From: Lactarius indigo
Lineage: Eukaryota; Basidiomycota; Agaricomycetes; Russulales; Russulaceae
Reading direction: 5' to 3'
NCBI GenBank assembly: GCA_025766275.1
Contig: JAFKAC010000097.1
Coordinates: 1-64,000, forward strand
Length of the DNA stretch: 64,000 nucleotides
The notes below the pieces were generated by a model. The model had not been told where the DNA came from. It made no database searches and worked only from the letters and a program-made list of their open reading frames with translations. The position numbers were made by a program, and so were the translations under genes. Shown one piece after another: positions 1-64,000 of the stretch (the stretch's first letter is position 1; the number at the start of each line of letters is the position of its first letter).

Positions 1-292
1 CCCCAATTCTGTATGATAATTTCCCATCTAACTTACTTAACTACGAACCGCACTCTTGAGTTTGGATGTCTGCTAGGTGTTGTTATGAAAACCGCAGTAA
101 GCAAGGCAGTGAGCCTTCCTCTACGGCACTATACAAGTTTCTCGTACAGTCGCTATGACAAGTTTATGATGACCAACTGTAACAATGGTAGTCCTTATCA
201 TTGTTGGCATCAGGGCTAAAGTTAAAGACTCAGAAGCCTGCAGAGATCTATGATAAGCCTTTGGAGACTGGATCGATCTGCGCACGGGAAAC

Positions 293-1163
293 TTATGCAA
301 TCACATCCAAAGAATGGCTGAAAGTATATGGCTCTGCTTTTGGACACAATACATGTTTTAAGTAAAGAACCTCCCTGCTATTGAGCCATATTGGATTGTA
401 GGCATTAATCAGAAGGCCTGGAGGTGCATGTAGCTTATTGTGAACTTTCTGGAAGCCAACATGGATGTGGGGGAGTGCACCACGCTTATTGACACCCCAA
501 CTCATAATATGGTGCTGGTGGTGCAGTTGGTTAAGGACTTTTAACCAGCTATGTAAGTCAGGGTGTTGCCAGTCAGGTTTGATAACCGTATATGTCTGCC
601 GATTTGTGCTGGGTTCGACAGCTGATTTGTCAGAAGACATCCCATCAGGTCCCAATGAGTCCAAAAAAGGTAGGTGCTTTCTCAGTGGATCATATATTTT
701 CATGACACCACGGCAACATTGGAACAACTCCATCATAGATGAGCAATGGTGTCACTTTACGGCATAGAAAACTTACTTGGTACTCGCATTGCTGCCAGCT
801 GTGTCTAGACTTCTCTATGGCTCTCTCTACCAGTGGGAGCTTGTCTCTTTTGTGGTGTGACTGTAAGCTCTTGATCCGGTTTGAAAATGTCTTCTCTATG
901 GCCTTCCGCATCTCCTGTGTGTTGCCATACCCTATCTTTTTGATTAGATGTTCAGCGAAAACTCGGCCAGCGGTGACATTCCAGGGTGATTTTGGTTTCC
1001 CCACGATGTTGATCATGAAGTCAGTAGTCATTGCATCACAGGCCTTTGCACCATGACCTGTGTGCTCCCATTTGGCCATGAACACAGAAATTCGAGAGGG
1101 GTTGGGTATGCAGCCATAAGGTGGACTCTCCTTTAGTAGAAAAGAGAGTTCAGTTTGGACCAA
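293..1163 (-). CDS. Hypothetical protein, two exons (partial)
   Basis: Two minus-strand open segments join across a good 49-bp intron (728-776, GTAAGT donor, AG acceptor). The upstream exon (777 to about 1163) encodes a basic stretch with IEKTFSNRIKSLQSHHKRDK. The downstream exon (293-727) contains LGPDGMSSDKS and YTVIKPDWQHPDLHSWLKVL and ends at TAA 293-295. The upstream end has no ATG and is closed by an in-frame TAA, so an earlier exon must exist. The style resembles repetitive hypothetical proteins of mushroom genomes, but I cannot name a family or function. The exon joint is inferred from splice signals only. Confidence 0.45.
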
Positions 1164-1419
1164 TTTCTGGTTCAGATACAGTTAGCGTAGAATACCATTG
1201 CACCGGTTGCTACAGAGGTACTGGAACTCACTGCCAGTGAATTCTTGTCTGCCTCACGCTGGAATGGGCTCCTTCCACATCTGCCTTTCACACAGGTACG
1301 ATCATCGTTCTCCATAACTCTGTGAAGCGAGCTGGCAGCGGTGGCATGACTTTCCTGCTGACAACCTTCAGGTGTCTAGGAATTAAAGGCAAGTCACCCA
1401 CACGAACAGACCGGGACCA

Positions 1420-2501
1420 TTAGAAAAAATCCACTTTCCCAACGTTGTTCCACTCTTCAATGATTTGATGGTACCTCTGGGGAAACACAGGGTGGATGTG
1501 AAAGTAATGGTGACTGAGACAAAGGCAGCCTGGAGGGTCGCAAGGGCGGAATAGTGGGTTGCGAAGGCAACTGCTGGGGCTGGAAGGTTTTTTACCTCTT
1601 AGCAATGATGGGCACCAGTCAAAATAAGATAGATTCATGTTGGGCATCATGAGATTGCCGCTGGCTTGAGGGCCATCTTGAACCATGAGATCTACATTTT
1701 CCTCAAACTCCTTGGCTGATTCATACAGTTCTATATCTGAGTTGGAATTGTCCAGCACAGGGGAATCACGTGCATAAAAGTCTTGTGGATCTTGAATAGA
1801 CTCACGGGGTGGTAAGATTTGCTCCACTTCAACTGAGCTTCTATTGTGAGGGTCAATCCATACTTCCTGGAATGTCACGAAGATGTGTGCGTTCAAGGGA
1901 GAAGGGAAATAATTGTGTCAACGTGCACGATAAGAACTTCTCACCCTTTCTTCTGCATCTTGGCCCCACTCTCCATCTGTGATACTTGAACCATGACGAG
2001 TGCCCCAGGCTGCCCTTCCTCTGCCTCCATCTGAGCAAAACAATATTGCTTGTGGAGTAGCTAGGGCCTCATTCAACTTCTTGTCGCTGTCTGTGGGTGT
2101 ACCAATTGCAGTTGAGAAATCTGAACGAGGGCGCTTCTTTATTCGCACTTGAAGTGGATCAGAGATGTACTGTTGCATCAGAGGGAGGGTGCTCACGTGT
2201 TCGGTCATGCTCCGAGCTAGGTTCCAACTCTGTAGCCAAAGTCAGTGACTGATCCAAACAGGGAGACGAATGGATATCCACCATCGCCAGACTGAAGAAT
2301 GCGCCACTTTTTGTGCCCCAGAAACATTGTTATGGTGGCATAGTGAGCTGCTCGGTATGTGGCTAGAGAATTCCTATGTGTAATAGTCACAGTCACCTGT
2401 GCGTGCTCACCATCAACTTCTTCATCCGAAGTGCTCTCAGCATCATCCTCTTCATTGTCTGCCTCGGATGGGTTTGAATTGTGTGTATGCCTGCGGTCCA
2501 T
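1420..2501 (-). CDS. Hypothetical acidic protein, exon pieces
   Basis: Three consecutive minus-strand open segments may be exons of one gene, possibly the 5' part of the gene ending at 293. The first (2501-2217) starts with a true ATG and is acidic (NEEDDAESTSDEEVDGEH). The second (2208-1918) starts with ATG and has basic patches (IKKRPRSDF). The third (1896-1420) has no ATG and contains DWCPSLLRGKKPSSPSSC and FPQRYHQIIEEWNNVGK. The exon joints are not clear, and no catalytic or known domain is visible. It may be a decayed gene. Confidence 0.3.
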
Positions 2502-4426
2502 GCTCCTTAAGTTGCAGCGGTGAGGGAATTCTGGTCCAGAAACTATGTTGCCAATGCCTTCTTTGATGTAGAGGAGTGTCGGTAAAGTTGAATTTGGCTA
2601 TTAGATTCAAGCGTAAGTAGTACTTACCAGAGCAAAGTGGATCCCCAGTCTGGCCAATGCCAGCTGAGGTCTTATCTCACGTCCACTGCCTTGGCATAAG
2701 TTATACTGGGTGCCCAGGTGCTGAAAACTGAAGCGCTGAAAATCTGCAGGTTCAGAGTGCATGAGGTTCATGCATCTCCAGTGCTCAGGATAGCTCATTA
2801 AATATTGTGCAGTACGTGTATAATTGCAAGATTGATTGTCTCCCATTGTTTTCCAAAGAGAGGATGCACTCGATGTCAGACCATGAATGCATGAACCCTA
2901 AATTGAACGATTTCATTTTATTGACACCAAAATTCCTCTTCCTCATGAGATATCAATGTCTTGATTTGCATACAATATACAAGCTGACGCAAAAGTTAAT
3001 ATGCCACAAATTCGGTCCCACTGGCATCCGGACCCTGGCTAGTGCAGTGACTAATGGATCAGAGCTGTGATCACTCAGCAGCATGATGGTGGGGCACAAA
3101 CCTTGTCAGGTAAGCAGGGAGTGGTATTCCGAGCTCTACATGTGCGACACACAACCCCATGTACCTAACAGATGGATAAATTTGTCGTGTCCCAAGACGC
3201 AAATATTTTGAAAGCTCACTGAGTGATGGCAAAATGAACTACCGAATTACTTGGGGCTTGGCTTACAAAGGGTTTCCTTTTTCCGACAAAAAGGACTGCA
3301 ATTTCCCCGTACCAAGGAATGAGAGGAAAGTCACGTTTCAAGTTGGGGTTTCAACCAACGCGACAGTCAAAATAGGCAGAAACCAAAAGTGTGTGGCCAG
3401 TGACTCGTATGAGGGTATCAAATACCTCTGGCTGAGAATCACCTGGAAGAAAGAATGCACCTTCAATGTCTACATAGGGGGGGTTGATGGTGCTTCCAAG
3501 ATCATGTGCAGGCAAGTTGGCATCAAAACTATGGGTAATGCTGCGGCAAGGCCATCTTCCCCACAGATACCCGTGAATAGTGCTGGTTGTCTGAAGTGTT
3601 GGGAATAGTTGAATCAGTCATTTGCATCCATGTATTCAGAGAATGTAGGGGCTTACGGTAACACCAAGGGGTAAGTGGCGGTGAATAACCATACAGTATT
3701 TATTGTCAAACGAATGAGTCTAGGAGACTATGTTTCTGTATACTCCAATGCCTGTACATCCACGCCTTAAATGCAGGAGTGCCTGCAGATATACATACAC
3801 CATGCCAGTGGTGTCTAAGTTCACACCAAAGTTCCCGCCCACCACCTCAAGTCTACATAAAAATTGCATAGAGTTTACTAGTGTCAATAAGGAGCCCAAG
3901 AAACCTTTTTTAGCTCTACAATAATGTTAGGATGAAAGTGGGGATGCAATGTGACCCTGCCAGTGCCGTATCCCATTGTTGCCCCAGAAAGGTGTCGGCT
4001 AATCCCTCCCACACTGTGGACAAATGCATAACAAATACATTTTTCTGCTGTTCTGTGATTGAAGCCCATTGTATGCGGTGTTTCCTGTTTGGTTGTCATC
4101 CATTTTTACACCTTTTCGATGGATGAGTCATTGGAGTGACACAGAACCACATGTGCACAATAATCATAATCTTCCCAAGATGCCGTTGTAGGTAGGCAGA
4201 GGCGCCAAGACTCCCCAGCCTAGATTGCTCAGCATCCATCAGCACAGCTGTGTGTACGGCCGGCTGCAAGTCATCTAGCCGGGAGAACTTGAACAAACAT
4301 TTGTGAACGGTCGTTACTGTGATACTGTACATGTGCCATTAAGATCTCCACTTGGCGGTCGGTCAATACAACACCACACCGCATCTCCGCAGCTCAGTAT
4401 TTTACTTACAAGCTACAGTCAAGTCA
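2502..4426. other. Low-content host sequence
   Basis: No gene can be supported here. A plus-strand ATG frame at 3234-3608 (124 codons, basic, no recognisable domain) and two short minus-strand ATG frames (4332-4096 and 4099-3884) are present, and the minus pair could be exons of a degraded gene. Codon quality and conservation cannot be judged from the window. No RNA gene or long repeat was seen. Confidence 0.4.
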
Positions 4427-4807
4427 TTAACCAACTACTGATCTTGCTCGTTTCTCCTTCCTAATATCTGTCGTGTTTGTGGTTGCTTGAGTAACCCAGC
4501 TTGGTTCACCATTGCTACGAATGGAGAGGACCCGGTCATGATTGAGAGGATATTCTGAATTCTTGGAGACGCTCTCCCATTGCCCACCAACTCCAAGCAT
4601 CCAATATTGATGTGTCTTGGTAGATGCGTCAAAGTGAACATACAGATGCCCTGTCTTGGATTGGGGGACCACGGGTGGTGATTGGATGCTTGAATCAGAC
4701 TGGGAAAAGTACCAAATGGTGTAGCTGCTCCCAGAGCTAGAACTGAATGGCTGCTGGTGTGATTGATAACTAGCATAGGCACCACCGGGCACCATGGTGG
4801 CAGCCAT
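4427..4807 (-). CDS. Hypothetical Ser/Gln-rich protein
   Basis: A 126-codon frame with an ATG at 4807-4805. The N-terminal third is Ser/Gln/Pro rich (YQSHQQPFSSSSGSSYTIWY); the rest is mixed (HFDASTKTHQYWMLGVGG) and the end is basic (RKEKRARS). No family is recognised. It could be a first exon of a longer gene or a chance frame. It lies just downstream, in the minus direction, of the terminal exon at 4982-5231, which is probably a separate gene. Confidence 0.3.
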   Translation of the reverse strand: MAATMVPGGAYASYQSHQQPFSSSSGSSYTIWYFSQSDSSIQSPPVVPQSKTGHLYVHFDASTKTHQYWMLGVGGQWESVSKNSEYPLNHDRVLSIRSNGEPSWVTQATTNTTDIRKEKRARSVVG

Positions 4808-4981
4808 CCCGGGTTTAGGGCCTATTAGCTGCTGTGCAGCTGATGCCTGATCAGGGCCGACGAGGGTTCTATGTAGTGTAGTGAGAATGTGTGGGAGGAA
4901 AGGAGAGTATGTATGGCATACTCACCCTTGTGCACATAATTCTGTGAGCTTTGCAATTCCAAGGAGTGCAGGAATGACAGC

Positions 4982-5231
4982 TCACTTCATCTGAGGAGAA
5001 ATGGCTAGGGAGTCGAGGTGAGCACTGAAGAGTTGGTCAAGAGTGTCCCCACTGATATTTGCTGTCACTAGGCTTGTCATGGCATGGGCGATGATGAGCA
5101 AGGTCGGGGAGGATGTGTGCGGCTGCAGGATAGTTGCGATCAACTGTGTAATGGCGTTGAAACTGGTTGAAGTCAATGGACTAGGCAAGTCAAACAAAGC
5201 AGGGTGGAGAGTGGAGAGAAAGGCTACCTAG
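4982..5231 (-). CDS. Hypothetical protein, 3' terminal exon
   Basis: An open segment begins directly after a CTCTAG acceptor at about 5232 and ends at a stop at 4982. It encodes hydrophobic, helix-like sequence (SFNAITQLIATILQP, MTSLVTANISGDTLDQLF). There is no ATG, so upstream exons would be needed; they would lie towards 5700, where element A is inserted at 5729. The gene may therefore be truncated by that insertion. Function unknown. Confidence 0.3.
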
Positions 5232-5728
5232 AGCTTGAGGTAGCCACATGAGTAGTAAAACTATCGAGGGGCTGGCTAATGACAGGACAGTCAGCTGTGT
5301 ATGATCAAGCCCGTGCGCAGCTCACTCCATAGCCTTTGCTAAGTTCGTCAACCTTCCATCATTCTCCCAATTATATCATCGCATAAGGAATCTCTGTCGG
5401 AGGATTGTCTGAGTAGCACGCAGGTCAGTATTTATATCAAAGCAGGAGACAACATGTGACTTTTGGAGCTCTTGGAGATGGGTCACTCCCGTTGAGCTGA
5501 ACCGAAAAGCAGTCGTCATCTTCGTCGCTGTGTGAAGGGTTCATGATAACAGGGTCAATGCAGGAAGGCAGACACAGTGAGAAGTATCTGCCTTCTGTCA
5601 GCCAGGACAGGACAATCACTATATGTCATGTGGATGGTCAAGCTGTCAAGACTCATGATGGACTAGTACGGCGCTACCGTTGTAGTTTCAAAAGTGCCAC
5701 CAAATAGACCAGTGACCGTTCCCTCTAT
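5232..5728. other. Host sequence flanking element A
   Basis: Nothing convincing is encoded here. The segment abuts the 5' LTR of element A. The five bases before the LTR (TCTAT, 5724-5728) are not repeated after the 3' LTR. Confidence 0.4.
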
Positions 5729-6228
5729 TGTTACGGTACGGACTTTACTATGGGTGTGTTGACTCATGACCGGTTATGACTACGGTCCGACTTAGTATTA
5801 GTCATGGACTCTTACATCGTATCAGTCAGCAAGTAGTTCACATGTGATTCATGACTCTTGTATGACTCATTCCTAGGATAGCTGTACTAGGGTTTGAGCT
5901 AGTTATGCTACTGGTTACCTATCGTTTGAGCAGCACTTTAAAGCCCGCGTGTATCTGTATAAGTAGTTGTAACGGAAGACCAAGAGTCCCCATCTTGGTC
6001 TTCTTCAAATCCACTATTTGACTCGTCTCTTGCCTTAGTCTTGGACTAAGAGTACTTCTGCTACTATCCACCAAGGGATAGTGCTTCTTCATCTTCGCTG
6101 CAGTGTGTGCTAAAGAGCCCCTGTTCAGCTCGCATTGGGTTGACACTATTCCCCATTTGCCTATTCTTCGCTAAGTCAATTACGCCTATCTTGAGTCCAA
6201 GTCGGACTAACGCCGGTGGAGCGTAACA
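5729..6228 (+). repeat. Element A 5' LTR
   Basis: 500 bp, TG...CA ends with short inverted termini (TGTTACG / CGTAACA). It pairs with 13033-13532. It contains a TATA box (5958-5963) and an inverted repeat around the predicted transcription start. Relatives in this window are 42441-42948 (G 3' LTR) and 52054-52562 (D 5' LTR). Confidence 0.95.
5958..6003 (+). promoter_or_regulatory. LTR core promoter with palindrome at predicted RNA start
   Basis: TATAAG at 5958-5963 lies 34 bp upstream of the A at 5992, which begins ATCTTGGTCTT. That 11-mer is the exact reverse complement of the primer-binding site at 6231-6241, so 5992 is the predicted RNA 5' end. An 11-bp inverted repeat, GAAGACCAAGA (5975-5985) and TCTTGGTCTTC (5993-6003), straddles this position. 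The same arrangement recurs in every LTR family of the window. Confidence 0.75.
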
Positions 6229-6230
6229 TT

Positions 6231-6241
6231 AAGACCAAGAT
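6231..6241 (+). promoter_or_regulatory. Self-priming primer-binding site
   Basis: AAGACCAAGAT starts two bases after the LTR and is the perfect reverse complement of 5992-6002, the predicted first 11 nt of the element RNA. This is the layout known for Tf1/sushi chromoviruses, which prime reverse transcription with the 5' end of their own transcript instead of a tRNA. Confidence 0.8.
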
Positions 6242-8188
6242 CCCCATCGTGGCGTACTCGACCAGAGACCAGTGGACGTCCTTTCGTCCCTACCACATTG
6301 AGCGACGAGGAGATCGCAATGTACCAACAAGATTCCTAGGGGCAGCCCAGTGGAGAGAGCGAGCAGAAGACACAGGATATTTCGTGGAGTTTAACGGTCC
6401 TAACTGATTCCGACCTGTTGAGTTCAACTTTGAACATCTCTGTTGGGTCGAGGTTACTTGGAACCCCATAGACTGTCGCTGGGATATCATACGACCAGCA
6501 GGAAGAAACTACAACTGTGATATCGACGCGCGAGAACTTAACAGCCGCGCAGATTACAGCCCTATTGACGGGCAAGCACAAGAACATACCGACAAAGGAA
6601 TTAGTGGTGAAGAAGCTTCCGAAAGCCAGTCACCAAGCAGAGGCAATACGCCAGCAGAAGAAGCCAGCCTAGGAGCTATTGGTGAACGCATCATACAACA
6701 AACTGAGTCTCTAACCATTCACCAACCCGAACCGGAAGTAATTCATATCCGCAGCCCAACAATCGCAATGGCTACCACCACCGTTACACAGGAAGAAATA
6801 CAACCACTACTCACCACGGAAGGAAGGGATCAGATAGCCCTAGAAGAACAAAGACGCATCGCCGAAGAATCACGAGCCAATCTGGCTCCTATCAACCCCT
6901 ATACCGGTCATCAAATGACCGATGATGACGTAGCAATTCACCGAGCCATCGGGCCGGACGTAGCCGACCCTCCCAGTGGAGGAGGCGGACCCCCTGGTGA
7001 CCTACCAGGAGGAGGACCGCCGCCACGAGGACACAGATTTGGAGGATTCCCTGGAGGGTTCCCTGGCGGACCACCAGGAGGAGGACACCCTGGAGGGGGA
7101 TTACCAGGTGCAGGTCCCATCGCTCACCCTCCAAATAGTAAACTAGCAGGCGAAGCACCAACAGTATTTGATGGAGAACGTGCCAAAGTCGAAGCATTCC
7201 TTACTCAATGGCACGTCTACTGGGGTATGAATGCGGATGAAGGCATCATGGCCATCCCATATCGATGAGCCCTTCTTTTCTTATCATACATCAAGGGCGT
7301 CAACGTTAGCGAATGGGTATTAGCAATGCTCACTTGGCTCAATGGCCAGATACAAACCGGAATACCCCGAACAAGTGAAGGACTGTGGAACGAAGTCACA
7401 CGCAGCTTTATGCAGCGCTTTAGGAACACGATGGAGCAAGAACAAGCCCAATACGAGTTGAGGAAAGGGCTTAAAATGATTGGAGGCAATCTAGATGAGT
7501 ATTGTACCCAATTCGAACAACTAGTGCGACGCGCACAATATCGGCTTGACGACCCACAGACACTCGATCTCTTCGCAAGCGGACTACCCACCGACCTGTA
7601 CTCCAAAGTGTACACCCTCGACTCTCCACACAACTATCGCGAATGGAAAGAAGCAGCCACCACTCGCCAACAGCAATACATGCATCTTAAAGCGATGATC
7701 AACAAGGGAGCACCACAAAAACAAGAAAGATCACAGCGATCACGCCCTTGGCAAGGACCGCCTAGAAGCTCTTGGCAACCCCGAAACCTTCCCAAAGACC
7801 CAAACGCAATGGACACATCTGCCGATCGCATCCGGGGACGACTAACAGGAGCCAAAGACATACTCACTCCTCGCCCCCCATATCGACCAAGGGGAGGGTT
7901 TCTACAGAGAGGAGGAGGACGTAACAACCAAAGGCCAGTCACTTGTTACAATTGTGGAAAGGACGGACACATGGCCCGAGATTGCAGGCAACCACAAAGG
8001 GAATACCAACCCTCAGCGTCCAGCAGTCGGTACATTGACACCGACTATCATCAACAAGAACCCGAAGTCGCTACCAGGGCAGTCCAAGAAGCACCCCCTC
8101 AACAGTGTGCCAACGATTGGCTTAATGGGGTGGCAGGAGAATCGGATGACGTAAAGGACATTATCCTCCAACAGTTGTGGAAAAAGGA

Positions 8189-8195
8189 GGGTTTT
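8189..8195 (+). promoter_or_regulatory. -1 ribosomal frameshift site GGGTTTT
   Basis: G GGT TTT in the gag frame fits the X XXY YYZ rule. Pol continues in the -1 frame and gag stops at 8205. A small stem (ACCCA...TGGGT) follows. The heptamer is conserved in H (36361-36367) and E (50853-50847, minus). Confidence 0.8.
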
Positions 8196-9561
8196 CAGGA
8201 CGCCTGAACCCATCGGCCTGGGTGAGGGCAGTTAATTGTAACAGTGTAATCATGACTTGCTATCGTTCTATGAGAGTCCCAGTTTCGATCCGCACAAGTT
8301 ACGCTATGGCCGACATACGAGCACTAGTCGACTCAGGAGCAACTCATTGCTTCATGAGACCCTCCTTCGTTAAAAGGATGGGATTTGGAACCAAACCACT
8401 AGATGTTCCAAAGAAAATATGGAATATTGATAATACCAAAAACAAATTGGGGCGTATCACCCACTATGTCGACGTGGATGTGCAAACTAAAGGAATTAAC
8501 AAGGAAATACGCTTCCTTATTACAGACATAGGGGATGAAGACGTCGTGCTAGGATACCCATGGCTCGCAATATATGACCCTCACATCAAATGGTCACAAG
8601 CAGCCATACACAAAGATATGCTCCCCATCGTCATCCAATCGGTTAACCCTTGCCTTGAACGAATCGCGCCTGTAGTGGTGGCCTCATCCGTACAAAACAA
8701 CGAATACGAGGTTATACACTCCTGCGTCATTACTGACGAACAACGGCAACAATTCGAAGATGACTGTTGAGTCAGAGCGACGGCTACAGACCTCGCTATT
8801 GCCGCCCAACAATACACCACAAAAGCTGAGTTACCCGCCGAATATCAAGAGTTTGAACGCCTCTTCAGTGAAGAAGCGTCGGACAGGTTTCCTCCCAGCA
8901 GGCCCTGGGATCACGCAATCGAATTTAAACCCGGAACGGCTGACGCCATCGACTGCAAAATATACCCAATGACTCAAGAAGAAGACAAAAAGCTACGCGA
9001 ATGGATAAGTGAACAACTAAAGAAAGGTTATATACGACCTTCGAAATCCCCATACACATCCTCCTTCTTCTTCATCAAAAAGAAGGATGGGAAACTGCGA
9101 CCAGTGCAAGACTACCGAAAAATCAACACAGTCACCATTCGCAATCAGTATCCCCTTCCCCTTATCACAGACCTCATTACCGACCTCAGCAACGCTCACA
9201 TCTATACCAAGCTCGATGTTAGATGGGGGTATAACAACATACGCATTAAGGAGGGAGATGAAGAAAAGGCCGCATTTAAAACACAATACGGATTATTCAA
9301 ACCTACGGTGATGTTTTTCGGCCTAACTAACTCCCCTGCGACGTTCCAGACCATGATGAACTTTATATTCAGAGATATCATGGCCAAACACGAAGCACGC
9401 GGCACAGTTATTCGAGTGTACATGGACGACATTGGCATCGCAACCGGACTCAATCACTCCCTCCAAGATCACGTCGAAGCGGTTAAAGACGTACTCCGTG
9501 TATCCGTGGAGCACGATCTGTACTACAAACTCGAAAAATGCCTTTTCCACTCCCCGCGTAT

Positions 9562-9599
9562 GGATTACCTGGGGGTAATCCTTGAAAAGGGGGTGATGT
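9562..9599 (+). promoter_or_regulatory. Conserved hairpin plus internal polypurine tract copy in RT
   Basis: GGATTACC and GGTAATCC form an 8-bp stem with a TGGG loop, immediately followed by TGAAAAGGGGGTGATGT (9583-9599). The latter is a 17/17 match to the 3' polypurine tract and LTR edge at 13019-13035. The hairpin DNA is identical in A, G, H and E, although neighbouring synonymous sites differ. The polypurine part is exact only in A. It could act as a central second-strand primer. Confidence 0.55.
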
Positions 9600-11825
9600 G
9601 TATGGACCCTATCAAAATTTCCGGCATCAAAGATTGGCCTACGCCAACCAAAGTTAAGGACGTCCGCTCTTTTCTCGGCTTCTGCAACTTTTATCAACCT
9701 TTCATACGAGGTTTCGCAACCAAAGCACGGCCACTCAATAAACTCACGCGCAAAGACACCGAATGGCACTGGGGAACGGAAGAGGAGAAGGCATTCCAAG
9801 ACCTTAAGACCCTTGTCACCAGCGAACCTGTTCTAGCACACCCCGATCTTACCCAACAATTCGAGCTGGAGGTCGATGCTTCCGGGTTCGCAACAGGAGC
9901 TGTTCTACTTCAGCGCAAAGCAGACGGCAAACGACATCCTATTGGCTATTACTCCTCCACTCTCAACGAAGCCGAACGGAATTATGATATTTATGATCTC
10001 AAACTCCTAGCCATCGTCAAGGCCTTCAGACATTGGAGACCCCTCCTAGCAGGCTCCCCCCACAAGATCAAAGTATTCTCTGACCACCTCAACCTGCAAT
10101 ACTGGAAATCGCCGCAGAAGATCAGCAGGCGCGTCGCCAGGGAAGTACTCGAACTCTCTGAATATAACTTTGAAATTCACCATATCAAGGGAACTTCCAA
10201 CGGACGCGCCAATGCACTATCGCGGAGACCAGACTACGATCAAGGGGAAAACGACAATGAGGGAATCACGGTGCTACCCGAACACATTTTTGTACGCGCA
10301 ACCACCCTGGACGAGCCACAACACCCACATTGGAGACCAGAAATCCTGCCCACAGAGATGAGTCTGCAGCACCCCGTCTACGAACAGGACCCAGCTAAGT
10401 TAAAGCCCTGGGTCGATGCTCATAAACTAAAGGATATCGAAGGGACGTGGTACAAGGATGGGTGCAGGGTGGTTACAGGAGGCATTCACGACAAACGCAC
10501 TATCATTGCCGCGCACCACGACTCTCCTGTCTATGGCCATCCGGGCATCAAACGTACTCTCCAACTCACAGAACGACACTATTGGTGGCCCCAGATGAAG
10601 AACAACATCACAGACTACGTCAAAGGCTGTGCCGAGTGCCAGCGACACAAAGTCAACCACCGTCCCATCAGGGCGCCACTACAACCCATCTATCCCAAAC
10701 CGGAGGCCCTGCCATTTGAAACTATTGCAGTGGACTTCATCACTAAACTCCCGATTTCTCGGGGTTACGACTCTATCCTAACAGTGACGGATCATGATTG
10801 TACCAAGGCCGCTGTCTTCATCCCCTGCAACAAGGAGATAACAGCTGAAGGGACAGCCACCTTGTACGTCTCTCACATCTTCCCACGATTTGGACTCCCC
10901 TCACGTGTTATCAGTGACCGAGATCCCTGCTTCGCATCCAAGTTCATGTGGGAGATATGCAAAATTCTTGGCATTAGCCAAAATATCTCCACCGCCTACC
11001 ATCCTAGAACCGACGGCCAATCGGAACGAACCAACCAATGGCTGGAGCAGTACCTCCACTTCTGGGTAAATGAGCGACAGAACGACTGGGTCCGTTATCT
11101 ACCAATGGTGGAATTCACGCACAATAACTGGCCCAATGAAACCACGCGAGAATCCCCCTTTTTTCTCTTATCAGGATTCAACCCACGCGCTGATTGGATC
11201 GATAGACCCTCCCCCATTCCACAAGTGTCATTGCGGTTAGATCAATTCAAACAAGTGTGACAACGAGCCTTCTCTTGCATGTTCAGGGCACAAAAGTCAT
11301 GGATCAAACACAAAGATACGCCCACGTTCAAAGAAGGGGACCTTGTATGGCTCGAGGGACGCCACTTACGCACTCACCAACCAACCACAAAACTAGCAGT
11401 GAAACGCCATGGACCATTTAAGGTCATCCAGGTGATGTCCCCTGTCAACTATCGCCTCGAACTCCCCACGCAGTGGAGCATCCATGACGTATTCCACATA
11501 GACCTTCTCACGCCTTATCGTGAAACACCCACGCACAGACCAAATTATCAGCGCCCACCACCAGATTTGGTCGATAACGAAGAAGAATACGAAGTCGAGA
11601 AGATTCTAGATTCTCGGCGATTCGGCAGAAGGCGTTGGCTGCAATACCTCATGAAGTGGAAAGGATACTCCAACTCGGACAATCAGTGGGTCGATAAGGA
11701 TGACGTCTTCGCTGACGAAGCCGTTCGAGAGTTTCAAAATTCTAACTCCGAACGAGAAGGACATATAAGGACCGTCATCCAACGCGATAAGTCACCATCC
11801 CCTTCTATGCCTTCCATCCCTCGCA

Positions 11826-12641
11826 ATGACCACCTCGATCTCCTCGAAACCATCATCGCCCCGCTCATCTCCCCCAGCATTGTCGTTCCCGCCACCACTG
11901 AACAACGACGAGCTCATCAACGAGGTCAACAACAACCTCTCGACGATCGATTCACAGAAGAGCGACCGCTCCAGCGACAGGACAGTGCAGCAGACCTGTC
12001 CAAGGCATTGCGAAGATTTCCTATGCCCGCGCCGGGAGTGGTCTCCGACAACCCTACACCAATTCAACCAACACCTCAGCCACTGTACAATATCGTCGAC
12101 CCCGATACAGGAGCCACAACCCACACCATCACGGAAGATGAACTCTTCCAGCTTCAAGCGGCTCTCACGAGCTCTGAAGGGGCCCGACGCGATGAAGAAC
12201 TACAAGCGGGAGTGGAAGGAAACGGTGCGGAAGTGGCAGGCAGAGCAATTGCATATCGCCGCCTCGCGGCGCAAGATGGCGAAGGAGAGGAAGGAGTATT
12301 GGACCAAGCTGAGGATGACAACCACTATGAAGATTACTACCCCTCACGACACTCATTCCTTGACTATGAACAGTACCCTGGAGCCCCAGAGGCTACTCCC
12401 TATCTCGTCGACTCAGACGGAGCGCCTATGCACCGAGGATACATCGCAGCGCCCCACGCTGCTTGTTGTACGCCACTCGGAGCAGATGACAGCGCCCTCA
12501 GCATCATCATCCCTGAGGGGTTCCGGGTCAATGGACGACCCGATTATGTTCCGTTCCCGGTCCGTCTCCCCAACGGACTTACAGTACAGGCCTCGCACAT
12601 ACAAATTATCAAGGCCGACAACCCCTTCATTCTCGGACTAG
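11826..12641 (+). CDS. Overlapping +1-frame ORF inside the pol tail (element A)
   Basis: A 271-codon ATG frame lies entirely inside the post-chromodomain tail, in +1 relative to pol. Equivalent open frames, always +1, occur in G (32983-33786), H (40373-41137) and E (46533-47399, minus). The segment around 12153-12314 encodes a charged helix (REWKETVRKWQAEQL) that is conserved in H and E (GWRRVVAEWQKEQL), while the pol frame in the same DNA is Gly-rich and poorly conserved. It may be an accessory protein or dual coding. Expression is unproven. Confidence 0.45.
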   Translation: MTTSISSKPSSPRSSPPALSFPPPLNNDELINEVNNNLSTIDSQKSDRSSDRTVQQTCPRHCEDFLCPRREWSPTTLHQFNQHLSHCTISSTPIQEPQPTPSRKMNSSSFKRLSRALKGPDAMKNYKREWKETVRKWQAEQLHIAASRRKMAKERKEYWTKLRMTTTMKITTPHDTHSLTMNSTLEPQRLLPISSTQTERLCTEDTSQRPTLLVVRHSEQMTAPSASSSLRGSGSMDDPIMFRSRSVSPTDLQYRPRTYKLSRPTTPSFSD

Positions 12642-13018
12642 TTCCGGGATCTCCTTACATCTATGGACAACCACTGTACGCCACACCACGCCTCCCACAC
12701 AACAACCGCGCTTTTATCGCGCACGAAGACCTCTTCCTGCTCAGAGATCATCACCCCGCCGACGCTATGCTCCAACACATCGGGGACGTGACACTTATGG
12801 AAGAGGTGCGTCGTTACCGGCAGAACACATTTGCCAAAGAACAGCTGGAGAACCGCATCCGGCGACTACAGGAAGAAAAGGGGGTTGTTCACCATCGCAA
12901 GATGGATTCCATTTATTGGTTGGAACGTGCTAACGCTCTGCCAAGGGTCGAGGATGAGATAGAAGCGGTGAGGCAGCTCAGCAAGGATACGATTAACGTG
13001 TGAGGTGGGCCTCACTCC

Positions 13019-13032
13019 TGAAAAGGGGGTGA
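13019..13032 (+). promoter_or_regulatory. Element A polypurine tract
   Basis: TGAAAAGGGGGTGA lies directly before the 3' LTR. It is the expected RNase H-resistant primer for plus-strand DNA. Confidence 0.85.
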
Positions 13033-13532
13033 TGTTACGGTACGGACTTTACTATGGGTGTGTTGACTCATGACCGGTTATGACTACGGTCCGACTTAGT
13101 ATTAGTCATGGACTCTTACATCGTATCAGTCAGCAAGTAGTTCACATGTGATTCATGACTCTTGTATGACTCATTCCTAGGATAGCTGTACTAGGGTTTG
13201 AGCTAGTTACGCTACTGGTTACCTATCGTTTGAGCGGCGCTTTAAAGCCCGCATGTATCTGTATAAGTAGTTGTAACAGAAGACCAAGAGTCCCCATCTT
13301 GGTCTTCTTCAAATCCACTATTTGACTCATCTCTTGCCTTAGTCTTGGACTAAGAGTACTTCTGCTACTATCCACTAAGGGATAGTGCTTCTTCATCTTC
13401 GCTGCAGTGTGTGCTAAAGAGCCCCTGTTTAGCTCGCATTGGGTTGACACTATTCCCCATTTGCCTATTCTTCGCTAAGTCAATTACGCCTATCTTGAGT
13501 CCAAGTCGGACTAATGCCGGTAGAGCGTAACA
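13033..13532 (+). repeat. Element A 3' LTR
   Basis: 500 bp, starting TGTTACGG and ending GCGTAACA. It differs from the 5' LTR by ten transitions. The following bases (CACGT) do not duplicate the left flank. Confidence 0.95.
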
Positions 13533-13582
13533 CACGTAGTCTTCATGCGTACGTGAAGAAGTGGCTGTTGCCACTGATGTGA

Positions 13583-13882
13583 CCGAATGGGGAAGGTCAC
13601 AGTGTCACAGTGGGTGACAGGCAGGAGGTGGCAGTCGAGGACAAGGTCGAGGACGTTGAGGTTGTTGAGGTTGTCGGTCCAAGTCGTGTCCCACGCGATA
13701 GGAAGGGTAAAGAACGGATGCTGAAAGAAGAGAGTCACGAGGCTATTTTTGTATGGTCAAGTGACGAGGAGGAGGGAGAACAGGAGAGGCAAGGGTGGGT
13801 GAAGGACGAAAACCGTGACCCGTTTGACATGGAGAACAAGGAAGATGATTGGGCGGCTACTGAGGCCACATTCGTCGAGTAG
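13583..13882 (+). CDS. Hypothetical acidic C-terminal fragment
   Basis: An open frame without an ATG, following a TGA at 13580 and ending at TAG 13880-13882. It encodes a basic patch (DRKGKERMLKEE) followed by an acidic tail (SSDEEEGEQERQ). It sits just downstream of element A, so it could be the 3' exon of a gene or transposase whose upstream part was lost when A arrived. No domain is recognised. The flanking 13533-13582 and 13883-13976 hold nothing else that I can name. Confidence 0.25.
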   Translation, partial: PNGEGHSVTVGDRQEVAVEDKVEDVEVVEVVGPSRVPRDRKGKERMLKEESHEAIFVWSSDEEEGEQERQGWVKDENRDPFDMENKEDDWAATEATFVE

Positions 13883-13976
13883 ACGACCACCAAGATACCC
13901 GTAGCACACAACCACAACACACGTACTAATTGCATAGATTGTGACAAAGGAGGCAATACACTAGTGAACTGAACAA

Positions 13977-14368
13977 CTACACAATATATTCGCTGTGCTG
14001 GTACCAACCGAAAGTGTCCTCTGGCGTCACACTATAGATTGCCTCCCAAATCACCTTATACGGATCCACGCCGATACCCTCAATCTCACCAAGAATGTAA
14101 TCACGATTGGCACGTAGCCATGCCTTGATGGAGGAGAACGCCTCCTCGATAGGGTTCAGGTCGGGCGAGTAAGGGGGGAGATAGATGAGATGCATGCCGC
14201 GTTCCTCAATCATCTCTCAGACCCCATTGACCTTGTGTATCGCCATGTTATCCATTACAAGAACTGAGTTGGGCAGTGGGTATGGCTGCATGCAGTCGAG
14301 CAGCCCTTCGATGAAAGATTGGAAGTTGGCTCCAGTTATCGCATGGTCAAAGACATCAGCATGAAGGA
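13977..14368 (-). pseudogene. Tc1/mariner (IS630-type) transposase, C-terminal part
   Basis: Reading from 14368 down: LDGILHADV, LVMDNMAIHKVNG (second catalytic Asp), a TGA, then IYLPPYSPDLNPIEEAF (third catalytic position), ending in a TAG stop at about 13977. This is the C-terminal half of a DDE superfamily transposase. The N-terminal half lies at 29591-30420, on the far side of the MULE insertion. The two halves meet at the same SLDGI codons, which the 10-bp target duplication repeats. The TGA inside the gene probably comes from CGA. Confidence 0.85.
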
Positions 14369-14378
14369 TGCCATCAAG

Positions 14379-14417
14379 AGTCTTTGACTTTTTGCATACA
14401 TCCCACGGTCCGGTCCG
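14379..14417 (+). repeat. MULE left terminal inverted repeat
   Basis: It ends in the core CCCACGGTCCGGTCCG and is the reverse complement of 29543-29580 over the inner 23 bp, with several mismatches outside. Confidence 0.85.
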
Positions 14418-14591
14418 CTTTTGCCATTTCTCCGCAACTCAGTTTCAAACTCCGCTTTTTTTCGAACTCTCTTTCCTCTTTCATATTTTATTTTCACAGT
14501 AAATACTATAATAGAAACTAGTGTAAAATACATGATATAAAATAAAGGTAAATAGCACGTAAATAGCGCGTAAATAGCGCGTAAATAGCGC

Positions 14592-17458
14592 ATGTCTGTG
14601 TATCGGTTTGGAGCGCGCGGTAGGGAGGGAAGGGAGGGACAAACAATACCCTCTCTCAATCCCCACAGAATGCCAACTTTCGAAATTCCCACAGGCCCCG
14701 CCATTACTCAAATGAGCCTCGCTTACGATGGTCCCAGAGAAGAGGCGCACCGCGCCAAACATGCCCTTACAAAACCTCGAAGGGGAAGCATGGCATTTGA
14801 CCGCGAGAATGGCGGGATGACGTTGGAATGGGCAAATGAGGAGGAATTCCTGGCTTGGCTTGCAGCCGAGGAATCGGAGAAGACAATAGAATTTCGTGTG
14901 AGTCAAACGTTCCAATCAGATTCATCGGACTGGCGGGAGCATCGCATGCTTCGGTGCTCGCGTGAATTCACAGGCAGGAAGCGGAATTACCAAAACAAGC
15001 ACCAATGGGAAAGGAAGATCCCATCGGAGAAGACAGGCTGTCAATGCCGTCTTACTGTTAAGCAGTACCCGCAAACAGATGTGATGCTCGGGAAGTATGA
15101 GGACCAGCACGATCACCCACTTGGCGATGATAATTTGCGATTCACCAGACTATCAGCCAAAATCAGGGACCTTGTCATGGACATGGTCCACACCGGCATC
15201 GATTCTAAGATAGTGGTGAGTCACAAACAAATTTGTTTTTTTTGCTGAGCTGACTATAATTCAGCTAAAACGCGTACGTGAATCCTGCAAGCGGACCGAT
15301 CGCGATTACTACATAACAATGCGCGACATAAGCCGTTACCATCGGATTGTGGAGGACGTGGAAATCCGCCTTGACGATAATGACGCGATCTCGCTTTGCC
15401 TTTGGGTCCTCTGGCTTCAGGACAGTGGTGCTGAGTGTGTCTTGAAGGACCGGAAAGATCCCCCTCCCCCTGAATCTGGATTATCCCCAGATTCTTTTGT
15501 CCTATGTATCCAGACCAAATTCCAGTTGGACTGCTTTTGCGCGCTCGGCAGCAATTTTGTGTCTATTGATGCAACCCACAACACCACTCAATATGCAGGG
15601 CTCCAGCTGTTTACCCTGCTTGTGAGAGATCTGTGGGGGCAGGGTATGCTTTTTGGCATTTTCTGTTTATGGACTGTATTCAATTCCGCTTGACAGGCGT
15701 CCCTGTCGCTTGGATGTTGTCGTCAAACGGGACGGAAGCGACAATCAAATATTTTCTTGAATTTGTAAAAGTGCGGAGCCCGGATATGTCACCCGCGATT
15801 ATTATGACCGACCGCAACAAAGCGCAAATGAATGCGATCTCGGCCGTGTACCCAGGGGCCACGGTGCTACTGTGCTGGTGGCATGTGCTCCGCGCTATCC
15901 GGATGTACTTGTGCACGGAAGAATTCCCGGAACTTTGGGAACGCATCCGCGCGTGGGTCAGAACATCCGATCAAATTGAATTTGATTCTTGGTGGGAAGA
16001 GATGCAAACCAGTGATTCGGTCCCTCAAAGCCTTGTAAAATATCTCAAGGCGAATTGGATGGGTATTGTACCACTTTGGTCAGGGACATACAGGAAAGAT
16101 CGGCCGATCTTCCAAGAGGGCGACACAAACATGCTAATCGAATCGTAAGTAGGCTTATCGCTCCAAGGGATAAGAGGGATCGCTCAAATCTATGTTTATC
16201 TAGCTACCATCATGTACTCAAATCAATGTGGCTTGAGGGGAAGCAAAATCGGCATGCCGATCATCTCGTCCACACGCTTGTAATCGATATGCTCCCGCAC
16301 TACCAGGCCTGCCATGATGGCCAAGAGGTTGGTTTCAGTGGTTCAAACCTGGCAGAGAAGCGTCGCAAAGAAATTCTTACTAGAACCCCGGAAATAAACG
16401 CCGACTCCATCTGCAGCCTAGGCGATGATCGCTATTCTGTGCAATCAGCAGCGGATACGTCGCGTAACTATCTAGTTAAGCTTAGCAAACGGTCTTGTGA
16501 CTGTCCAGACTGGCCCAGGGTCCGGCTGTGCAAACACATCACTGCGGTCACCCATTTTTTTGGAGACGGCGATCAGCTGGTGGAGCTGGCAGCAGGCGAC
16601 GGCGCAGCCCCTAAGACAGCGCAGCCGGTTGAATCAGAGTGCTCAGCAGATGCGCGCAGCGATGCGACAGCTGCGACAATTTTGGAGAATGTAATCACTG
16701 TCTCCAAAGAATTTCTAAGCGATGGTGCGCCCAAGTCTCCGGGCACTGTCCGGAGTCTTCACAGCATTCAGGAACACCTGACTGCTGTTGTCAGAAACTC
16801 ACACTCTTTGGAAAGCCCACTCCCGGACAAAGAAGACATCCCGCCGAATCAACACATGTGGACTGAGACCGCCCAGCGAATGGGAGTACAGCGGCGGAAG
16901 AAGAGACCTCGCACTACCACCACATCCTCCCCAGAACCCTCGGTGACAGAACGCATTGGGGATCTCAATCGCAAACGACAACGTGTGAAGATCACGGATC
17001 CCTACAGTGGCGGGGTCAACTCTGGCAAATGCGCTGCCCCCGACACGCAAACTGCTGCCCAAAATGCCCAAGCACAAGCACACGCACGCGCTGCAGCCAT
17101 TGGTGCGGGGCCTTCTCTCTCACAGCCCCAGGAACACGGCCACGGCTGCACGACCCCAGCCCCAGCTGTCCCCCCGTCACTCACCCCCTTCCAATCGTAC
17201 CCGCCTTCTTCAGTGGTTCCCCCACCTGCCTTGGCGCCTCGCGCATGGTACACAGCGCAAAACGGCAGAGCATACGCGTCTGCCAGTCCCAGTGCACCGG
17301 GAAACTCTCTCCCGCAATCCTTTGAACCACAGCATGCGCATAGAGGTACCCTAGCCCCATCCGCACCCCTGGCATCCTCGAGCCCGTGGTACCCTGTTCG
17401 CTCGGCTTACCCCCCCGGGATGTATATGCAGACCCCGTATCAAGTACCATACCTGTGA
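14592..17458 (+). CDS. MULE transposase (five exons, last exon displaced by element B)
   Basis: Catalyses cut-and-paste transposition of the MULE. Exons: 14592-15215, 15265-15643, 15697-16144, 16204-17453. The introns are 49, 53 and 59 bp with GTGAGT, GTATGC and GTAAGT donors. A zinc-binding N-terminal region (GCQCRLTVKQY...HDHPLGDD) precedes the MULE core (SIDATHN with the first Asp near 15568; IIMTDRNKAQMNAI; LCWWHVLRA), then a SWIM finger (CDCPDWPRVRLCKH, about 16497) and a Pro-rich tail. Element B inserted after TAC C at 17453 and supplies a premature TGA (17456-17458). The original frame continues at 27383-27435 for 17 more residues to TAG; about 917 residues in all. The truncated form may still work. 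The start could also be the later ATG at 14671. Confidence 0.85.
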
Positions 17459-18149
17459 TGAACTCACTGTCACTCGACAGCGAGGGATAAGGCTGGAGAC
17501 GACGTCGGGCAAGATAGAGACGGAGGGAGCGTCGAGGAGGACGAAGAGGAGGCGTCTTGGCTCAAAGGAAAGTAGTGGCGCACACAAGGTGGGGCACTCC
17601 GAAGGAGCTGAGAGGCAAGAGGGAAGATGTCACAAGTGGACAGTCTGAGGGACTGTCCGATAGATTGCGCTAGCTTATATACTACAGGGGGTGGTCTGTG
17701 CGTACGTTTAGGGCAGGCTTAGGGCCTGTCCACGGGTGCTGCGCAAAACTGCGGATTGGAACATTCCAGAGACAAGTTATTAATACTGTCCAATCAGAAT
17801 AAAGGTTAAGTATGGTGCGACTGCGCCGCAGTCAATGACGCCATATTGCGCCAGGATGGCGTGATTCCGCAGTAGCTGCGGAACCCGTGATTAGGACACG
17901 TGCCCCTTGTGACTTGGTTGATTATCTTCGTTGATCGGTAAACAATCAACCGTTGATTGATACACGTGCAGGTGTACATGTGACTTGGAAAGACAGAGTA
18001 ATCACGTGACACATCACGTGACCGTCGGAGAGTGAAATTCAAACTCTGATTTCGGATTTCCCCTTTAGGAAGTTGATGACATAAGCCCGGTCCGGCCTGG
18101 TCCGGTTCTAAGCGCCTTGAGTCACGACCAGGTTTATAGGTTCGTGACA
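17454..18149 (-). repeat. Element B 3' LTR
   Basis: 696 bp. In sense orientation it starts TGTCACGAACC and ends in TCACA. No difference from 26682-27377 was noticed. Confidence 0.95.
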
Positions 18150-18162
18150 GTATCCCCTTTTT
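18150..18162 (-). promoter_or_regulatory. Element B polypurine tract
   Basis: The sense strand reads AAAAAGGGGATAC directly before the 3' LTR and overlaps the pol stop codon (TAA, 18163-18161). Confidence 0.8.
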
Positions 18163-21100
18163 ATCGTCGTGCTATTCCACTAGCACTAGTTGATTTTGGT
18201 TTAGGGGCGCTGGGGTTGGCCTTGTGAAATTGACTAACAAGGTCTTGCGCGTGGGTCATTTGGGAGGAGGGGAGCCAGGAGTTTTCGGAGTCAGGATACC
18301 CCTTCCACTTGATCAAGTAGAGTATGCCCTTCTTGTTGGGCGATACCTTGGATTGTAAGATCCTTTCGACTTCGTAGTGTTCATCTTCCCCTTGGATGAT
18401 TTCAGGGGGTGGTCTGGTGAAGTTGGGGCCATGCGTGGTGTTTTCTTTGTATGGAGAGATCAAGGAGTTGTGGAAGACTGGGTGGATGCGCCACGTTTTG
18501 GGGAGTTGGAGCCTGCAATTGACTCCCCAGGTAGAAAGGACTTTAAAGGGGCCGTGGCGTCGTGGGGCAAGTTTAGCTTTGGGGTGGGTAGTATGGATGT
18601 TGGTTCCTTCCAGCCAGACTAGATCGCCTGTCTTGAATTCATGAGAGGGGGTGGGAGTTTTTGACGCTCTCATGACTTCTGCTGCTACTTTAAGGGCTGC
18701 AGTCACTTCAGAGCGGATTTGGTTTAGTGCATTTAGTCTTTCCTCAGCTGCAGGTATTTTGGTGGTGAAGTGGGTAGGGGGAATGAACTCCGGTTTGTAT
18801 CCATACCACACCTCGAATGGTGATTTGTGGGTTGCACTGTGTTGTCGGGCATTGTGTGCAAATTCCATGAATGGGATCAGGTCTACCCAGTTATCTTGTT
18901 GAAAGTTGCAGAAGACGCGAAGGTATTGTTCAAGTTCCTGATTAACACGTTCAGTTTCTCCATCGGTTTGTGGATGGAAAGCTGTAGATAGCGTGGATTT
19001 GACTCCGAGTTTGTTCCAAATTTCTTGCATGACTTTTGATGCAAATTGGGGGCCTCTGTCGGATATGATTTGTCGAGGAAGGCCGGTGCGTCTCCAGACA
19101 TTGTCTAAGTAGAGTTGGGCTGTTTCGTCTGCAGTGATGGTTTTGTTGCACGGGGAAATTACTACTGCTTTGCTGAGTCGGTCGACCACTACAAATAGTG
19201 AATCGTAGTTGTGGGATAGGGGAAGGTCGGTAATGAAGTCCATTGTGATGGTTCCCCATATTTCTTCAGGTATTGCATTTGGTTGTAGGGGTACTTGGGT
19301 ACGTGGTTTGATTTTAGTGGCTTGACATGTGGCGCAACCATCAACATAGGTTTTGACAAAGGTTGATATGCCTGGCCACCAGAAGTCTCGGGATATTAAC
19401 TCATAGGTCTTCCATCGCCCTGGGTGTCCTGTGGCGATGTGGTCATGGTACATTTTAACAATGTCTCTTCGTAGGTTGTCGTCTTTGGGAACGTAGACTT
19501 GTCCTTTGAACAAGATAATGCCATCTTCTAAGTTCCACTCCTCTAGGCCTTTAGCTAGGGAACGAGGGCCATTTTTTAAGAGGGATTCTAGGGCCATGCT
19601 GACTTCCTTGTCGTAGGTTTGGGTGGTTTTGATACGCTGTCGGAGGGTGGTATCACCTTGAATGGTTACTGCAGTTCGTTGTACTGCGTTGATGGAAAAA
19701 TACTTGGTATCCAGGAGCACTCGCTTTTCATCTTCATCCGCTATCCCCTTTTTATGATCTGGACGCCGAGACAGTGCATCAGACTTATTCTGTGTACCGG
19801 GTTTGTGGATGATGATGAACTGGAAGCGAGAGAGGAACAGGGCCCAACGGGCCTGTCGGCGAGAAAGTTTCTGTTTTGTGGTAAAGTAGACAAGGTTGCC
19901 ATGGTCAGACCAGATTTCAGTAACGTCGTCCCGCCCTTCCAGGTAGTGGCGGAAAGCATGCAAGGCATGGATGATGGCAAGAAGTTCCTTGTCGCAGATT
20001 TCGTAGTGACGCTCGGCAGGAAGGAGGGATTTAGAAAGGAAGGCAACGGGGTGCCAGCGTTGCAAGGCATCAGGTTGTTCCAGGATGGCACCGGTAGCAA
20101 AATCACTTGCATCAGTGATGAGGCGGAAGGGTGTAGAATGGTCGGGCAGGGCAAGGACAGGAGCTTTGGTGAAGCAATCAATCAGGGTGCGGAAAGCATT
20201 TTCCGCTGCAGTACCCCAAGAAAAGGGAACATCTTTCTTGGTTAGGTCAAACAATGGGCGGGCGATCGTGGAGTAGTCTTTAATGAAGCGTCGATAGAAG
20301 TTGCAAAAGCCGAGAAAGGCTTGTACTTGCTTGACAGTGCGCGGAGTGGGCCATTGAGTAATACCTGCAACCTTTGCGGGATCCATAGAGACTTGGCCAT
20401 CGGAGATGACGATTCCGAGGTATTCGACTGAGGTTTGTGCAAATGTACATTTTTCAGGTTTCAGGTAGAGGTCGTGGCGTTCCAGCCGTTGAAGCACGTT
20501 GTGTGTCAATGCTGTGAGTGAGGAGATATCGTCTGTGAAGATCAAGATGTCATCGAGGTAGACCACTACGTGTCCACCGTCAATCAAGGACTCGAAGATT
20601 TGGTTCATAAATGTTTGGAAGGTGGCAGGGGCATTGCAGAGGCCAAAAGTCATTACGGTTGGCTCGAAGAGTCCTAAGGATGTTTTGAAGGCTGCCTTGT
20701 ATTCATCGCCTTTGCGGATGCGGATATTGTTGTATCCCCAACGAATATCTAGCTTGGTAAAGTAGCGCGCACCATGGAGTTTGTCGATAAGTTCAGGGAT
20801 AAGGGGAAGAGGCGCTGCGTTCTTAATGGTTATATCATTGAGGGCATGATAGTCTTGCACAGGTCGAAGTTTGCCATCCTTCTTGTCGACAAAAAAGAAG
20901 GGGGAAGCCATGGGTGACTTAGATGGTCGAATGTAACCTTTCTTTAGGTGTTCAGAAATATACTCTTTGAGGGCATCGGATTCTTTCGGTGTAAGTCGAT
21001 AAATGCCACAATTCTTCATAGTGGCTCCTGGTTTGAGATCAATGGCGTGATCCCAAGGTTGGTGTCGGGGAAGTCGGTGGGACGCGATTTCGCTGAATAC

Positions 21101-21931
21101 GTTGGTGTAACGTTGGAAATGACTTGGAATATGGTCAGTGGAAGGCTTGGGTGCAGTGCGTGCTGCTATCTTGGTGCTTGTAGTTATCTTTGCTCGGATA
21201 GCAAGGTGGTCATACTTGTTAAAGCTGTGAATCCACAGCCAGGGTTCACAGGCGTCGGTGACGAATGTAGGCTCCAGAGGTTCTGTTTCGTCTTCTGTGG
21301 GGAGGTACGCTTCTTGGGTTGCTTCAAGTTCAAGGATGTTAATAGTCGTGTGTCGTGTTTGTGGAATCTTTGAAGAGACGACAACTGCTGAGGAGGACAG
21401 GGTACAGGTTCTTGGGCATCGTGTGAAGGCTATTTTTGGTTGATGCCAATCGATTTCCGGGTTATGTGCTTGGAGCCAATCTGTTCCTAAGATTATATCG
21501 TGCTCCCCTAGAGTAGTTGCATAAAGTTCCACGGTTTCGTCGTGGTAGTTGTCGTCTGAAGTTCTGATCCGTAGTCTTTGGATCGTAGTATACCTAACAG
21601 ATCCCGTTTTGTTGGGAGACCCATCCACGTTTCTAACTGGTAAGGGTTTAATTAGTGTCCGCATTGTTAGGTTGTTTGCTCGCGCAAACCCATCATCCAC
21701 GATGATGCCCTCCGCACCGCTGTCCAACAGGGCACGGGCACTGATTTCTTTGCCAGACTTCTTTCCTACTAGTGTAACTCTGAGAACAATTGAAGGAGCT
21801 CTCCTATTCCGAATTGTTTCTACAGGTACATGCTCGGCTCCGAGCGTCTCTAGTAGGGAAAGGCCGTGTACAACGCTACTGGCACAAATACTTCCAATCG
21901 ACAGTGCTATGATGGAAGAGCCTAAAAATCC
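18161..21931 (-). CDS. pol: Element B Pol polyprotein
   Basis: 1256 codons, open from GGA at 21931 directly after an in-frame TGA; no stop inside. It is in the -1 frame relative to gag, with only a few bases of overlap. Domains in order: protease (LLDSGAEGIIVDDGF, near residue 70); RT with YLDD at 20560-20549 (residues 458-461); RNase H (ITDASDFATGAIL, EIWSDHGNL, KSDALSRRPD); integrase with HHCC (HIATGHPG...CATCQ) and DDE (MDFITDLP, ISDRGPQFASKVM, TDGETERVNQ); GPY/F (RRHGPFKVL); chromodomain (YEVERIL...YLIKWKGYPDSENSWLP) close to the C-terminus. The chromodomain would target integration to modified chromatin. A conserved Arg in RT (DYRALND in C) is His here, possibly a CpG change. Confidence 0.95.
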   Translation of the reverse strand, partial: GFLGSSIIALSIGSICASSVVHGLSLLETLGAEHVPVETIRNRRAPSIVLRVTLVGKKSGKEISARALLDSGAEGIIVDDGFARANNLTMRTLIKPLPVRNVDGSPNKTGSVRYTTIQRLRIRTSDDNYHDETVELYATTLGEHDIILGTDWLQAHNPEIDWHQPKIAFTRCPRTCTLSSSAVVVSSKIPQTRHTTINILELEATQEAYLPTEDETEPLEPTFVTDACEPWLWIHSFNKYDHLAIRAKITTSTKIAARTAPKPSTDHIPSHFQRYTNVFSEIASHRLPRHQPWDHAIDLKPGATMKNCGIYRLTPKESDALKEYISEHLKKGYIRPSKSPMASPFFFVDKKDGKLRPVQDYHALNDITIKNAAPLPLIPELIDKLHGARYFTKLDIRWGYNNIRIRKGDEYKAAFKTSLGLFEPTVMTFGLCNAPATFQTFMNQIFESLIDGGHVVVYLDDILIFTDDISSLTALTHNVLQRLERHDLYLKPEKCTFAQTSVEYLGIVISDGQVSMDPAKVAGITQWPTPRTVKQVQAFLGFCNFYRRFIKDYSTIARPLFDLTKKDVPFSWGTAAENAFRTLIDCFTKAPVLALPDHSTPFRLITDASDFATGAILEQPDALQRWHPVAFLSKSLLPAERHYEICDKELLAIIHALHAFRHYLEGRDDVTEIWSDHGNLVYFTTKQKLSRRQARWALFLSRFQFIIIHKPGTQNKSDALSRRPDHKKGIADEDEKRVLLDTKYFSINAVQRTAVTIQGDTTLRQRIKTTQTYDKEVSMALESLLKNGPRSLAKGLEEWNLEDGIILFKGQVYVPKDDNLRRDIVKMYHDHIATGHPGRWKTYELISRDFWWPGISTFVKTYVDGCATCQATKIKPRTQVPLQPNAIPEEIWGTITMDFITDLPLSHNYDSLFVVVDRLSKAVVISPCNKTITADETAQLYLDNVWRRTGLPRQIISDRGPQFASKVMQEIWNKLGVKSTLSTAFHPQTDGETERVNQELEQYLRVFCNFQQDNWVDLIPFMEFAHNARQHSATHKSPFEVWYGYKPEFIPPTHFTTKIPAAEERLNALNQIRSEVTAALKVAAEVMRASKTPTPSHEFKTGDLVWLEGTNIHTTHPKAKLAPRRHGPFKVLSTWGVNCRLQLPKTWRIHPVFHNSLISPYKENTTHGPNFTRPPPEIIQGEDEHYEVERILQSKVSPNKKGILYLIKWKGYPDSENSWLPSSQMTHAQDLVSQFHKANPSAPKPKSTSASGIARR
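21922..21931 (-). promoter_or_regulatory. Gag-pol junction: -1 slip at a U5 run on the gag stop
   Basis: The sense sequence is GAG GAT TTT TAG in gag and GGA TTT TTA GGC in pol. The pol frame is closed by TGA just upstream, so any -1 shift must occur on the five T residues next to the gag TAG. Identical in C (57592-57601). It is not a standard X XXY YYZ site; the mechanism is inferred. Confidence 0.55.
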
Positions 21932-23472
21932 TCATTAATAGGCTCCGAATGCGGACGTGCGTCCGGGTCAAAAGGGAGTATCTCTCAATATATCGCTCCA
22001 ATGTTTGCTGGGTGGTCAGCAGGTGCTTCCTCCTGACTTGGTTCATCAACAAAGGCGCCGCGCGCCCTAGCGTTGCTGTTGGATTGGCCTCCTTTGGCCT
22101 TCATAGCTGCCGTCTTGGCGTGACATTCCTTAAGTACGTGGCCCGGTTTGCCACAGTACAGACAGAGTTTATTCTTGAAGCGATACTCTCGCTCTTCCTT
22201 GGTAAGTTTGGCTCTTGGTTTGGTAGTTCGTGATGAGGAGGCGTTGACATTTACGCTGTCATCCTCTGCTAGGACGGCTCGTCCTGCGGTAGGCTTATGG
22301 GTCTTGTTAAACTGGTTAATGGCGTGACCAGCGTAAATTCGATAGGCGCGATCAAATTCTCTTGCTTTCTCGACAAGGGCGTCGAAGGTGGTAGGGATGG
22401 GGGATATGCCAAGCAGCTTCATGTTTAGAGCCGTTGGAATAGCTTGTCGGAAAGCATACATCTTGGTTTGTTCATTTGCACCACTCCGTGTAGCATGGGT
22501 TGACCATTCTTGGAACCATTCATTGAAAGGTCGGGTCCCCATCTTCAGAGAATACATTTTGTTGGTGGATTCCATGGCAGTATGACCAGGAACGAAGTGT
22601 GCATCAAAGTCAGTTTTGAACTGTGCCCAGGTGCCAAAGGATATTGCCGCTCCTCCGATTGGGTTCAAGGCTTTCTTTTGTCTATCTTGAGCCCATTCTC
22701 CTGCTGAGGTTCCAACCTTGAAGTAGGTAAGGGCAGTGGATACCTTTTTGTCGTCAGAGTTAAAGATATCCTGGTTTAGATGGAAGTAATTGGCCAGGTT
22801 GTTCCAAAAGGCCTCAGCATGGTTGGGCTTGCCATCAAAGGGCTCAGGCGCTGCGCCTAAGATTTTTGCAGGTGCAGGGGCTGCCATTGCAGTGGGTACA
22901 GGGGGAACGGATAAAGGGGGTGCCGAGGAAGAGGCTTGAATAGTTAGGGGTGGTGATGGGAGTCGATGTGGGGGAACTGTTGCAGGGAAACGACTAGGGC
23001 CGGAGGTACTAGGGGAAATCTGGGGTGTCGAGGGTCGGGAGGTTACTTGGGATAGTAGACCAGAGAGTTTTTTGGTAGTAGTGTCTAGGATTTGTGATAC
23101 TTCTTCCGTGTCGCTGTCTGAATCTTCGGATTGACTAGGTGTGTTAAAATGGACTGGTTTGTTGTTTAGGTAGATCCACTGTTCGTTTACGAAGTTCCAG
23201 CGGACGTTCTTTCCTTTGAAAGTGGCGTGTAGGGAGTTGTAACTTAGGTCTTTGACTTTGTCGATACCAGGAAAGGCTTCTTTTAGGTCTTGAAAAACGA
23301 TTTGGTGTTGGGTGGCAACTATTGTCCACGGGTGTTGTCCTGTAGGACTACAGATATCCTCTTCCTTCCACTTGGCGTAGTAAAGATTATCGGTGAGGGA
23401 AAAATAGGGGTCGAAAAAGTATACGGGGATGTGGGCTTTTTCTTCAGGTGTGAGAGGTCGTTGTGTGTTCAT
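21922..23472 (-). CDS. gag: Element B Gag (late in-frame TGA)
   Basis: Starts at ATG 23472-23470, the first ATG of the predicted transcript. It runs 495 codons to TGA 21987-21985; element C has CGA there and continues 21 more codons to TAG, so B has a recent nonsense change. An N-terminal region (IPVYFFDPYFSLTDNLYYAKW) is followed by a Ser/Pro linker, a capsid domain (EPFDGKPNHAEAFWNNL, WAQFKTDFDAHFVPGH, NEWFQEWSTHATRSG) and a zinc knuckle CLYCGKPGHVLKEC near residue 440. It forms particles and binds RNA. If the last residues matter, the TGA also blocks the frameshift into pol. Confidence 0.92.
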
Positions 23473-23475
23473 ACA

Positions 23476-24189
23476 CTAGTTCTGGAGACGGGTGACAGTC
23501 CAACTGTCTATGTTCCAAGGGTAATAGACTTTATAGGCAGGGAGCAAGATGGCACGGTCTGGGTGGTTGGTTCTTTGTTGTCGACGGATCCAATGGTATT
23601 CTTCCCAAATACCAAAGTGGGTTAGGATGGTCTTACTTCTCCACAGGAAGTCTTGGAAATATAATGGGCTGGTGGTGATTTCTGTTGCCCTAGTGAGGGG
23701 TTGAGCAAAGAACAAGGTTTCGTTGGTGTGTCGGTTTTGATAGAGGAGGGTACAGTGGCGCTTGAAAACGTCGAGTTCTCTAGGGGTCCGTGTGGGTAAA
23801 CTTTTGGTTACGAGGATCGCTTCAGGAAGGTGACAGTAAATCTCCCTTGGTTGGGTTTCGAGGTATTGTGCTTCGTCACTGCTAGTGGTGTGTTGTCTAG
23901 GGATGTCTTGGATACTAGGGAAGACGGGTTCGTGTGGGCTGGATTGGTTAATACTAGGGAGTTGACTAGGGGTTCGTCGATGGGCACGAGCTACTTGTCT
24001 TGGAATTACTGGGGTAGTGTTTGTAGAGGTAAGGGGACGGGTGTCTATTTGGGGACGGTGGTGACGCCTTCTTGTAGTTCGTTGAGAGGATGCCAGGGTG
24101 ATTGCCCAATTTGTGATGGGTTCCAGGTTGATGTTTGACAGGTGTAATTTTTTTTTTCGGGTTTTTCGCTTAAAGTTGCGACTTAACAC
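23476..24189 (-). CDS. Element B ORF3, novel conserved protein without AUG
   Basis: 237 codons counted from GTG 24189 (homology to element C begins about 20 codons later). It contains no methionine. The C-terminal half is best conserved: EAQYLETQPREI, LPTRTPRELDVF, SPLYFQDFLWRSK, FGIWEEYHWIRR, DSWTVTRL. Differences from C sit mostly at third codon positions. It stops at TAG 23478-23476, three nucleotides before the gag ATG and in the same frame, an arrangement suited to reinitiation. No known domain is recognised. The N-terminal part is basic and low in complexity. Confidence 0.75.
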   Translation of the reverse strand: MLSRNFKRKTRKKKLHLSNINLEPITNWAITLASSQRTTRRRHHRPQIDTRPLTSTNTTPVIPRQVARAHRRTPSQLPSINQSSPHEPVFPSIQDIPRQHTTSSDEAQYLETQPREIYCHLPEAILVTKSLPTRTPRELDVFKRHCTLLYQNRHTNETLFFAQPLTRATEITTSPLYFQDFLWRSKTILTHFGIWEEYHWIRRQQRTNHPDRAILLPAYKVYYPWNIDSWTVTRLQN

Positions 24190-24220
24190 TTTTCAGCAAA
24201 AGTAGGTCCCGACAAAATTT

Positions 24221-25246
24221 CTAAAAATCGTCTACGCTTCCTTGGTACGGTAAGTAATTAAGTCCGGGGGCCCACAATACGACGTTAGGAGGGGTAGGGG
24301 GAGTAATTGGTCTAAATCCACAAGTGCAGACTTCGTTTGAACACCAACAAGGGTTGGTGTTAACTGGGTTATTCCAAGTATCCACTACTGTTGCGTCTTC
24401 TTCGTCAGTGTCTCCGTTATGGAAAGAGACGTCACGGTCTCGGACAGAGACGTCTTCGTCTGGTGTGGCGAGGGATTCAGGGTCACTGGTGGAGTCACTG
24501 GGGGGAAGCTCAAGGGCTGTTATTCGGTCGAGTAGGGAGGGGCGACGATGGCGTAGAGGTCGTCTTCCTCTTGCTAGCAGGAGCTCTATTAGCTCAGGGT
24601 CTTCTGGGGTACTAGGGGGTTCAAGGAAGGTTCGGGGGTTAACTCGATTGTGGTCAGGGTTGGTGAAGGTAGTTTCCCAGGTCCCAGTGGCAAAAGTGTA
24701 AGTTAATTCTCTTCCTTCTACAATGACTAGACGAGGTGGGGAGGCGCCGACCTGGACAACTCGTAGTTCGTGAAATCCGATTTGTAATTCTTGGTATGTT
24801 AGGAGGACTCGATTGGTGTAGAATTCTGAATATCCGGCTTGGATATTGCTGATGATTTGGTTTCGTCGGGGGGGAATGGTGATGAACCAGAGATAGTCGC
24901 TCTTGGTCCAGACTAGGTATTGGTCTGTTGGTCTGTTGTTGTTGTCGACACTTCCTGAGAGGTGCCAATACAAGAGTTGCTCGTTGGCGTCGTCGACCAG
25001 AAGGGGTAGGGTGTCTAGGAAAGCCTCGTGCAGTTCTTCGGAGTCAGTATCCCCAAAGGCAAAGTTGTGGTGAAATTTCGAGAGAACTAGAGGGGGGTTT
25101 GTCCAACAATCAACAGAGTGGTCGGTAGATAAGTCGCTAAGAGAGGAAGGGGGGTAGTATCGTTCGAGTTGTCTTTGTCTGTGAGTCTCAAAGTTAGCTT
25201 GGGCTAACGCGAGTCTTTGCCCTTCAGTAAGTCGTTCTGGGGGCAC
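24221..25246 (-). CDS. Element B ORF2, novel conserved protein without AUG
   Basis: 341 codons, no methionine. The frame opens immediately after a TAA, giving TAA GTG CCC CC, and C has TAA GTG CCG CC, so GTG is the best candidate start. Conserved blocks: FE(T/S)HRQRQL, EQLLYWHLS, LVWTKSDYLWF, PPRR, LTYQE, and a C-terminal Cys cluster CWCSNEVCTCG followed by PPTPPNVVLW and NYLPY. The cluster could bind metal. A GAGT-loop hairpin ends exactly on the G of the GTG. Function unknown; not an envelope-like protein (no signal peptide or membrane segment seen). Confidence 0.75.
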   Translation of the reverse strand: MPPERLTEGQRLALAQANFETHRQRQLERYYPPSSLSDLSTDHSVDCWTNPPLVLSKFHHNFAFGDTDSEELHEAFLDTLPLLVDDANEQLLYWHLSGSVDNNNRPTDQYLVWTKSDYLWFITIPPRRNQIISNIQAGYSEFYTNRVLLTYQELQIGFHELRVVQVGASPPRLVIVEGRELTYTFATGTWETTFTNPDHNRVNPRTFLEPPSTPEDPELIELLLARGRRPLRHRRPSLLDRITALELPPSDSTSDPESLATPDEDVSVRDRDVSFHNGDTDEEDATVVDTWNNPVNTNPCWCSNEVCTCGFRPITPPTPPNVVLWAPGLNYLPYQGSVDDF

Positions 25247-25266
25247 TTATAACCACTCGGTATAAG
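25246..25266 (-). promoter_or_regulatory. GAGT-loop hairpin at ORF2 start
   Basis: The sense stem CTTATACC / GG(T)TATAAG with loop GAGT has one bulged base. Its 3' arm contains the TAA and ends on the G of the candidate GTG start of ORF2. The counterpart in C is 60846-60865. Confidence 0.6.
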
Positions 25267-25307
25267 GCTTTTTAGATAGTGGTGTTTACTTACTTATTGC
25301 GTTGAGG

Positions 25308-25327
25308 CTTAAAACACTCGTTTTAAG
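25308..25327 (-). promoter_or_regulatory. GAGT-loop hairpin after ORF1
   Basis: Perfect 8-bp stem CTTAAAAC / GTTTTAAG with sense loop GAGT, about 60 nt after the ORF1 stop. Counterpart in C: 60907-60926. Conserved bases AACGCAA and AAGTAAGTAA follow in both. Confidence 0.6.
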
Positions 25328-25383
25328 TTATCAAGGCAAGTTTATTTGTTCAAAAAAAAAGGGTGCGTCCCCCTTGCTGACTT

Positions 25384-26652
25384 CTAGAGGGGTTGGGAGT
25401 CGGGGAAGGTAGTAATGAAAGAGAAAGGATCGGCAGGGATACGAGGGGTAAGGCAGTAAGCAAGTAAGTGGGGGGAGGCGCGAACTAAGTCCTCAAAAAA
25501 GTAGGCTTGGTGGTAAGCGTAGATCTGTCCGTCGATAGCAAAACGAAGATGTCCGTAACTGGTCACGATTCTCCCGTCCAAGAAGTCTTGAATCTCTAGG
25601 GTAACTAGGGAATCAATATACCCGGCCCTATGGATGTTAGTGAGGGGGGCAAAAACACGTCGCAGGCCCTCCCTGAAGTCGTAGCGAATTGTTCCAAAAG
25701 GGGTGTCTGGAGAGGGAAGGTCGTAGACGGCCCTGGAACAGATGTAGAGAGGGGGGAAGTTGGGGTGTTGAGTGGGATCAACGATGCGAGGGAAAAGGGT
25801 GTAGACGTGAGGGGAAAGGAGACGAAAGGGGGTGACTGAGGGAAAAACTGGGGGGTAATTGGCAAGGGTGGTAGCGAGGGGAACTCTGGTGATCAGTTCC
25901 CGAAGTGTAGTAGAGGCGGGTCGCCAAGATTCTCCCTGAGGAGTGATGACCGCGATGTAAAGATGGGGATGCTCTCCTTGGTGAAGGAGGCAAGGGGGGG
26001 CTTGATAGGCGGCAGCAGCAGCAGGAGGAAAGTTCTCCTGGTTGGGGTGAGGGGCAGGAGGGGCTTGTTCAGCTACCCTCTCGTAGTTAATAGGGGAGTC
26101 AGGGGTGGGGGGGCGCGAGGCAACTGGAGGAGGCGAGGGAGAAGGAGGGCGCGGAGGAGTATCAATAGGTAGCGAAGGAGAGGCACGAGGGGTGGTTGTT
26201 GCGTGGGAAGGAAGGGGGGGGCGTGGTGTAGGGAGACGAGCAGGAGGCGCAGACTCGGCGCGTGGTTCAGGAGAAGGAGTGCGAGAGAGCTCAACTATGT
26301 TTCCGTTGAGGTCTACTATCTCGAGTACTTCTTCGTAAAATTGTGCGGTGCTTGGGGAGACAGAACGAGGGGAGGGACGAGGGGTGGCTTCAGGGTCAGG
26401 GTAAACTAACTCTGGGGTGACTTCCTGACTTTCTAAGACGGGTGAAGGAATGACAGGGGGGGAGAAGCTTGGGGTAGGAAGAGGAATGTAAGGGGTTTCT
26501 GGGAGACGAGAGGTGGATGCGATAGGGGAGCGAGTAAAAATGGAATCGAGGGGGCTACCCTGGAAGTAACTATCTTCCTGGTAGCTGCAGGAATCTCCGT
26601 CCCAATGTCCAAACTGCGAAAAGTCGTAGTCTGAATCCACTGAGAAAGCCCG
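25384..26652 (-). CDS. Element B ORF1, novel Pro-rich protein without AUG
   Basis: Open from 26652 (after TGA) to TAG 25386-25384, about 420 codons with no methionine. The first half is Pro/Ser rich (TPRPPLPSHATTTPRASPS). The second half is globular and very similar to C: YQAPPCLLHQGEHPH, TPQGESWRPASTTLREL, FPSVTPFRLL, IDSLVTLEIQDFLDGRI. It is the 5'-most reading frame of the transcript. In C the same frame extends back into the LTR to the RNA start; in B an indel breaks that extension. Function unknown. Confidence 0.75.
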   Translation of the reverse strand, partial: RAFSVDSDYDFSQFGHWDGDSCSYQEDSYFQGSPLDSIFTRSPIASTSRLPETPYIPLPTPSFSPPVIPSPVLESQEVTPELVYPDPEATPRPSPRSVSPSTAQFYEEVLEIVDLNGNIVELSRTPSPEPRAESAPPARLPTPRPPLPSHATTTPRASPSLPIDTPPRPPSPSPPPVASRPPTPDSPINYERVAEQAPPAPHPNQENFPPAAAAAYQAPPCLLHQGEHPHLYIAVITPQGESWRPASTTLRELITRVPLATTLANYPPVFPSVTPFRLLSPHVYTLFPRIVDPTQHPNFPPLYICSRAVYDLPSPDTPFGTIRYDFREGLRRVFAPLTNIHRAGYIDSLVTLEIQDFLDGRIVTSYGHLRFAIDGQIYAYHQAYFFEDLVRASPHLLAYCLTPRIPADPFSFITTFPDSQPL

Positions 26653-26669
26653 AGGTCAGTCTATTAAAG

Positions 26670-26679
26670 AGACTGTCCA
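26670..26679 (-). promoter_or_regulatory. Element B self-priming primer-binding site
   Basis: Sense TGGACAGTCT, two nucleotides after the 5' LTR, is the exact reverse complement of AGACTGTCCA (sense, 26874-26865), the predicted RNA 5' end. It is 10 nt long and uses a different sequence from the A family, which argues that self-priming itself is what is conserved. Confidence 0.7.
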
Positions 26680-26681
26680 AG

Positions 26682-27377
26682 TGTGATGAACTCACTGTCA
26701 CTCGACAGCGAGGGATAAGGCTGGAGACGACGTCGGGCAAGATAGAGACGGAGGGAGCGTCGAGGAGGACGAAGAGGAGGCGTCTTGGCTCAAAGGAAAG
26801 TAGTGGCGCACACAAGGTGGGGCACTCCGAAGGAGCTGAGAGGCAAGAGGGAAGATGTCACAAGTGGACAGTCTGAGGGACTGTCCGATAGATTGCGCTA
26901 GCTTATATACTACAGGGGGTGGTCTGTGCGTACGTTTAGGGCAGGCTTAGGGCCTGTCCACGGGTGCTGCGCAAAACTGCGGATTGGAACATTCCAGAGA
27001 CAAGTTATTAATACTGTCCAATCAGAATAAAGGTTAAGTATGGTGCGACTGCGCCGCAGTCAATGACGCCATATTGCGCCAGGATGGCGTGATTCCGCAG
27101 TAGCTGCGGAACCCGTGATTAGGACACGTGCCCCTTGTGACTTGGTTGATTATCTTCGTTGATCGGTAAACAATCAACCGTTGATTGATACACGTGCAGG
27201 TGTACATGTGACTTGGAAAGACAGAGTAATCACGTGACACATCACGTGACCGTCGGAGAGTGAAATTCAAACTCTGATTTCGGATTTCCCCTTTAGGAAG
27301 TTGATGACATAAGCCCGGTCCGGCCTGGTCCGGTTCTAAGCGCCTTGAGTCACGACCAGGTTTATAGGTTCGTGACA
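26682..27377 (-). repeat. Element B 5' LTR
   Basis: 696 bp, the promoter-bearing copy. It matches 17454-18149 along its length by reading. The U3 part does contain ATG trinucleotides on the sense strand, unlike the region downstream of the predicted start. Confidence 0.95.
26865..26909 (-). promoter_or_regulatory. Element B core promoter and start-site palindrome
   Basis: Sense TATATAAG begins at 26909, 35 bp upstream of the A at 26874 that starts AGACTGTCCA. Arms GGACAGTC and GACTGTCC flank a 5-nt loop around this position. The same spacing is found in C (62486 to 62451). Confidence 0.7.
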
Positions 27378-27435
27378 ATACCCCGTATACTGGCCCTATG
27401 GCCATTTCCAAACCCCCCAACCTCGCTCCCAATAG
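27378..27435 (+). CDS. Displaced 3' end of the MULE transposase
   Basis: After the ATACC duplication the frame resumes from codon CCC and runs 17 codons (VYWPYGHFQTPQPRSQ region) to TAG 27433-27435. It joins the exon ending at 17453 in frame, which shows both the exact insertion point of B and the original C-terminus. Confidence 0.85.
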
Positions 27436-27623
27436 AATACGTAAATTCACTGTATTAGATACCCGGGAATAGATGTTTTGTCCTCCAAACCGTGTGCTCG
27501 CTTCGTTTCCCCTCCTCGCTTGTTGGGATGTCACCCCTTCTCCCGCACCGCCTTCCACTACTCACGTTTGCGACACTTTACCCCCCTCAACCAGCCTGTG
27601 TTCCCCACCGCACTCATCCCCGC

Positions 27624-29181
27624 TCTACATCTTACATGTCAAGGTGCGTTTCCCTGCTAAGGGACCATCCAGACATCGTCTATTTATTTCTGCTTTCATG
27701 CTTGCTTCGAAGGTAATCTGTGACGACACCTACTTGAACAAGTCTTGCTGTATCGTCCTTCACCTTTCTGTCGCCTTCTCGCAACATCTCAAGGTATGTT
27801 TCCCGTCTTCGTCTTTCTATCATATTAGTGCTCACCCTTTCGTGACCTTTACAGCCTCTATATCTTGCAACATCTCAAGGCGTGCTTCATGAGGCCTCGG
27901 GCGCTGGGCCCACGCTCTCGTGTTACCCCGGCGTCGCACCAGCACATACATCCCCGTCGACTTCATGCTCTTCCTATTCATTCCTTTCACCATCGCTTCG
28001 CTTGTAGAACGCCTCTGCCACGCCGTCTCGGCTATATTTTGTTTCGCCCCTCACTCGTACTTTACGCCCCGATCCTGTGTTTCGTCTCCATTTTCGATCG
28101 CCTCATGTCGCCTCGTGTCGCTCATGCCCCCATTTCTTTCATCCTATTTCACCACCTTACTCCTACCTATTCTAAGCATTAGGATACGGTTCTCATGTAC
28201 TTAAAAGGCGAACTCTCCACTGCTGAATATCATCGTTTTTTCTCCCTTTCTTCTCGTCTTCTCTCACCCTCTCGCTTCTAGCTACTTGTCCCAGCCCATT
28301 CGAACTCCCATTGGCGCTCACAAACGCGGTCCTGCGGAATCGCTCTCCCCGCCTTCAAACTCACCGGACTCTTATGCCTTACGTCCTTACACCGCTACCT
28401 TTACCGTTGTCACCTTTGAGCCCTCTACCTCTTGCATCTTAAGGTACGTCTCCCTACTTAGGGATCATCCGGACATCGCCTATTTATTTCTACCCTCATG
28501 CTTGCTTTGAAGATAATCCACGATGACTCAAACAAGTCCTACTGTATCGAGGGTTTGCTCCTTTACCTTTCCATCACTTCCACGACTCTATTCACAACGT
28601 CTCAAGGTGCGCTTCATCCACCGTCATTTTTCCACCGCCCTTGCACCTCTACCACTTGCAGCATTGGTGCTCACCCTTCCGTCACATTAGAAGCATTCTT
28701 TTGCCACTTCACCTGCCTTCGCCCTTCCATCACCTTTGCCCCCTCTACTTCTCTTAAGGTGCATCCCCCCGCTAAGGGACCATCTGGACATCGCCTATTT
28801 ATTTCTTCCTTCATAGACTTGCTTCGAAGATAATCTACGACGACACATACTCGAACAAGTCTTGCTGTATCGTGGGTTCGCTCTTTCCACCCTTTCATCA
28901 CCTTTGCCCTCTACCTCTCTTAAGGTGCGTCTCCCCACTAAGGGATCATCCGGTCATCGTCTAATTACTTCTGCCTTTACGTTTGCTTCCAAGATTGTTT
29001 GCGGCGATGTACTCGAACAAGTCTTGGTGTATTGTGGATCAAGGGGTGTTCTCTCTGGGAGGTCAACCACATGGAGCGCGAGATGTGCTCCTATCTGGAG
29101 GGGCAGCTGAACCTCGACTCTTCGATCCTACACGACTTGGGGAGTCGCGTTCGCCACAATTTCCTGGTGGACCATAACTAA
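27624..29181 (+). pseudogene. Four partial copies of a captured Pcl-type cyclin gene
   Basis: Segments at about 27624-27757, 28421-28552, 28741-28872 and 28908-29181 each encode a degraded cyclin-box exon (GHRLFISAFMLASKVICDD followed by NKS). The last copy continues into the next cyclin exon (EVNHMEREMCSYLEGQLNL) and ends at a stop at 29179-29181. The segments share 75-85% of bases by eye, with frameshifts and stops in most. This resembles host gene capture by MULEs (Pack-MULE). The family call rests on motif recognition of fungal Pho85-type (Pcl) cyclins. The spacers (27758-28420, 28553-28740) are CT-rich and not recognised. Confidence 0.65.
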
Positions 29182-29542
29182 CGGTATGTCTATTCTCCAT
29201 CTACCCCCCATCTCTTTGTGCTTACATTTGGTCATCGTCCGCCCGCGTCGCCACGTGCCTTGTCATCACTGACCATCCCGCCATCGTCCACAACGACGAT
29301 CCCACCGCCTGCGTCGCCTGCCACATCCCCGTCTTCCCTAGTCATTTTTCACGTGATCACTCTCTCGTTAATGTGTCCTTATTAGTAAGAAATACACATT
29401 GATGATTCACTAAGATAGTCTAGCTGAAATTTAAGGGGTATTATTTAATCAAATCTATTAGTCAATAGTTGTTTAACTTGCTGCTCGAATCAGCAATAAA
29501 AAAGTCTTTTGAGCGGAGTCTGAACTTTCGGCTGGTTCCGAT
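29182..29542. other. MULE right arm, non-coding
   Basis: No gene is seen. The last part becomes AT-rich towards the right inverted repeat and shares a short ACTCCGCT block with the left subterminal region. Confidence 0.4.
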
Positions 29543-29580
29543 CGGACCGGACCGTGGGATGTATGTGAAAAGTACACAAC
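29543..29580 (-). repeat. MULE right terminal inverted repeat
   Basis: Reverse complement of 14379-14417, with a 23-bp perfect core. It is followed directly by the target duplication TGCCATCGAG. Confidence 0.85.
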
Positions 29581-29590
29581 TGCCATCGAG

Positions 29591-30420
29591 GGACAGTGCG
29601 GGAAGGATAGAATACCTGTGGAAGTTAGACAATACAGCCTCGGAAAAAACAACAATTACTTACCGTGTACCCCATACAAAAAATTCTTGGTGATGTGCAT
29701 GGTCTCCCCATTGAGCCCACACAAAAGAACGCCTCAGAGTCATTCGATTGAATGAGCTCTTGTCTGCAAAAACCAGTTGGTGGGCTTCGTAGTGCTTGCC
29801 AATGAGCACTTTGTAGGCGATGCGTTCATCCTCGTTTTTCTCAATGGCTGGCCGTGTGATCTGTTGACTTTCAAGTTCCAGTGATTCCGGGGGTTATCAT
29901 CAAGTCACTTACTGTCTTCATAGTGTATCCCATTCGCCGGAGCGTCCTCCAAATTGTTGCAGTTGAGACCTCAATTTCAGTGACCCTGAAGAGCTGTGTC
30001 TGCAATTCCTCGAGTGAGATGTCGGGTTGCCGCAGTATACAGCCCTCAATAAACTGAGGACCATAGTCAGTGCAGTGTTGCAACAAAAAGAAAAGAACGA
30101 ATGTGTGAATCAAGACCATCAAGGAGACATGGCCAGCCTGGGCATACTGGTATCCGAACCACTTCACCTGTTGCAAGGTACATTGCCCTCAACTGTCTCA
30201 TAGATCGCTCACTGATGCCCAGATACTCTTCTATCTCAGCATCAGATACCCCTTGATGAGACATGCGCAAGGCCACCTCCTTGATTTCTTGAGAAAAGTG
30301 ACAACAATTGTGCATTGACAGTGATGGGAAGTGGGGCAGTGGGGGGAAAAGAAAAAAAAAAAAGATAAGCCTTATTTTTTTCGATTGGATCTCAGATAAC
30401 TGGTTATCCTTGACCTCCAC
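29591..30420 (-). pseudogene. Tc1/mariner (IS630-type) transposase, N-terminal part
   Basis: Reading down from about 30315: MHNCCHFSQEIKEVALRM and a helix-turn-helix region (YLGISERSMRQLRAMY), ATGEVVRIPVCPG, a probable intron near 30060-30120, FIEGCILRQPDISLEEL, STATIWRTLRRMGYTMK, a clear intron (GTAAGT...CAACAG, about 29866-29914), ITRPAIEKNEDER, LVFADKSSFNRMT (first catalytic Asp), then a second GTAAGT...CACAG intron and YSILPALSLDG, where the MULE entered. The remainder is at 13977-14368. DNA-binding and the first catalytic motifs are recognisable. Confidence 0.85.
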
Positions 30421-30477
30421 TCACTCAGCCCACTAGTAGCTTTTCCAAAAATCGGACTATCGATATGAAAACAGCTG

Positions 30478-33400
30478 TAACCAACTCCCCTGCGACATTC
30501 CAGACCATGATGAACTTTATATTCAGAGACATCATGGCCAAACACGAAGCATGTGGTATGGTCATTTGGGTTTACATGGACGACATTGGCATTGCTACAG
30601 GACTGAACAACTCCCTCCATGATCATATTGAGGCAGTCAAAGATGTACTCTGTGTGTCCGCCGAGCATGATCTGTATTACAAGCTGGAAAAGTGCCTCTT
30701 CCATTCCCCACGCATGGATTACCTGGGGGTAATCCTTGAAAAGGGGGTGACATGCATGGACCCTGTCAAAATTTTGGGTATCAGGGATTGGCCTACGCCA
30801 AATAAAGTGAAGGACGTCCAATCATTTCTTGGCTTCTGCAATTTTTACCGACCTTTTATACGAGGTTTTGCAACCAAAGCATGACCACTCAACAAATTAA
30901 CGCGCAAAGGTGTCGAATGGCACTGGGGAAAAGAGGAAGAGCAAGCCTTCCACAAACTCAAGTGCCTCATAACCAGTGAACCAGTACTTGCTCACCCGGA
31001 CCTGACCCAACAGTTTAAACTAGAAGTTGACGCATCAGGATTCGCAACCGGTGCAGTACTTTTACAACGCAAAGCAGATGCCAAACGACACCCCATCGGA
31101 TACTACTCCTCCACCCTCAATGAAGCAGAGCACAACTACGACATCTACAAGCTCAAATTGTTGGCAATTGTCAAAGCATTCTGCCATTGGAGACCTCTCC
31201 TAGCTGGATCTCCCCACAAGATTAAAGTCTTCTCCGACCACCTGAACCTACAATACTGGAAGTCACCACAGAAGATTAGTAGACACGTGGCTAGGGAAGT
31301 ACTTGAACTGTCCGAATACAACTTCAAGATACATCATATCAAAGGGACAGCCAACGAACGTGCAGACGCCTTATCTTGTCAACCTGATTACGATCAAGGA
31401 GAGAACGACAATGAAGGTGTAACAGTATTACCAGATCACGTCTTTGCAAGGGCAACCACACTACAAGAAGAGTCACCTACCAAACATTGGAGGCCCAAAA
31501 TACTACCAGTAGAGATGACGCCAGCCCATCCCATTTACATACAGGATAGAGCTAAGTTACAGCCATGGATCAATGCACACCAACTAAAAGACATTGAAGG
31601 AACTTGGTATAAGGATGGTCGTCGAGTAGTGACCGGAGGGCTCCATGACAAGTGCACCATTATCGCTGCCCATCACGATTCACCTGTCTATGGTCATCCC
31701 GGAATCAAGCGCACCATTCAACTTACAGAACGTCACTACTGGTGGCCTCAAATGAAAAATGATATCACCGACTACGTCAAAGGATGTGCCGAGTGTCAAT
31801 GGCATAAGGTCAACAATCAACCTATCAAGGCGCCCTTGCAGCCTATATACCCCAAACCAGAGGCTCTACCATTTGAGACGATAACAGTGGACTTTATCAC
31901 TAAACTCCCAGTGTCACGAGGCTATGACTCCATCCTGACAGTGACCGATCACGACTGTACTAAAGCTGCAGTTTTCATCCCCTGCAACGAAGAGATAACC
32001 GCCAAAGGCACAGCTGCCTTGTACGTCTCTCATGTGTTCCCCCAATTTGGACTCCCCTCGTGTGTTATCAGTGACTGAGATCCCTGCTTCGCGTCAAAAT
32101 TCATGAGGGAAATATGCAAAATCCTTGGCATTGCCCAGAACATCTCCACAGCGTATCACCCTCATACTGATGGCCAATCGGAACGAATGAATCAATGGCT
32201 TGAACAATATCTCTGCTTCTGGGTAAATGAACGACAAGACAACTGGGTTCGTTATCTGCCAATGGCAGAATTCATGCATAACAATTGGCCCAATGAGACC
32301 ACAAGGGAATCTCCATTCTTTCTCTTATCGGGATTCAACCCCCACGCTGATTGGATCGATAGGCCATCCCCTATTCCACAAGTCTCATTACGACTGGATC
32401 AATTCAAACAGGCATGACAGCACGCCCTCTCTTGTATATTCCATGCCCAAAAGTCATGGGTCAAGCATAAAGATATGCCCAAATTCAAAGAAGGAGACCT
32501 CGTGTAGCTGGAAGGACGCCACCTGTGAACACATCAGCCAACAGCAAAATTAGCTGCCAAGCGCCACAGACCTTTTAAGGTTGTCCAGGTGATGTCTCCT
32601 GTCAACTATCGCCTCGAACTTCCCACACAGTGGAGCATCCACAATGTATTCCACATAGATCTTCTCACACCTTATTGCAAAACACCCACGCATGGACCAA
32701 ACTATCAGCGCCCACCACCTGATTTGGTCGATAATGAAGAAGAATACAAAGTCGAGAAGATTCTAGACTCTCAGCAATCCAGCAGAAGACATTGGTTGCA
32801 GTATCTTGTGAAATGGAAGGGTTACCCTGACTTGGACAATCAGTGGGTCAATAAGGATGACATCTTTGCTGATGAAGCCATTCAGGAATTTAAAAATTCC
32901 AACCCCGAACGAGAAGTGCATATAAGGACCGTTATCCAACGCGATAAGTCACCATCTCCTTTCATGCCTTCCATCCCTTGCAATGACCACCTTGACCTCC
33001 TCAAAACCATCATTGCCCCTCTCATCTCCCCCAGCCTTGTCATTCCCGCCACCACCACTGAACAGCAAAGAGCACATCAACAAGCTGAACAACGATCCAC
33101 AGAAGAGCGACCGCTGCAATGACAAGACAGTGCAGCAGACCTGTCTGAGGCATTGCGAAGATTTCCTATGCCCACGATGGGAGTGGTCTCCAACAACCCA
33201 ACACCAATTCAACTGGCACCTCCACCATTATACAACATTGTCGACCCTGACACCAGAGCCACAACCCACACCATCACTGAAGATGAACTCTTCCAATTTC
33301 AAGTGGCTCTCACAAGCTCTGAAGGGACCCGACGCGATGAAGAACTACGAACGGGAGTGGAAGGAGATGGCGTGGAAGTGGCAGGCAGAGCAATTGCATA

Positions 33401-33792
33401 TCACCGCCTTGTGGCGCAAGATGGCAAAGGAGCAGAAAGAGTATTGGACCAAGCTGAGTATAACAACCACTACGAAGATTACTACCCCTCACGACACCCA
33501 TTCCTTGACTATGAACAGTACCCTGGAGCCCCAGAGGCTACTCCCTATCTCATCGACACAGACGGAACGCCTATGCACCGGGGATACATTACAGCGCCCC
33601 ACGCTGCTTGTTGTACGCCACTCGGCGCAGATGACAGCGCCCTCAGCATCATCATCCCTGAGGGGTTCCGGGTCAATGGATGACCTGATTACATTCTGTT
33701 CCCGGTCCGTCTCCCCAACGGACTTACAGTACAGGCCTCGCACATACAAATTATCAAGGCCGGCAACCCCTTCGTTCTCGGAGTAGTCCCTG
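30478..33792 (+). pseudogene. pol: Element G pol, decayed
   Basis: Collinear with element A Pol from RT through integrase, chromodomain and tail. Nonsense codons: TGA at 30882, 32076, 32415, 32525, 33120 and 33681, and TAG at 32505. Arg codons are widely replaced (for example FRHWRP to FCHWRP, LSRRPD to LSCQPD, CQRHK to CQWHK), the pattern expected from C-to-T change at CpG on both strands. The RT motif is YMDD. The frame continues after H at 42051. Confidence 0.9.
32983..33786 (+). CDS. Overlapping +1-frame ORF in the pol tail (element G)
   Basis: 267 codons from ATG (MTTLTSSKPS; A has MTTSISSKPS) to a stop just before the H insertion. It stays open although the pol frame in the same DNA has two TGA codons. 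Sequence is conserved with A (LKGPDAMKNY, KWQAEQLHI, LRGSGSMDD). Confidence 0.4.
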   Translation: MTTLTSSKPSLPLSSPPALSFPPPPLNSKEHINKLNNDPQKSDRCNDKTVQQTCLRHCEDFLCPRWEWSPTTQHQFNWHLHHYTTLSTLTPEPQPTPSLKMNSSNFKWLSQALKGPDAMKNYEREWKEMAWKWQAEQLHITALWRKMAKEQKEYWTKLSITTTTKITTPHDTHSLTMNSTLEPQRLLPISSTQTERLCTGDTLQRPTLLVVRHSAQMTAPSASSSLRGSGSMDDLITFCSRSVSPTDLQYRPRTYKLSRPATPSFSE

Positions 33793-34314
33793 TGTTACGT
33801 TTTGACTCGGGAGTGTAATGCGGACTCGGACCCTTACTGTACCAGTTGCAACTACGGCAGTAAGGTAGATTAGTTGCGGACTTACCTACGGTGATACGGT
33901 AGTGCGATAGGCGATTACGACTGATAGCTGACTGAGCAGTGCCTTGGTGACTCGATACTAGTACAGGTACTAGTAGTATTAGTTTTGTGGTACTTCTGCG
34001 ATACGTTGGACGCTACTTACTGTGACTCATAGCAGCGCTTCTAAGCCTGCTTGACTTGTGTATTTAAACTGTCTTGTGAAGACCAAGATACACCATCTTG
34101 GTCTTCTTGAATCATCACTTCTCTTCTCTTTCATTCTCACCTCTAAGAGTGTCCGACATTGTTCGTGACTAAGTCAACTAAGCTTGCCAGTGTACCTCCG
34201 TGTATTCACTAGGGCAAGGGCTTGGACCTTCGCATCTTCAAGTCAAGGAAGCTATTGCTAAGTTGTTACCGTCATTCTGTGCTCAAGTCGAGCTAACATC
34301 ATGGCGACGTTACA
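33793..34314 (+). repeat. Element H 5' LTR
   Basis: TGTTACGTTTTGAC...GACGTTACA. TATTTAAA at 34061 lies 34 bp before ATCTTGGTCTT at 34095. A 12-bp inverted repeat GAAGACCAAGAT / ATCTTGGTCTTC surrounds the start. An ATG at 34301 is GTG in the 3' LTR, so it arose by CpG decay. Confidence 0.95.
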
Positions 34315-34316
34315 TT

Positions 34317-34327
34317 AAGACCAAGAT
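34317..34327 (+). promoter_or_regulatory. Element H self-priming primer-binding site
   Basis: AAGACCAAGAT, two bases after the LTR and the reverse complement of 34095-34105. Confidence 0.8.
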
Positions 34328-36379
34328 ACCATTGTGGCCGTAACAACAAGAGATCAGTGGACGAGTTTCTGTCCCTATTCGCTCCCTAGAAGAGGAGACC
34401 GTAACGTTCCAACGCACTTCCTAGGAGCAGCAAGTTGGAGAGACAGGCAGGAAGAAACAGGATATTTTGTGGAGTTTAACGGACCTAGCAGATTCGGACC
34501 AGTTGAGTTCAACTTCGACCACTTGTGTTGGACAGAAGTTACGTGGAACCCGATAGACGCGCATTGGGACGTCATCAGACCAGCAGGACCGAGGTATCGC
34601 TGCAACATCGACGCGCGAGAACTCAATAGTAGAGCCGATTGGGGCCCCATCGACGGACAACTACAAGAACACACTACCGGAGAAGCAGTATCAGAAGAGA
34701 CCGGTGAAGACGAACAAAGCCAAGAAGAAAGCGGCAAAGAAAGCGAAGGACGACAGCCAAATCAGACAGAAAGCAGTGGAGGAGCAATACAAGATCTCCT
34801 CATTGAACGAGCTGAGTCCGCACATATCACGGAACCAGAACCAATTCATATCCGTTCGCCAGCCCTCATGGCCACTATAACACAAGCGATGGAAGAAGTC
34901 GCGCTTGAAGAATCGCACGCAATACGAGTGGAGGCAAGAGAAATACTTATGCCTATCGATCCAGAAACCAGAAGACAAATGACGGCAGATGACACCGCAA
35001 TATTTCGAGCAATAGGGTCCGACAGAGGAGATCCACCATCAGGAAGACCCATTGCATTAGAACTACCACCCGGCACTGGCGGACCCAGCGGAGACCCTCC
35101 ACCACCGCCCGATGGGGGAGTCCCTTTCGACATACGCAGAACTGAACCACCGCAAGGACCACCCGCCAGACCACCAGGCGGAGGCAGAGGAGGAAGAGAC
35201 GCTGGAGGAGGAGGACATCACAGTGAAAAATTAACTGGCGAGCCACCCTCAATTTTTGACGGAGACAGACTTAAAGTGGACCAATTTCTGACACAGTGGC
35301 ACGTGTACTGGGGAATGAACTTGGACGCCCCTATCATGCAAAACGACTATAGGAGATGCCTCCTATTTTTGTCCTACATCAAAGGTGGAGCAGTCAGCGA
35401 ATGGGTCTTGTCCTTCCTGAATTGGCTCAACAGACAAATACAACGAGGGATCAGTCCCTACACTTGAGATCTATGGGAGGCCGTAGCTGATGGCTTCAGC
35501 CAACGCTTTGAAAACACGCTAGAATGGGAGCAGGCGCAGGCCATACTGCAAAAAGGTTTCAAGATGACAGGAGAAGATATTGACAAGTATGTCAACGACT
35601 TTGAGCAGCTAGCACAGAAGGCTCACTATCGTCTCAACGAACCGCAAACCATCGATCTCTTCACGTCAGGTTTGCCCAAGGAACTGTTCAAAAACGCGTT
35701 CCAATTCGATGACCCAATCACGTTCGACGATTGGAAGAGGGCCGTCCTCAAACGGCAGAAGAATTACATACACCTCAAGGCGAGACTCAATGAGTACAAA
35801 AACACGACGACACAGCCGAAGAAGCAAAGCGGCAATGCTGGGTGGACACTCCCACAGAACCTACCACAGACTAATCCATGGGCAATGGATACCTCTGCAG
35901 ACCGTGCCAAGGTGAGGCTTGCAGGGTCTGAAGATGTCGACTTCGATAAGCTACCCCACACGTGGTCTTCACCCCCGTTCCCGCCACGAGGAGGACCTGG
36001 AGCCAGAGGACGAGGAAGAGGAGGATCTCGAAGGGATCTAAGGAACGTCCTTTGCTATAACTGTAACGCTCCAGGACATCTCTCATGAAATTGTCCATAT
36101 CCGCGAGTACAGAGGCAGTGGCAGAACCCCCCCTCAAGTAGCAGGATGTCCGAAACCACGTGGCCCCAAGGACTGATATTGCAGTACGAACCATCGCTAC
36201 CAGGTTACGCATCGCCGCCAGTCAGTGCAACACCCATGCCGCAGATTAACGCAGCCACTACAAAGACCGCCGGAGAACAAGCAAAGGAATGGCTCACGCA
36301 GGTGGCCAACAGTATGGATGAGGTAAAAGACCTCATACTTCAAGATTTGTGGGGAAAAGAGGGTTTTCGGGACGCCTAA
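34319..36379 (+). pseudogene. gag: Element H gag
   Basis: The frame opens after a TAA at 34316 and reads GTG GCC at 34334 without any ATG until MATITQ at 34868. The upstream part nevertheless encodes the conserved N-terminal domain (RDQWTSF, RGDRNVPTHFLGAA, VTWNPID, IDARELNSRADWGPIDGQ). The linker is Gly/Pro-rich; the capsid part contains FLTQWHVYWGMN and YVNDFEQLAQKAHYRLNEPQ; the knuckle is CYNCNAPGHLS*NC, broken by TGA 36086 (CGA in E). A second TGA lies at 35465. It ends at TAA 36377-36379 after the slip site. Confidence 0.9.
36361..36367 (+). promoter_or_regulatory. -1 frameshift site GGGTTTT
   Basis: G GGT TTT in the gag frame; pol continues in -1. A small stem ACCCA...TGGGT follows, as in A. 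Confidence 0.8.
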
Positions 36380-37395
36380 ACCCATCAGTCTGGGTGAGGG
36401 CTCTACAATGTAATTCTGTAATTGTGACAGCACGCTACCAATCTCTACGAATTCCAGTGACCGTCCACACGAATTACCAAATGACTGAAACCAACACGTT
36501 GGTTGACTCCGGAGCAACCGACAATTTCATTCGACCTAGTATGGCAGCACGGGCCAGCATCCCGGTGCAGCAATTAGAAACGCCACGCAAGATATGGAAT
36601 ATAGATAACACGGAAAACAAAGCTGGGTTAATCACTCATTACGTTAACCTAGAAGTGAAAACACGAGGACAGAAAAAACGGATGACCTTCCTGGTAACCG
36701 ACCTCGGAAGCGAAGACATGGTGCTCGGCTATCCATGGCTGAGCGCCTTCGAACCCACTATTAGCTGGGCAACAGCCACGATGCATCCCAACATGCAGCC
36801 TGTAGTACTGGCTACTACTGAAGAGCTGCTTACCACGTCTGCTGTTTGTGCCTTAATCGTGGCCGAAAAGGAAGACATCGTACGAGAATTGGAGGAAGAA
36901 GCATCCGCCCGCGCCACTACCTTGACGGAATTGGCAATACAGGCGAAGCAACAACAAACTGCGGCCATGCTTCCGCCGGTATATGCGGAGTTCAGCAGAC
37001 TCTTTGATGAGCAAGCCTCGCGTCGATTCCCCCCGGCAAGACCATGGGATCACGCAATTGACTTCAAACCATCGGCGCCGGCGTCAATCGACTGCAAGAT
37101 ATATCCCATGACGCAGAAGGAAGAAGGAGAGCTCAAAGACTTCCTAGAGGAAAAGCTGCAACAGGGCTACCTACGCCCTTCCATCTCCCCGTACGCATCC
37201 TCCTTTTTCTTTATCAAAAAGAAGGACGGAAAACTATGCCCAGTACAGGACTATCGGGTCATCAACTCACATACCATTCGAAACCAGTACCCGCTGCCGC
37301 TCATTCAAGACCTGATTCTCGACCTCAGCAACGCCCATATTTACACCAAGCTTGACATCAGGTGGGGTTACAACAACATACACATTCGCGACGGA

Positions 37396-37801
37396 TGTCA
37401 CGATCACGTGACATCGTGACTATCGGTCACGCGTTACATCGTGCCAGCAAAGCATCAAACAAAGTATGACCTCAGAGTTTCGGAATAGCACGACTGACAG
37501 TGCTAATGAGCACGCCTTATGGTGCTCATCAGGAAAATAGTCATGAAAACCAATAGTTTGTAAGAGTATAAGTAGTAGCTGTCTGAGTAGCACCTTTTGG
37601 TTGTCTACTCTTAGTTCTTGAATCCGACCTAGCTTGCCTTGTCTCAGAACCCCGCGTACTCTCCCCTCTCTCTAGCGATACTCTTCGAGTTGAGCCTAGA
37701 ATTCCCCGAATCTTGACTTGTTCGCAGAACAAGTCCCGACTCTGCCCGAACGTCGAGCTCAGCTCCGTAGAAAACCCGGACGGTCCCTCGGAACCGTAAC
37801 A
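37396..37801. repeat. Solo LTR in element H RT
   Basis: 406 bp, TGTCACGATC...CCGTAACA, flanked by a perfect ACGGA duplication (37391-37395, 37802-37806). Removing it and one repeat restores the RT frame. It contains a TATAAG-like box. No internal region remains, so it is a solo LTR of a further family; strand not determined. Confidence 0.85.
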
Positions 37802-40372
37802 ACGGAGATCAGGAGAAAGCAGCGTTTAAGACCAAATTCGGCCTTTTTGAACCCACAGTCATGTTCTTCGGCCTCACCAACTCTCCGGCGACCTTCCAAG
37901 CGATGATGAACCACATCTACCGGGATACAATAGCGAAGCATGAGCGTTTGGGCACGACGATACATGTTTACATGGATGATATCGGGATCGCCACTCATTG
38001 TGATCACGATTTAGCGGCCCACATCGCGGCAGTCCAAGACGTGTTGCGCGTGGCGGAGGACCACGATCTTTACTTCAAGCTGGAGAAGTGCCTGTTTCAC
38101 CAGCCGCGAATGGATTACCTGGGGGTAATCCTTGAAAGGGGGGTAACTCGTATGGACCCTGTAAAAGTTCAGGGTATCAAAGACTGGCCAACGCCCACGA
38201 AAGTCAAGGACGTTTGATCATTCCTCGGCTTCTGTAACTTTTACAGGCTTTTCATTCGCAGCTTCGCAAATCACGCCAAACCCCTCACCAAACTAACACA
38301 AAAGGATGAAGAATGGAGGTGGACGGAGGAAGAAAACAAAGCATTCAATACGCTAAAAGACCTCGTAACTAAGGAGCCGGTACTAGCACACCCAGTACTT
38401 CAAGATCCGTTCAAACTAGAAGTTGACGCGTCAGGATACGCGGTGGGAGCCGTTTTGCTACAAAAGAAATCTGATGGAAAATGACACCCCATAGGATACT
38501 ACTCCGCAACACTTTCGGAGGCAGAGCGCAACTACGACATTTACGACCTAGAGCTGTTGGCGATCGTCAAGGCGCTACGAAACTGGAGACCACTACTTGC
38601 AGGAGCCCCACACAAAATCAAAATTTACTCCGACCATCTTAACCTGCAGTACTGGAAGTCACCACAAAAGATTAGTCAACGAGTAGCCAGGGAAGTACTC
38701 GAACTCTCTGAGTACAATTTCAAAATTCACCACATCAAAGGGAAGAACAACGGAAGGGCAGACGCCTTGTCAAGGCGACCCGACTATAACCAAGGAGCTG
38801 AGGACAACAGCGAAGTCGTCGTCCTCCCTCCCGAAGTCTTTGTAAGAACCCTCAACACTGCACAAACCTTCATTGCCAACCCAAATCTACAACAACCTCG
38901 TCATCAGCAGGACGAGGAGGTGATCAAGATGTGGGTGGACCCCCATCGTCTCAAAAGAATACAGGGAGAGTGGTACAAGGATGGCAGGTTCGTAATAACT
39001 GGACCTGCATCAATACAACGCATGCTAATACACGATCACCACGACCTGCCGATACATGGCCACCCGGGGATCGCGAGAACTCAATGAATCTTGGAAAGAC
39101 ATTACTGGTGGCTGCGATTACGAAGAGATGTGTACAAATACGTACAGGGCTGCGCAGAATGCCAACGGAACAAAGTGAACACTAGGCCCATATGGGCCGC
39201 GCTACACCCTATAACGCCAGTACTGGAGGCCACGCCATTCCACACGGTGGCAGTGGACTTTATCACCAAACTCCTGTCATCCAAGGGGTACGATAGCATA
39301 CTGACCGTTACCGATCACAATTGCAGCAAGGCTTCCATTTTCATTCCATGCAGAGAAGAGATCACGGCAGAGGAGACGGCAGCCTTGTATGTCACTCATG
39401 TCTTCAAACGATTCGGATTACCGCGCAAAATCATCAGCGACCGAGACCCATGCTTCATGTCAAAGTTCGCCCAAGAAGTGTGCCGCATTCTGGGAATTCA
39501 ACAAAACATATCAACGGCATATCACCCACGCACCGACGGACAGTCCGAAAGGACCAACCAATGGCTGGAACAATACCTACGCTTCTGGGTAAATGAGCGC
39601 CAAGACAACTGGACGACTTATCTGCCAATCGCTGAATTTGCGCATAACAATTGGCCACATGAACACACGAAGCAATCCCCATTTCAGCTTTTGATGGGAT
39701 ATGACCCACTGACCGATTGGACCGATAAGCCTTCCCCTATTCCCCAAGTAACCACGCGACTGACACAGCTGAAAGAAGCAAGGGAAAACACCCAACGCCT
39801 CATAAAAAAGGCACAAGAAGCGTGGATCTGCAACAAAGATACGCCCAAGTTCAAGAACGGCAACCTTGTATGGCTAGAAGGCAAACATCTCCGAACCAAT
39901 CAACCCACCGCAAAATTAGCGGCGCGACGCCATGGACCTTTCAGGGTGACCCAGGTGATGTCGCCTTACAATTATCGATTGGAACTTCCCACGCAGTGGA
40001 GCATACATCCAGTGTTTCACATCAATCTTCTCACCCCTTACAAACAAACTCCCTTACACGGGGAAAATTTCACGCGACCACCACCCGAGCTGATCGATGG
40101 AGAAGAAGAATACGAGGTCGAGGCGATTCTAGACTCTCGGCACTTCGGCAGGGGAAGACGCCTCCAGTATCTCGTCAAGTGGAAGGGATATCCAGACTTG
40201 GAGAATCAGTGGGTCAACAAGAACGACATCTTTGCGCCGGACACCCTTCGCCTATATCAGGAAACACAGGTGCGCCAGAGAACGGTTAAAACGAACAGCA
40301 CGAGGACGGAAGGAAGTCATCCCCTCTTCCTTCGTTCTATCCACACTCACATGCCTACATCCCCTCTGCGAC

Positions 40373-41137
40373 ATGTCACACAAGCGGCACTCCTCGACTC
40401 CCTCGCGCAAGACGCACGCGCCCTGTTGGCTGAAGACGACAACACTGAAGTACCCAACACTCAGCTCACCCCATGGACTCCTCTTAGACCAGCAGAGGGG
40501 CCCATCACCGCACAAGAATGGGCGCACATCATCACCCGATTCCCCGATCCCGCAACAACCCCTGACGACGAGCAACACGTCGTCCATGTCTTCCGAAACA
40601 ACGCTGGAGAGCACGAACCCATCGCTGCCATCCCCCCAAGTGACAACCTCATCAGCGTTCGTGGAATTTTCCCGCGCAACGAAGAGCGCACAAGCTCTGA
40701 TGGAGTACAAGTTGGAGGGTTGGAGGAGAGTAGTGGCAGAGTGGCAGAAGGAGCAGCTGGACGCAGCGGCCGCGTGGCTGAGGGAGATGCGAGAGCGTCG
40801 GGAGCGGTGGTGGTTGTTGAGACTGGCCATGACGACGACGATTACTACCCGGCGAGACACCCCCTCCTTTGAACGAAACGCGACCCTACTGATCCCAGCA
40901 TCACGCCATGGCTCGTCTACACTGACGGCTCCCCCATGTTTCGAGGATGTCTGCAAGTACCCAGCGCAGCACCAACCCGCGACTTCACCATGGCTGAGGA
41001 CCCTGCGCACGTCATTGCACCTGAAGGGTTCCGGGCTAATCAATGACCCCATCATATTGCGTACCCCATCACCGGGCCGGACGGCGTTGAGAGAGACGCC
41101 TCCCACATCCAGCTCATCAGGGGAGCTGAGCCTATGA
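40373..41137 (+). CDS. Overlapping +1-frame ORF in the pol tail (element H)
   Basis: 255 codons from ATG 40373 (MSHKRHSSTPSRK; E has MSHKRSSSTPLQK). It is in +1 relative to pol and unbroken while pol has two TGAs here. The middle helix GWRRVVAEWQKEQLDAAA matches E and, more distantly, A. The end contains LKGSGLINDPI. Confidence 0.45.
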   Translation: MSHKRHSSTPSRKTHAPCWLKTTTLKYPTLSSPHGLLLDQQRGPSPHKNGRTSSPDSPIPQQPLTTSNTSSMSSETTLESTNPSLPSPQVTTSSAFVEFSRATKSAQALMEYKLEGWRRVVAEWQKEQLDAAAAWLREMRERRERWWLLRLAMTTTITTRRDTPSFERNATLLIPASRHGSSTLTAPPCFEDVCKYPAQHQPATSPWLRTLRTSLHLKGSGLINDPIILRTPSPGRTALRETPPTSSSSGELSL

Positions 41138-41516
41138 TCCTAGGGGTCATACCTGGTTCGCCCCACGTTTACAGCAAACCCCTCTATGCAGAACCGCACG
41201 TTTCGGCGGTTCTTCGCCCCATTTACCCACACGAAGACCTCATCGCGTTTGCCGCCGACAAGATCACGGACCGCGCGCTCAACCGCATTAACAACGAGAC
41301 GCTCATGGCGGAAGTGACGCGCTACCGCGCGGCGAGCCATGAGGTGGACCACCTCCATGCACAGGTGAGTCAACTCCGTGCTATGATCTTGTGCGCGCAG
41401 GACGACAAGCGCGACTGCATCTACCGCCTTGAGCGCACCACAGCACTGGAGCGCATTGCCGACAAACAGAGCAGTTGGCCGCCAAGGGACTTTCGGTGAG
41501 TCAGGGACTCACACTG

Positions 41517-42050
41517 AAAAGGGGGTGATGTTACGTTTTGACTCGGGAGTGTAATGCGGACTCGGACCCTTACTGTACCGGTTGCAACTACGGCAGTAAG
41601 GTAGATTAGTTGCAGACTTACCTACGGTGATACGGTAGTGCGATAGGTGATTACGACTGATAGCTGACTGAGCGGTGCCTTGGTGACTCGATACTAGTAC
41701 AGGTACTAGTAGTATTAGTTTTGCAGTACTTCTGCGATACGTTGGACGCTACTTACTGTGACTCATAGCAGCGCTTCTAAGCCTGCTTGACTTGTGTATT
41801 TAAACTGTCTTGTGAAGACCAAGATACACCATCTTGGTCTTCTTGAATCGTCACTTCTCTTCTCTTTCATTCTCACCTCTAAGAGTGTCCGACATTGTTC
41901 GTGACTAAGTCAACTAAGCTTGCCAGTGTACCTCCGTGTATTCACTAGGGCAAGGGCTTGGACCTTCGCATCTTCAAGTCAAGGAAGCTATTGCTAAGTT
42001 GTTACCATCATTCTGTGCTCAAGTCGAGCTAACGTCGTGGCGACGTTACA
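41517..42050 (+). repeat. Element H polypurine tract and 3' LTR
   Basis: AAAAGGGGGTGA (41517-41528) is followed by the 522-bp LTR (41529-42050) ending CGACGTTACA. The CCCTG duplication follows. Confidence 0.93.
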
Positions 42051-42411
42051 CCCTGGATCCCCATACATTTATGGGAAGCCGTTGTACGCTATGCCACACC
42101 TCCCACACAACAACCATGCGTTTATCGCACACGAGGATCTCTTCCTACTCAGAGATCAACACCCCACTGATGCCATGCTCCAGCACATTGGGGATGTAAC
42201 ACTCATAGAAGAGGTGCGTCGTTATAGGCAGAATGCCTTCGCTGAAGACTGGCTAGAAGAGTGCATTCGGCGCCTCCAAGAGGAGAAGGGAGTCATTCAC
42301 CATCGCAAGATGGACTCCATCTATCAACTGGAGCGCGCTAGTGCCTTGCCAAGGGTTGAGGGTGAAATCGAGGCAGTAAGGCAGGTTAGCAGGAACACTA
42401 TCGACTTGTGA
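42051..42411 (+). pseudogene. pol: Element G pol, 3' end
   Basis: It continues the pol tail of G after H: SPYIYGKPLYAMPHLPHNN, FIAHEDLFLLRD, then the C-terminal helix (RRLQEEKGVIHHRKMDSIY), stopping at TGA 42409-42411. It matches A to the last residues. Confidence 0.9.
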
Positions 42412-42428
42412 GGTGGGCCTCACTCCTG

Positions 42429-42948
42429 AAAAGGGGGTGATGTTACGGTACGGACTTCAGTACAGTTTGTGTATGACTCATGGCTGGTTATGACTACAGC
42501 CCAACTTAGGTATTAGTCATGGACTCTTACGTCATATCAGTCAGCATGTAGTTTGCATGTGATTCATGACTCATGTATGACTCATTCCTAGGATAGCTGT
42601 ACTAGGGTTCGAGCTAGTTACACTACTGGGTAGTTATTGTTCTAGCGGCGCTTTAAAGCCCGCATGTATCTGTATAAGTAGTTGCTCAGGAAGACCAAGG
42701 ATCTCCATCTTGGTCTTCTTCAATCCACCATCTTGACTCGTCTTTTGTTTGCCTTAGCCTCTAGCTAAGAATACTTCTGCTTCTATCTGCCAAGGGATAG
42801 TACATCTTCATCTTAGCTGCAGCGTGTGCCAGTGTGCCCCTGTTCAGCTTGCATTGGGTTGACACGTGATCCCCATTTGCCTGACTTTCGCTAAGTCAAT
42901 TATGCCTATTCAGAGTCCAAGTCGGACTAATGCCGGTGGAGCGTAACA
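42429..42948 (+). repeat. Element G polypurine tract and 3' LTR
   Basis: AAGGGGGTGA precedes a 508-bp A-family LTR (42441-42948, TGTTACGG...GCGTAACA) with its TATA box and start-site inverted repeat still recognisable. Confidence 0.9.
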
Positions 42949-43310
42949 CTGAGCAACAGAAATGGAAAACTTTTGACACTTATGGAGAAGCTGCTACAAG
43001 GGGTATATCGGTATAGCGTGTCATCCTGAATGATCTTTGCAACCAGATTAAAGGACCACGGGACATCACTGTGATGTAAATCAGAGAGAGGCAGAGCAGT
43101 CGATCACATACGCAATCATAACTCACAACTGGAACTTTGTACTGTGTTGAGGGAGGGAAGCAACAGCGAATCTCCATAGGAGACTGTATATGTGGGACAC
43201 AGATTTATTTCTATACGCCTCTTGGTTTGAGAGGTGCTGGTCGAGGAGGATGTCGATATAATGAACCAGCTCAACAGCTGTGATGTGGCGTGTCTTGGAT
43301 TCATCATTCG
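42949..43310. other. Short host-like segment between G and F
   Basis: 362 bp of unique sequence between two LTRs. A minus-strand frame (43307-43116) starts MMNPRHATSQLLSWF and could be an exon, but nothing supports a gene call. Confidence 0.35.
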
Positions 43311-43826
43311 TGTAACGTTGTCACAACGTTAGCTCAACTTGAGCTTGTAAAGGCAGTAACCGACTAGTGAATTGGCACAACGACTTGGAGGTCCATGTTC
43401 TTGTCTTAGTGAATGTGCAAAGGCACACCGACAAGTCGTTGATAAATCTAAGGTCTTCTCTAAAGATGACAGGGATAAGAGGCGAGAGAGAGAGAAGATG
43501 TGAGGCAAGAAGTGACAATTCAAGAAGACCAAGATGGCGTATCTTGGTCTTCACCAACTATCTTAAATACAAGTCAAGCAGGCTTTCAAGCGCTGCTATG
43601 AGTCACAGTAGGTAGCATCCAACGTATCGCAGAAACAACTCAAACCCTAATACTACTAGTACCTGTACTTGTAGTGAGTCATCGTATCACCGCATCAGTC
43701 AGCTATTGCGCACAATCCCCTATCGTACTACATTGTAAAGGCCTAAGGCCGTGAGTCCATGACTAATCTACCTTACTGCCGTAGTCACAACCAGTACAGT
43801 AAGGGTCCACAAGTCAAAGTGTAACA
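43311..43826 (-). repeat. Element F 3' LTR
   Basis: 516 bp. Sense start TGTTACACTTTGAC, end CGTTACA. Retains the GAAGACCAAGAT / ATCTTGGTCTTC inverted repeat (about 43523-43551). Confidence 0.85.
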
Positions 43827-43856
43827 TCACCCCCCTTTTAGTGTGAGACTCCCGAC

Positions 43857-45551
43857 TCACTGAAAGTCACGAGCTGGCCAGTCCCTCTGCTTGTCAGCGA
43901 TGCACTCCAACGTGGTGGCATGCTCCAGCCGGTAGATGCAGTCGCGCTTGTCGTCTTGTGCACACAAGATCATGGCGTGGAGCTGACTAACCCTGGCCTG
44001 CAGCCAATCAAGCTCGTAGCTCGCCACACGGTAGTGCATCACTTTGGCTGTGAGGGTTTCATCATTGATACAGTTGAGTGCATGGTCAGTGATTTTGTCA
44101 GCCGCGAAGATCACCAGGTCTTCATGTGGGTAGGTGGGTCAGAGTGCAGCCGATATGTGTGGCTCTGCATAAAGGGGTTTGCCATAAACGTGCAGCGAAC
44201 CTGGTATAACTCCTAGGATCAACAGATCCGCCCCTCCGATTATTTGGACATGTGATGTGTCTCTTTCGATGCTGTCGGGGCTGGTGATGGGGTATGCAAT
44301 ATAATGGGGTCGTCGATTTGCCCTAAACCCTTCAGGCGCAATGACATGCACTGGGTCCTCGGCGGCAGTGAATGGACAGTGGTCTGCGGTGCCGGGTACG
44401 TGCACACGTCCTTGATACATTGGGGACCCATCAGTGTAGATGAGCCATGGCGTGATGAGGGGATTAGCAGGGTCACACTTCATTCGAAGGAAGGTGTGTC
44501 TTGCCGGGTAGTAATTGTCGTCACCATGGCCAGCCTCAGCAGCTGCCATCGCTCCCGTCGCTCTCGCATCTCCCTCAGTTGGGCCGCTGCTGAGTCGAGT
44601 TGTTCCTTCTGCCATGCCACTGCTACCTTCTTCCAGCCCTCCAACTTGTACTCCATCAGTGTAACGTTACAGTAGGAACGTTCAGCTCGGCGTGAGCAAG
44701 TCTGGTCTTTCTATGTCAATGAGCGAGGGTTCAGCCAGTAATGGCAAGGTTTAAGTGGTTAACAAGGATCTCAGAGTATGACACAATACTCAAGATGTGA
44801 GTGGAGTTCAAGGGGGTTCAAGAGGTTCGACGGTTCAGCAGAGAGTTACCCCAAGGGAATGGGAAAACAATGTATACTGTGATGGTAAAGAAGTTGAGTC
44901 TAAGGATACAAGCTACCTAGGGCCACAACTTATATAGAAAAAGGTTTGTTTGTGCGGAACAAACAAATGGCGCAATCCGCAGCAAGCGTGAGAAGAAACA
45001 AGGATATAAAAGGCAAGTGAGACATGTCTCAGTTTTAACAAAAGTGAGACACCTGCCATAAAAGGGTGCATTTAGCCCAAGTATAGTAGTAATAAAGACT
45101 TATAAGGACAATGAGTGTCTCATTGTCTCACTTTGCACTAGGAGAGAATCTTAAGGTTCCTAGTGCGCAGCAAGTCCAAGAAAGGGAAAGCCAAGAAAGG
45201 AAAGACTTTCCCGTGAACGCAAGTGTAAGTAAGAAACTAATAGTAAAGTCAAAACAAGTCCAGTCCGTAACAATCAGTGCTTGAACACTCATCGTTGCAC
45301 AGGAAAACTCCATGAACGCCGATGAGGTCATCGCTTGGGGGGATGGCGGCAATGGGTTCACACTCACTGGCATCATTTTGGAAGATGTGGACAATTGCTT
45401 GTTCGTCGTTGGGGTACTGGGTAGGATCTGGGAATCGGGCGATGACATGCGCCCATTCTTGCATGGTGATAGGGCCCTCTGACTGTCCAACAGGTGTGTA
45501 GGGCGTGAGCTGGGTGTTGGGAACCTGAGTGGCGTCGTCCTCTTCCAGTAG
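43857..45551 (-). pseudogene. pol: Element F pol tail
   Basis: Sense order from 45551: NTQLTPYTPVGQSEGPI, EWAHVIARFPDPTQ, IAAIPPSDDLIGVHGVF, the solo LTR, then DDNYYPARHTFL, TPWLIYTDGSPMYQG, VIAPEGFRANRRPHYIAYP, TGA at 44141-44139 (Arg in E), and the C-terminal helix RLEHATTLECIADKQ, ending at 43857. This is the post-chromodomain tail only. Confidence 0.85.
44660..45272 (-). repeat. Solo LTR in element F
   Basis: 613 bp with TG...CA ends, flanked by a perfect ATCAG duplication (44655-44659, 45273-45277). The minus strand reads TGTTACGGACTGG at its start and carries a TATATAAG box, so it is probably minus-oriented. It is longer than, and different from, the other LTRs here. No internal region. 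Confidence 0.85.
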
Positions 45552-46091
45552 TGTAACATTGTCACGACGTTAGCTCGACTTGAGCACGGAATGGCGGCAA
45601 CAACTTAGCGATATGACAGTCTCGTTGCCCTGAAGACACGAAGGTCCAGGTCCTCACCTTAGTGAATACACGGAGGTACACCGGCAAGTCGAGTATTCTT
45701 AGTCACGAGTGGAGTTGGACAGTTCTGTTTAAGACAAAGGCGAAGAGAGAAGAAGAGGAAACAAGTGACGATTCAAGAAGACCAAGATGGCGTATCTTGG
45801 TCTTCACGAGACACTATAAATACAAGTCGAGCAGGCTTTCAAGCGCTGCTATGAGTCACTGTAAAGTAGCGTCCGACGTATCGCGTAAGTATCTCAAACC
45901 CTAGTACTACTAGTACTAGTATTGGTGGCGTCCATCCTCAGTCAGCTATCAGTATCGTATCTCCTATCGTGCTACCGTATCACCACGCTATCGTAGATAA
46001 GTCCGTCACTAATATACCTTACCGCCGTAGTGACAACCGGTACAGTAAGGGTCCTTTAGCCACATCCAGTCGTACAAGTCGAAACGTGACA
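45552..46091 (-). repeat. Element E 3' LTR
   Basis: 540 bp. Sense start TGTCACGTTTCGAC, end AATGTTACA. Polypurine tract AAAAAAGGGGGTGA next to it at 46105-46092. The start-site inverted repeat lies near 45775-45805. Confidence 0.9.
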
Positions 46092-46532
46092 TCACCCCCT
46101 TTTTTAGCGTGAGGCTCCAGACTCACCGAAAGTCGCGAGCCGGCCAGTCGCGCTGGTCGTCTGCGATGCGTTCCAAGGCAGTGGCGCGCTCCAAGCGATA
46201 AATGGTGTCACACCGGTCATCCTGCGCACACTCGATCATCGCGCGGAGTTGGCTCACCCTAGCCCGGAGTCGATCCAGCTCATAGCTGGCTGCGCGGAAG
46301 CGCGTGACCTCCGCGGTGAGCGACTCATCGTTGATACGATTGAGTGCGCGGTCGGTGATCTTGTCCGCTTCGAAGACAACAAGGTCTTCATGTGGATACG
46401 TGGGGCGGAGCGCGGCGGACACGTGGGGGTCGGCATAGAGGGGCTTACCATAGACGTGTGGTGAGCCTGGTATGACCCCCAGTATGAGGGGGTCTGCGCC
46501 TCCGATGATCTGGACGTGCGACGCGTCCCTCT

Positions 46533-47399
46533 CTACTCCGTCCGGCCCGGTGATGGGGTATCGAATGTAATGGGGTCGTCGGTTTGCCCGGAACCCCTCA
46601 GGCGCAATGACATGCGCGGGGTCCTCGGCGGCGGTGAACGGACGGTGATCGGCGGCACCAGGCACGCGCACACGTCCTTGATACATGGGGGAGCCGTCGG
46701 TGTAGACGAGCCAGGGCGTGACGAGGGGATTATCAGGGTCGCGTTTCGTTCGAAGGAAGGAGTGTCTCGCTGAGTAATAATCTTCGTCGTCATGGCCAGC
46801 CTCAGCTGCTGCCATCGCTGCTGATGCTCGCACATCTCCCTCAGTCGGGCCGCTGCCGAGTCCAACTGCTCCTTCTGCCACGCTGCTGCCACCCTCTTCC
46901 AGCCCTCCAACTCGTACTCCATCAGCGCTTGAACGCTGGTCGTTGCTCGGGAAAACTCCGCGAACGCCGATGAGGTCGTCGCTTGGGGGGATAGCGGCAA
47001 TGGGTTCGCGCTCGCCGCGATCGTTTCGGAAGATGTGGACGACGGCTCGGTCGTCATAGGGGGCGGTTGTTGGGTCCGGAAATCAGGTGGTAATGTTGAT
47101 CCACTCTTGTGTGGTGATGGGCCCCTCTGCTGGTGTAAGAGGCGTCCATGGCGTGAGCTGAGTGTTTGGAACTTCGGTGTCGTCGTCCTCAGCCAAGAGG
47201 GCGCGGGCATCTTCTGCAAGGGAGTCGAGGAGCTGCGCTTGTGTGACATGTCGCAATGGAGAGGTTGGCATGAGAGTAATGGCTGAGCGAAGGAGAAGGG
47301 GATGACTATCCTCTGTCCGAACGACTCCCACTTTATCTCTTTTGCCGTGTGCCTGTGTTTCCTGATACAGACAGAGCGCTTCCGGCGCAAAGACGTCAT
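46533..47399 (-). CDS. Overlapping +1-frame ORF in the pol tail (element E)
   Basis: Open for 288 codons in +1 relative to pol; the likely start is the internal ATG (MSHKRSSSTPLQK). The middle helix GWKRVAAAWQKEQLDSAAA is shared with H. Spans the pol TGA at 47085. Confidence 0.45.
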   Translation of the reverse strand: MTSLRRKRSVCIRKHRHTAKEIKWESFGQRIVIPFSFAQPLLSCQPLHCDMSHKRSSSTPLQKMPAPSWLRTTTPKFQTLSSRHGRLLHQQRGPSPHKSGSTLPPDFRTQQPPPMTTEPSSTSSETIAASANPLPLSPQATTSSAFAEFSRATTSVQALMEYELEGWKRVAAAWQKEQLDSAAARLREMCEHQQRWQQLRLAMTTKIITQRDTPSFERNATLIIPSSRPGSSTPTAPPCIKDVCACLVPPITVRSPPPRTPRMSLRLRGSGQTDDPITFDTPSPGRTE

Positions 47400-49493
47400 C
47401 TTTATTGACCCACTGATTCTCCGAGTCCGGGTACCCCTTCCATTTGATGAGGTATTGGAGGCATCTTCCTCTTCCGAAATGCCGAGTGTCTAGAATGGCC
47501 TCGACCTCGTATTCTTCTTCCCCGTCTATCAATTCGGGTGGCGGTCGTGTGAAGTTCTCTCCATGTAAAAGGGTTTGCTTGTATGGGGTGAGAAGATCGA
47601 TGTGAAACACTGGGTGGATGCTCCACTGCGTGGGAAGTTCCAATTGATAATTGTAAGGGGACATCACCTGCATTACCCGAAAAGGTCCGTGGCGTCACGC
47701 CGCTAATTTCGCTGTTGGCTGATTGGTCCGAAGATGCTTGCCTTCGAGCCACACGAGGTCATTGACGTTGAACTTGGGCGTATCTTTGTTGCGCACCCAT
47801 GACTCCTGGGCTTTCTTCATAAGGCATTGGGCGTTGTCTCTAGCTTCTTTCAGCTGTGTTAGTCGCGCAGTTACGAGGGGAATCGGGGATGGCTTATCAG
47901 TCCAATCCACTTGCGGGTCATATCCCATCAGAAGTTGAAACGGCGACTGCTTGGTATGTTCGTGCGGCCAGTTGTTATGCACGAATTCAGCGATTGGCAG
48001 ATAAGCTGTCCAGTCATCTTGACGTTCATTCACCCAGAAGCACAGGTATTGCTCCAGCCATTGGTTGGTCCTTTCAGACTGTCCGTCAGTGCGTGGGTGA
48101 TACACTGTTGATATGTTCTGCTGAATTCCTAGAATTCTGCATGCCTCTCGGGTGAACTTTGACGCGAAGCGCGGGTCGCGATCACTAATGATTTTACGCG
48201 GTAATCCGAAACATTTGAAGACGTGGGTGACGTACAGAGCGGCCGTTTCTTCTGCTGTGATCTCTTCTTTGCACGGAATGAATACGGAGGCCTTGCTACA
48301 GTCGTGGTCGGTGACGGTTAATATGCTATTGTACCCCTTCGACGAGGGGAGTTTCGTGATGAAGTCCATTGCCACCATGTAAAACGGCGTGGCTTCCAGT
48401 ATTGGCGTGATAGGATGTAGTGCAGCCCGTATGGGTCGAGTGTTCACCTTGTTTCGTTGACATTCTGCGCATCCTTGTACGTATTCACACACGTCCCATC
48501 GCAGTCGCGGCCACCAGTAGTGTCGTTCCAAGATTCGTTGGGTTCGCGCGATCCCCGGATGGCCGTGTATTGGCAGGTCATGGTGATCGTGTATTAGTAC
48601 GCGGTGTGTTGACGCGGGTCCGGTTATCACGAACCTCCCGTCTTTGTACCATTCCCCCTGTATCTTCTTGAGTTGATGGGGATCTACCCACATCTTGATA
48701 ACTTTTTCGTCCTGTTGGTGGCGCGGTTGTTGTAGATTTGGATTCGCGACAAAGGTGCACGCTGCATTGAGGGTTCTCATGAAGACTTCGGGAGGGAGGA
48801 CGACGACGACCTTGCTGTTGTCTTCAGCCCCTTGGTCGTAGTCAGGTCGTCTTGATAAGGCGTCCGCCCTCCCGTTGTTCTTCCCTTTGATGTGGTGAAT
48901 CTCAAAGTTGTATTCGGAGAGTTCGAGTACTTCCCTGGCGACTCATCGGCTAATCTTCTGTGGCGACTTCCAGTATTGTAGATTGAGGTGGTCGGAGTAA
49001 ATTTTAATCTTGTGCGGGGCTCCCGCGAGCAATGGCCTCCAATTCCTCAGCGCTTTGACGATTGCCAGCAGCTCTAGGTTGTAAATGTCGTAATTTCGTT
49101 CTGCTTCTGAGAGTGTCGCGGAGTAGTATCCTATGGGGTGTCGCTTTCCGTCAGACTTTTTCTGTAATAGGACGGCTCCCACCGCATATCCCGACGCGTC
49201 GACTTCTAATTCGAATGGATCTTGAAGTACCGGATGTGCCAGGACCGGTTCTTTGGTTATGAGGCTCTTCAGTGTGTTGAATGCCTTGTCTTCTTCGCTT
49301 GTCCATCGCCACTCTTCGTCTTTTCGCGTTAGTCTGGTGAGTGGTTTGGCGTGATTGGCGAAGCTGTGAATGAACAGTCTGTAGAAGTTGCAGAATCCGA
49401 GGAAGGATCGAACGTCTTTGACCTTCGTGGGCGTTGGCCAATCTTTGATGCCCTGAACTTTTACTGGATCCATGCGAGTTACCCCTCTTTCAA

Positions 49494-49513
49494 GGATTAC
49501 CCCCAGGTAATCC
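49494..49513 (-). promoter_or_regulatory. Conserved RT hairpin (element E)
   Basis: Sense GGATTACC / GGTAATCC arms with a TGGG loop, the same DNA as in A, G and H. The downstream purine run differs (GAAAGAGGGG), so only the hairpin is shared. Confidence 0.45.
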
Positions 49514-50834
49514 ATTCGCAGCTGGTGGAATAGGCATTTTTCCAGTTTGAAGTACAAGTCGTGCTCCTCCGCCACACGGAGGACATCACGCACCGCCGCG
49601 GCATGGGCTGCAAGGTCATAATTGAAATGAGTGGCTATTCCGATGTCATCCATATAGACACGTATCGTAGTTCCGAGGCGGTCATGCTTCGCTATCGTGT
49701 CCTGGTAGATGTGGTTCATCATCGCCTGGAAGGTTGCAGGGGAGTTGGTGAGACCGAAGAACATGACCGTGGGTTCAAAGAGGCCAAATTTGGTTTTGAA
49801 TGCTGCTTTCTCCTGGTCTCTGTCAGGGATACGTACATTGTTGTATCCCCACCAAATGTCGAGCTTGGTGTAGATGTGGGCGTTGCTGAGGTCGAGAATG
49901 AGGTCTTGGATGAGTGGTAATGGGTATTGGTTGCGAATGGTGTGCGAGTTGATGACCCGGTAGTCCTGTACCGGTCGTAGTTTCCCGTCCTTCTTTTTAA
50001 TGAAAAAGAAGGATGATGCGTACGGGGAGATGGAAGGGCGTAGGTAGCCCTGTTTTAACTTCTCGTCCAAGAACTCCTTGAGTTCGCCTTCTTCCTTCTG
50101 TGTCATGGGATATATTTTGCAGTCTATGGCAGCTGGTGCGGATGGTTTAAAGTCGATTGCGTGGTCCCACAGCCGAGCCGGGGGGAAGCGGTGCGAGGCT
50201 TGCTCGCTGAACAGCCTGCTGAATGCGGCATATTCCGGGGGAAGTGCGATCGTTGTCTGTTGCTGTTTTGCTTGTATGGCCAGCTCCGTCGAGGTAGTGG
50301 CTCTAGCGTACGTTTCTTCCTCTAGTTCTCATACGATGTCTTCTTTCTCGGCCACTATCAGGGCTCGAGCAGTGGTTGTTGTGAGCAGCGCCTCCGTGGT
50401 GGCTAGCACTACGGGCTGCATGTCGGGGTGTATTGTTGCCGTAGCCCATTGAATAGTGGGTTCAAAGGTGCTAAGCCAGGGGTAGCCGAGTACGATGTCC
50501 TCGCTTCTGAGGTCCGTGACCAGGAAGGTCATCTTCTTTATCTGTCCCCGTGTTTTCACTTCTAGGTTAACATAATGAGTGATCAACCCAGCTTTGTTCT
50601 CCGTGTTGTCTATATTCCATATTTTGTGTGGCATTTCTAGTGGATATACCGGGACTCCTGCCCATTTTGCCATACTTGGTCGGATGAAATTGTCGGTCGC
50701 TCCGGAGTCGACCAGTACGTTGGTTTCAGTCATTTGATATTCCGTTCGGACAGTTACTGGAATTCGCAATGATCGGTAGCGCGTTGTCATGATTACAGAA
50801 TTACAATGTAAGGCCCTCACCCAGACTGACAGGT

Positions 50835-52053
50835 TTAGGTGTCCCGAAAACCCTCCTTTCCCCACAGGTCTTGGAGTATGAGGTCTTTCACCTCATCCGT
50901 GCTATTAGCCACCTGCGTGAGCCATTCCTTCGCCTGCTCTCCGGCGGTCTTTGTGCTTGCCACGTTGATTTGGGGCACGGGTGTTATGCTTGGTGCCGGT
51001 GACATGTATCCTGGCAGTGAAGGTGCATACTGCGAAGGTGCGTATTGTGATACTGGTCCTTGGGGATACCCGGTGGTTTCGGTTATGCGGCTGCTAGATG
51101 GAGCAGCCGGCCATTGTTGCTGGGCGCGTGGGTGTGGGCAGTTTCGTGAGAGGTGTCCTGGGGTGTGACAATTATAACAAAGGACGTTCCTTAAGTCCCT
51201 TCGAGATCCTCCTCGCCCTTGTCCTCTAGCCCCGGGTCCTCCTCGTGGCGGGAATGGCGGCGTGGGCCAGTTGTGATGCGGTAGCTTGTTGAAATCGATG
51301 TCTTCGGACCCCGCTAGTCTTACTTTAGCGTGATCGGCTGAAGTGTCCATTGCCCAGGGATTAGTTTGTGGTAGGTTTTGCGGAAGTGCCCACCCCGCAT
51401 TGCCGCTTTGCTTCTTCGGCTGCGTCGTCGTATTTTTGTATTCGTTGAGCCTCGCTTTGAGGTGTATGTAATTTTTCTGCTGCTTGAGGACGGCTCTTTT
51501 CCAGTCGTTGAATGTGACCGGGTCATCAAACTGGAATGCGTTTTTGAAGAGTTCCTTGGGCAAACCCGACGTAAAGAGGTCGATGGTTTGCGGTTCGTTA
51601 AGGCGATAGTGAGCCTTCCGCGCGAGCTGTTCAAAGTCATTGACGTACTTGTCAATGTCCTTGCCCCCCATCTTGAAGCCTTTGCGTAGTACAGCTTGGG
51701 CTTGCTCTCGTTCCAGCGTGTTCTCAAAGCTCTGGCTGAAACCATCGGCAACGGCTTCCCAGAGCACTGGAGTATAGGGATTGATTCCTCGTTGTATCTG
51801 CCGATTAAGCCAGTTCAGGAAGGATAGTACCCATTCGCTGACTGCTCCGCCTTTGATGTAGGATAGGAACAGGAGGCATCTCCTGTAGTCATTCCGCATG
51901 ATAGGGGCGTCCAGATTCATGCCCCAATAGACGTGCCACTGCATTAAGAATTGATCTATTTTGAGTCTGTCTCCATCGAAAATGGAAGGTGGCTCGCCGG
52001 TGAGTTTTTTGTTATGATGTCCTCCTCCTCCTCCTCCTGCGTCTCCTCCACCT
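50835..52053 (-). CDS. gag: Element E Gag (5' end displaced by element D)
   Basis: Open from the D insertion to the stop at 50835. Gly-rich linker, LTGEPPSIFDGDRLK, QWHVYWGMNLDAPIM, capsid region (VNDFEQLARKAHYRLNEPQ), zinc knuckle CYNCHTPGHLSRNC, Pro/Ser-rich end and the slip site. Intact in the part seen; the 5' end should lie outside the window. Confidence 0.9.
50847..50853 (-). promoter_or_regulatory. -1 frameshift site GGGTTTT (element E)
   Basis: The sense heptamer matches A and H in sequence and frame. Confidence 0.8.
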
Positions 52054-52562
52054 TGTTACGGTACGGACTTGATGACTCATTACACACGACTCATGACCGG
52101 TTATGACTACGGTCCGATATCAGTATTAGTCATGGACTCTTACTTCGCATCAGTCAGCATAGTAGTTTGCATGTGATTGTAACTCATGTATGACTCATTC
52201 CTAGGATAGCTGTACTAGGGTTCGAGCTAGTTACGCTATTGGTTACTTACCATTCCAGCGGCGCTTTAAAGCCCGCGTGTATCTGTATAAGTAGTAGCGT
52301 CGGAAGACCAAGAGTCCCCATCTTGGTCTTCTTCAATCCACCACTTGACTCGTTCTCTTTCTTGCCTTAGTCTTGGACTAAGTGTGCCTCCACTCGTATC
52401 CACCAAGGGATACTATTTCTTTGCTTCAAGCTGCAGCGTGTGCCGGAAGAGCCCCTGTTCAGCTCGCGTTGGGTTGACACGTGGTCCCCATCTGCCTATC
52501 TCTGCTAAGTTGATTACGCCCTCAAAGTGTCCAAGTCAGACTAACGCCGGTGGAGCGTAACA
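52054..52562 (+). repeat. Element D 5' LTR
   Basis: TGTTACGGTACGG...GCGTAACA. TATAAG at 52286 lies 34 bp before ATCTTGGTCTT at 52320. 11-bp inverted repeat arms at 52303-52313 and 52321-52331. Confidence 0.93.
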
Positions 52563-52564
52563 TT

Positions 52565-52575
52565 AAGACCAAGAT
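52565..52575 (+). promoter_or_regulatory. Element D self-priming primer-binding site
   Basis: AAGACCAAGAT, two bases after the LTR, complementary to 52320-52330. Confidence 0.8.
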
Positions 52576-52583
52576 CCTCAATC

Positions 52584-55500
52584 GTGGCGTACTCAACTAG
52601 GGACCAGTGGACATCTTTCCGTCCTTACTACATTGAACGACGAGGAGATCGCAACGTACCAACAAGATTCCTGGGAGCAGCCCAGTGGAGAGAACGAGGA
52701 GAAGACACCGGGTATTTTGTAGAGTTTAACGGTCCTAACCGTTTCCGACCCGTTGAGTTCAATTTCGAACACCTCTGTTGGACCGAGGTTACTTGGAACC
52801 CCATAGATCATCGCTGGGACATCGTACGACCAGCCGGAAGAAACTACAACTGCGACATCGACGCAAGAGAGCTTAATAGCCGGGCAGATTACGGTCCCAT
52901 TGACGGACAAGCACAAGAACATACAGACGAAGGAGTTAGCGGAGAAGAAGCCTCCGAAAGCCAATCACCAAGCAGAGGAACCACACCGGCCGAAGAAGCC
53001 AGCTTAGGAGCCATTGGGGACCACATCATACGACGAACTGAGTCCCTTACCATTCATCAGCCCGAGCCAGAAGTAATCCACATTCACAGCCCAGCAGTCG
53101 CAATGGCCACGGCTACTATCACGCGCGAAGAAGCCCTTACTGTGGAGAACTCACTGTCACTCGACAGCGAGGGGTGCGACGGAAGACGACGGCGGGCGAG
53201 GTAGAGACGGAGAGAGCGTCGAAGGGGGCGGAGAGGAGGCGTTCTTGGCTCAAAGAGGATAGTGGCGCACACAAGGTGGGGCACTCGAAGAAGCTGAGAG
53301 TCAAGAGGGAAGATGTCACAAGTGGACAGTCTGAGGGACTGTCCGTAGAATTGCACCAGCTTATATACTACAGGGGGTGGTCTGTGCGTAGGTTTAGGGC
53401 AGGCTTAGGGCCCATCCACGGGTGCTGCGCAGTACTGCGCAAAGGAACATTCTAGAGACATCTAACAATAGAGGCCAATCAGAAGAGGTTTAAACATAGA
53501 ACGACTGCGCCGCAGTCGATGGCGCAATCTTGCGTCAGGATGGCGTGATTCCGCAGTCAATGCGGGATTCCCCGAGGAGTGGTGACTTGTTGATTATCTT
53601 CGTTGATTGATCAACAATCAACTGTTGATAAGTACACGTGTACACAGCATGTGGCTTGAGAGGCATGACAGATCACGTGACCGATCACGTGATCGTTTGA
53701 GAACAGAATTCAAACTCCGATTCGGAATTCCCCTTTAGGAAGGTGATTACATAAGACCGGGCCGACGCGGACCGGTCCTAAGCGCCCTTGGGTCACGACC
53801 AGGTTATAGGTTCGTGACAGTATCCCCTTTTTAACGTTGTGCTATTCCACTAGCACTAGTTGACTTTGGTTTAGGGGCACTGGGGTTGGCCTTGTGAAAT
53901 TGACTAACAAGGTCTTGCGCATGGGTCATTTGGGAGGCAGGGAGCCAGGAATTCTCGGAGTCGGGATACCCCTTCCATTTGATCAAGTAAAGCACGCCTT
54001 TCTTGTTGGGCGATATCTTTGACTGCAGGACCTTTTCGACTTCATAGTGTTCGTCTTCCCCTTGGACAATTTCGGGGGTTGGTCGAGTGAAGTTAGGGCC
54101 GTGTGTGGTGTTTTCTTTGTACGGGGAGATCAAGGAGTTATGGAAGACTGGGTGGATTCGCCATGTCTTTGGGAGTTGGAGTTTGCAGTTAATTCCCCAG
54201 GAAGATAGGACTTTAAATGGGCCATGGCGTCGAGGGGCGAGTTTAGCTTTGGGGTGGGTAGTATGGATATTAGTTCCTTCCAGCCAGACTAGATCGCCTT
54301 CGTTGAACATGTGAGAGATTGCGGTTGACCTGGAATTTCTCATTACTTCTGCAGCAACCTTGAGAGCTGCGGTGACTTCGGAGCGGATTCGGTTCAACGC
54401 GTCTAGTCTTTCTTCGGCTGCAGGTATCTTGCTTTTGAAGTGGGTGGGGGGAATAAACTCGGGATTGTACCCATACCACACTTCAAAAGGTGACTTGTGA
54501 GTCGCACTATGCTGTCGGGCGTTGTGCGCGAATTCCATGAATGGGATTAGGTCTACCCAGTTGTCTTGTTGGAAATTACAGAAGACGCGGAGGTACTGTT
54601 CAAGTTCTTGATTTACGCGTTCGGTTTCTCCATCTGTTTGTGGATGGAAAGCCGTGGACAGGGTGGATTTAACTCCTAATTTGTTCCAGATTTCTTGCAT
54701 TACTTTTGATGCAAACTGAGGGCCTCTGTCGGAAATAACTTGTCGGGGTAGGCCGGTACGTCTCCAGACGTTTTCTAGGTAAAGTTGAGCAGTTTCGTCT
54801 GCTGTGATGGTTTTGTTGCACGGGGAAATGACTACTGCTTTACTGAGTCGATCAACAACTACGAACATTGAGTCGTAGTTGTGGGAGGAGGGGAGGTCAG
54901 TGATGAAGTCCATTGTAATGGTTCCCCAGATTTCTTCAGGAATAGCGTTGGGTTGCAGAGGTACTTGGGTTCGTGGTTTGATCTTCGTGGATTGGCAGGT
55001 GGCACACCCGTCAACGTATTCTTTGACAAACGTCGACACTCCCGGCCACCAAAATTCTCGGGAAAGGAGCTCATAAGTCTTCCATCGCCCCGGATGTCCC
55101 GTGGCGATGTGGTCATGGTACGTTTTGACAATGTCTCTTCGTAGGTTGTCGTCTTTAGGAACGTAGACTTGTCCCTTGAATAAGATAATGCCGTCTTCTA
55201 AGTTCCACTCTTCTAGGCCCTTAGTTAGGGATCGAGGGCCATTCTTCAGAAGGGATTCCAGGGCCATGCTGACTTCCTTGTCATAGGTCTGGGTGTTTTT
55301 GATTCGCTGCCGGAGGGTGGTATCTCCTTGAATGGTTACTGCAGTTCTTTGTACTGCGTTGACGGAAAAATATTTGGTATCCAGGAGTACTCGCTTTTCA
55401 TCTTCATCCGCTATCCCCTTTTTATGATCTGGACGCCGAGACAGTGCATCAGACTTATTCTGTGTACCGGGTTTGTGGATGATGATGAACTGGAAGCGAG

Positions 55501-58500
55501 AGAGGAACAAGGCCCAACGGGCCTGACGGCGGGAGAGCTTCTGCTTTGTGGTAAAATAGACAAGGTTGCCATGGTCGGACCAGATCTCGGTAACGTCGTT
55601 CCGTCCCTCCAAGTAGTGGCGGAAAGCATGCAAGGCATGGATGATGGCAAGAAGTTCCTTGTCGCAGATTTCGTAGTGACGCTCGGCAGGAAGGAGGGAT
55701 TTGGAAAGGAAGGCGATGGGGTGCCAACGTTGCAAGGCATCAGGTTGTTCAAGAATGGCACCGGTAGCAAAATCGCTCGCGTCGGTGATGAGGCGGAAAG
55801 GCTTAGAATGGTCAGGTAGGGCAAGGACAGGGGCTGTGGTGAAACACTCGATCAGGGTGCGGAAAGCGCTTTCCGCCGCGGTACCCCAAGAAAAGGGGAC
55901 GTCTTTCTTGGTTAGGTCGAACAATGGGCGGGCGATGGTGGAGTAGTCTTTAATGAAGCGTCGATAGAAATTGCAAAAGCCCAGGAAGGCCTGCACTTGT
56001 TTAACAGTGCATGGAGTGGGCCATTGAGTAATACCCGCAACCTTTGCAGGGTCCATAGAAACTTGGCCATCAGAAATGACGATTCCGAGGTATTCGACTG
56101 AGGTTTGCGCAAAGGTACACTTTTCAGGTTTCAGGTAGAGGTCGTGGCGTTCCAGTCGTTGAAGCACATCGTGTGTCAATGCTGTGAGTGAGGAGATATC
56201 TTCTGTGAAGATCAAGATGTCATCGAGGTAGACCACTACGTGTCCACCGTCAATCAAGGACTCGAAGATTTGATTCATGAATGTTTGGAAAGTGGCAGGG
56301 GCGTTGCAGAGGCCAAAAGTCATTACGGTTGGCTCGAAGAGTCCTAAGGATGTTTTGAAGGCTGCCTTGTATTCATCGCCTTCGCGGATGCGGATATTGT
56401 TGTAACCCCAACGAATATCTAGCTTGGTAAAGTAGCGCGCGCCATGGAGTTTGTCGATAAGTTCAGGGATAAGGGGAAGAGGGGCTGCGTTCTTAATGGT
56501 TATATCATTGAGGGCGCGGTAGTCTTGCACAGGTCGGAGTTTGCCATCCTTTTTGTCGACAAAGAAGAAGGGGGAGGCCATGGGTGACTTAGATGGTCGA
56601 ATGTAACCTTTCTTTAGGTGTTCAGAGATGTATTCCTTGAGAGCATCGGATTCTTTTGGCGTAAGTCGATAAATGCCACAATTCTTCATAGTGGCTCCTG
56701 GTTTGAGATCAATTGCGTGATCCCAGGGCTGATGTTGGGGTAGTCGGTGGGACGCGATTTCACTGAATACTTTGGTGTAACGTTGGAAATGACTCGGAAT
56801 GTGGTCGGTGGAAGGCTTGGGTGCAGTTCGTGCTGCTATCTTGGTGCTTGTAGTGACTTTGGATCGAATGGCCAGGTGGTCGTACTTGTTGAAGCTGTGA
56901 ATCCACAGCCAGGGTTCGTAGGCATCTTGGATGAAGGTTGGTTCCAGGGGTTCAACTTTGTCGTTCACAGGGAGACAGGTTTCTTGGTCAGAGTCAAGTT
57001 CAAGGATGTTAATAGTCGTATGTCGCGTTTGTGGTGTTTTCGAAGAGATGACAACCGCTGAGGAGGACAGGGTGCAGGTTTTTGGGCATCGGGTGAAGGC
57101 TATTTTTGGTTGATGCCAATCGATTTCAGGATTATGCGCTTGGAGCCAATCTGTTCCTAAGATTATATCGTGCTCCCCTAGAGTAGTTGCATAGAGTTCC
57201 ACAGTTTCGTCGTGGTAGTTGTCATCAGAAGTCCTGATCCGTAGTCTCTGGATCGTGGTGTACCTAACAGATCCCGTCTTGTTGGGAGACCCATCCACGT
57301 TTCTAACTGGTAAGGGTTTAATTAGTGTCCTCATTGTTAGGTTGTTTGCCCACGCAAACCCATCATCCACGATGATGCCCTCCGCGCCACTGTCCAACAG
57401 GGCACGGGCACTGATTTCTTTGCCAGACTTCTTTCCTACTAGTGTAACTCTGAGAACAATTGAAGGAGCTCTCCTATTCCGAATTGTTTCTGCAGGTACA
57501 TGCTCAGCTCCGAGCGTCTCTAGTAGGGAAAGGCCGTGTACAACGCTACTGGCACGAATACTTCCAATCGACAGTGCTACGATGGAAGAGCCTAAAAATC
57601 CTCATTAATAGGCACCGAACGCGGACGTGCGTCCGGGTCAAAAGGGAGTATCTCTCGATATACCGCTCCAATGTTTGCTGGGTGGTCAGCAGGTGCTTCC
57701 TCCTGACTTGGTTCATCAACAAAGGCGCCGCGCGCCCTAGCGTTGTTGTTGGTTTGGCTTCCTTTAGCCTTCATGGCTGCCGTCTTGGCGTGACATTCTT
57801 TAAGTACGTGGCCTGGCTTGCCACAGTACAGGCAGAGTTTATTCTTGAAGCGATACTCTCGCTCTTCCTTGGTAAGCTTGGCTTTTGGTTTGGTGGTACG
57901 TGATGAGGAGGCATTGACATTTACGCCTTCATCCTCCGCTAGGACTGCGCGTCCCGAAGTAGGCTTATGGGTTTTGTTAAACTGGTTAATGGTATGACCA
58001 GCATAAATTCGATAGGCGCGATCGAATTCTCTTGCTTTCTCAACAAGGGTGTCGAAGGTGGTAGGGATGGGGGATATGCCAAGCAGCTTCATGTTTAGAG
58101 CCGTTGGGATAGCTTGCCGGAACGCATACATCTTGGTCTGTTCGTTTGCACCACTTCGCGTAGCATGGGTCGACCACTCTTGGAACCATTCGTTGAAAGG
58201 TCGGGTCCCCATCTTCAGGGAATACATTTTGTTGGTGGATTCCATGGCAGTATGTCCAGGAACGAAGTGTGCATCAAAGTCAGTTTTGAACTGTGCCCAG
58301 GTGCCAAAGGATATTGCTGCTCCCCCAGTCGGGTTTAAGGCTTTCTTTTGCCTATCTTGAGCCCATTCTCCTGCTGGGGTTCCGACCTTGAAATAGGTAA
58401 GGGCAGTGGATATCTTTTTGTCTTCGGTGTCAAAGATATCTCGATTTAGGTGGAAGTAATTGGCAAGGTTGTTCCAAAAGGCTTCAGCATTGTTGGGTTT

Positions 58501-61500
58501 GCCATCAAAGGGTTCAGGCGCTGCGCCTAAAATCTTTGCAGGTGCAGGGGCTGCCATTGCAGTGGGTACAAGAGGAACGGATAAGGGGGGTACTGAGGAA
58601 GGGGCTTGAACAGTCAGGGGTGGCGATGGGAGTCGATGTGGGGGAACTATTGCAGGGAGACGGCTAGGGCCGGAGGTACTAGGGGAAATCTGGGGTGTCG
58701 AGGGTCGGGAGGTTACTTGGGATAGTAGACCAGAGAGTTTCTTTGTAGTAGTATCTAGGATTTGTGATACTTCTTCCGTATCACTGGTTGAATCGTCGGA
58801 TTCACTAGGTGTATTAAAATGGACTGGTTTGTTGTTTAGGTAGATCCACTGTTCGTTTACGAAGTTCCAGCGGACGTTCTTTCCTTTGAAAGTGGCGTGT
58901 AGGGAGTTGTAACTTAGGTCCTTGACTTTGTCGATACCAGGAAAGGCTTCCTTTAGGTCCTGAAAAACGATTTGGTGCTGGGTAGCGACTATTGTCCACG
59001 GGTGTTTTCCTGTGGGGCTGGAGATATCCTCTTCTTTCCACTTAGCGTAGTAAAGGTTGTCGGTAAGGGAAAAATAGGGGTCGAAGAAGTATACTGGGAT
59101 GTGGGCTTTTTCTTCGTCTGTGAGGGGCCGTTGCGTGTTCATTCACCTCTTCCGGTGAGGCGGGTGACAGTCCAACTGTCCAAGTTCCAGGGGTAGTAGA
59201 CCTTGTATGCAGGGAGGAGGATAGCTCTATCTGGACGATGGGGTCTTTGTGAACGACGGATCCAATGGTATTCTTCCCAAATACCAAAGTGGGTTAGGGT
59301 TGTCTTACTTCTCCACAAGAAGTCTTGAAAATACAAGGGGCTTGTCGAAACCTCGCTTATGCGCGTAAGCGGCTGGGAAAAATACAGGGTTTCAAGATTG
59401 TGCCGGTTTTGGTACAACAGAGAACAGTGTCTTCTGAACACGTCGAGTTCTCGGGGGGTTCGGGTTGGTAGGCTCTTGGTTACTAGGATAGCCTCAGGGA
59501 GATGACAATGGATTTCTCGGGGTTGGGTCTCGAGATACTGAGCTTCGTCGCTGCTCGTGGAGTGCTGCCTCGCAGTCGGAGTTGCTTGGATACTGGGGTA
59601 CACCGGTTCACTTGGACCAGCTTGGTTAATACTTGGAAGGGGAATCTGGGTGTTGGTAGCTCGACGAGCTCTGGGGGCCCTTCTTGGGGTAACAGGGGTA
59701 CTAGGGGTAGAGGCTATGGGCCGATCGTCCACTTGGAAGCGACGATGAGTTCTTCTTTGGGCGGTGTGTGAGGATGCCAGGTTAATTGCCCAATGAATTG
59801 GATCCAGGATTTGACTTGTCAAATTTTACACTCGTAAAATTTATCTCAACAATCTATACTATCTAAACCTTTTCTCTATAAGGTAGATAGTTAACTCCGG
59901 GGGACCACAACACTACGTTGGGGGGTGTCGGGGGGGTGTTAGGACGATAACCACAGGTGCAAACTTCTTGAGAGCACCAACAGGGGCCTGAGGTCAGAGT
60001 AGGTCCCCAACCGTCGTTAGGACTAGGCGGCTGGTTGGTATCCCCGTTATGTAGGGAGATGTCGGAGTCTGAAGATTCGTCTTCAGTTTCAGGGGAACTA
60101 GGGGGAAGCCGGTCTGTAATTCGGCGGAGTAGGGGCGGAGTCCGGAAGGTTTCTCTGGCGTTGAGAATTGACACTAATTCGGGGTCGTCAGAGGTTGAAG
60201 GGGGATAGTGCCAGATGCTAGGGTTGACAAGGTTCCGGTCGGGGTTTGACAAGGTTGTTTCCCACACAGAGGTGGCGAAGGAGTAAGTGAGCTCCGAACT
60301 ATCAGAGATGACTAGACGGGGGGCGGAGTCGGGGTGAACGATTACTCGGAGTTCTTGAAAGGAAATTTGTATTTCCTGATAGGTGAGGCGGAGTCGGTCA
60401 ACGTAATGAAGAGAGAACCCGTCTTCTAGTTGCCGAACGTAGTGATCTCGTCGAGGGGGAATGTGGACAAACCAAAGATAATCGCTCTTGGTCCACACTA
60501 GGAGTTGGTCTGTTGGATGGTTGGTGGCAGAGACGGAGTTTGAAAGGTGCCAATAGAGGAGTTGCTCGTCGGCAGCCTTGACGACTTCAGAAAGGTCGTT
60601 AATAAACTCGTGGTAAACCCTTTCGGGGATGACTTCTCCAAAGTCAAAGAGGTCGATAAGGGTACGTAAGGCGGTGGGGGGTTCTGTCCAACAGTCAAGG
60701 CGGGGGTTGTCGATGAGGTCGTAAGTGGAGGTAACGGGGTAATAGCGGTCAAGTTGCCGCTGTCTGTGGGACTCGAAGTTAACTCGGGCTCGTGCAAGCC
60801 TTTGTTCTTCAGATAAGTTGAAGGTAAATGGAGTAGAAGGCGGCACTTAAATCACTCGATTTAAGTCCAAAACCCAAATAAGTAACACTTACTTACTTGC
60901 GTTGCACTTAAAACACTCGTTTCAAGACAAGGCAAAAATATATATGACCACCTTATCTAAAGTGGCTGGTCGTCGGGGAAAGTGGAAATGAAACTAAAAG
61001 GGTCGGCAGGAATACGAGGCGAAAGACAATAAGCGAGGAGGTGGGGGGCAGAGCGAACCAAGTCCTCAAAAAAGTAAGCCTGCTGGTGAGCGTAAATAAG
61101 TCCGTTAAAAGAGAAACGCAAGTGTCCGTAGGTGGTGACGATTCTTCCGTCCAAAAAGTCCTGGATCTCTAGCGTCACTAGAGAATCAATATATCCGGCC
61201 CTGTGTACGTTAGCGAGGGGGGCGAAGGCACGTCTCAGTCCTTCCCTAAAGTCGTAACGGATAGTCCCAAGGGGGGTGTCGGGGGAAGGAAGGTCGTAGA
61301 TGGCCTTGGAACAAATGTACAAAGGAGGGAAGTCGGGGTGTTGAGCAGGGTCAACAACGCGCGGGAAAAGGGTGTAGACGTGAGGGGGAAGAAGACGGAA
61401 GGGGGTAACAGAAGGAAAGACCGGGGGGAAATTAGCGAGAGAGGTGGCGAGGGGAACTTTACTGATTAGTTCCCGGAGGGTCGTGGAAGCGGGCCGCCAA

Positions 61501-64000
61501 GATTCCCCTTGGGGGGTGACGACGGAGATGTACTGGTGAGGGTGTTCTCCTTGGGAAAGGAGGCAAGGGGGGGCCTGGTAGGCGGTGGGGCCGAGGGGAG
61601 GAAGGTTCTCTTGTTCGGGATGAGGGACTGGAGGGAAGACGGGGCCTTGTTCGGCTACTCGCTCGTAGTCAATCGGCGAGTCGGGGGTTGCAAGGCGGGA
61701 GGGGACCGGAACAGGAGACGGAGAGCGACGAGGAGTCGGAGGGAGAACAGGAGGTGGCGAAGGAGAGCCACGAAGGGAAATAGGGGGGCGGGGGGTCGGG
61801 ACTCGGAGGGGAGGCGCAGACTCGGCGCGGGGTTCAGGGGACAGGGGGACGATGTTCCCGTTGAGGTCGAAGATCTCGAGGACCTCTTCGTAGAACTGGG
61901 CGGTGCTGGGGGACAGGGGGCGAGGGGAAGGGCGAGGGGTGGCTTCTTCAGCCGGAGCGTAGGGGTAAACTAGTTCGGGGGTTGCGTCCCGAACAAGGGG
62001 AACAGGGGCAGGGGGCTCGTCACCTCCGAAGGTGGCGGGGGTGTAGGGGGCGGTGAAGCGGAGGCTGTCAAGACGGACAGCAGAGGTAGAGGGAACAGGG
62101 GAGGCGCGGGAAAAGTCGAGGGGGCTACCTTGGTTGTCGAACTCTGACTGGTAGCTGGCAGAGTCTCCGTCCCACTGACCGTACTGCGAGAAGTCGTGCT
62201 CGTAGGTGTAGTCAGTCACTGGGAAGCCCGAGGTCAGTCTATTGGAGAGACTGTCCAAGTGTGGAGAACTCACTGTCACTCGACAGCGAGGGGTGCGACG
62301 GAAGACGACGGCGGGCGAGGTAGAGACGGAGAGAGCGTCGAAGGGGGCGGAGAGGAGGCGTTCTTGGCTCAAAGAGGATAGTGGCGCACACAAGGTGGGG
62401 CACTCGAAGAAGCTGAGAGTCAAGAGGGAAGATGTCACAAGTGGACAGTCTGAGGGACTGTCCGTAGAATTGCACCAGCTTATATACTACAGGGGGTGGT
62501 CTGTGCGTAGGTTTAGGGCAGGCTTAGGGCCCATCCACGGGTGCTGCGCAGTACTGTGCAAAGGAACATTCTAGAGACATCTAACAATAGAGGCCAATCA
62601 GAAGAGGTTTAAACATAGAACGACTGCGCCGCAGTCGATGGCGCAATCTTGCGTCAGGATGGCGTGATTCCGCAGTCAATGCGGGATTCCCCGAGGAGTG
62701 GTGACTTGTTGATTATCTTCGTTGATTGATCAACAATCAACTGTTGATAAGTACACGTGTACACAGCACGTGGCTTGAGAGGCATGACAGATCACGTGAC
62801 CGATCACGTGATCGTTTGAGAACAGAATTCAAACTCCGATTCGGAATTCCCCTTTAGGAAGGTGATTACATAAGACCGGGCCGACGCGGACCGGTCCTAA
62901 GCGCCCTTGGGTCACGACCAGGTTATAGGTTCGTGACACTTACTGCCGAAGCAAGAGATCAAATAGCCCTGGAAGAACAAAGACACATAGCGGAAGAATC
63001 CCGAGCCAATCTAGCCCCTATCAACCCTTACACCGGCCATCGGATGACCGACGACAACGTGGCAATTCACCGAGCCATCGGACCGGACGTAGCAGACCCT
63101 CCTAGTGGAGGAGGAGGGGGGCCCCCTGAATTACCAGGAGGGGGAGGACCCCCGTCAAGAGGACCCGGATTCGGAGGATTCCCTGGAGGGTTCCCAGGGG
63201 GACCACCAGGAGGAGGACCACCAGGAGGAGGATTACCAGGTGCAGGTCCCATTATTCCCCCTCCAAGTAACAAATTAGCTGGCGAGGCACCTACAGTATT
63301 CAACGGAGAACGCACCAAAGTAGAAGTGTTCCTTACTCAATGGCACGTCTACTGGGGCATGAATGCGGACGAAGGCATCATGGCAACCCCATATCGACGC
63401 GCCCTACTTTTCTTATCCTACATCAAAGGCGTCAACGTTAGCGAATGGGTGTTGGCGATGCTTACCTGGCTTAACGGCCAGATACAAGCCGGCATACCCT
63501 GTACTAGTGAAGGGTTATGGAATGAGGTCACGCGCAGCTTTATGCAGCGCTTCCGCAATACGATGGAACAAGAGCAAGCTCAATACGAGCTCAAAAAAGG
63601 AGTCAAAATGATAGGAGGCAACCTAGATGAGTATTGCACCCAATTCGAACAATTAATACGCCGCGCTCAGTATCGACTCAACGATCCGCAGACACTAGAT
63701 CTGTTTGCAAGCGGATTACCAAAGGACCTGTATGAAAAGGTCTACACCCTTGATAATCCCCACAACTACCGAGAGTGGAAAGAAGCAGCTACCACTCGTC
63801 AACAACAGTATCTCCACCTCAAAGCAGTATTAAACAAGGGAGTCCCCCCTGGACAAGGACAGGGAAGGCAACGACAACAACGACAATGGCAAGGGCCGCC
63901 AAGAAGTTCATGGCAGCCAAGAAACCTATGCGATCCAAACGCCATGGACACCTCAGCAGATCGAATTCGAGGGCGGCTCGCAGGAGCTGAGGATATACTC
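52584..64000 (+). CDS. gag: Element D Gag (interrupted by C; runs off the window)
   Basis: Exonic parts 52584-53140 and 62944-64000 join in frame across the CTTAC duplication (ALT then AEARDQ). Frame open without ATG from 52545; GTG GCG at 52584 is the candidate near-cognate start; the first ATG is at 53103 (MATATITREE). N-terminal domain: RDQWTSFRPYYIERRGDRN, FLGAAQWRERG, VTWNPIDHRWDIV, DIDARELNSRADYGPIDGQ. After C: Gly/Pro-rich linker, LAGEAPTVFNGER, QWHVYWGMNADEG, NLDEYCTQFEQLIRRAQYRL. The window ends before the zinc knuckle. No stop found. Confidence 0.88.
53141..53819 (-). repeat. Element C 3' LTR
   Basis: 679 bp. Preceded in sense by the polypurine tract AAAAAGGGGATAC (53832-53820). 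Confidence 0.95.
53831..57601 (-). CDS. pol: Element C Pol polyprotein
   Basis: 1256 codons, no internal stop. Protease (LLDSGAEGIIVDDGF), RT (DYRALNDITIKN, YLDD at 56230-56219), RNase H (ITDASDFATGAIL), integrase (HIATGHPG...CATCQ, MDFITDLP, VISDRGPQFASKVM, TDGETERVNQ), GPY/F (RRHGPFKVL), chromodomain (YEVEKVL...YLIKWKGYPDSENSWLP). Frame -1 to gag, opening right after TGA at 57604-57602, so it needs a shift at the gag stop. Catalytic residues all present. Confidence 0.95.
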   Translation of the reverse strand, partial: GFLGSSIVALSIGSIRASSVVHGLSLLETLGAEHVPAETIRNRRAPSIVLRVTLVGKKSGKEISARALLDSGAEGIIVDDGFAWANNLTMRTLIKPLPVRNVDGSPNKTGSVRYTTIQRLRIRTSDDNYHDETVELYATTLGEHDIILGTDWLQAHNPEIDWHQPKIAFTRCPKTCTLSSSAVVISSKTPQTRHTTINILELDSDQETCLPVNDKVEPLEPTFIQDAYEPWLWIHSFNKYDHLAIRSKVTTSTKIAARTAPKPSTDHIPSHFQRYTKVFSEIASHRLPQHQPWDHAIDLKPGATMKNCGIYRLTPKESDALKEYISEHLKKGYIRPSKSPMASPFFFVDKKDGKLRPVQDYRALNDITIKNAAPLPLIPELIDKLHGARYFTKLDIRWGYNNIRIREGDEYKAAFKTSLGLFEPTVMTFGLCNAPATFQTFMNQIFESLIDGGHVVVYLDDILIFTEDISSLTALTHDVLQRLERHDLYLKPEKCTFAQTSVEYLGIVISDGQVSMDPAKVAGITQWPTPCTVKQVQAFLGFCNFYRRFIKDYSTIARPLFDLTKKDVPFSWGTAAESAFRTLIECFTTAPVLALPDHSKPFRLITDASDFATGAILEQPDALQRWHPIAFLSKSLLPAERHYEICDKELLAIIHALHAFRHYLEGRNDVTEIWSDHGNLVYFTTKQKLSRRQARWALFLSRFQFIIIHKPGTQNKSDALSRRPDHKKGIADEDEKRVLLDTKYFSVNAVQRTAVTIQGDTTLRQRIKNTQTYDKEVSMALESLLKNGPRSLTKGLEEWNLEDGIILFKGQVYVPKDDNLRRDIVKTYHDHIATGHPGRWKTYELLSREFWWPGVSTFVKEYVDGCATCQSTKIKPRTQVPLQPNAIPEEIWGTITMDFITDLPSSHNYDSMFVVVDRLSKAVVISPCNKTITADETAQLYLENVWRRTGLPRQVISDRGPQFASKVMQEIWNKLGVKSTLSTAFHPQTDGETERVNQELEQYLRVFCNFQQDNWVDLIPFMEFAHNARQHSATHKSPFEVWYGYNPEFIPPTHFKSKIPAAEERLDALNRIRSEVTAALKVAAEVMRNSRSTAISHMFNEGDLVWLEGTNIHTTHPKAKLAPRRHGPFKVLSSWGINCKLQLPKTWRIHPVFHNSLISPYKENTTHGPNFTRPTPEIVQGEDEHYEVEKVLQSKISPNKKGVLYLIKWKGYPDSENSWLPASQMTHAQDLVSQFHKANPSAPKPKSTSASGIAQR
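57592..59142 (-). CDS. gag: Element C Gag
   Basis: 516 codons from ATG 59142-59140, the first ATG of the predicted RNA. N-terminal region IPVYFFDPYFSLTDNLYYAKW, Ser/Pro linker, capsid (EPFDGKPNNAEAFWNNL, FKTDFDAHFVPGH), zinc knuckle CLYCGKPGHVLKEC, and a 21-residue end lost in B. Its ATG overlaps the ORF3 stop as ATGA, a classic coupling arrangement. Confidence 0.95.
   Translation of the reverse strand: MNTQRPLTDEEKAHIPVYFFDPYFSLTDNLYYAKWKEEDISSPTGKHPWTIVATQHQIVFQDLKEAFPGIDKVKDLSYNSLHATFKGKNVRWNFVNEQWIYLNNKPVHFNTPSESDDSTSDTEEVSQILDTTTKKLSGLLSQVTSRPSTPQISPSTSGPSRLPAIVPPHRLPSPPLTVQAPSSVPPLSVPLVPTAMAAPAPAKILGAAPEPFDGKPNNAEAFWNNLANYFHLNRDIFDTEDKKISTALTYFKVGTPAGEWAQDRQKKALNPTGGAAISFGTWAQFKTDFDAHFVPGHTAMESTNKMYSLKMGTRPFNEWFQEWSTHATRSGANEQTKMYAFRQAIPTALNMKLLGISPIPTTFDTLVEKAREFDRAYRIYAGHTINQFNKTHKPTSGRAVLAEDEGVNVNASSSRTTKPKAKLTKEEREYRFKNKLCLYCGKPGHVLKECHAKTAAMKAKGSQTNNNARARGAFVDEPSQEEAPADHPANIGAVYREILPFDPDARPRSVPINEDF
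59139..59822 (-). CDS. Element C ORF3, novel conserved protein without AUG
   Basis: About 227 codons from TTG 59822, no methionine. Shares PREI(Y/H)CHLPEAILVTKSL, PRELDVF, SPLYFQDFLWRSKT, FGIWEEYHWIRR and DSWTVTRL with B; many differences are synonymous (for example the LPAYKVYYPW codons). Ends in TGA (59141-59139) overlapping the gag ATG. A 9-bp GAGT-loop hairpin (59821-59842) precedes it. No family recognised. Confidence 0.75.
   Translation of the reverse strand: MTSQILDPIHWAINLASSHTAQRRTHRRFQVDDRPIASTPSTPVTPRRAPRARRATNTQIPLPSINQAGPSEPVYPSIQATPTARQHSTSSDEAQYLETQPREIHCHLPEAILVTKSLPTRTPRELDVFRRHCSLLYQNRHNLETLYFSQPLTRISEVSTSPLYFQDFLWRSKTTLTHFGIWEEYHWIRRSQRPHRPDRAILLPAYKVYYPWNLDSWTVTRLTGRGE
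59821..59842 (-). promoter_or_regulatory. GAGT-loop hairpin between ORF2 and ORF3
   Basis: Perfect 9-bp stem AAATTTTAC / GTAAAATTT with sense loop GAGT, 20-40 nt after the ORF2 stop. In B the same gap holds different small stems instead. Confidence 0.6.
59863..60846 (-). CDS. Element C ORF2, novel conserved protein without AUG
   Basis: 327 codons, no methionine, opening as TAA GTG CCG CC. Shares DEQLLYWHLS, LVWTKSDYLWF, HIPPRR, LTYQEIQISFQELRV and the C-terminal CWCSQEVCTCGYRP, PPTPPNVVLW and NYLPY with B. The Cys cluster may bind metal. Diverged elsewhere, which points to purifying selection on these blocks. Function unknown. Confidence 0.75.
   Translation of the reverse strand: MPPSTPFTFNLSEEQRLARARVNFESHRQRQLDRYYPVTSTYDLIDNPRLDCWTEPPTALRTLIDLFDFGEVIPERVYHEFINDLSEVVKAADEQLLYWHLSNSVSATNHPTDQLLVWTKSDYLWFVHIPPRRDHYVRQLEDGFSLHYVDRLRLTYQEIQISFQELRVIVHPDSAPRLVISDSSELTYSFATSVWETTLSNPDRNLVNPSIWHYPPSTSDDPELVSILNARETFRTPPLLRRITDRLPPSSPETEDESSDSDISLHNGDTNQPPSPNDGWGPTLTSGPCWCSQEVCTCGYRPNTPPTPPNVVLWSPGVNYLPYREKV
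60846..60865 (-). promoter_or_regulatory. GAGT-loop hairpin at ORF2 start
   Basis: Perfect 8-bp stem CTTAAATC / GATTTAAG, sense loop GAGT. The last stem base is the G of the candidate GTG start and the TAA stop lies inside the arm. Confidence 0.65.
60907..60926 (-). promoter_or_regulatory. GAGT-loop hairpin after ORF1
   Basis: 8-bp stem CTTGAAAC / GTTTTAAG with one G-U pair, sense loop GAGT, about 30 nt after the ORF1 stop. Confidence 0.6.
60957..62438 (-). CDS. Element C ORF1, novel Pro-rich protein without AUG
   Basis: 493 codons counted from GTG 62438, no methionine. The frame is in fact open back to the predicted RNA 5' end at 62451, so it begins inside the LTR. Homology with B begins at DFSQYGQWDGDS. 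Pro/Ser-rich first half, globular second half (TPQGESWRPASTTLREL, SVTPFRLLPPHVYTLFPR, IDSLVTLEIQDFLDGRI, YFFEDLVR). Ends at TAG 60959-60957. Confidence 0.75.
   Translation of the reverse strand: MTSSLLTLSFFECPTLCAPLSSLSQERLLSAPFDALSVSTSPAVVFRRTPRCRVTVSSPHLDSLSNRLTSGFPVTDYTYEHDFSQYGQWDGDSASYQSEFDNQGSPLDFSRASPVPSTSAVRLDSLRFTAPYTPATFGGDEPPAPVPLVRDATPELVYPYAPAEEATPRPSPRPLSPSTAQFYEEVLEIFDLNGNIVPLSPEPRAESAPPLRVPTPRPPISLRGSPSPPPVLPPTPRRSPSPVPVPSRLATPDSPIDYERVAEQGPVFPPVPHPEQENLPPLGPTAYQAPPCLLSQGEHPHQYISVVTPQGESWRPASTTLRELISKVPLATSLANFPPVFPSVTPFRLLPPHVYTLFPRVVDPAQHPDFPPLYICSKAIYDLPSPDTPLGTIRYDFREGLRRAFAPLANVHRAGYIDSLVTLEIQDFLDGRIVTTYGHLRFSFNGLIYAHQQAYFFEDLVRSAPHLLAYCLSPRIPADPFSFISTFPDDQPL
62248..62257 (-). 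promoter_or_regulatory. Element C self-priming primer-binding site
   Basis: Sense TGGACAGTCT, two nucleotides after the 5' LTR, complementary to AGACTGTCCA at 62451-62442. Confidence 0.7.
62260..62938 (-). repeat. Element C 5' LTR with core promoter
   Basis: 679 bp. Sense TATATAAG starts at 62486, 35 bp before the predicted RNA start at 62451. GGACAGTC / GACTGTCC arms surround the start, as in B. Two transitions separate it from the 3' LTR. Confidence 0.93.

Follow-up and report, generated by a model that had tools for sequence, protein, structure and literature searches.

An AUG-free leader and putative split start codons in a chromodomain Ty3/gypsy retrotransposon of Lactarius indigo

Self-priming chromoviruses of the Tf1/sushi type possess LTRs, a primer-binding site (PBS) complementary to the 5' end of their own RNA and an integrase with a chromodomain. 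The Caulimoviridae are a family of viruses whose genome has neither LTRs nor integrase. Within this family, rice tungro bacilliform virus (RTBV) and the badnaviruses rely on leaky scanning through ORFs devoid of internal AUG (PMC5902531). In RTBV, access to ORF IV comes through splicing, which fuses it with an upstream ORF of the leader; the part of that source used here does not mention split start codons (PMC5902531). On the side of the LTR elements, Cer1 of Caenorhabditis elegans produces an unspliced gag/pol RNA and the accessory protein CERV from spliced RNA, with CERV exons 1-3 in the gag frame and exon 4 in its own frame; the portion of the source consulted mentions no AUG-free leader (PMC10309623). 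Finally, Cryptococcus genes are known in which a weak, leaky AUG precedes a strong in-frame AUG, resulting in dual localization of host proteins (PMC7049704).

The element described here, W1, lies in a 64,000-nt stretch of Lactarius indigo DNA (the whole of which we call the window), together with a second element of another lineage, W2; all features of both are given on the minus strand. W1 is like the Tf1/sushi-type chromoviruses in its LTRs, self-complementary PBS and chromodomain integrase, and unlike them in its three accessory ORFs before gag, its long AUG-free leader and a PBS situated in a putative intron. As in RTBV and the badnaviruses, its upstream ORFs are AUG-free and its main AUG is preceded by a weaker one; a non-AUG start and a protein made from spliced RNA, both present in those viruses, are predicted here for W1 (PMC5902531); AUG-free ORFs before the main ORF were found in W1, W2 and 8 of 12 open-ORF copies, both elements included. 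Nonetheless, W1 is an integrated LTR retrotransposon with integrase and chromodomain, and its scanning path would be about 3.4 kb to the first gag AUG (AUG1) and about 4 kb to the second (AUG2), against about 900 nt in those viruses (PMC5902531). Membership of the Caulimoviridae was considered and rejected, as LTRs and integrase are present. Cer1 resembles the W1 predicted here in pairing an accessory protein from spliced RNA with an unspliced gag/pol RNA (PMC10309623), and the weak AUG1 followed by a strong in-frame AUG2 recalls the Cryptococcus genes (PMC7049704). A preliminary description of this DNA knew of no LTR element with such a leader; this stands for LTR elements, but a parallel exists in the pararetroviruses, as far as the source used describes them (PMC5902531). 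A search of titles and abstract openings among top-ranked open-licence papers returned no such leader or split start codon in a retroelement.

By its domains, LTRs and target duplication, W1 is a chromodomain Ty3/gypsy LTR retrotransposon, and its closest named relatives occur in milk-cap mushrooms. The 5' LTR (26682-27377, TGTCACG...CATCACA) was identified by its ends, its target duplication and a direct repeat with 17454-18157 (99.7% identity), and the 3' LTR spans 17454-18150, its inner end being placed from the alignment offset. Two LTRs are present, with the 5-bp target duplications GGTAT, that of W1, and GTAAG. The gag frame (21985-23475) matches Retrotrans_gag above the Pfam cut-off, with zf-CCHC and zf-CCHC_5 (zinc knuckle) below theirs. 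In pol (18161-21931; protease, RT, RNase H, integrase and chromodomain), RVT_1, RT_RNaseH, Integrase_H2C2, rve and Chromo are above the cut-off; the RT, RNase H and integrase domains follow the Ty3 order, and a chromodomain is present. We place the RNA start at 26874, on the basis of a TATA box some 35 nt before it (TATATAA, 26909-26903) and of self-primer complementarity: the first 10 nt of the predicted RNA, AGACTGTCCA (26874-26865), are the reverse complement of the PBS TGGACAGTCT (26670-26679), a site of the self-priming type. The same rule in W2 gives an RNA start at 62451 and a PBS at 62257-62248, and 10/10 nt are complementary in both elements, given the predicted starts.

From the predicted RNA start of W1 to gag (23473-26874), 3402 nt contain no sense ATG (no CAT on the plus strand), so that the original observation is borne out by a recount, as are the many ATGs noted on the opposite strand (35 were counted). 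The expectation of some 50 was, however, too high for the composition of this leader: 200 dinucleotide-shuffled versions average 19.6 (sd 3.7, minimum 11), and with none observed these controls uphold the view that composition is not the cause. Synonymous-codon shuffles of the three accessory ORFs in eight copies predict 8.3-9.5 out-of-frame ATGs per copy, again with 0 observed, and none of 1000 shuffles reached zero in any of the eight. The depletion is specific to AUG (CTG, GTG, TTG and ACG are not depleted). The flanking sense ATGs lie at 23470-23472 and at 26990-26992, the latter in U3, where sense ATGs had indeed been reported, and gag behind AUG2 has them too; the edge of the ATG-free run does not coincide exactly with the RNA start, as had been thought, since the run measures 3517 nt and extends 115 nt across it into U3. 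W2 likewise possesses a leader without sense ATG (3309 nt, 59143-62451), despite a synonymous distance of 0.9-1.8 between the two elements.

Further copies are found in the genome beyond the 42 leaders or leader parts read, of which 29 had both anchors and were counted, 13 being left out. When all three ORFs were open (n=12), ATG counts were 0 in eight copies, W1 and W2 among them, and 1, 2, 2 and 5 in the others; when an ORF was broken (n=17), they were 0, 0, 1, 1, 2, 4, 4, 5, 5, 5, 9, 9, 10, 11, 24, 25 and 25 (Mann-Whitney p 0.0005, for copies that are related to each other). Individual copies depart from this pattern in both groups, with 1-5 ATGs in 4 of the 12 open copies and none in 2 of the 17 broken ones. 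An absence of AUG that is AUG-specific, kept between lineages and in intact copies and lost in decay supports selection against AUG before gag, as originally proposed, and the normal AUG counts that would have spoken against it are not seen in intact homologous leaders.

The leader contains three long ORFs of 423, 341 and 238 codons stop to stop, close to the lengths first given (about 420, 341 and 237) and, as claimed, entirely without Met. ORF1 (25384-26639) comprises 418 codons from its split start, with a Pro-rich N-terminal half and a C-terminal half predicted to be folded; ORF2 (24221-25246, 341 codons) has invariant CxC...CxC and PPTPP motifs; ORF3 (23476-24126 from its predicted CUG start, at 24126-24124, to the stop) has an Arg-rich N-terminus. 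Their counterparts in W2 are found at 60957-62219, 59863-60846 and 59139-59807, respectively. Sequence comparison shows the three to be conserved as proteins despite having no Met: dN/dS is 0.06-0.44 over 18 comparisons (0.09-0.33 between lineages), and homologues called as plain ORFs hold 3 internal Met in 2378 residues for ORF1 (six proteins, all three in P0040), 2 in 7736 for ORF2 (24 proteins) and 1 in 1630 for ORF3 (eight proteins), compared with 13 in the 1256 residues of W1 pol. Even relatives at 30-48% identity are nearly Met-free; the relatives come from Lactarius and metagenome sources, and a Pfam search with ORF1-ORF3 gave no match.

The start codons of two of these three extra genes are probably hidden by an intron that splits them, as read from the DNA. 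Putative intron 1 (26640-26695, 56 nt; A/GTGAGT...CTGAC...TCAG/TG, slashes marking the junctions) contains the PBS; its removal would bring A 26696 next to TG 26639-26638 and give ORF1 an in-frame AUG in the strong context GACATGG. The search patterns required A/GT and AG/TG ends, which are present in 32 of 42 copies (10 without pattern match); all 32 also have a CTRAY branch site, 19-20 nt before the intron end, and yield M in frame with ORF1, two features that the pattern did not ask for. When the acceptor base was left free, the letters before the ORF1 GTG were CCA in 20, TCA in 8 and CTA in 2 (YAG in 30/30). Scanning the leaders of W1 and W2 for GTRNGT..CTRAY..YAG yields a single sense-strand site in each, intron 1, where shuffles predict 0.23-0.25; on the antisense strand, W1 has one such site and W2 has none. 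Gene models of relatives, compared as proteins and not as DNA, read LSSD-MSDY in 12 of 26 NCBI-sourced matches (11 from Lactarius sanguifluus and one from L. hengduanensis), which fits the junction CTG TCG AGT GAC A/TG. No genome copy carries the spliced junction 1, against 200 unspliced sites, which is expected if splicing deletes the PBS.

Putative intron 2 (25246-25293, 48 nt; A/GTAAGTAA...TATAAG/TG) is of the type A/GTAAGT...AAG/TG and would join A 25294 to TG 25245-25244; its ends are present in 38 of 42 copies, all giving MPP, with no pattern match in the other four. In both introns the donor thus follows A and the acceptor precedes TG, an in-frame arrangement that is conserved, and the corresponding W2 introns would lie at 62219-62273 and 60846-60896. 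GTRAGT donors in the W1 leader are just these two sites, as in W2, where the second is doubled. The acceptor of intron 2 is AAG, a canonical branch site is lacking, and the consensus scan of the leader does not find this intron; six NCBI-sourced matches, as protein sequences only, read NAT-M (NAT-MPP in five), which fits the intron 2 junction. Retrocopies lacking intron 2 were not seen, two matches being left out, against 100 genome sites of a related unspliced form; an RNA spliced at intron 2 only would keep the PBS, so this intron may be rarely spliced, or spliced in RNA that is not packaged.

It had been suggested that the three ORFs start at near-cognate codons such as GUG. The GTGs of ORF1 and ORF2 both stand exactly where an intron end would leave A/TG, in poor context (pyrimidine at -3 in 30/30 and 33/34, respectively), and we consider a GUG start probably wrong for either. 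The full form of the idea, in which ORF1-ORF3 all begin at near-cognate codons (GUG, GUG and CUG) of unspliced RNA by leaky scanning, and the intron-like ends are due to chance or rarely used, is rather unlikely. The GTGs are the first codons of the conserved ORF1 and ORF2 frames in aligned lineages, V comes first in 11 of 12 jgi homologue calls of the two, and non-AUG starts are known in basidiomycetes (Cryptococcus; PMC7049704); M or V as first residue of database homologues seems to be a source convention, and was left out of the evidence. Besides the pyrimidines at -3, such starts leave unexplained the C or T before AG at ORF1 in 30/30, like a splice acceptor, the single full sense intron consensus ending at the ORF1 GTG, and the Lactarius gene models that fit the same junctions.

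Of the near-cognate starts first proposed, a non-AUG start is retained for ORF3, as CUG and not GUG. ORF3 likely begins at this CTG, judging from its context, which has an A at -3 and a G at +4 in 39/39 matches (the G belonged to the search pattern); a leader has 3-5 RNNCTGG sites, a number that matches expectation, so that the codon is not unique in this respect. No splice acceptor was found for ORF3, and one mechanism therefore does not cover all three ORFs. The ORF3 stop adjoins or overlaps AUG1 in W1 and W2. In W1, AUG1 (23470-23472), 6 nt after the first base of that stop, has a weak context (T at -3, A at +4), and AUG2 (22885-22887, codon 196) a strong one (GCAATGG), without ATG in any frame between them; AUG1 is weak in 31/31 copies, AUG2 strong in 27/27, and 20 of 27 have no intervening ATG. 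A pyrimidine-rich CAG immediately upstream of AUG1, and possible pairing of the 5' end (ACTGTCC) with (G)GACAGT some 36 nt upstream of AUG1, suggest that Gag might instead come from an RNA spliced from donor 1 to near gag, or by a ribosome shunt from the 5' end, so that the leader is never scanned. We consider this improbable, as it leaves unexplained the lack of AUG, which spans every frame of the 3.4 kb and in most copies reaches AUG2, and RNA spliced from donor 1 would be without PBS. It is very improbable that composition, recent copying or mutation bias, and not selection for translation, accounts for the absence: composition does cut the expectation from 50 to about 20, and the copies are related, but the deficit is strand- and AUG-specific, kept across lineages including nearly Met-free relatives 30-48% identical, and lost in decayed copies, and both U3 and gag behind AUG2 contain ATG.

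The reading we favor, at a probability of roughly 0.7, is that the AUG-free leader keeps the unspliced RNA scannable to gag and that ORF1 and ORF2 acquire their AUGs through splicing alone. Selection would strip the leader of AUGs altogether, leaving ribosomes on the unspliced RNA a clear scanning path of 3.4 kb to gag, where they would make Gag. Splicing of a short intron between A and TG would assemble the AUGs of ORF1 and ORF2, whose proteins would come from spliced RNA; this RNA, presumably without PBS, would serve as messenger only. ORF3 would be reached at its CUG by leaky scanning, and two forms of Gag may arise in the same way, perhaps also by reinitiation after ORF3. Only the A/TG phase would suit such an arrangement, since in the AT/GT phase the unspliced RNA would already contain an AUG.

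More tentatively, and with somewhat less than even odds, this start-codon switch may sort one RNA into two fates, perhaps set by the element's own RNA-binding protein. Removal of intron 1 would at once assemble the ORF1 AUG and delete the PBS; the unspliced RNA would be genome and Gag messenger, the spliced RNA a messenger only; and some 4 kb purged of other AUGs, in or out of frame, save one weak gag AUG, would keep the unspliced path open. HIV Rev is an example of a virus-encoded RNA-binding protein that sets such a switch. In W1, hairpins with a common GAGU loop lie over or beside the splice sites: H1, CTCGCTGTC-GAGT-GACAGTGAG (26691-26712), with splice donor 1 within its 3' arm; H2, CTTAAAAC-GAGT-GTTTTAAG (25308-25327); and H3, CTTATACC-GAGT-GGTTATAAG (25246-25266), whose 3' end is acceptor 2 and which shows paired changes between lineages. 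These hairpins, together with the Arg-rich N-terminus of ORF3, suggest that the element may set the switch by an RNA-binding protein of its own.

ORF1-ORF3 represent protein families without Pfam match, and gene finders may join or miss them because they expect a genomic ATG. If our reading is true, W1 would be a case of an LTR retrotransposon that places three accessory genes ahead of gag and, to our knowledge, would have the longest AUG-free scanning path known, a natural test of the distance over which fungal 40S subunits scan, in which a single intron phase, A/TG, would conceal start codons in one RNA and reveal them in another.

The element of the finding, W1 (17454-27377, - strand), and its relative W2 (about 53141-62938, - strand) are Ty3/gypsy elements with 99.7% identity within each LTR pair, flanked by 5-bp target duplications (GGTAT and GTAAG). 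The pol of W1 encodes protease, RT, RNase H, integrase and chromodomain, and Retrotrans_gag is the domain found in its gag. Tf1-like elements self-prime through a PBS complementary to the RNA's own 5' end, and the same arrangement occurs here. AGACTGTCCA, whose first base lies at 26874 in W1 and at 62451 in W2, is the reverse complement of the PBS, TGGACAGTCT, and a TATATAA box opens 35 nt upstream of that base; because of this complementarity, the predicted RNA start is located as well as sequence alone permits. At the end of the W2 gag (57592-57600 region), the gag frame stops at GAT TTT TAG and the -1 frame continues via TTT TTA GGC, as in the W1 pol frame, so that the gag/pol border looks like a -1 frameshift site; the gag frame ends earlier in W1 (region 21931-21987). 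Two further LTR elements, at 5729-13532 and 33793-42050, have LTRs of another kind and a first ATG 90 and 553 nt past the LTR, respectively (+ reading).

The preliminary description had claimed a leader (RNA start to gag) devoid of sense AUGs, and this is borne out: none occurs in 23473-26989 of W1. Dinucleotide-shuffled controls predicted 19.6 ATG for W1, 16.8 for W2, and 18.1 and 18.9 for two further leader copies of the same genome (L017 and L040), against zero observed in all four. Neither CTG, GTG, TTG, ACG nor the remaining AT-starting codons were depleted in the same comparison, TTG being slightly enriched. With the proteins held fixed, synonymous-codon shuffles of eight copies gave 8.3-9.5 expected ATG in ORF1-ORF3 (0 observed) and reached zero in 0/1000 per copy; therefore, out-of-frame ATGs are absent beyond chance, on top of the absent Met codons.

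The 90.3-Mb genome contains many copies of the element, with ORF2 matches at 121 places, some fragmentary. Besides W1 and W2, 40 additional leaders or leader parts were read (42 in total, from a single genome at the DNA level), and ATGs were counted in the 29 with RNA start and gag both located at the right spacing, the other 13 lacking one of the two or failing on spacing. Copies with all three ORFs open (n = 12) had no ATG in eight cases and 1, 2, 2 and 5 in the rest, versus zero in only two and 1 to 25 in the others among copies with at least one broken ORF (n = 17). Selection is visible in this contrast (p 0.0005, inexact because the copies are related). Decayed leaders (L023, L025, L028, L030, L048-L052) display changes such as CGAGT to CAAGT, ACG to ATG and TGA stops, of the sort that methylation or a RIP-like process would leave. 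L034, L035 and L038 look mosaic, combining W2-type ORF1 with W1-type U3, ORF3 spacer or gag junction, and the lineages may therefore recombine.

The pattern of substitution argues that ORF1, ORF2 and ORF3 are proteins: dN/dS between W1-type and W2-type lineages is 0.19-0.20, 0.23-0.33 and 0.09-0.14, respectively, and 0.09, 0.26 and 0.09 between W1 and L017. Homologues were found for all three, reaching down to 30% identity for ORF2; those with an organism name belong to Lactarius sanguifluus, L. deliciosus and L. hengduanensis. Plain-ORF calls among the homologues contain almost no internal Met: 3/2378 residues for ORF1 (6 proteins), 2/7736 for ORF2 (24 proteins) and 1/1630 for ORF3 (8 proteins), compared with 13 in 1256 residues of W1 pol. 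Twenty-six NCBI-sourced matches, P0040 excepted, were kept out of these counts because gene models join exons; internal Met are present in many of them, usually one or a few, and number 41 in P0038, mostly in a stretch upstream of ORF1. Among the homologues P0001-P0050, ena-sourced ones all start with M and jgi-sourced ones with V or L in 14/15; the first residue seems to follow source convention and could pass wrongly for start-codon evidence. Pfam gave no family match for ORF1-ORF3 of W1 with E of 1 or below. At the ORF2 C-terminus (24221-24330), CxC...CxC and PPTPP residues, perhaps metal-binding, are invariant in 20/20 aligned proteins.

Conservation of the ORF1 protein starts at the GTG of a YAG|TG, and GACA|GTGAGT sits 56 nt upstream in W1 and 55 nt in W2. 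Removal of this putative intron 1 would create GAC ATG in the ORF1 frame (GACATGG in W1), with predicted N-termini MDSDYDFS in one group and M(A/T/S)D in the other. Its ends were matched in 32/42 copies and unmatched in 10; a CTRAY branch site lies 19-20 nt from the intron end in all 32, and C or T precedes the acceptor AG in 30/30, at a base unconstrained in the search. Under a general fungal intron consensus, intron 1 is the sole sense match in both leaders, with one antisense match in that of W1. An AUG divided as AT|G could not serve as a switch, because AT|GT itself contains AUG. Intron 1 takes in the PBS together with the final bases of the LTR, and RNA lacking it would therefore be unprimable by the element's own route. 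The genome holds no spliced junction 1, versus 200 unspliced sites, which represent fewer elements as donor 1 may lie in both LTRs.

The case for putative intron 2 is weaker. ORF2 conservation starts at the GTG within AAG|TG, 47-53 nt past A|GTAAGTAA; removal would yield MPP in 38/42 copies, and the TTTAAG|TGCC form is kept at 100 genome sites. GTRAGT occurs in the W1 leader only at the two donors and in W2 at the same places, the second one doubled. Lactarius gene models, annotation-pipeline predictions at the protein level only, offer an independent hint for both junctions: LSSD-MSDY is read in 12/26 NCBI-sourced matches, and CTG TCG AGT GAC A ahead of donor 1 in the present genome, within hairpin H1, would translate as LSSD followed by A|TG; NAT-M in six matches (NAT-MPP in five of these) fits junction 2. 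GAGT loops closed by C-G recur in the leader, over donor 1 (H1), before donor 2 (H2), ending at acceptor 2 (H3) and, in the W2 lineage, before ORF3 (H4). Between lineages, both arms of H3 differ (CTTATACC/GGTTATAAG, CTTAAACC/GGTTTTAAG, CTTAAATC/GATTTAAG), and these hairpins are possible sites of splicing or packaging control.

No such split-start junction was found for ORF3, whose conserved part opens with CTG GA(A/T). This CUG is its likely start, the least certain of those predicted: A occupies -3 in 39/39 matches (G at +4 being part of the search pattern), and homologues place I, T, K or S ahead of this Leu, residues for which an A-initial codon is mostly possible. Strong-context CTGs are not uncommon in the leader, with 3-5 places. 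In W1, 3 nt separate the ORF3 stop from the gag AUG (TAG TGT ATG), and in W2 the two overlap (ATGA); this closeness, the same despite two different frames, is compatible with reinitiation, without proving it. The gag AUG1 is flanked by T (-3) and A (+4) in 31/31 copies (A being part of the pattern). AUG2, codon 196 in W1, follows at 585 or 639 nt (at 584 in one copy and 640 in another) and is flanked by a purine (-3) and G (+4) in 27/27 (G from the pattern); it is unrecognisable in four additional copies with AUG1. The stretch between them lacks ATG in 20/27 copies, the remaining seven, decayed, having 1-5; synonymous shuffles of six copies predicted 2.8-4.2, with zero in 3-16 of 1000. In Cryptococcus, the combination of a leaky AUG1 and a strong AUG2 after it is known (available text of PMC7049704). 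A GACAGT...ACTGTC motif about 36 nt ahead of AUG1 (23512-23498), parts of which recur at the RNA start (26873-26865) and PBS (26679-26670), could pair with the RNA 5' end.

No report of split start codons tied to loss of the PBS came up among the top-listed open-licence papers, judged by title or abstract start. The element is not a member of the Caulimoviridae; its closest working parallel is rice tungro bacilliform virus, in which, in the available text of PMC5902531, ORF I starts at AUU, ORF II at a moderate AUG and ORF III at the main AUG, ORFs I and II (900 nt) lack internal AUGs, P4 comes from spliced RNA, and badnaviruses are predicted to behave likewise. The element would work alike, along a path about four times longer.
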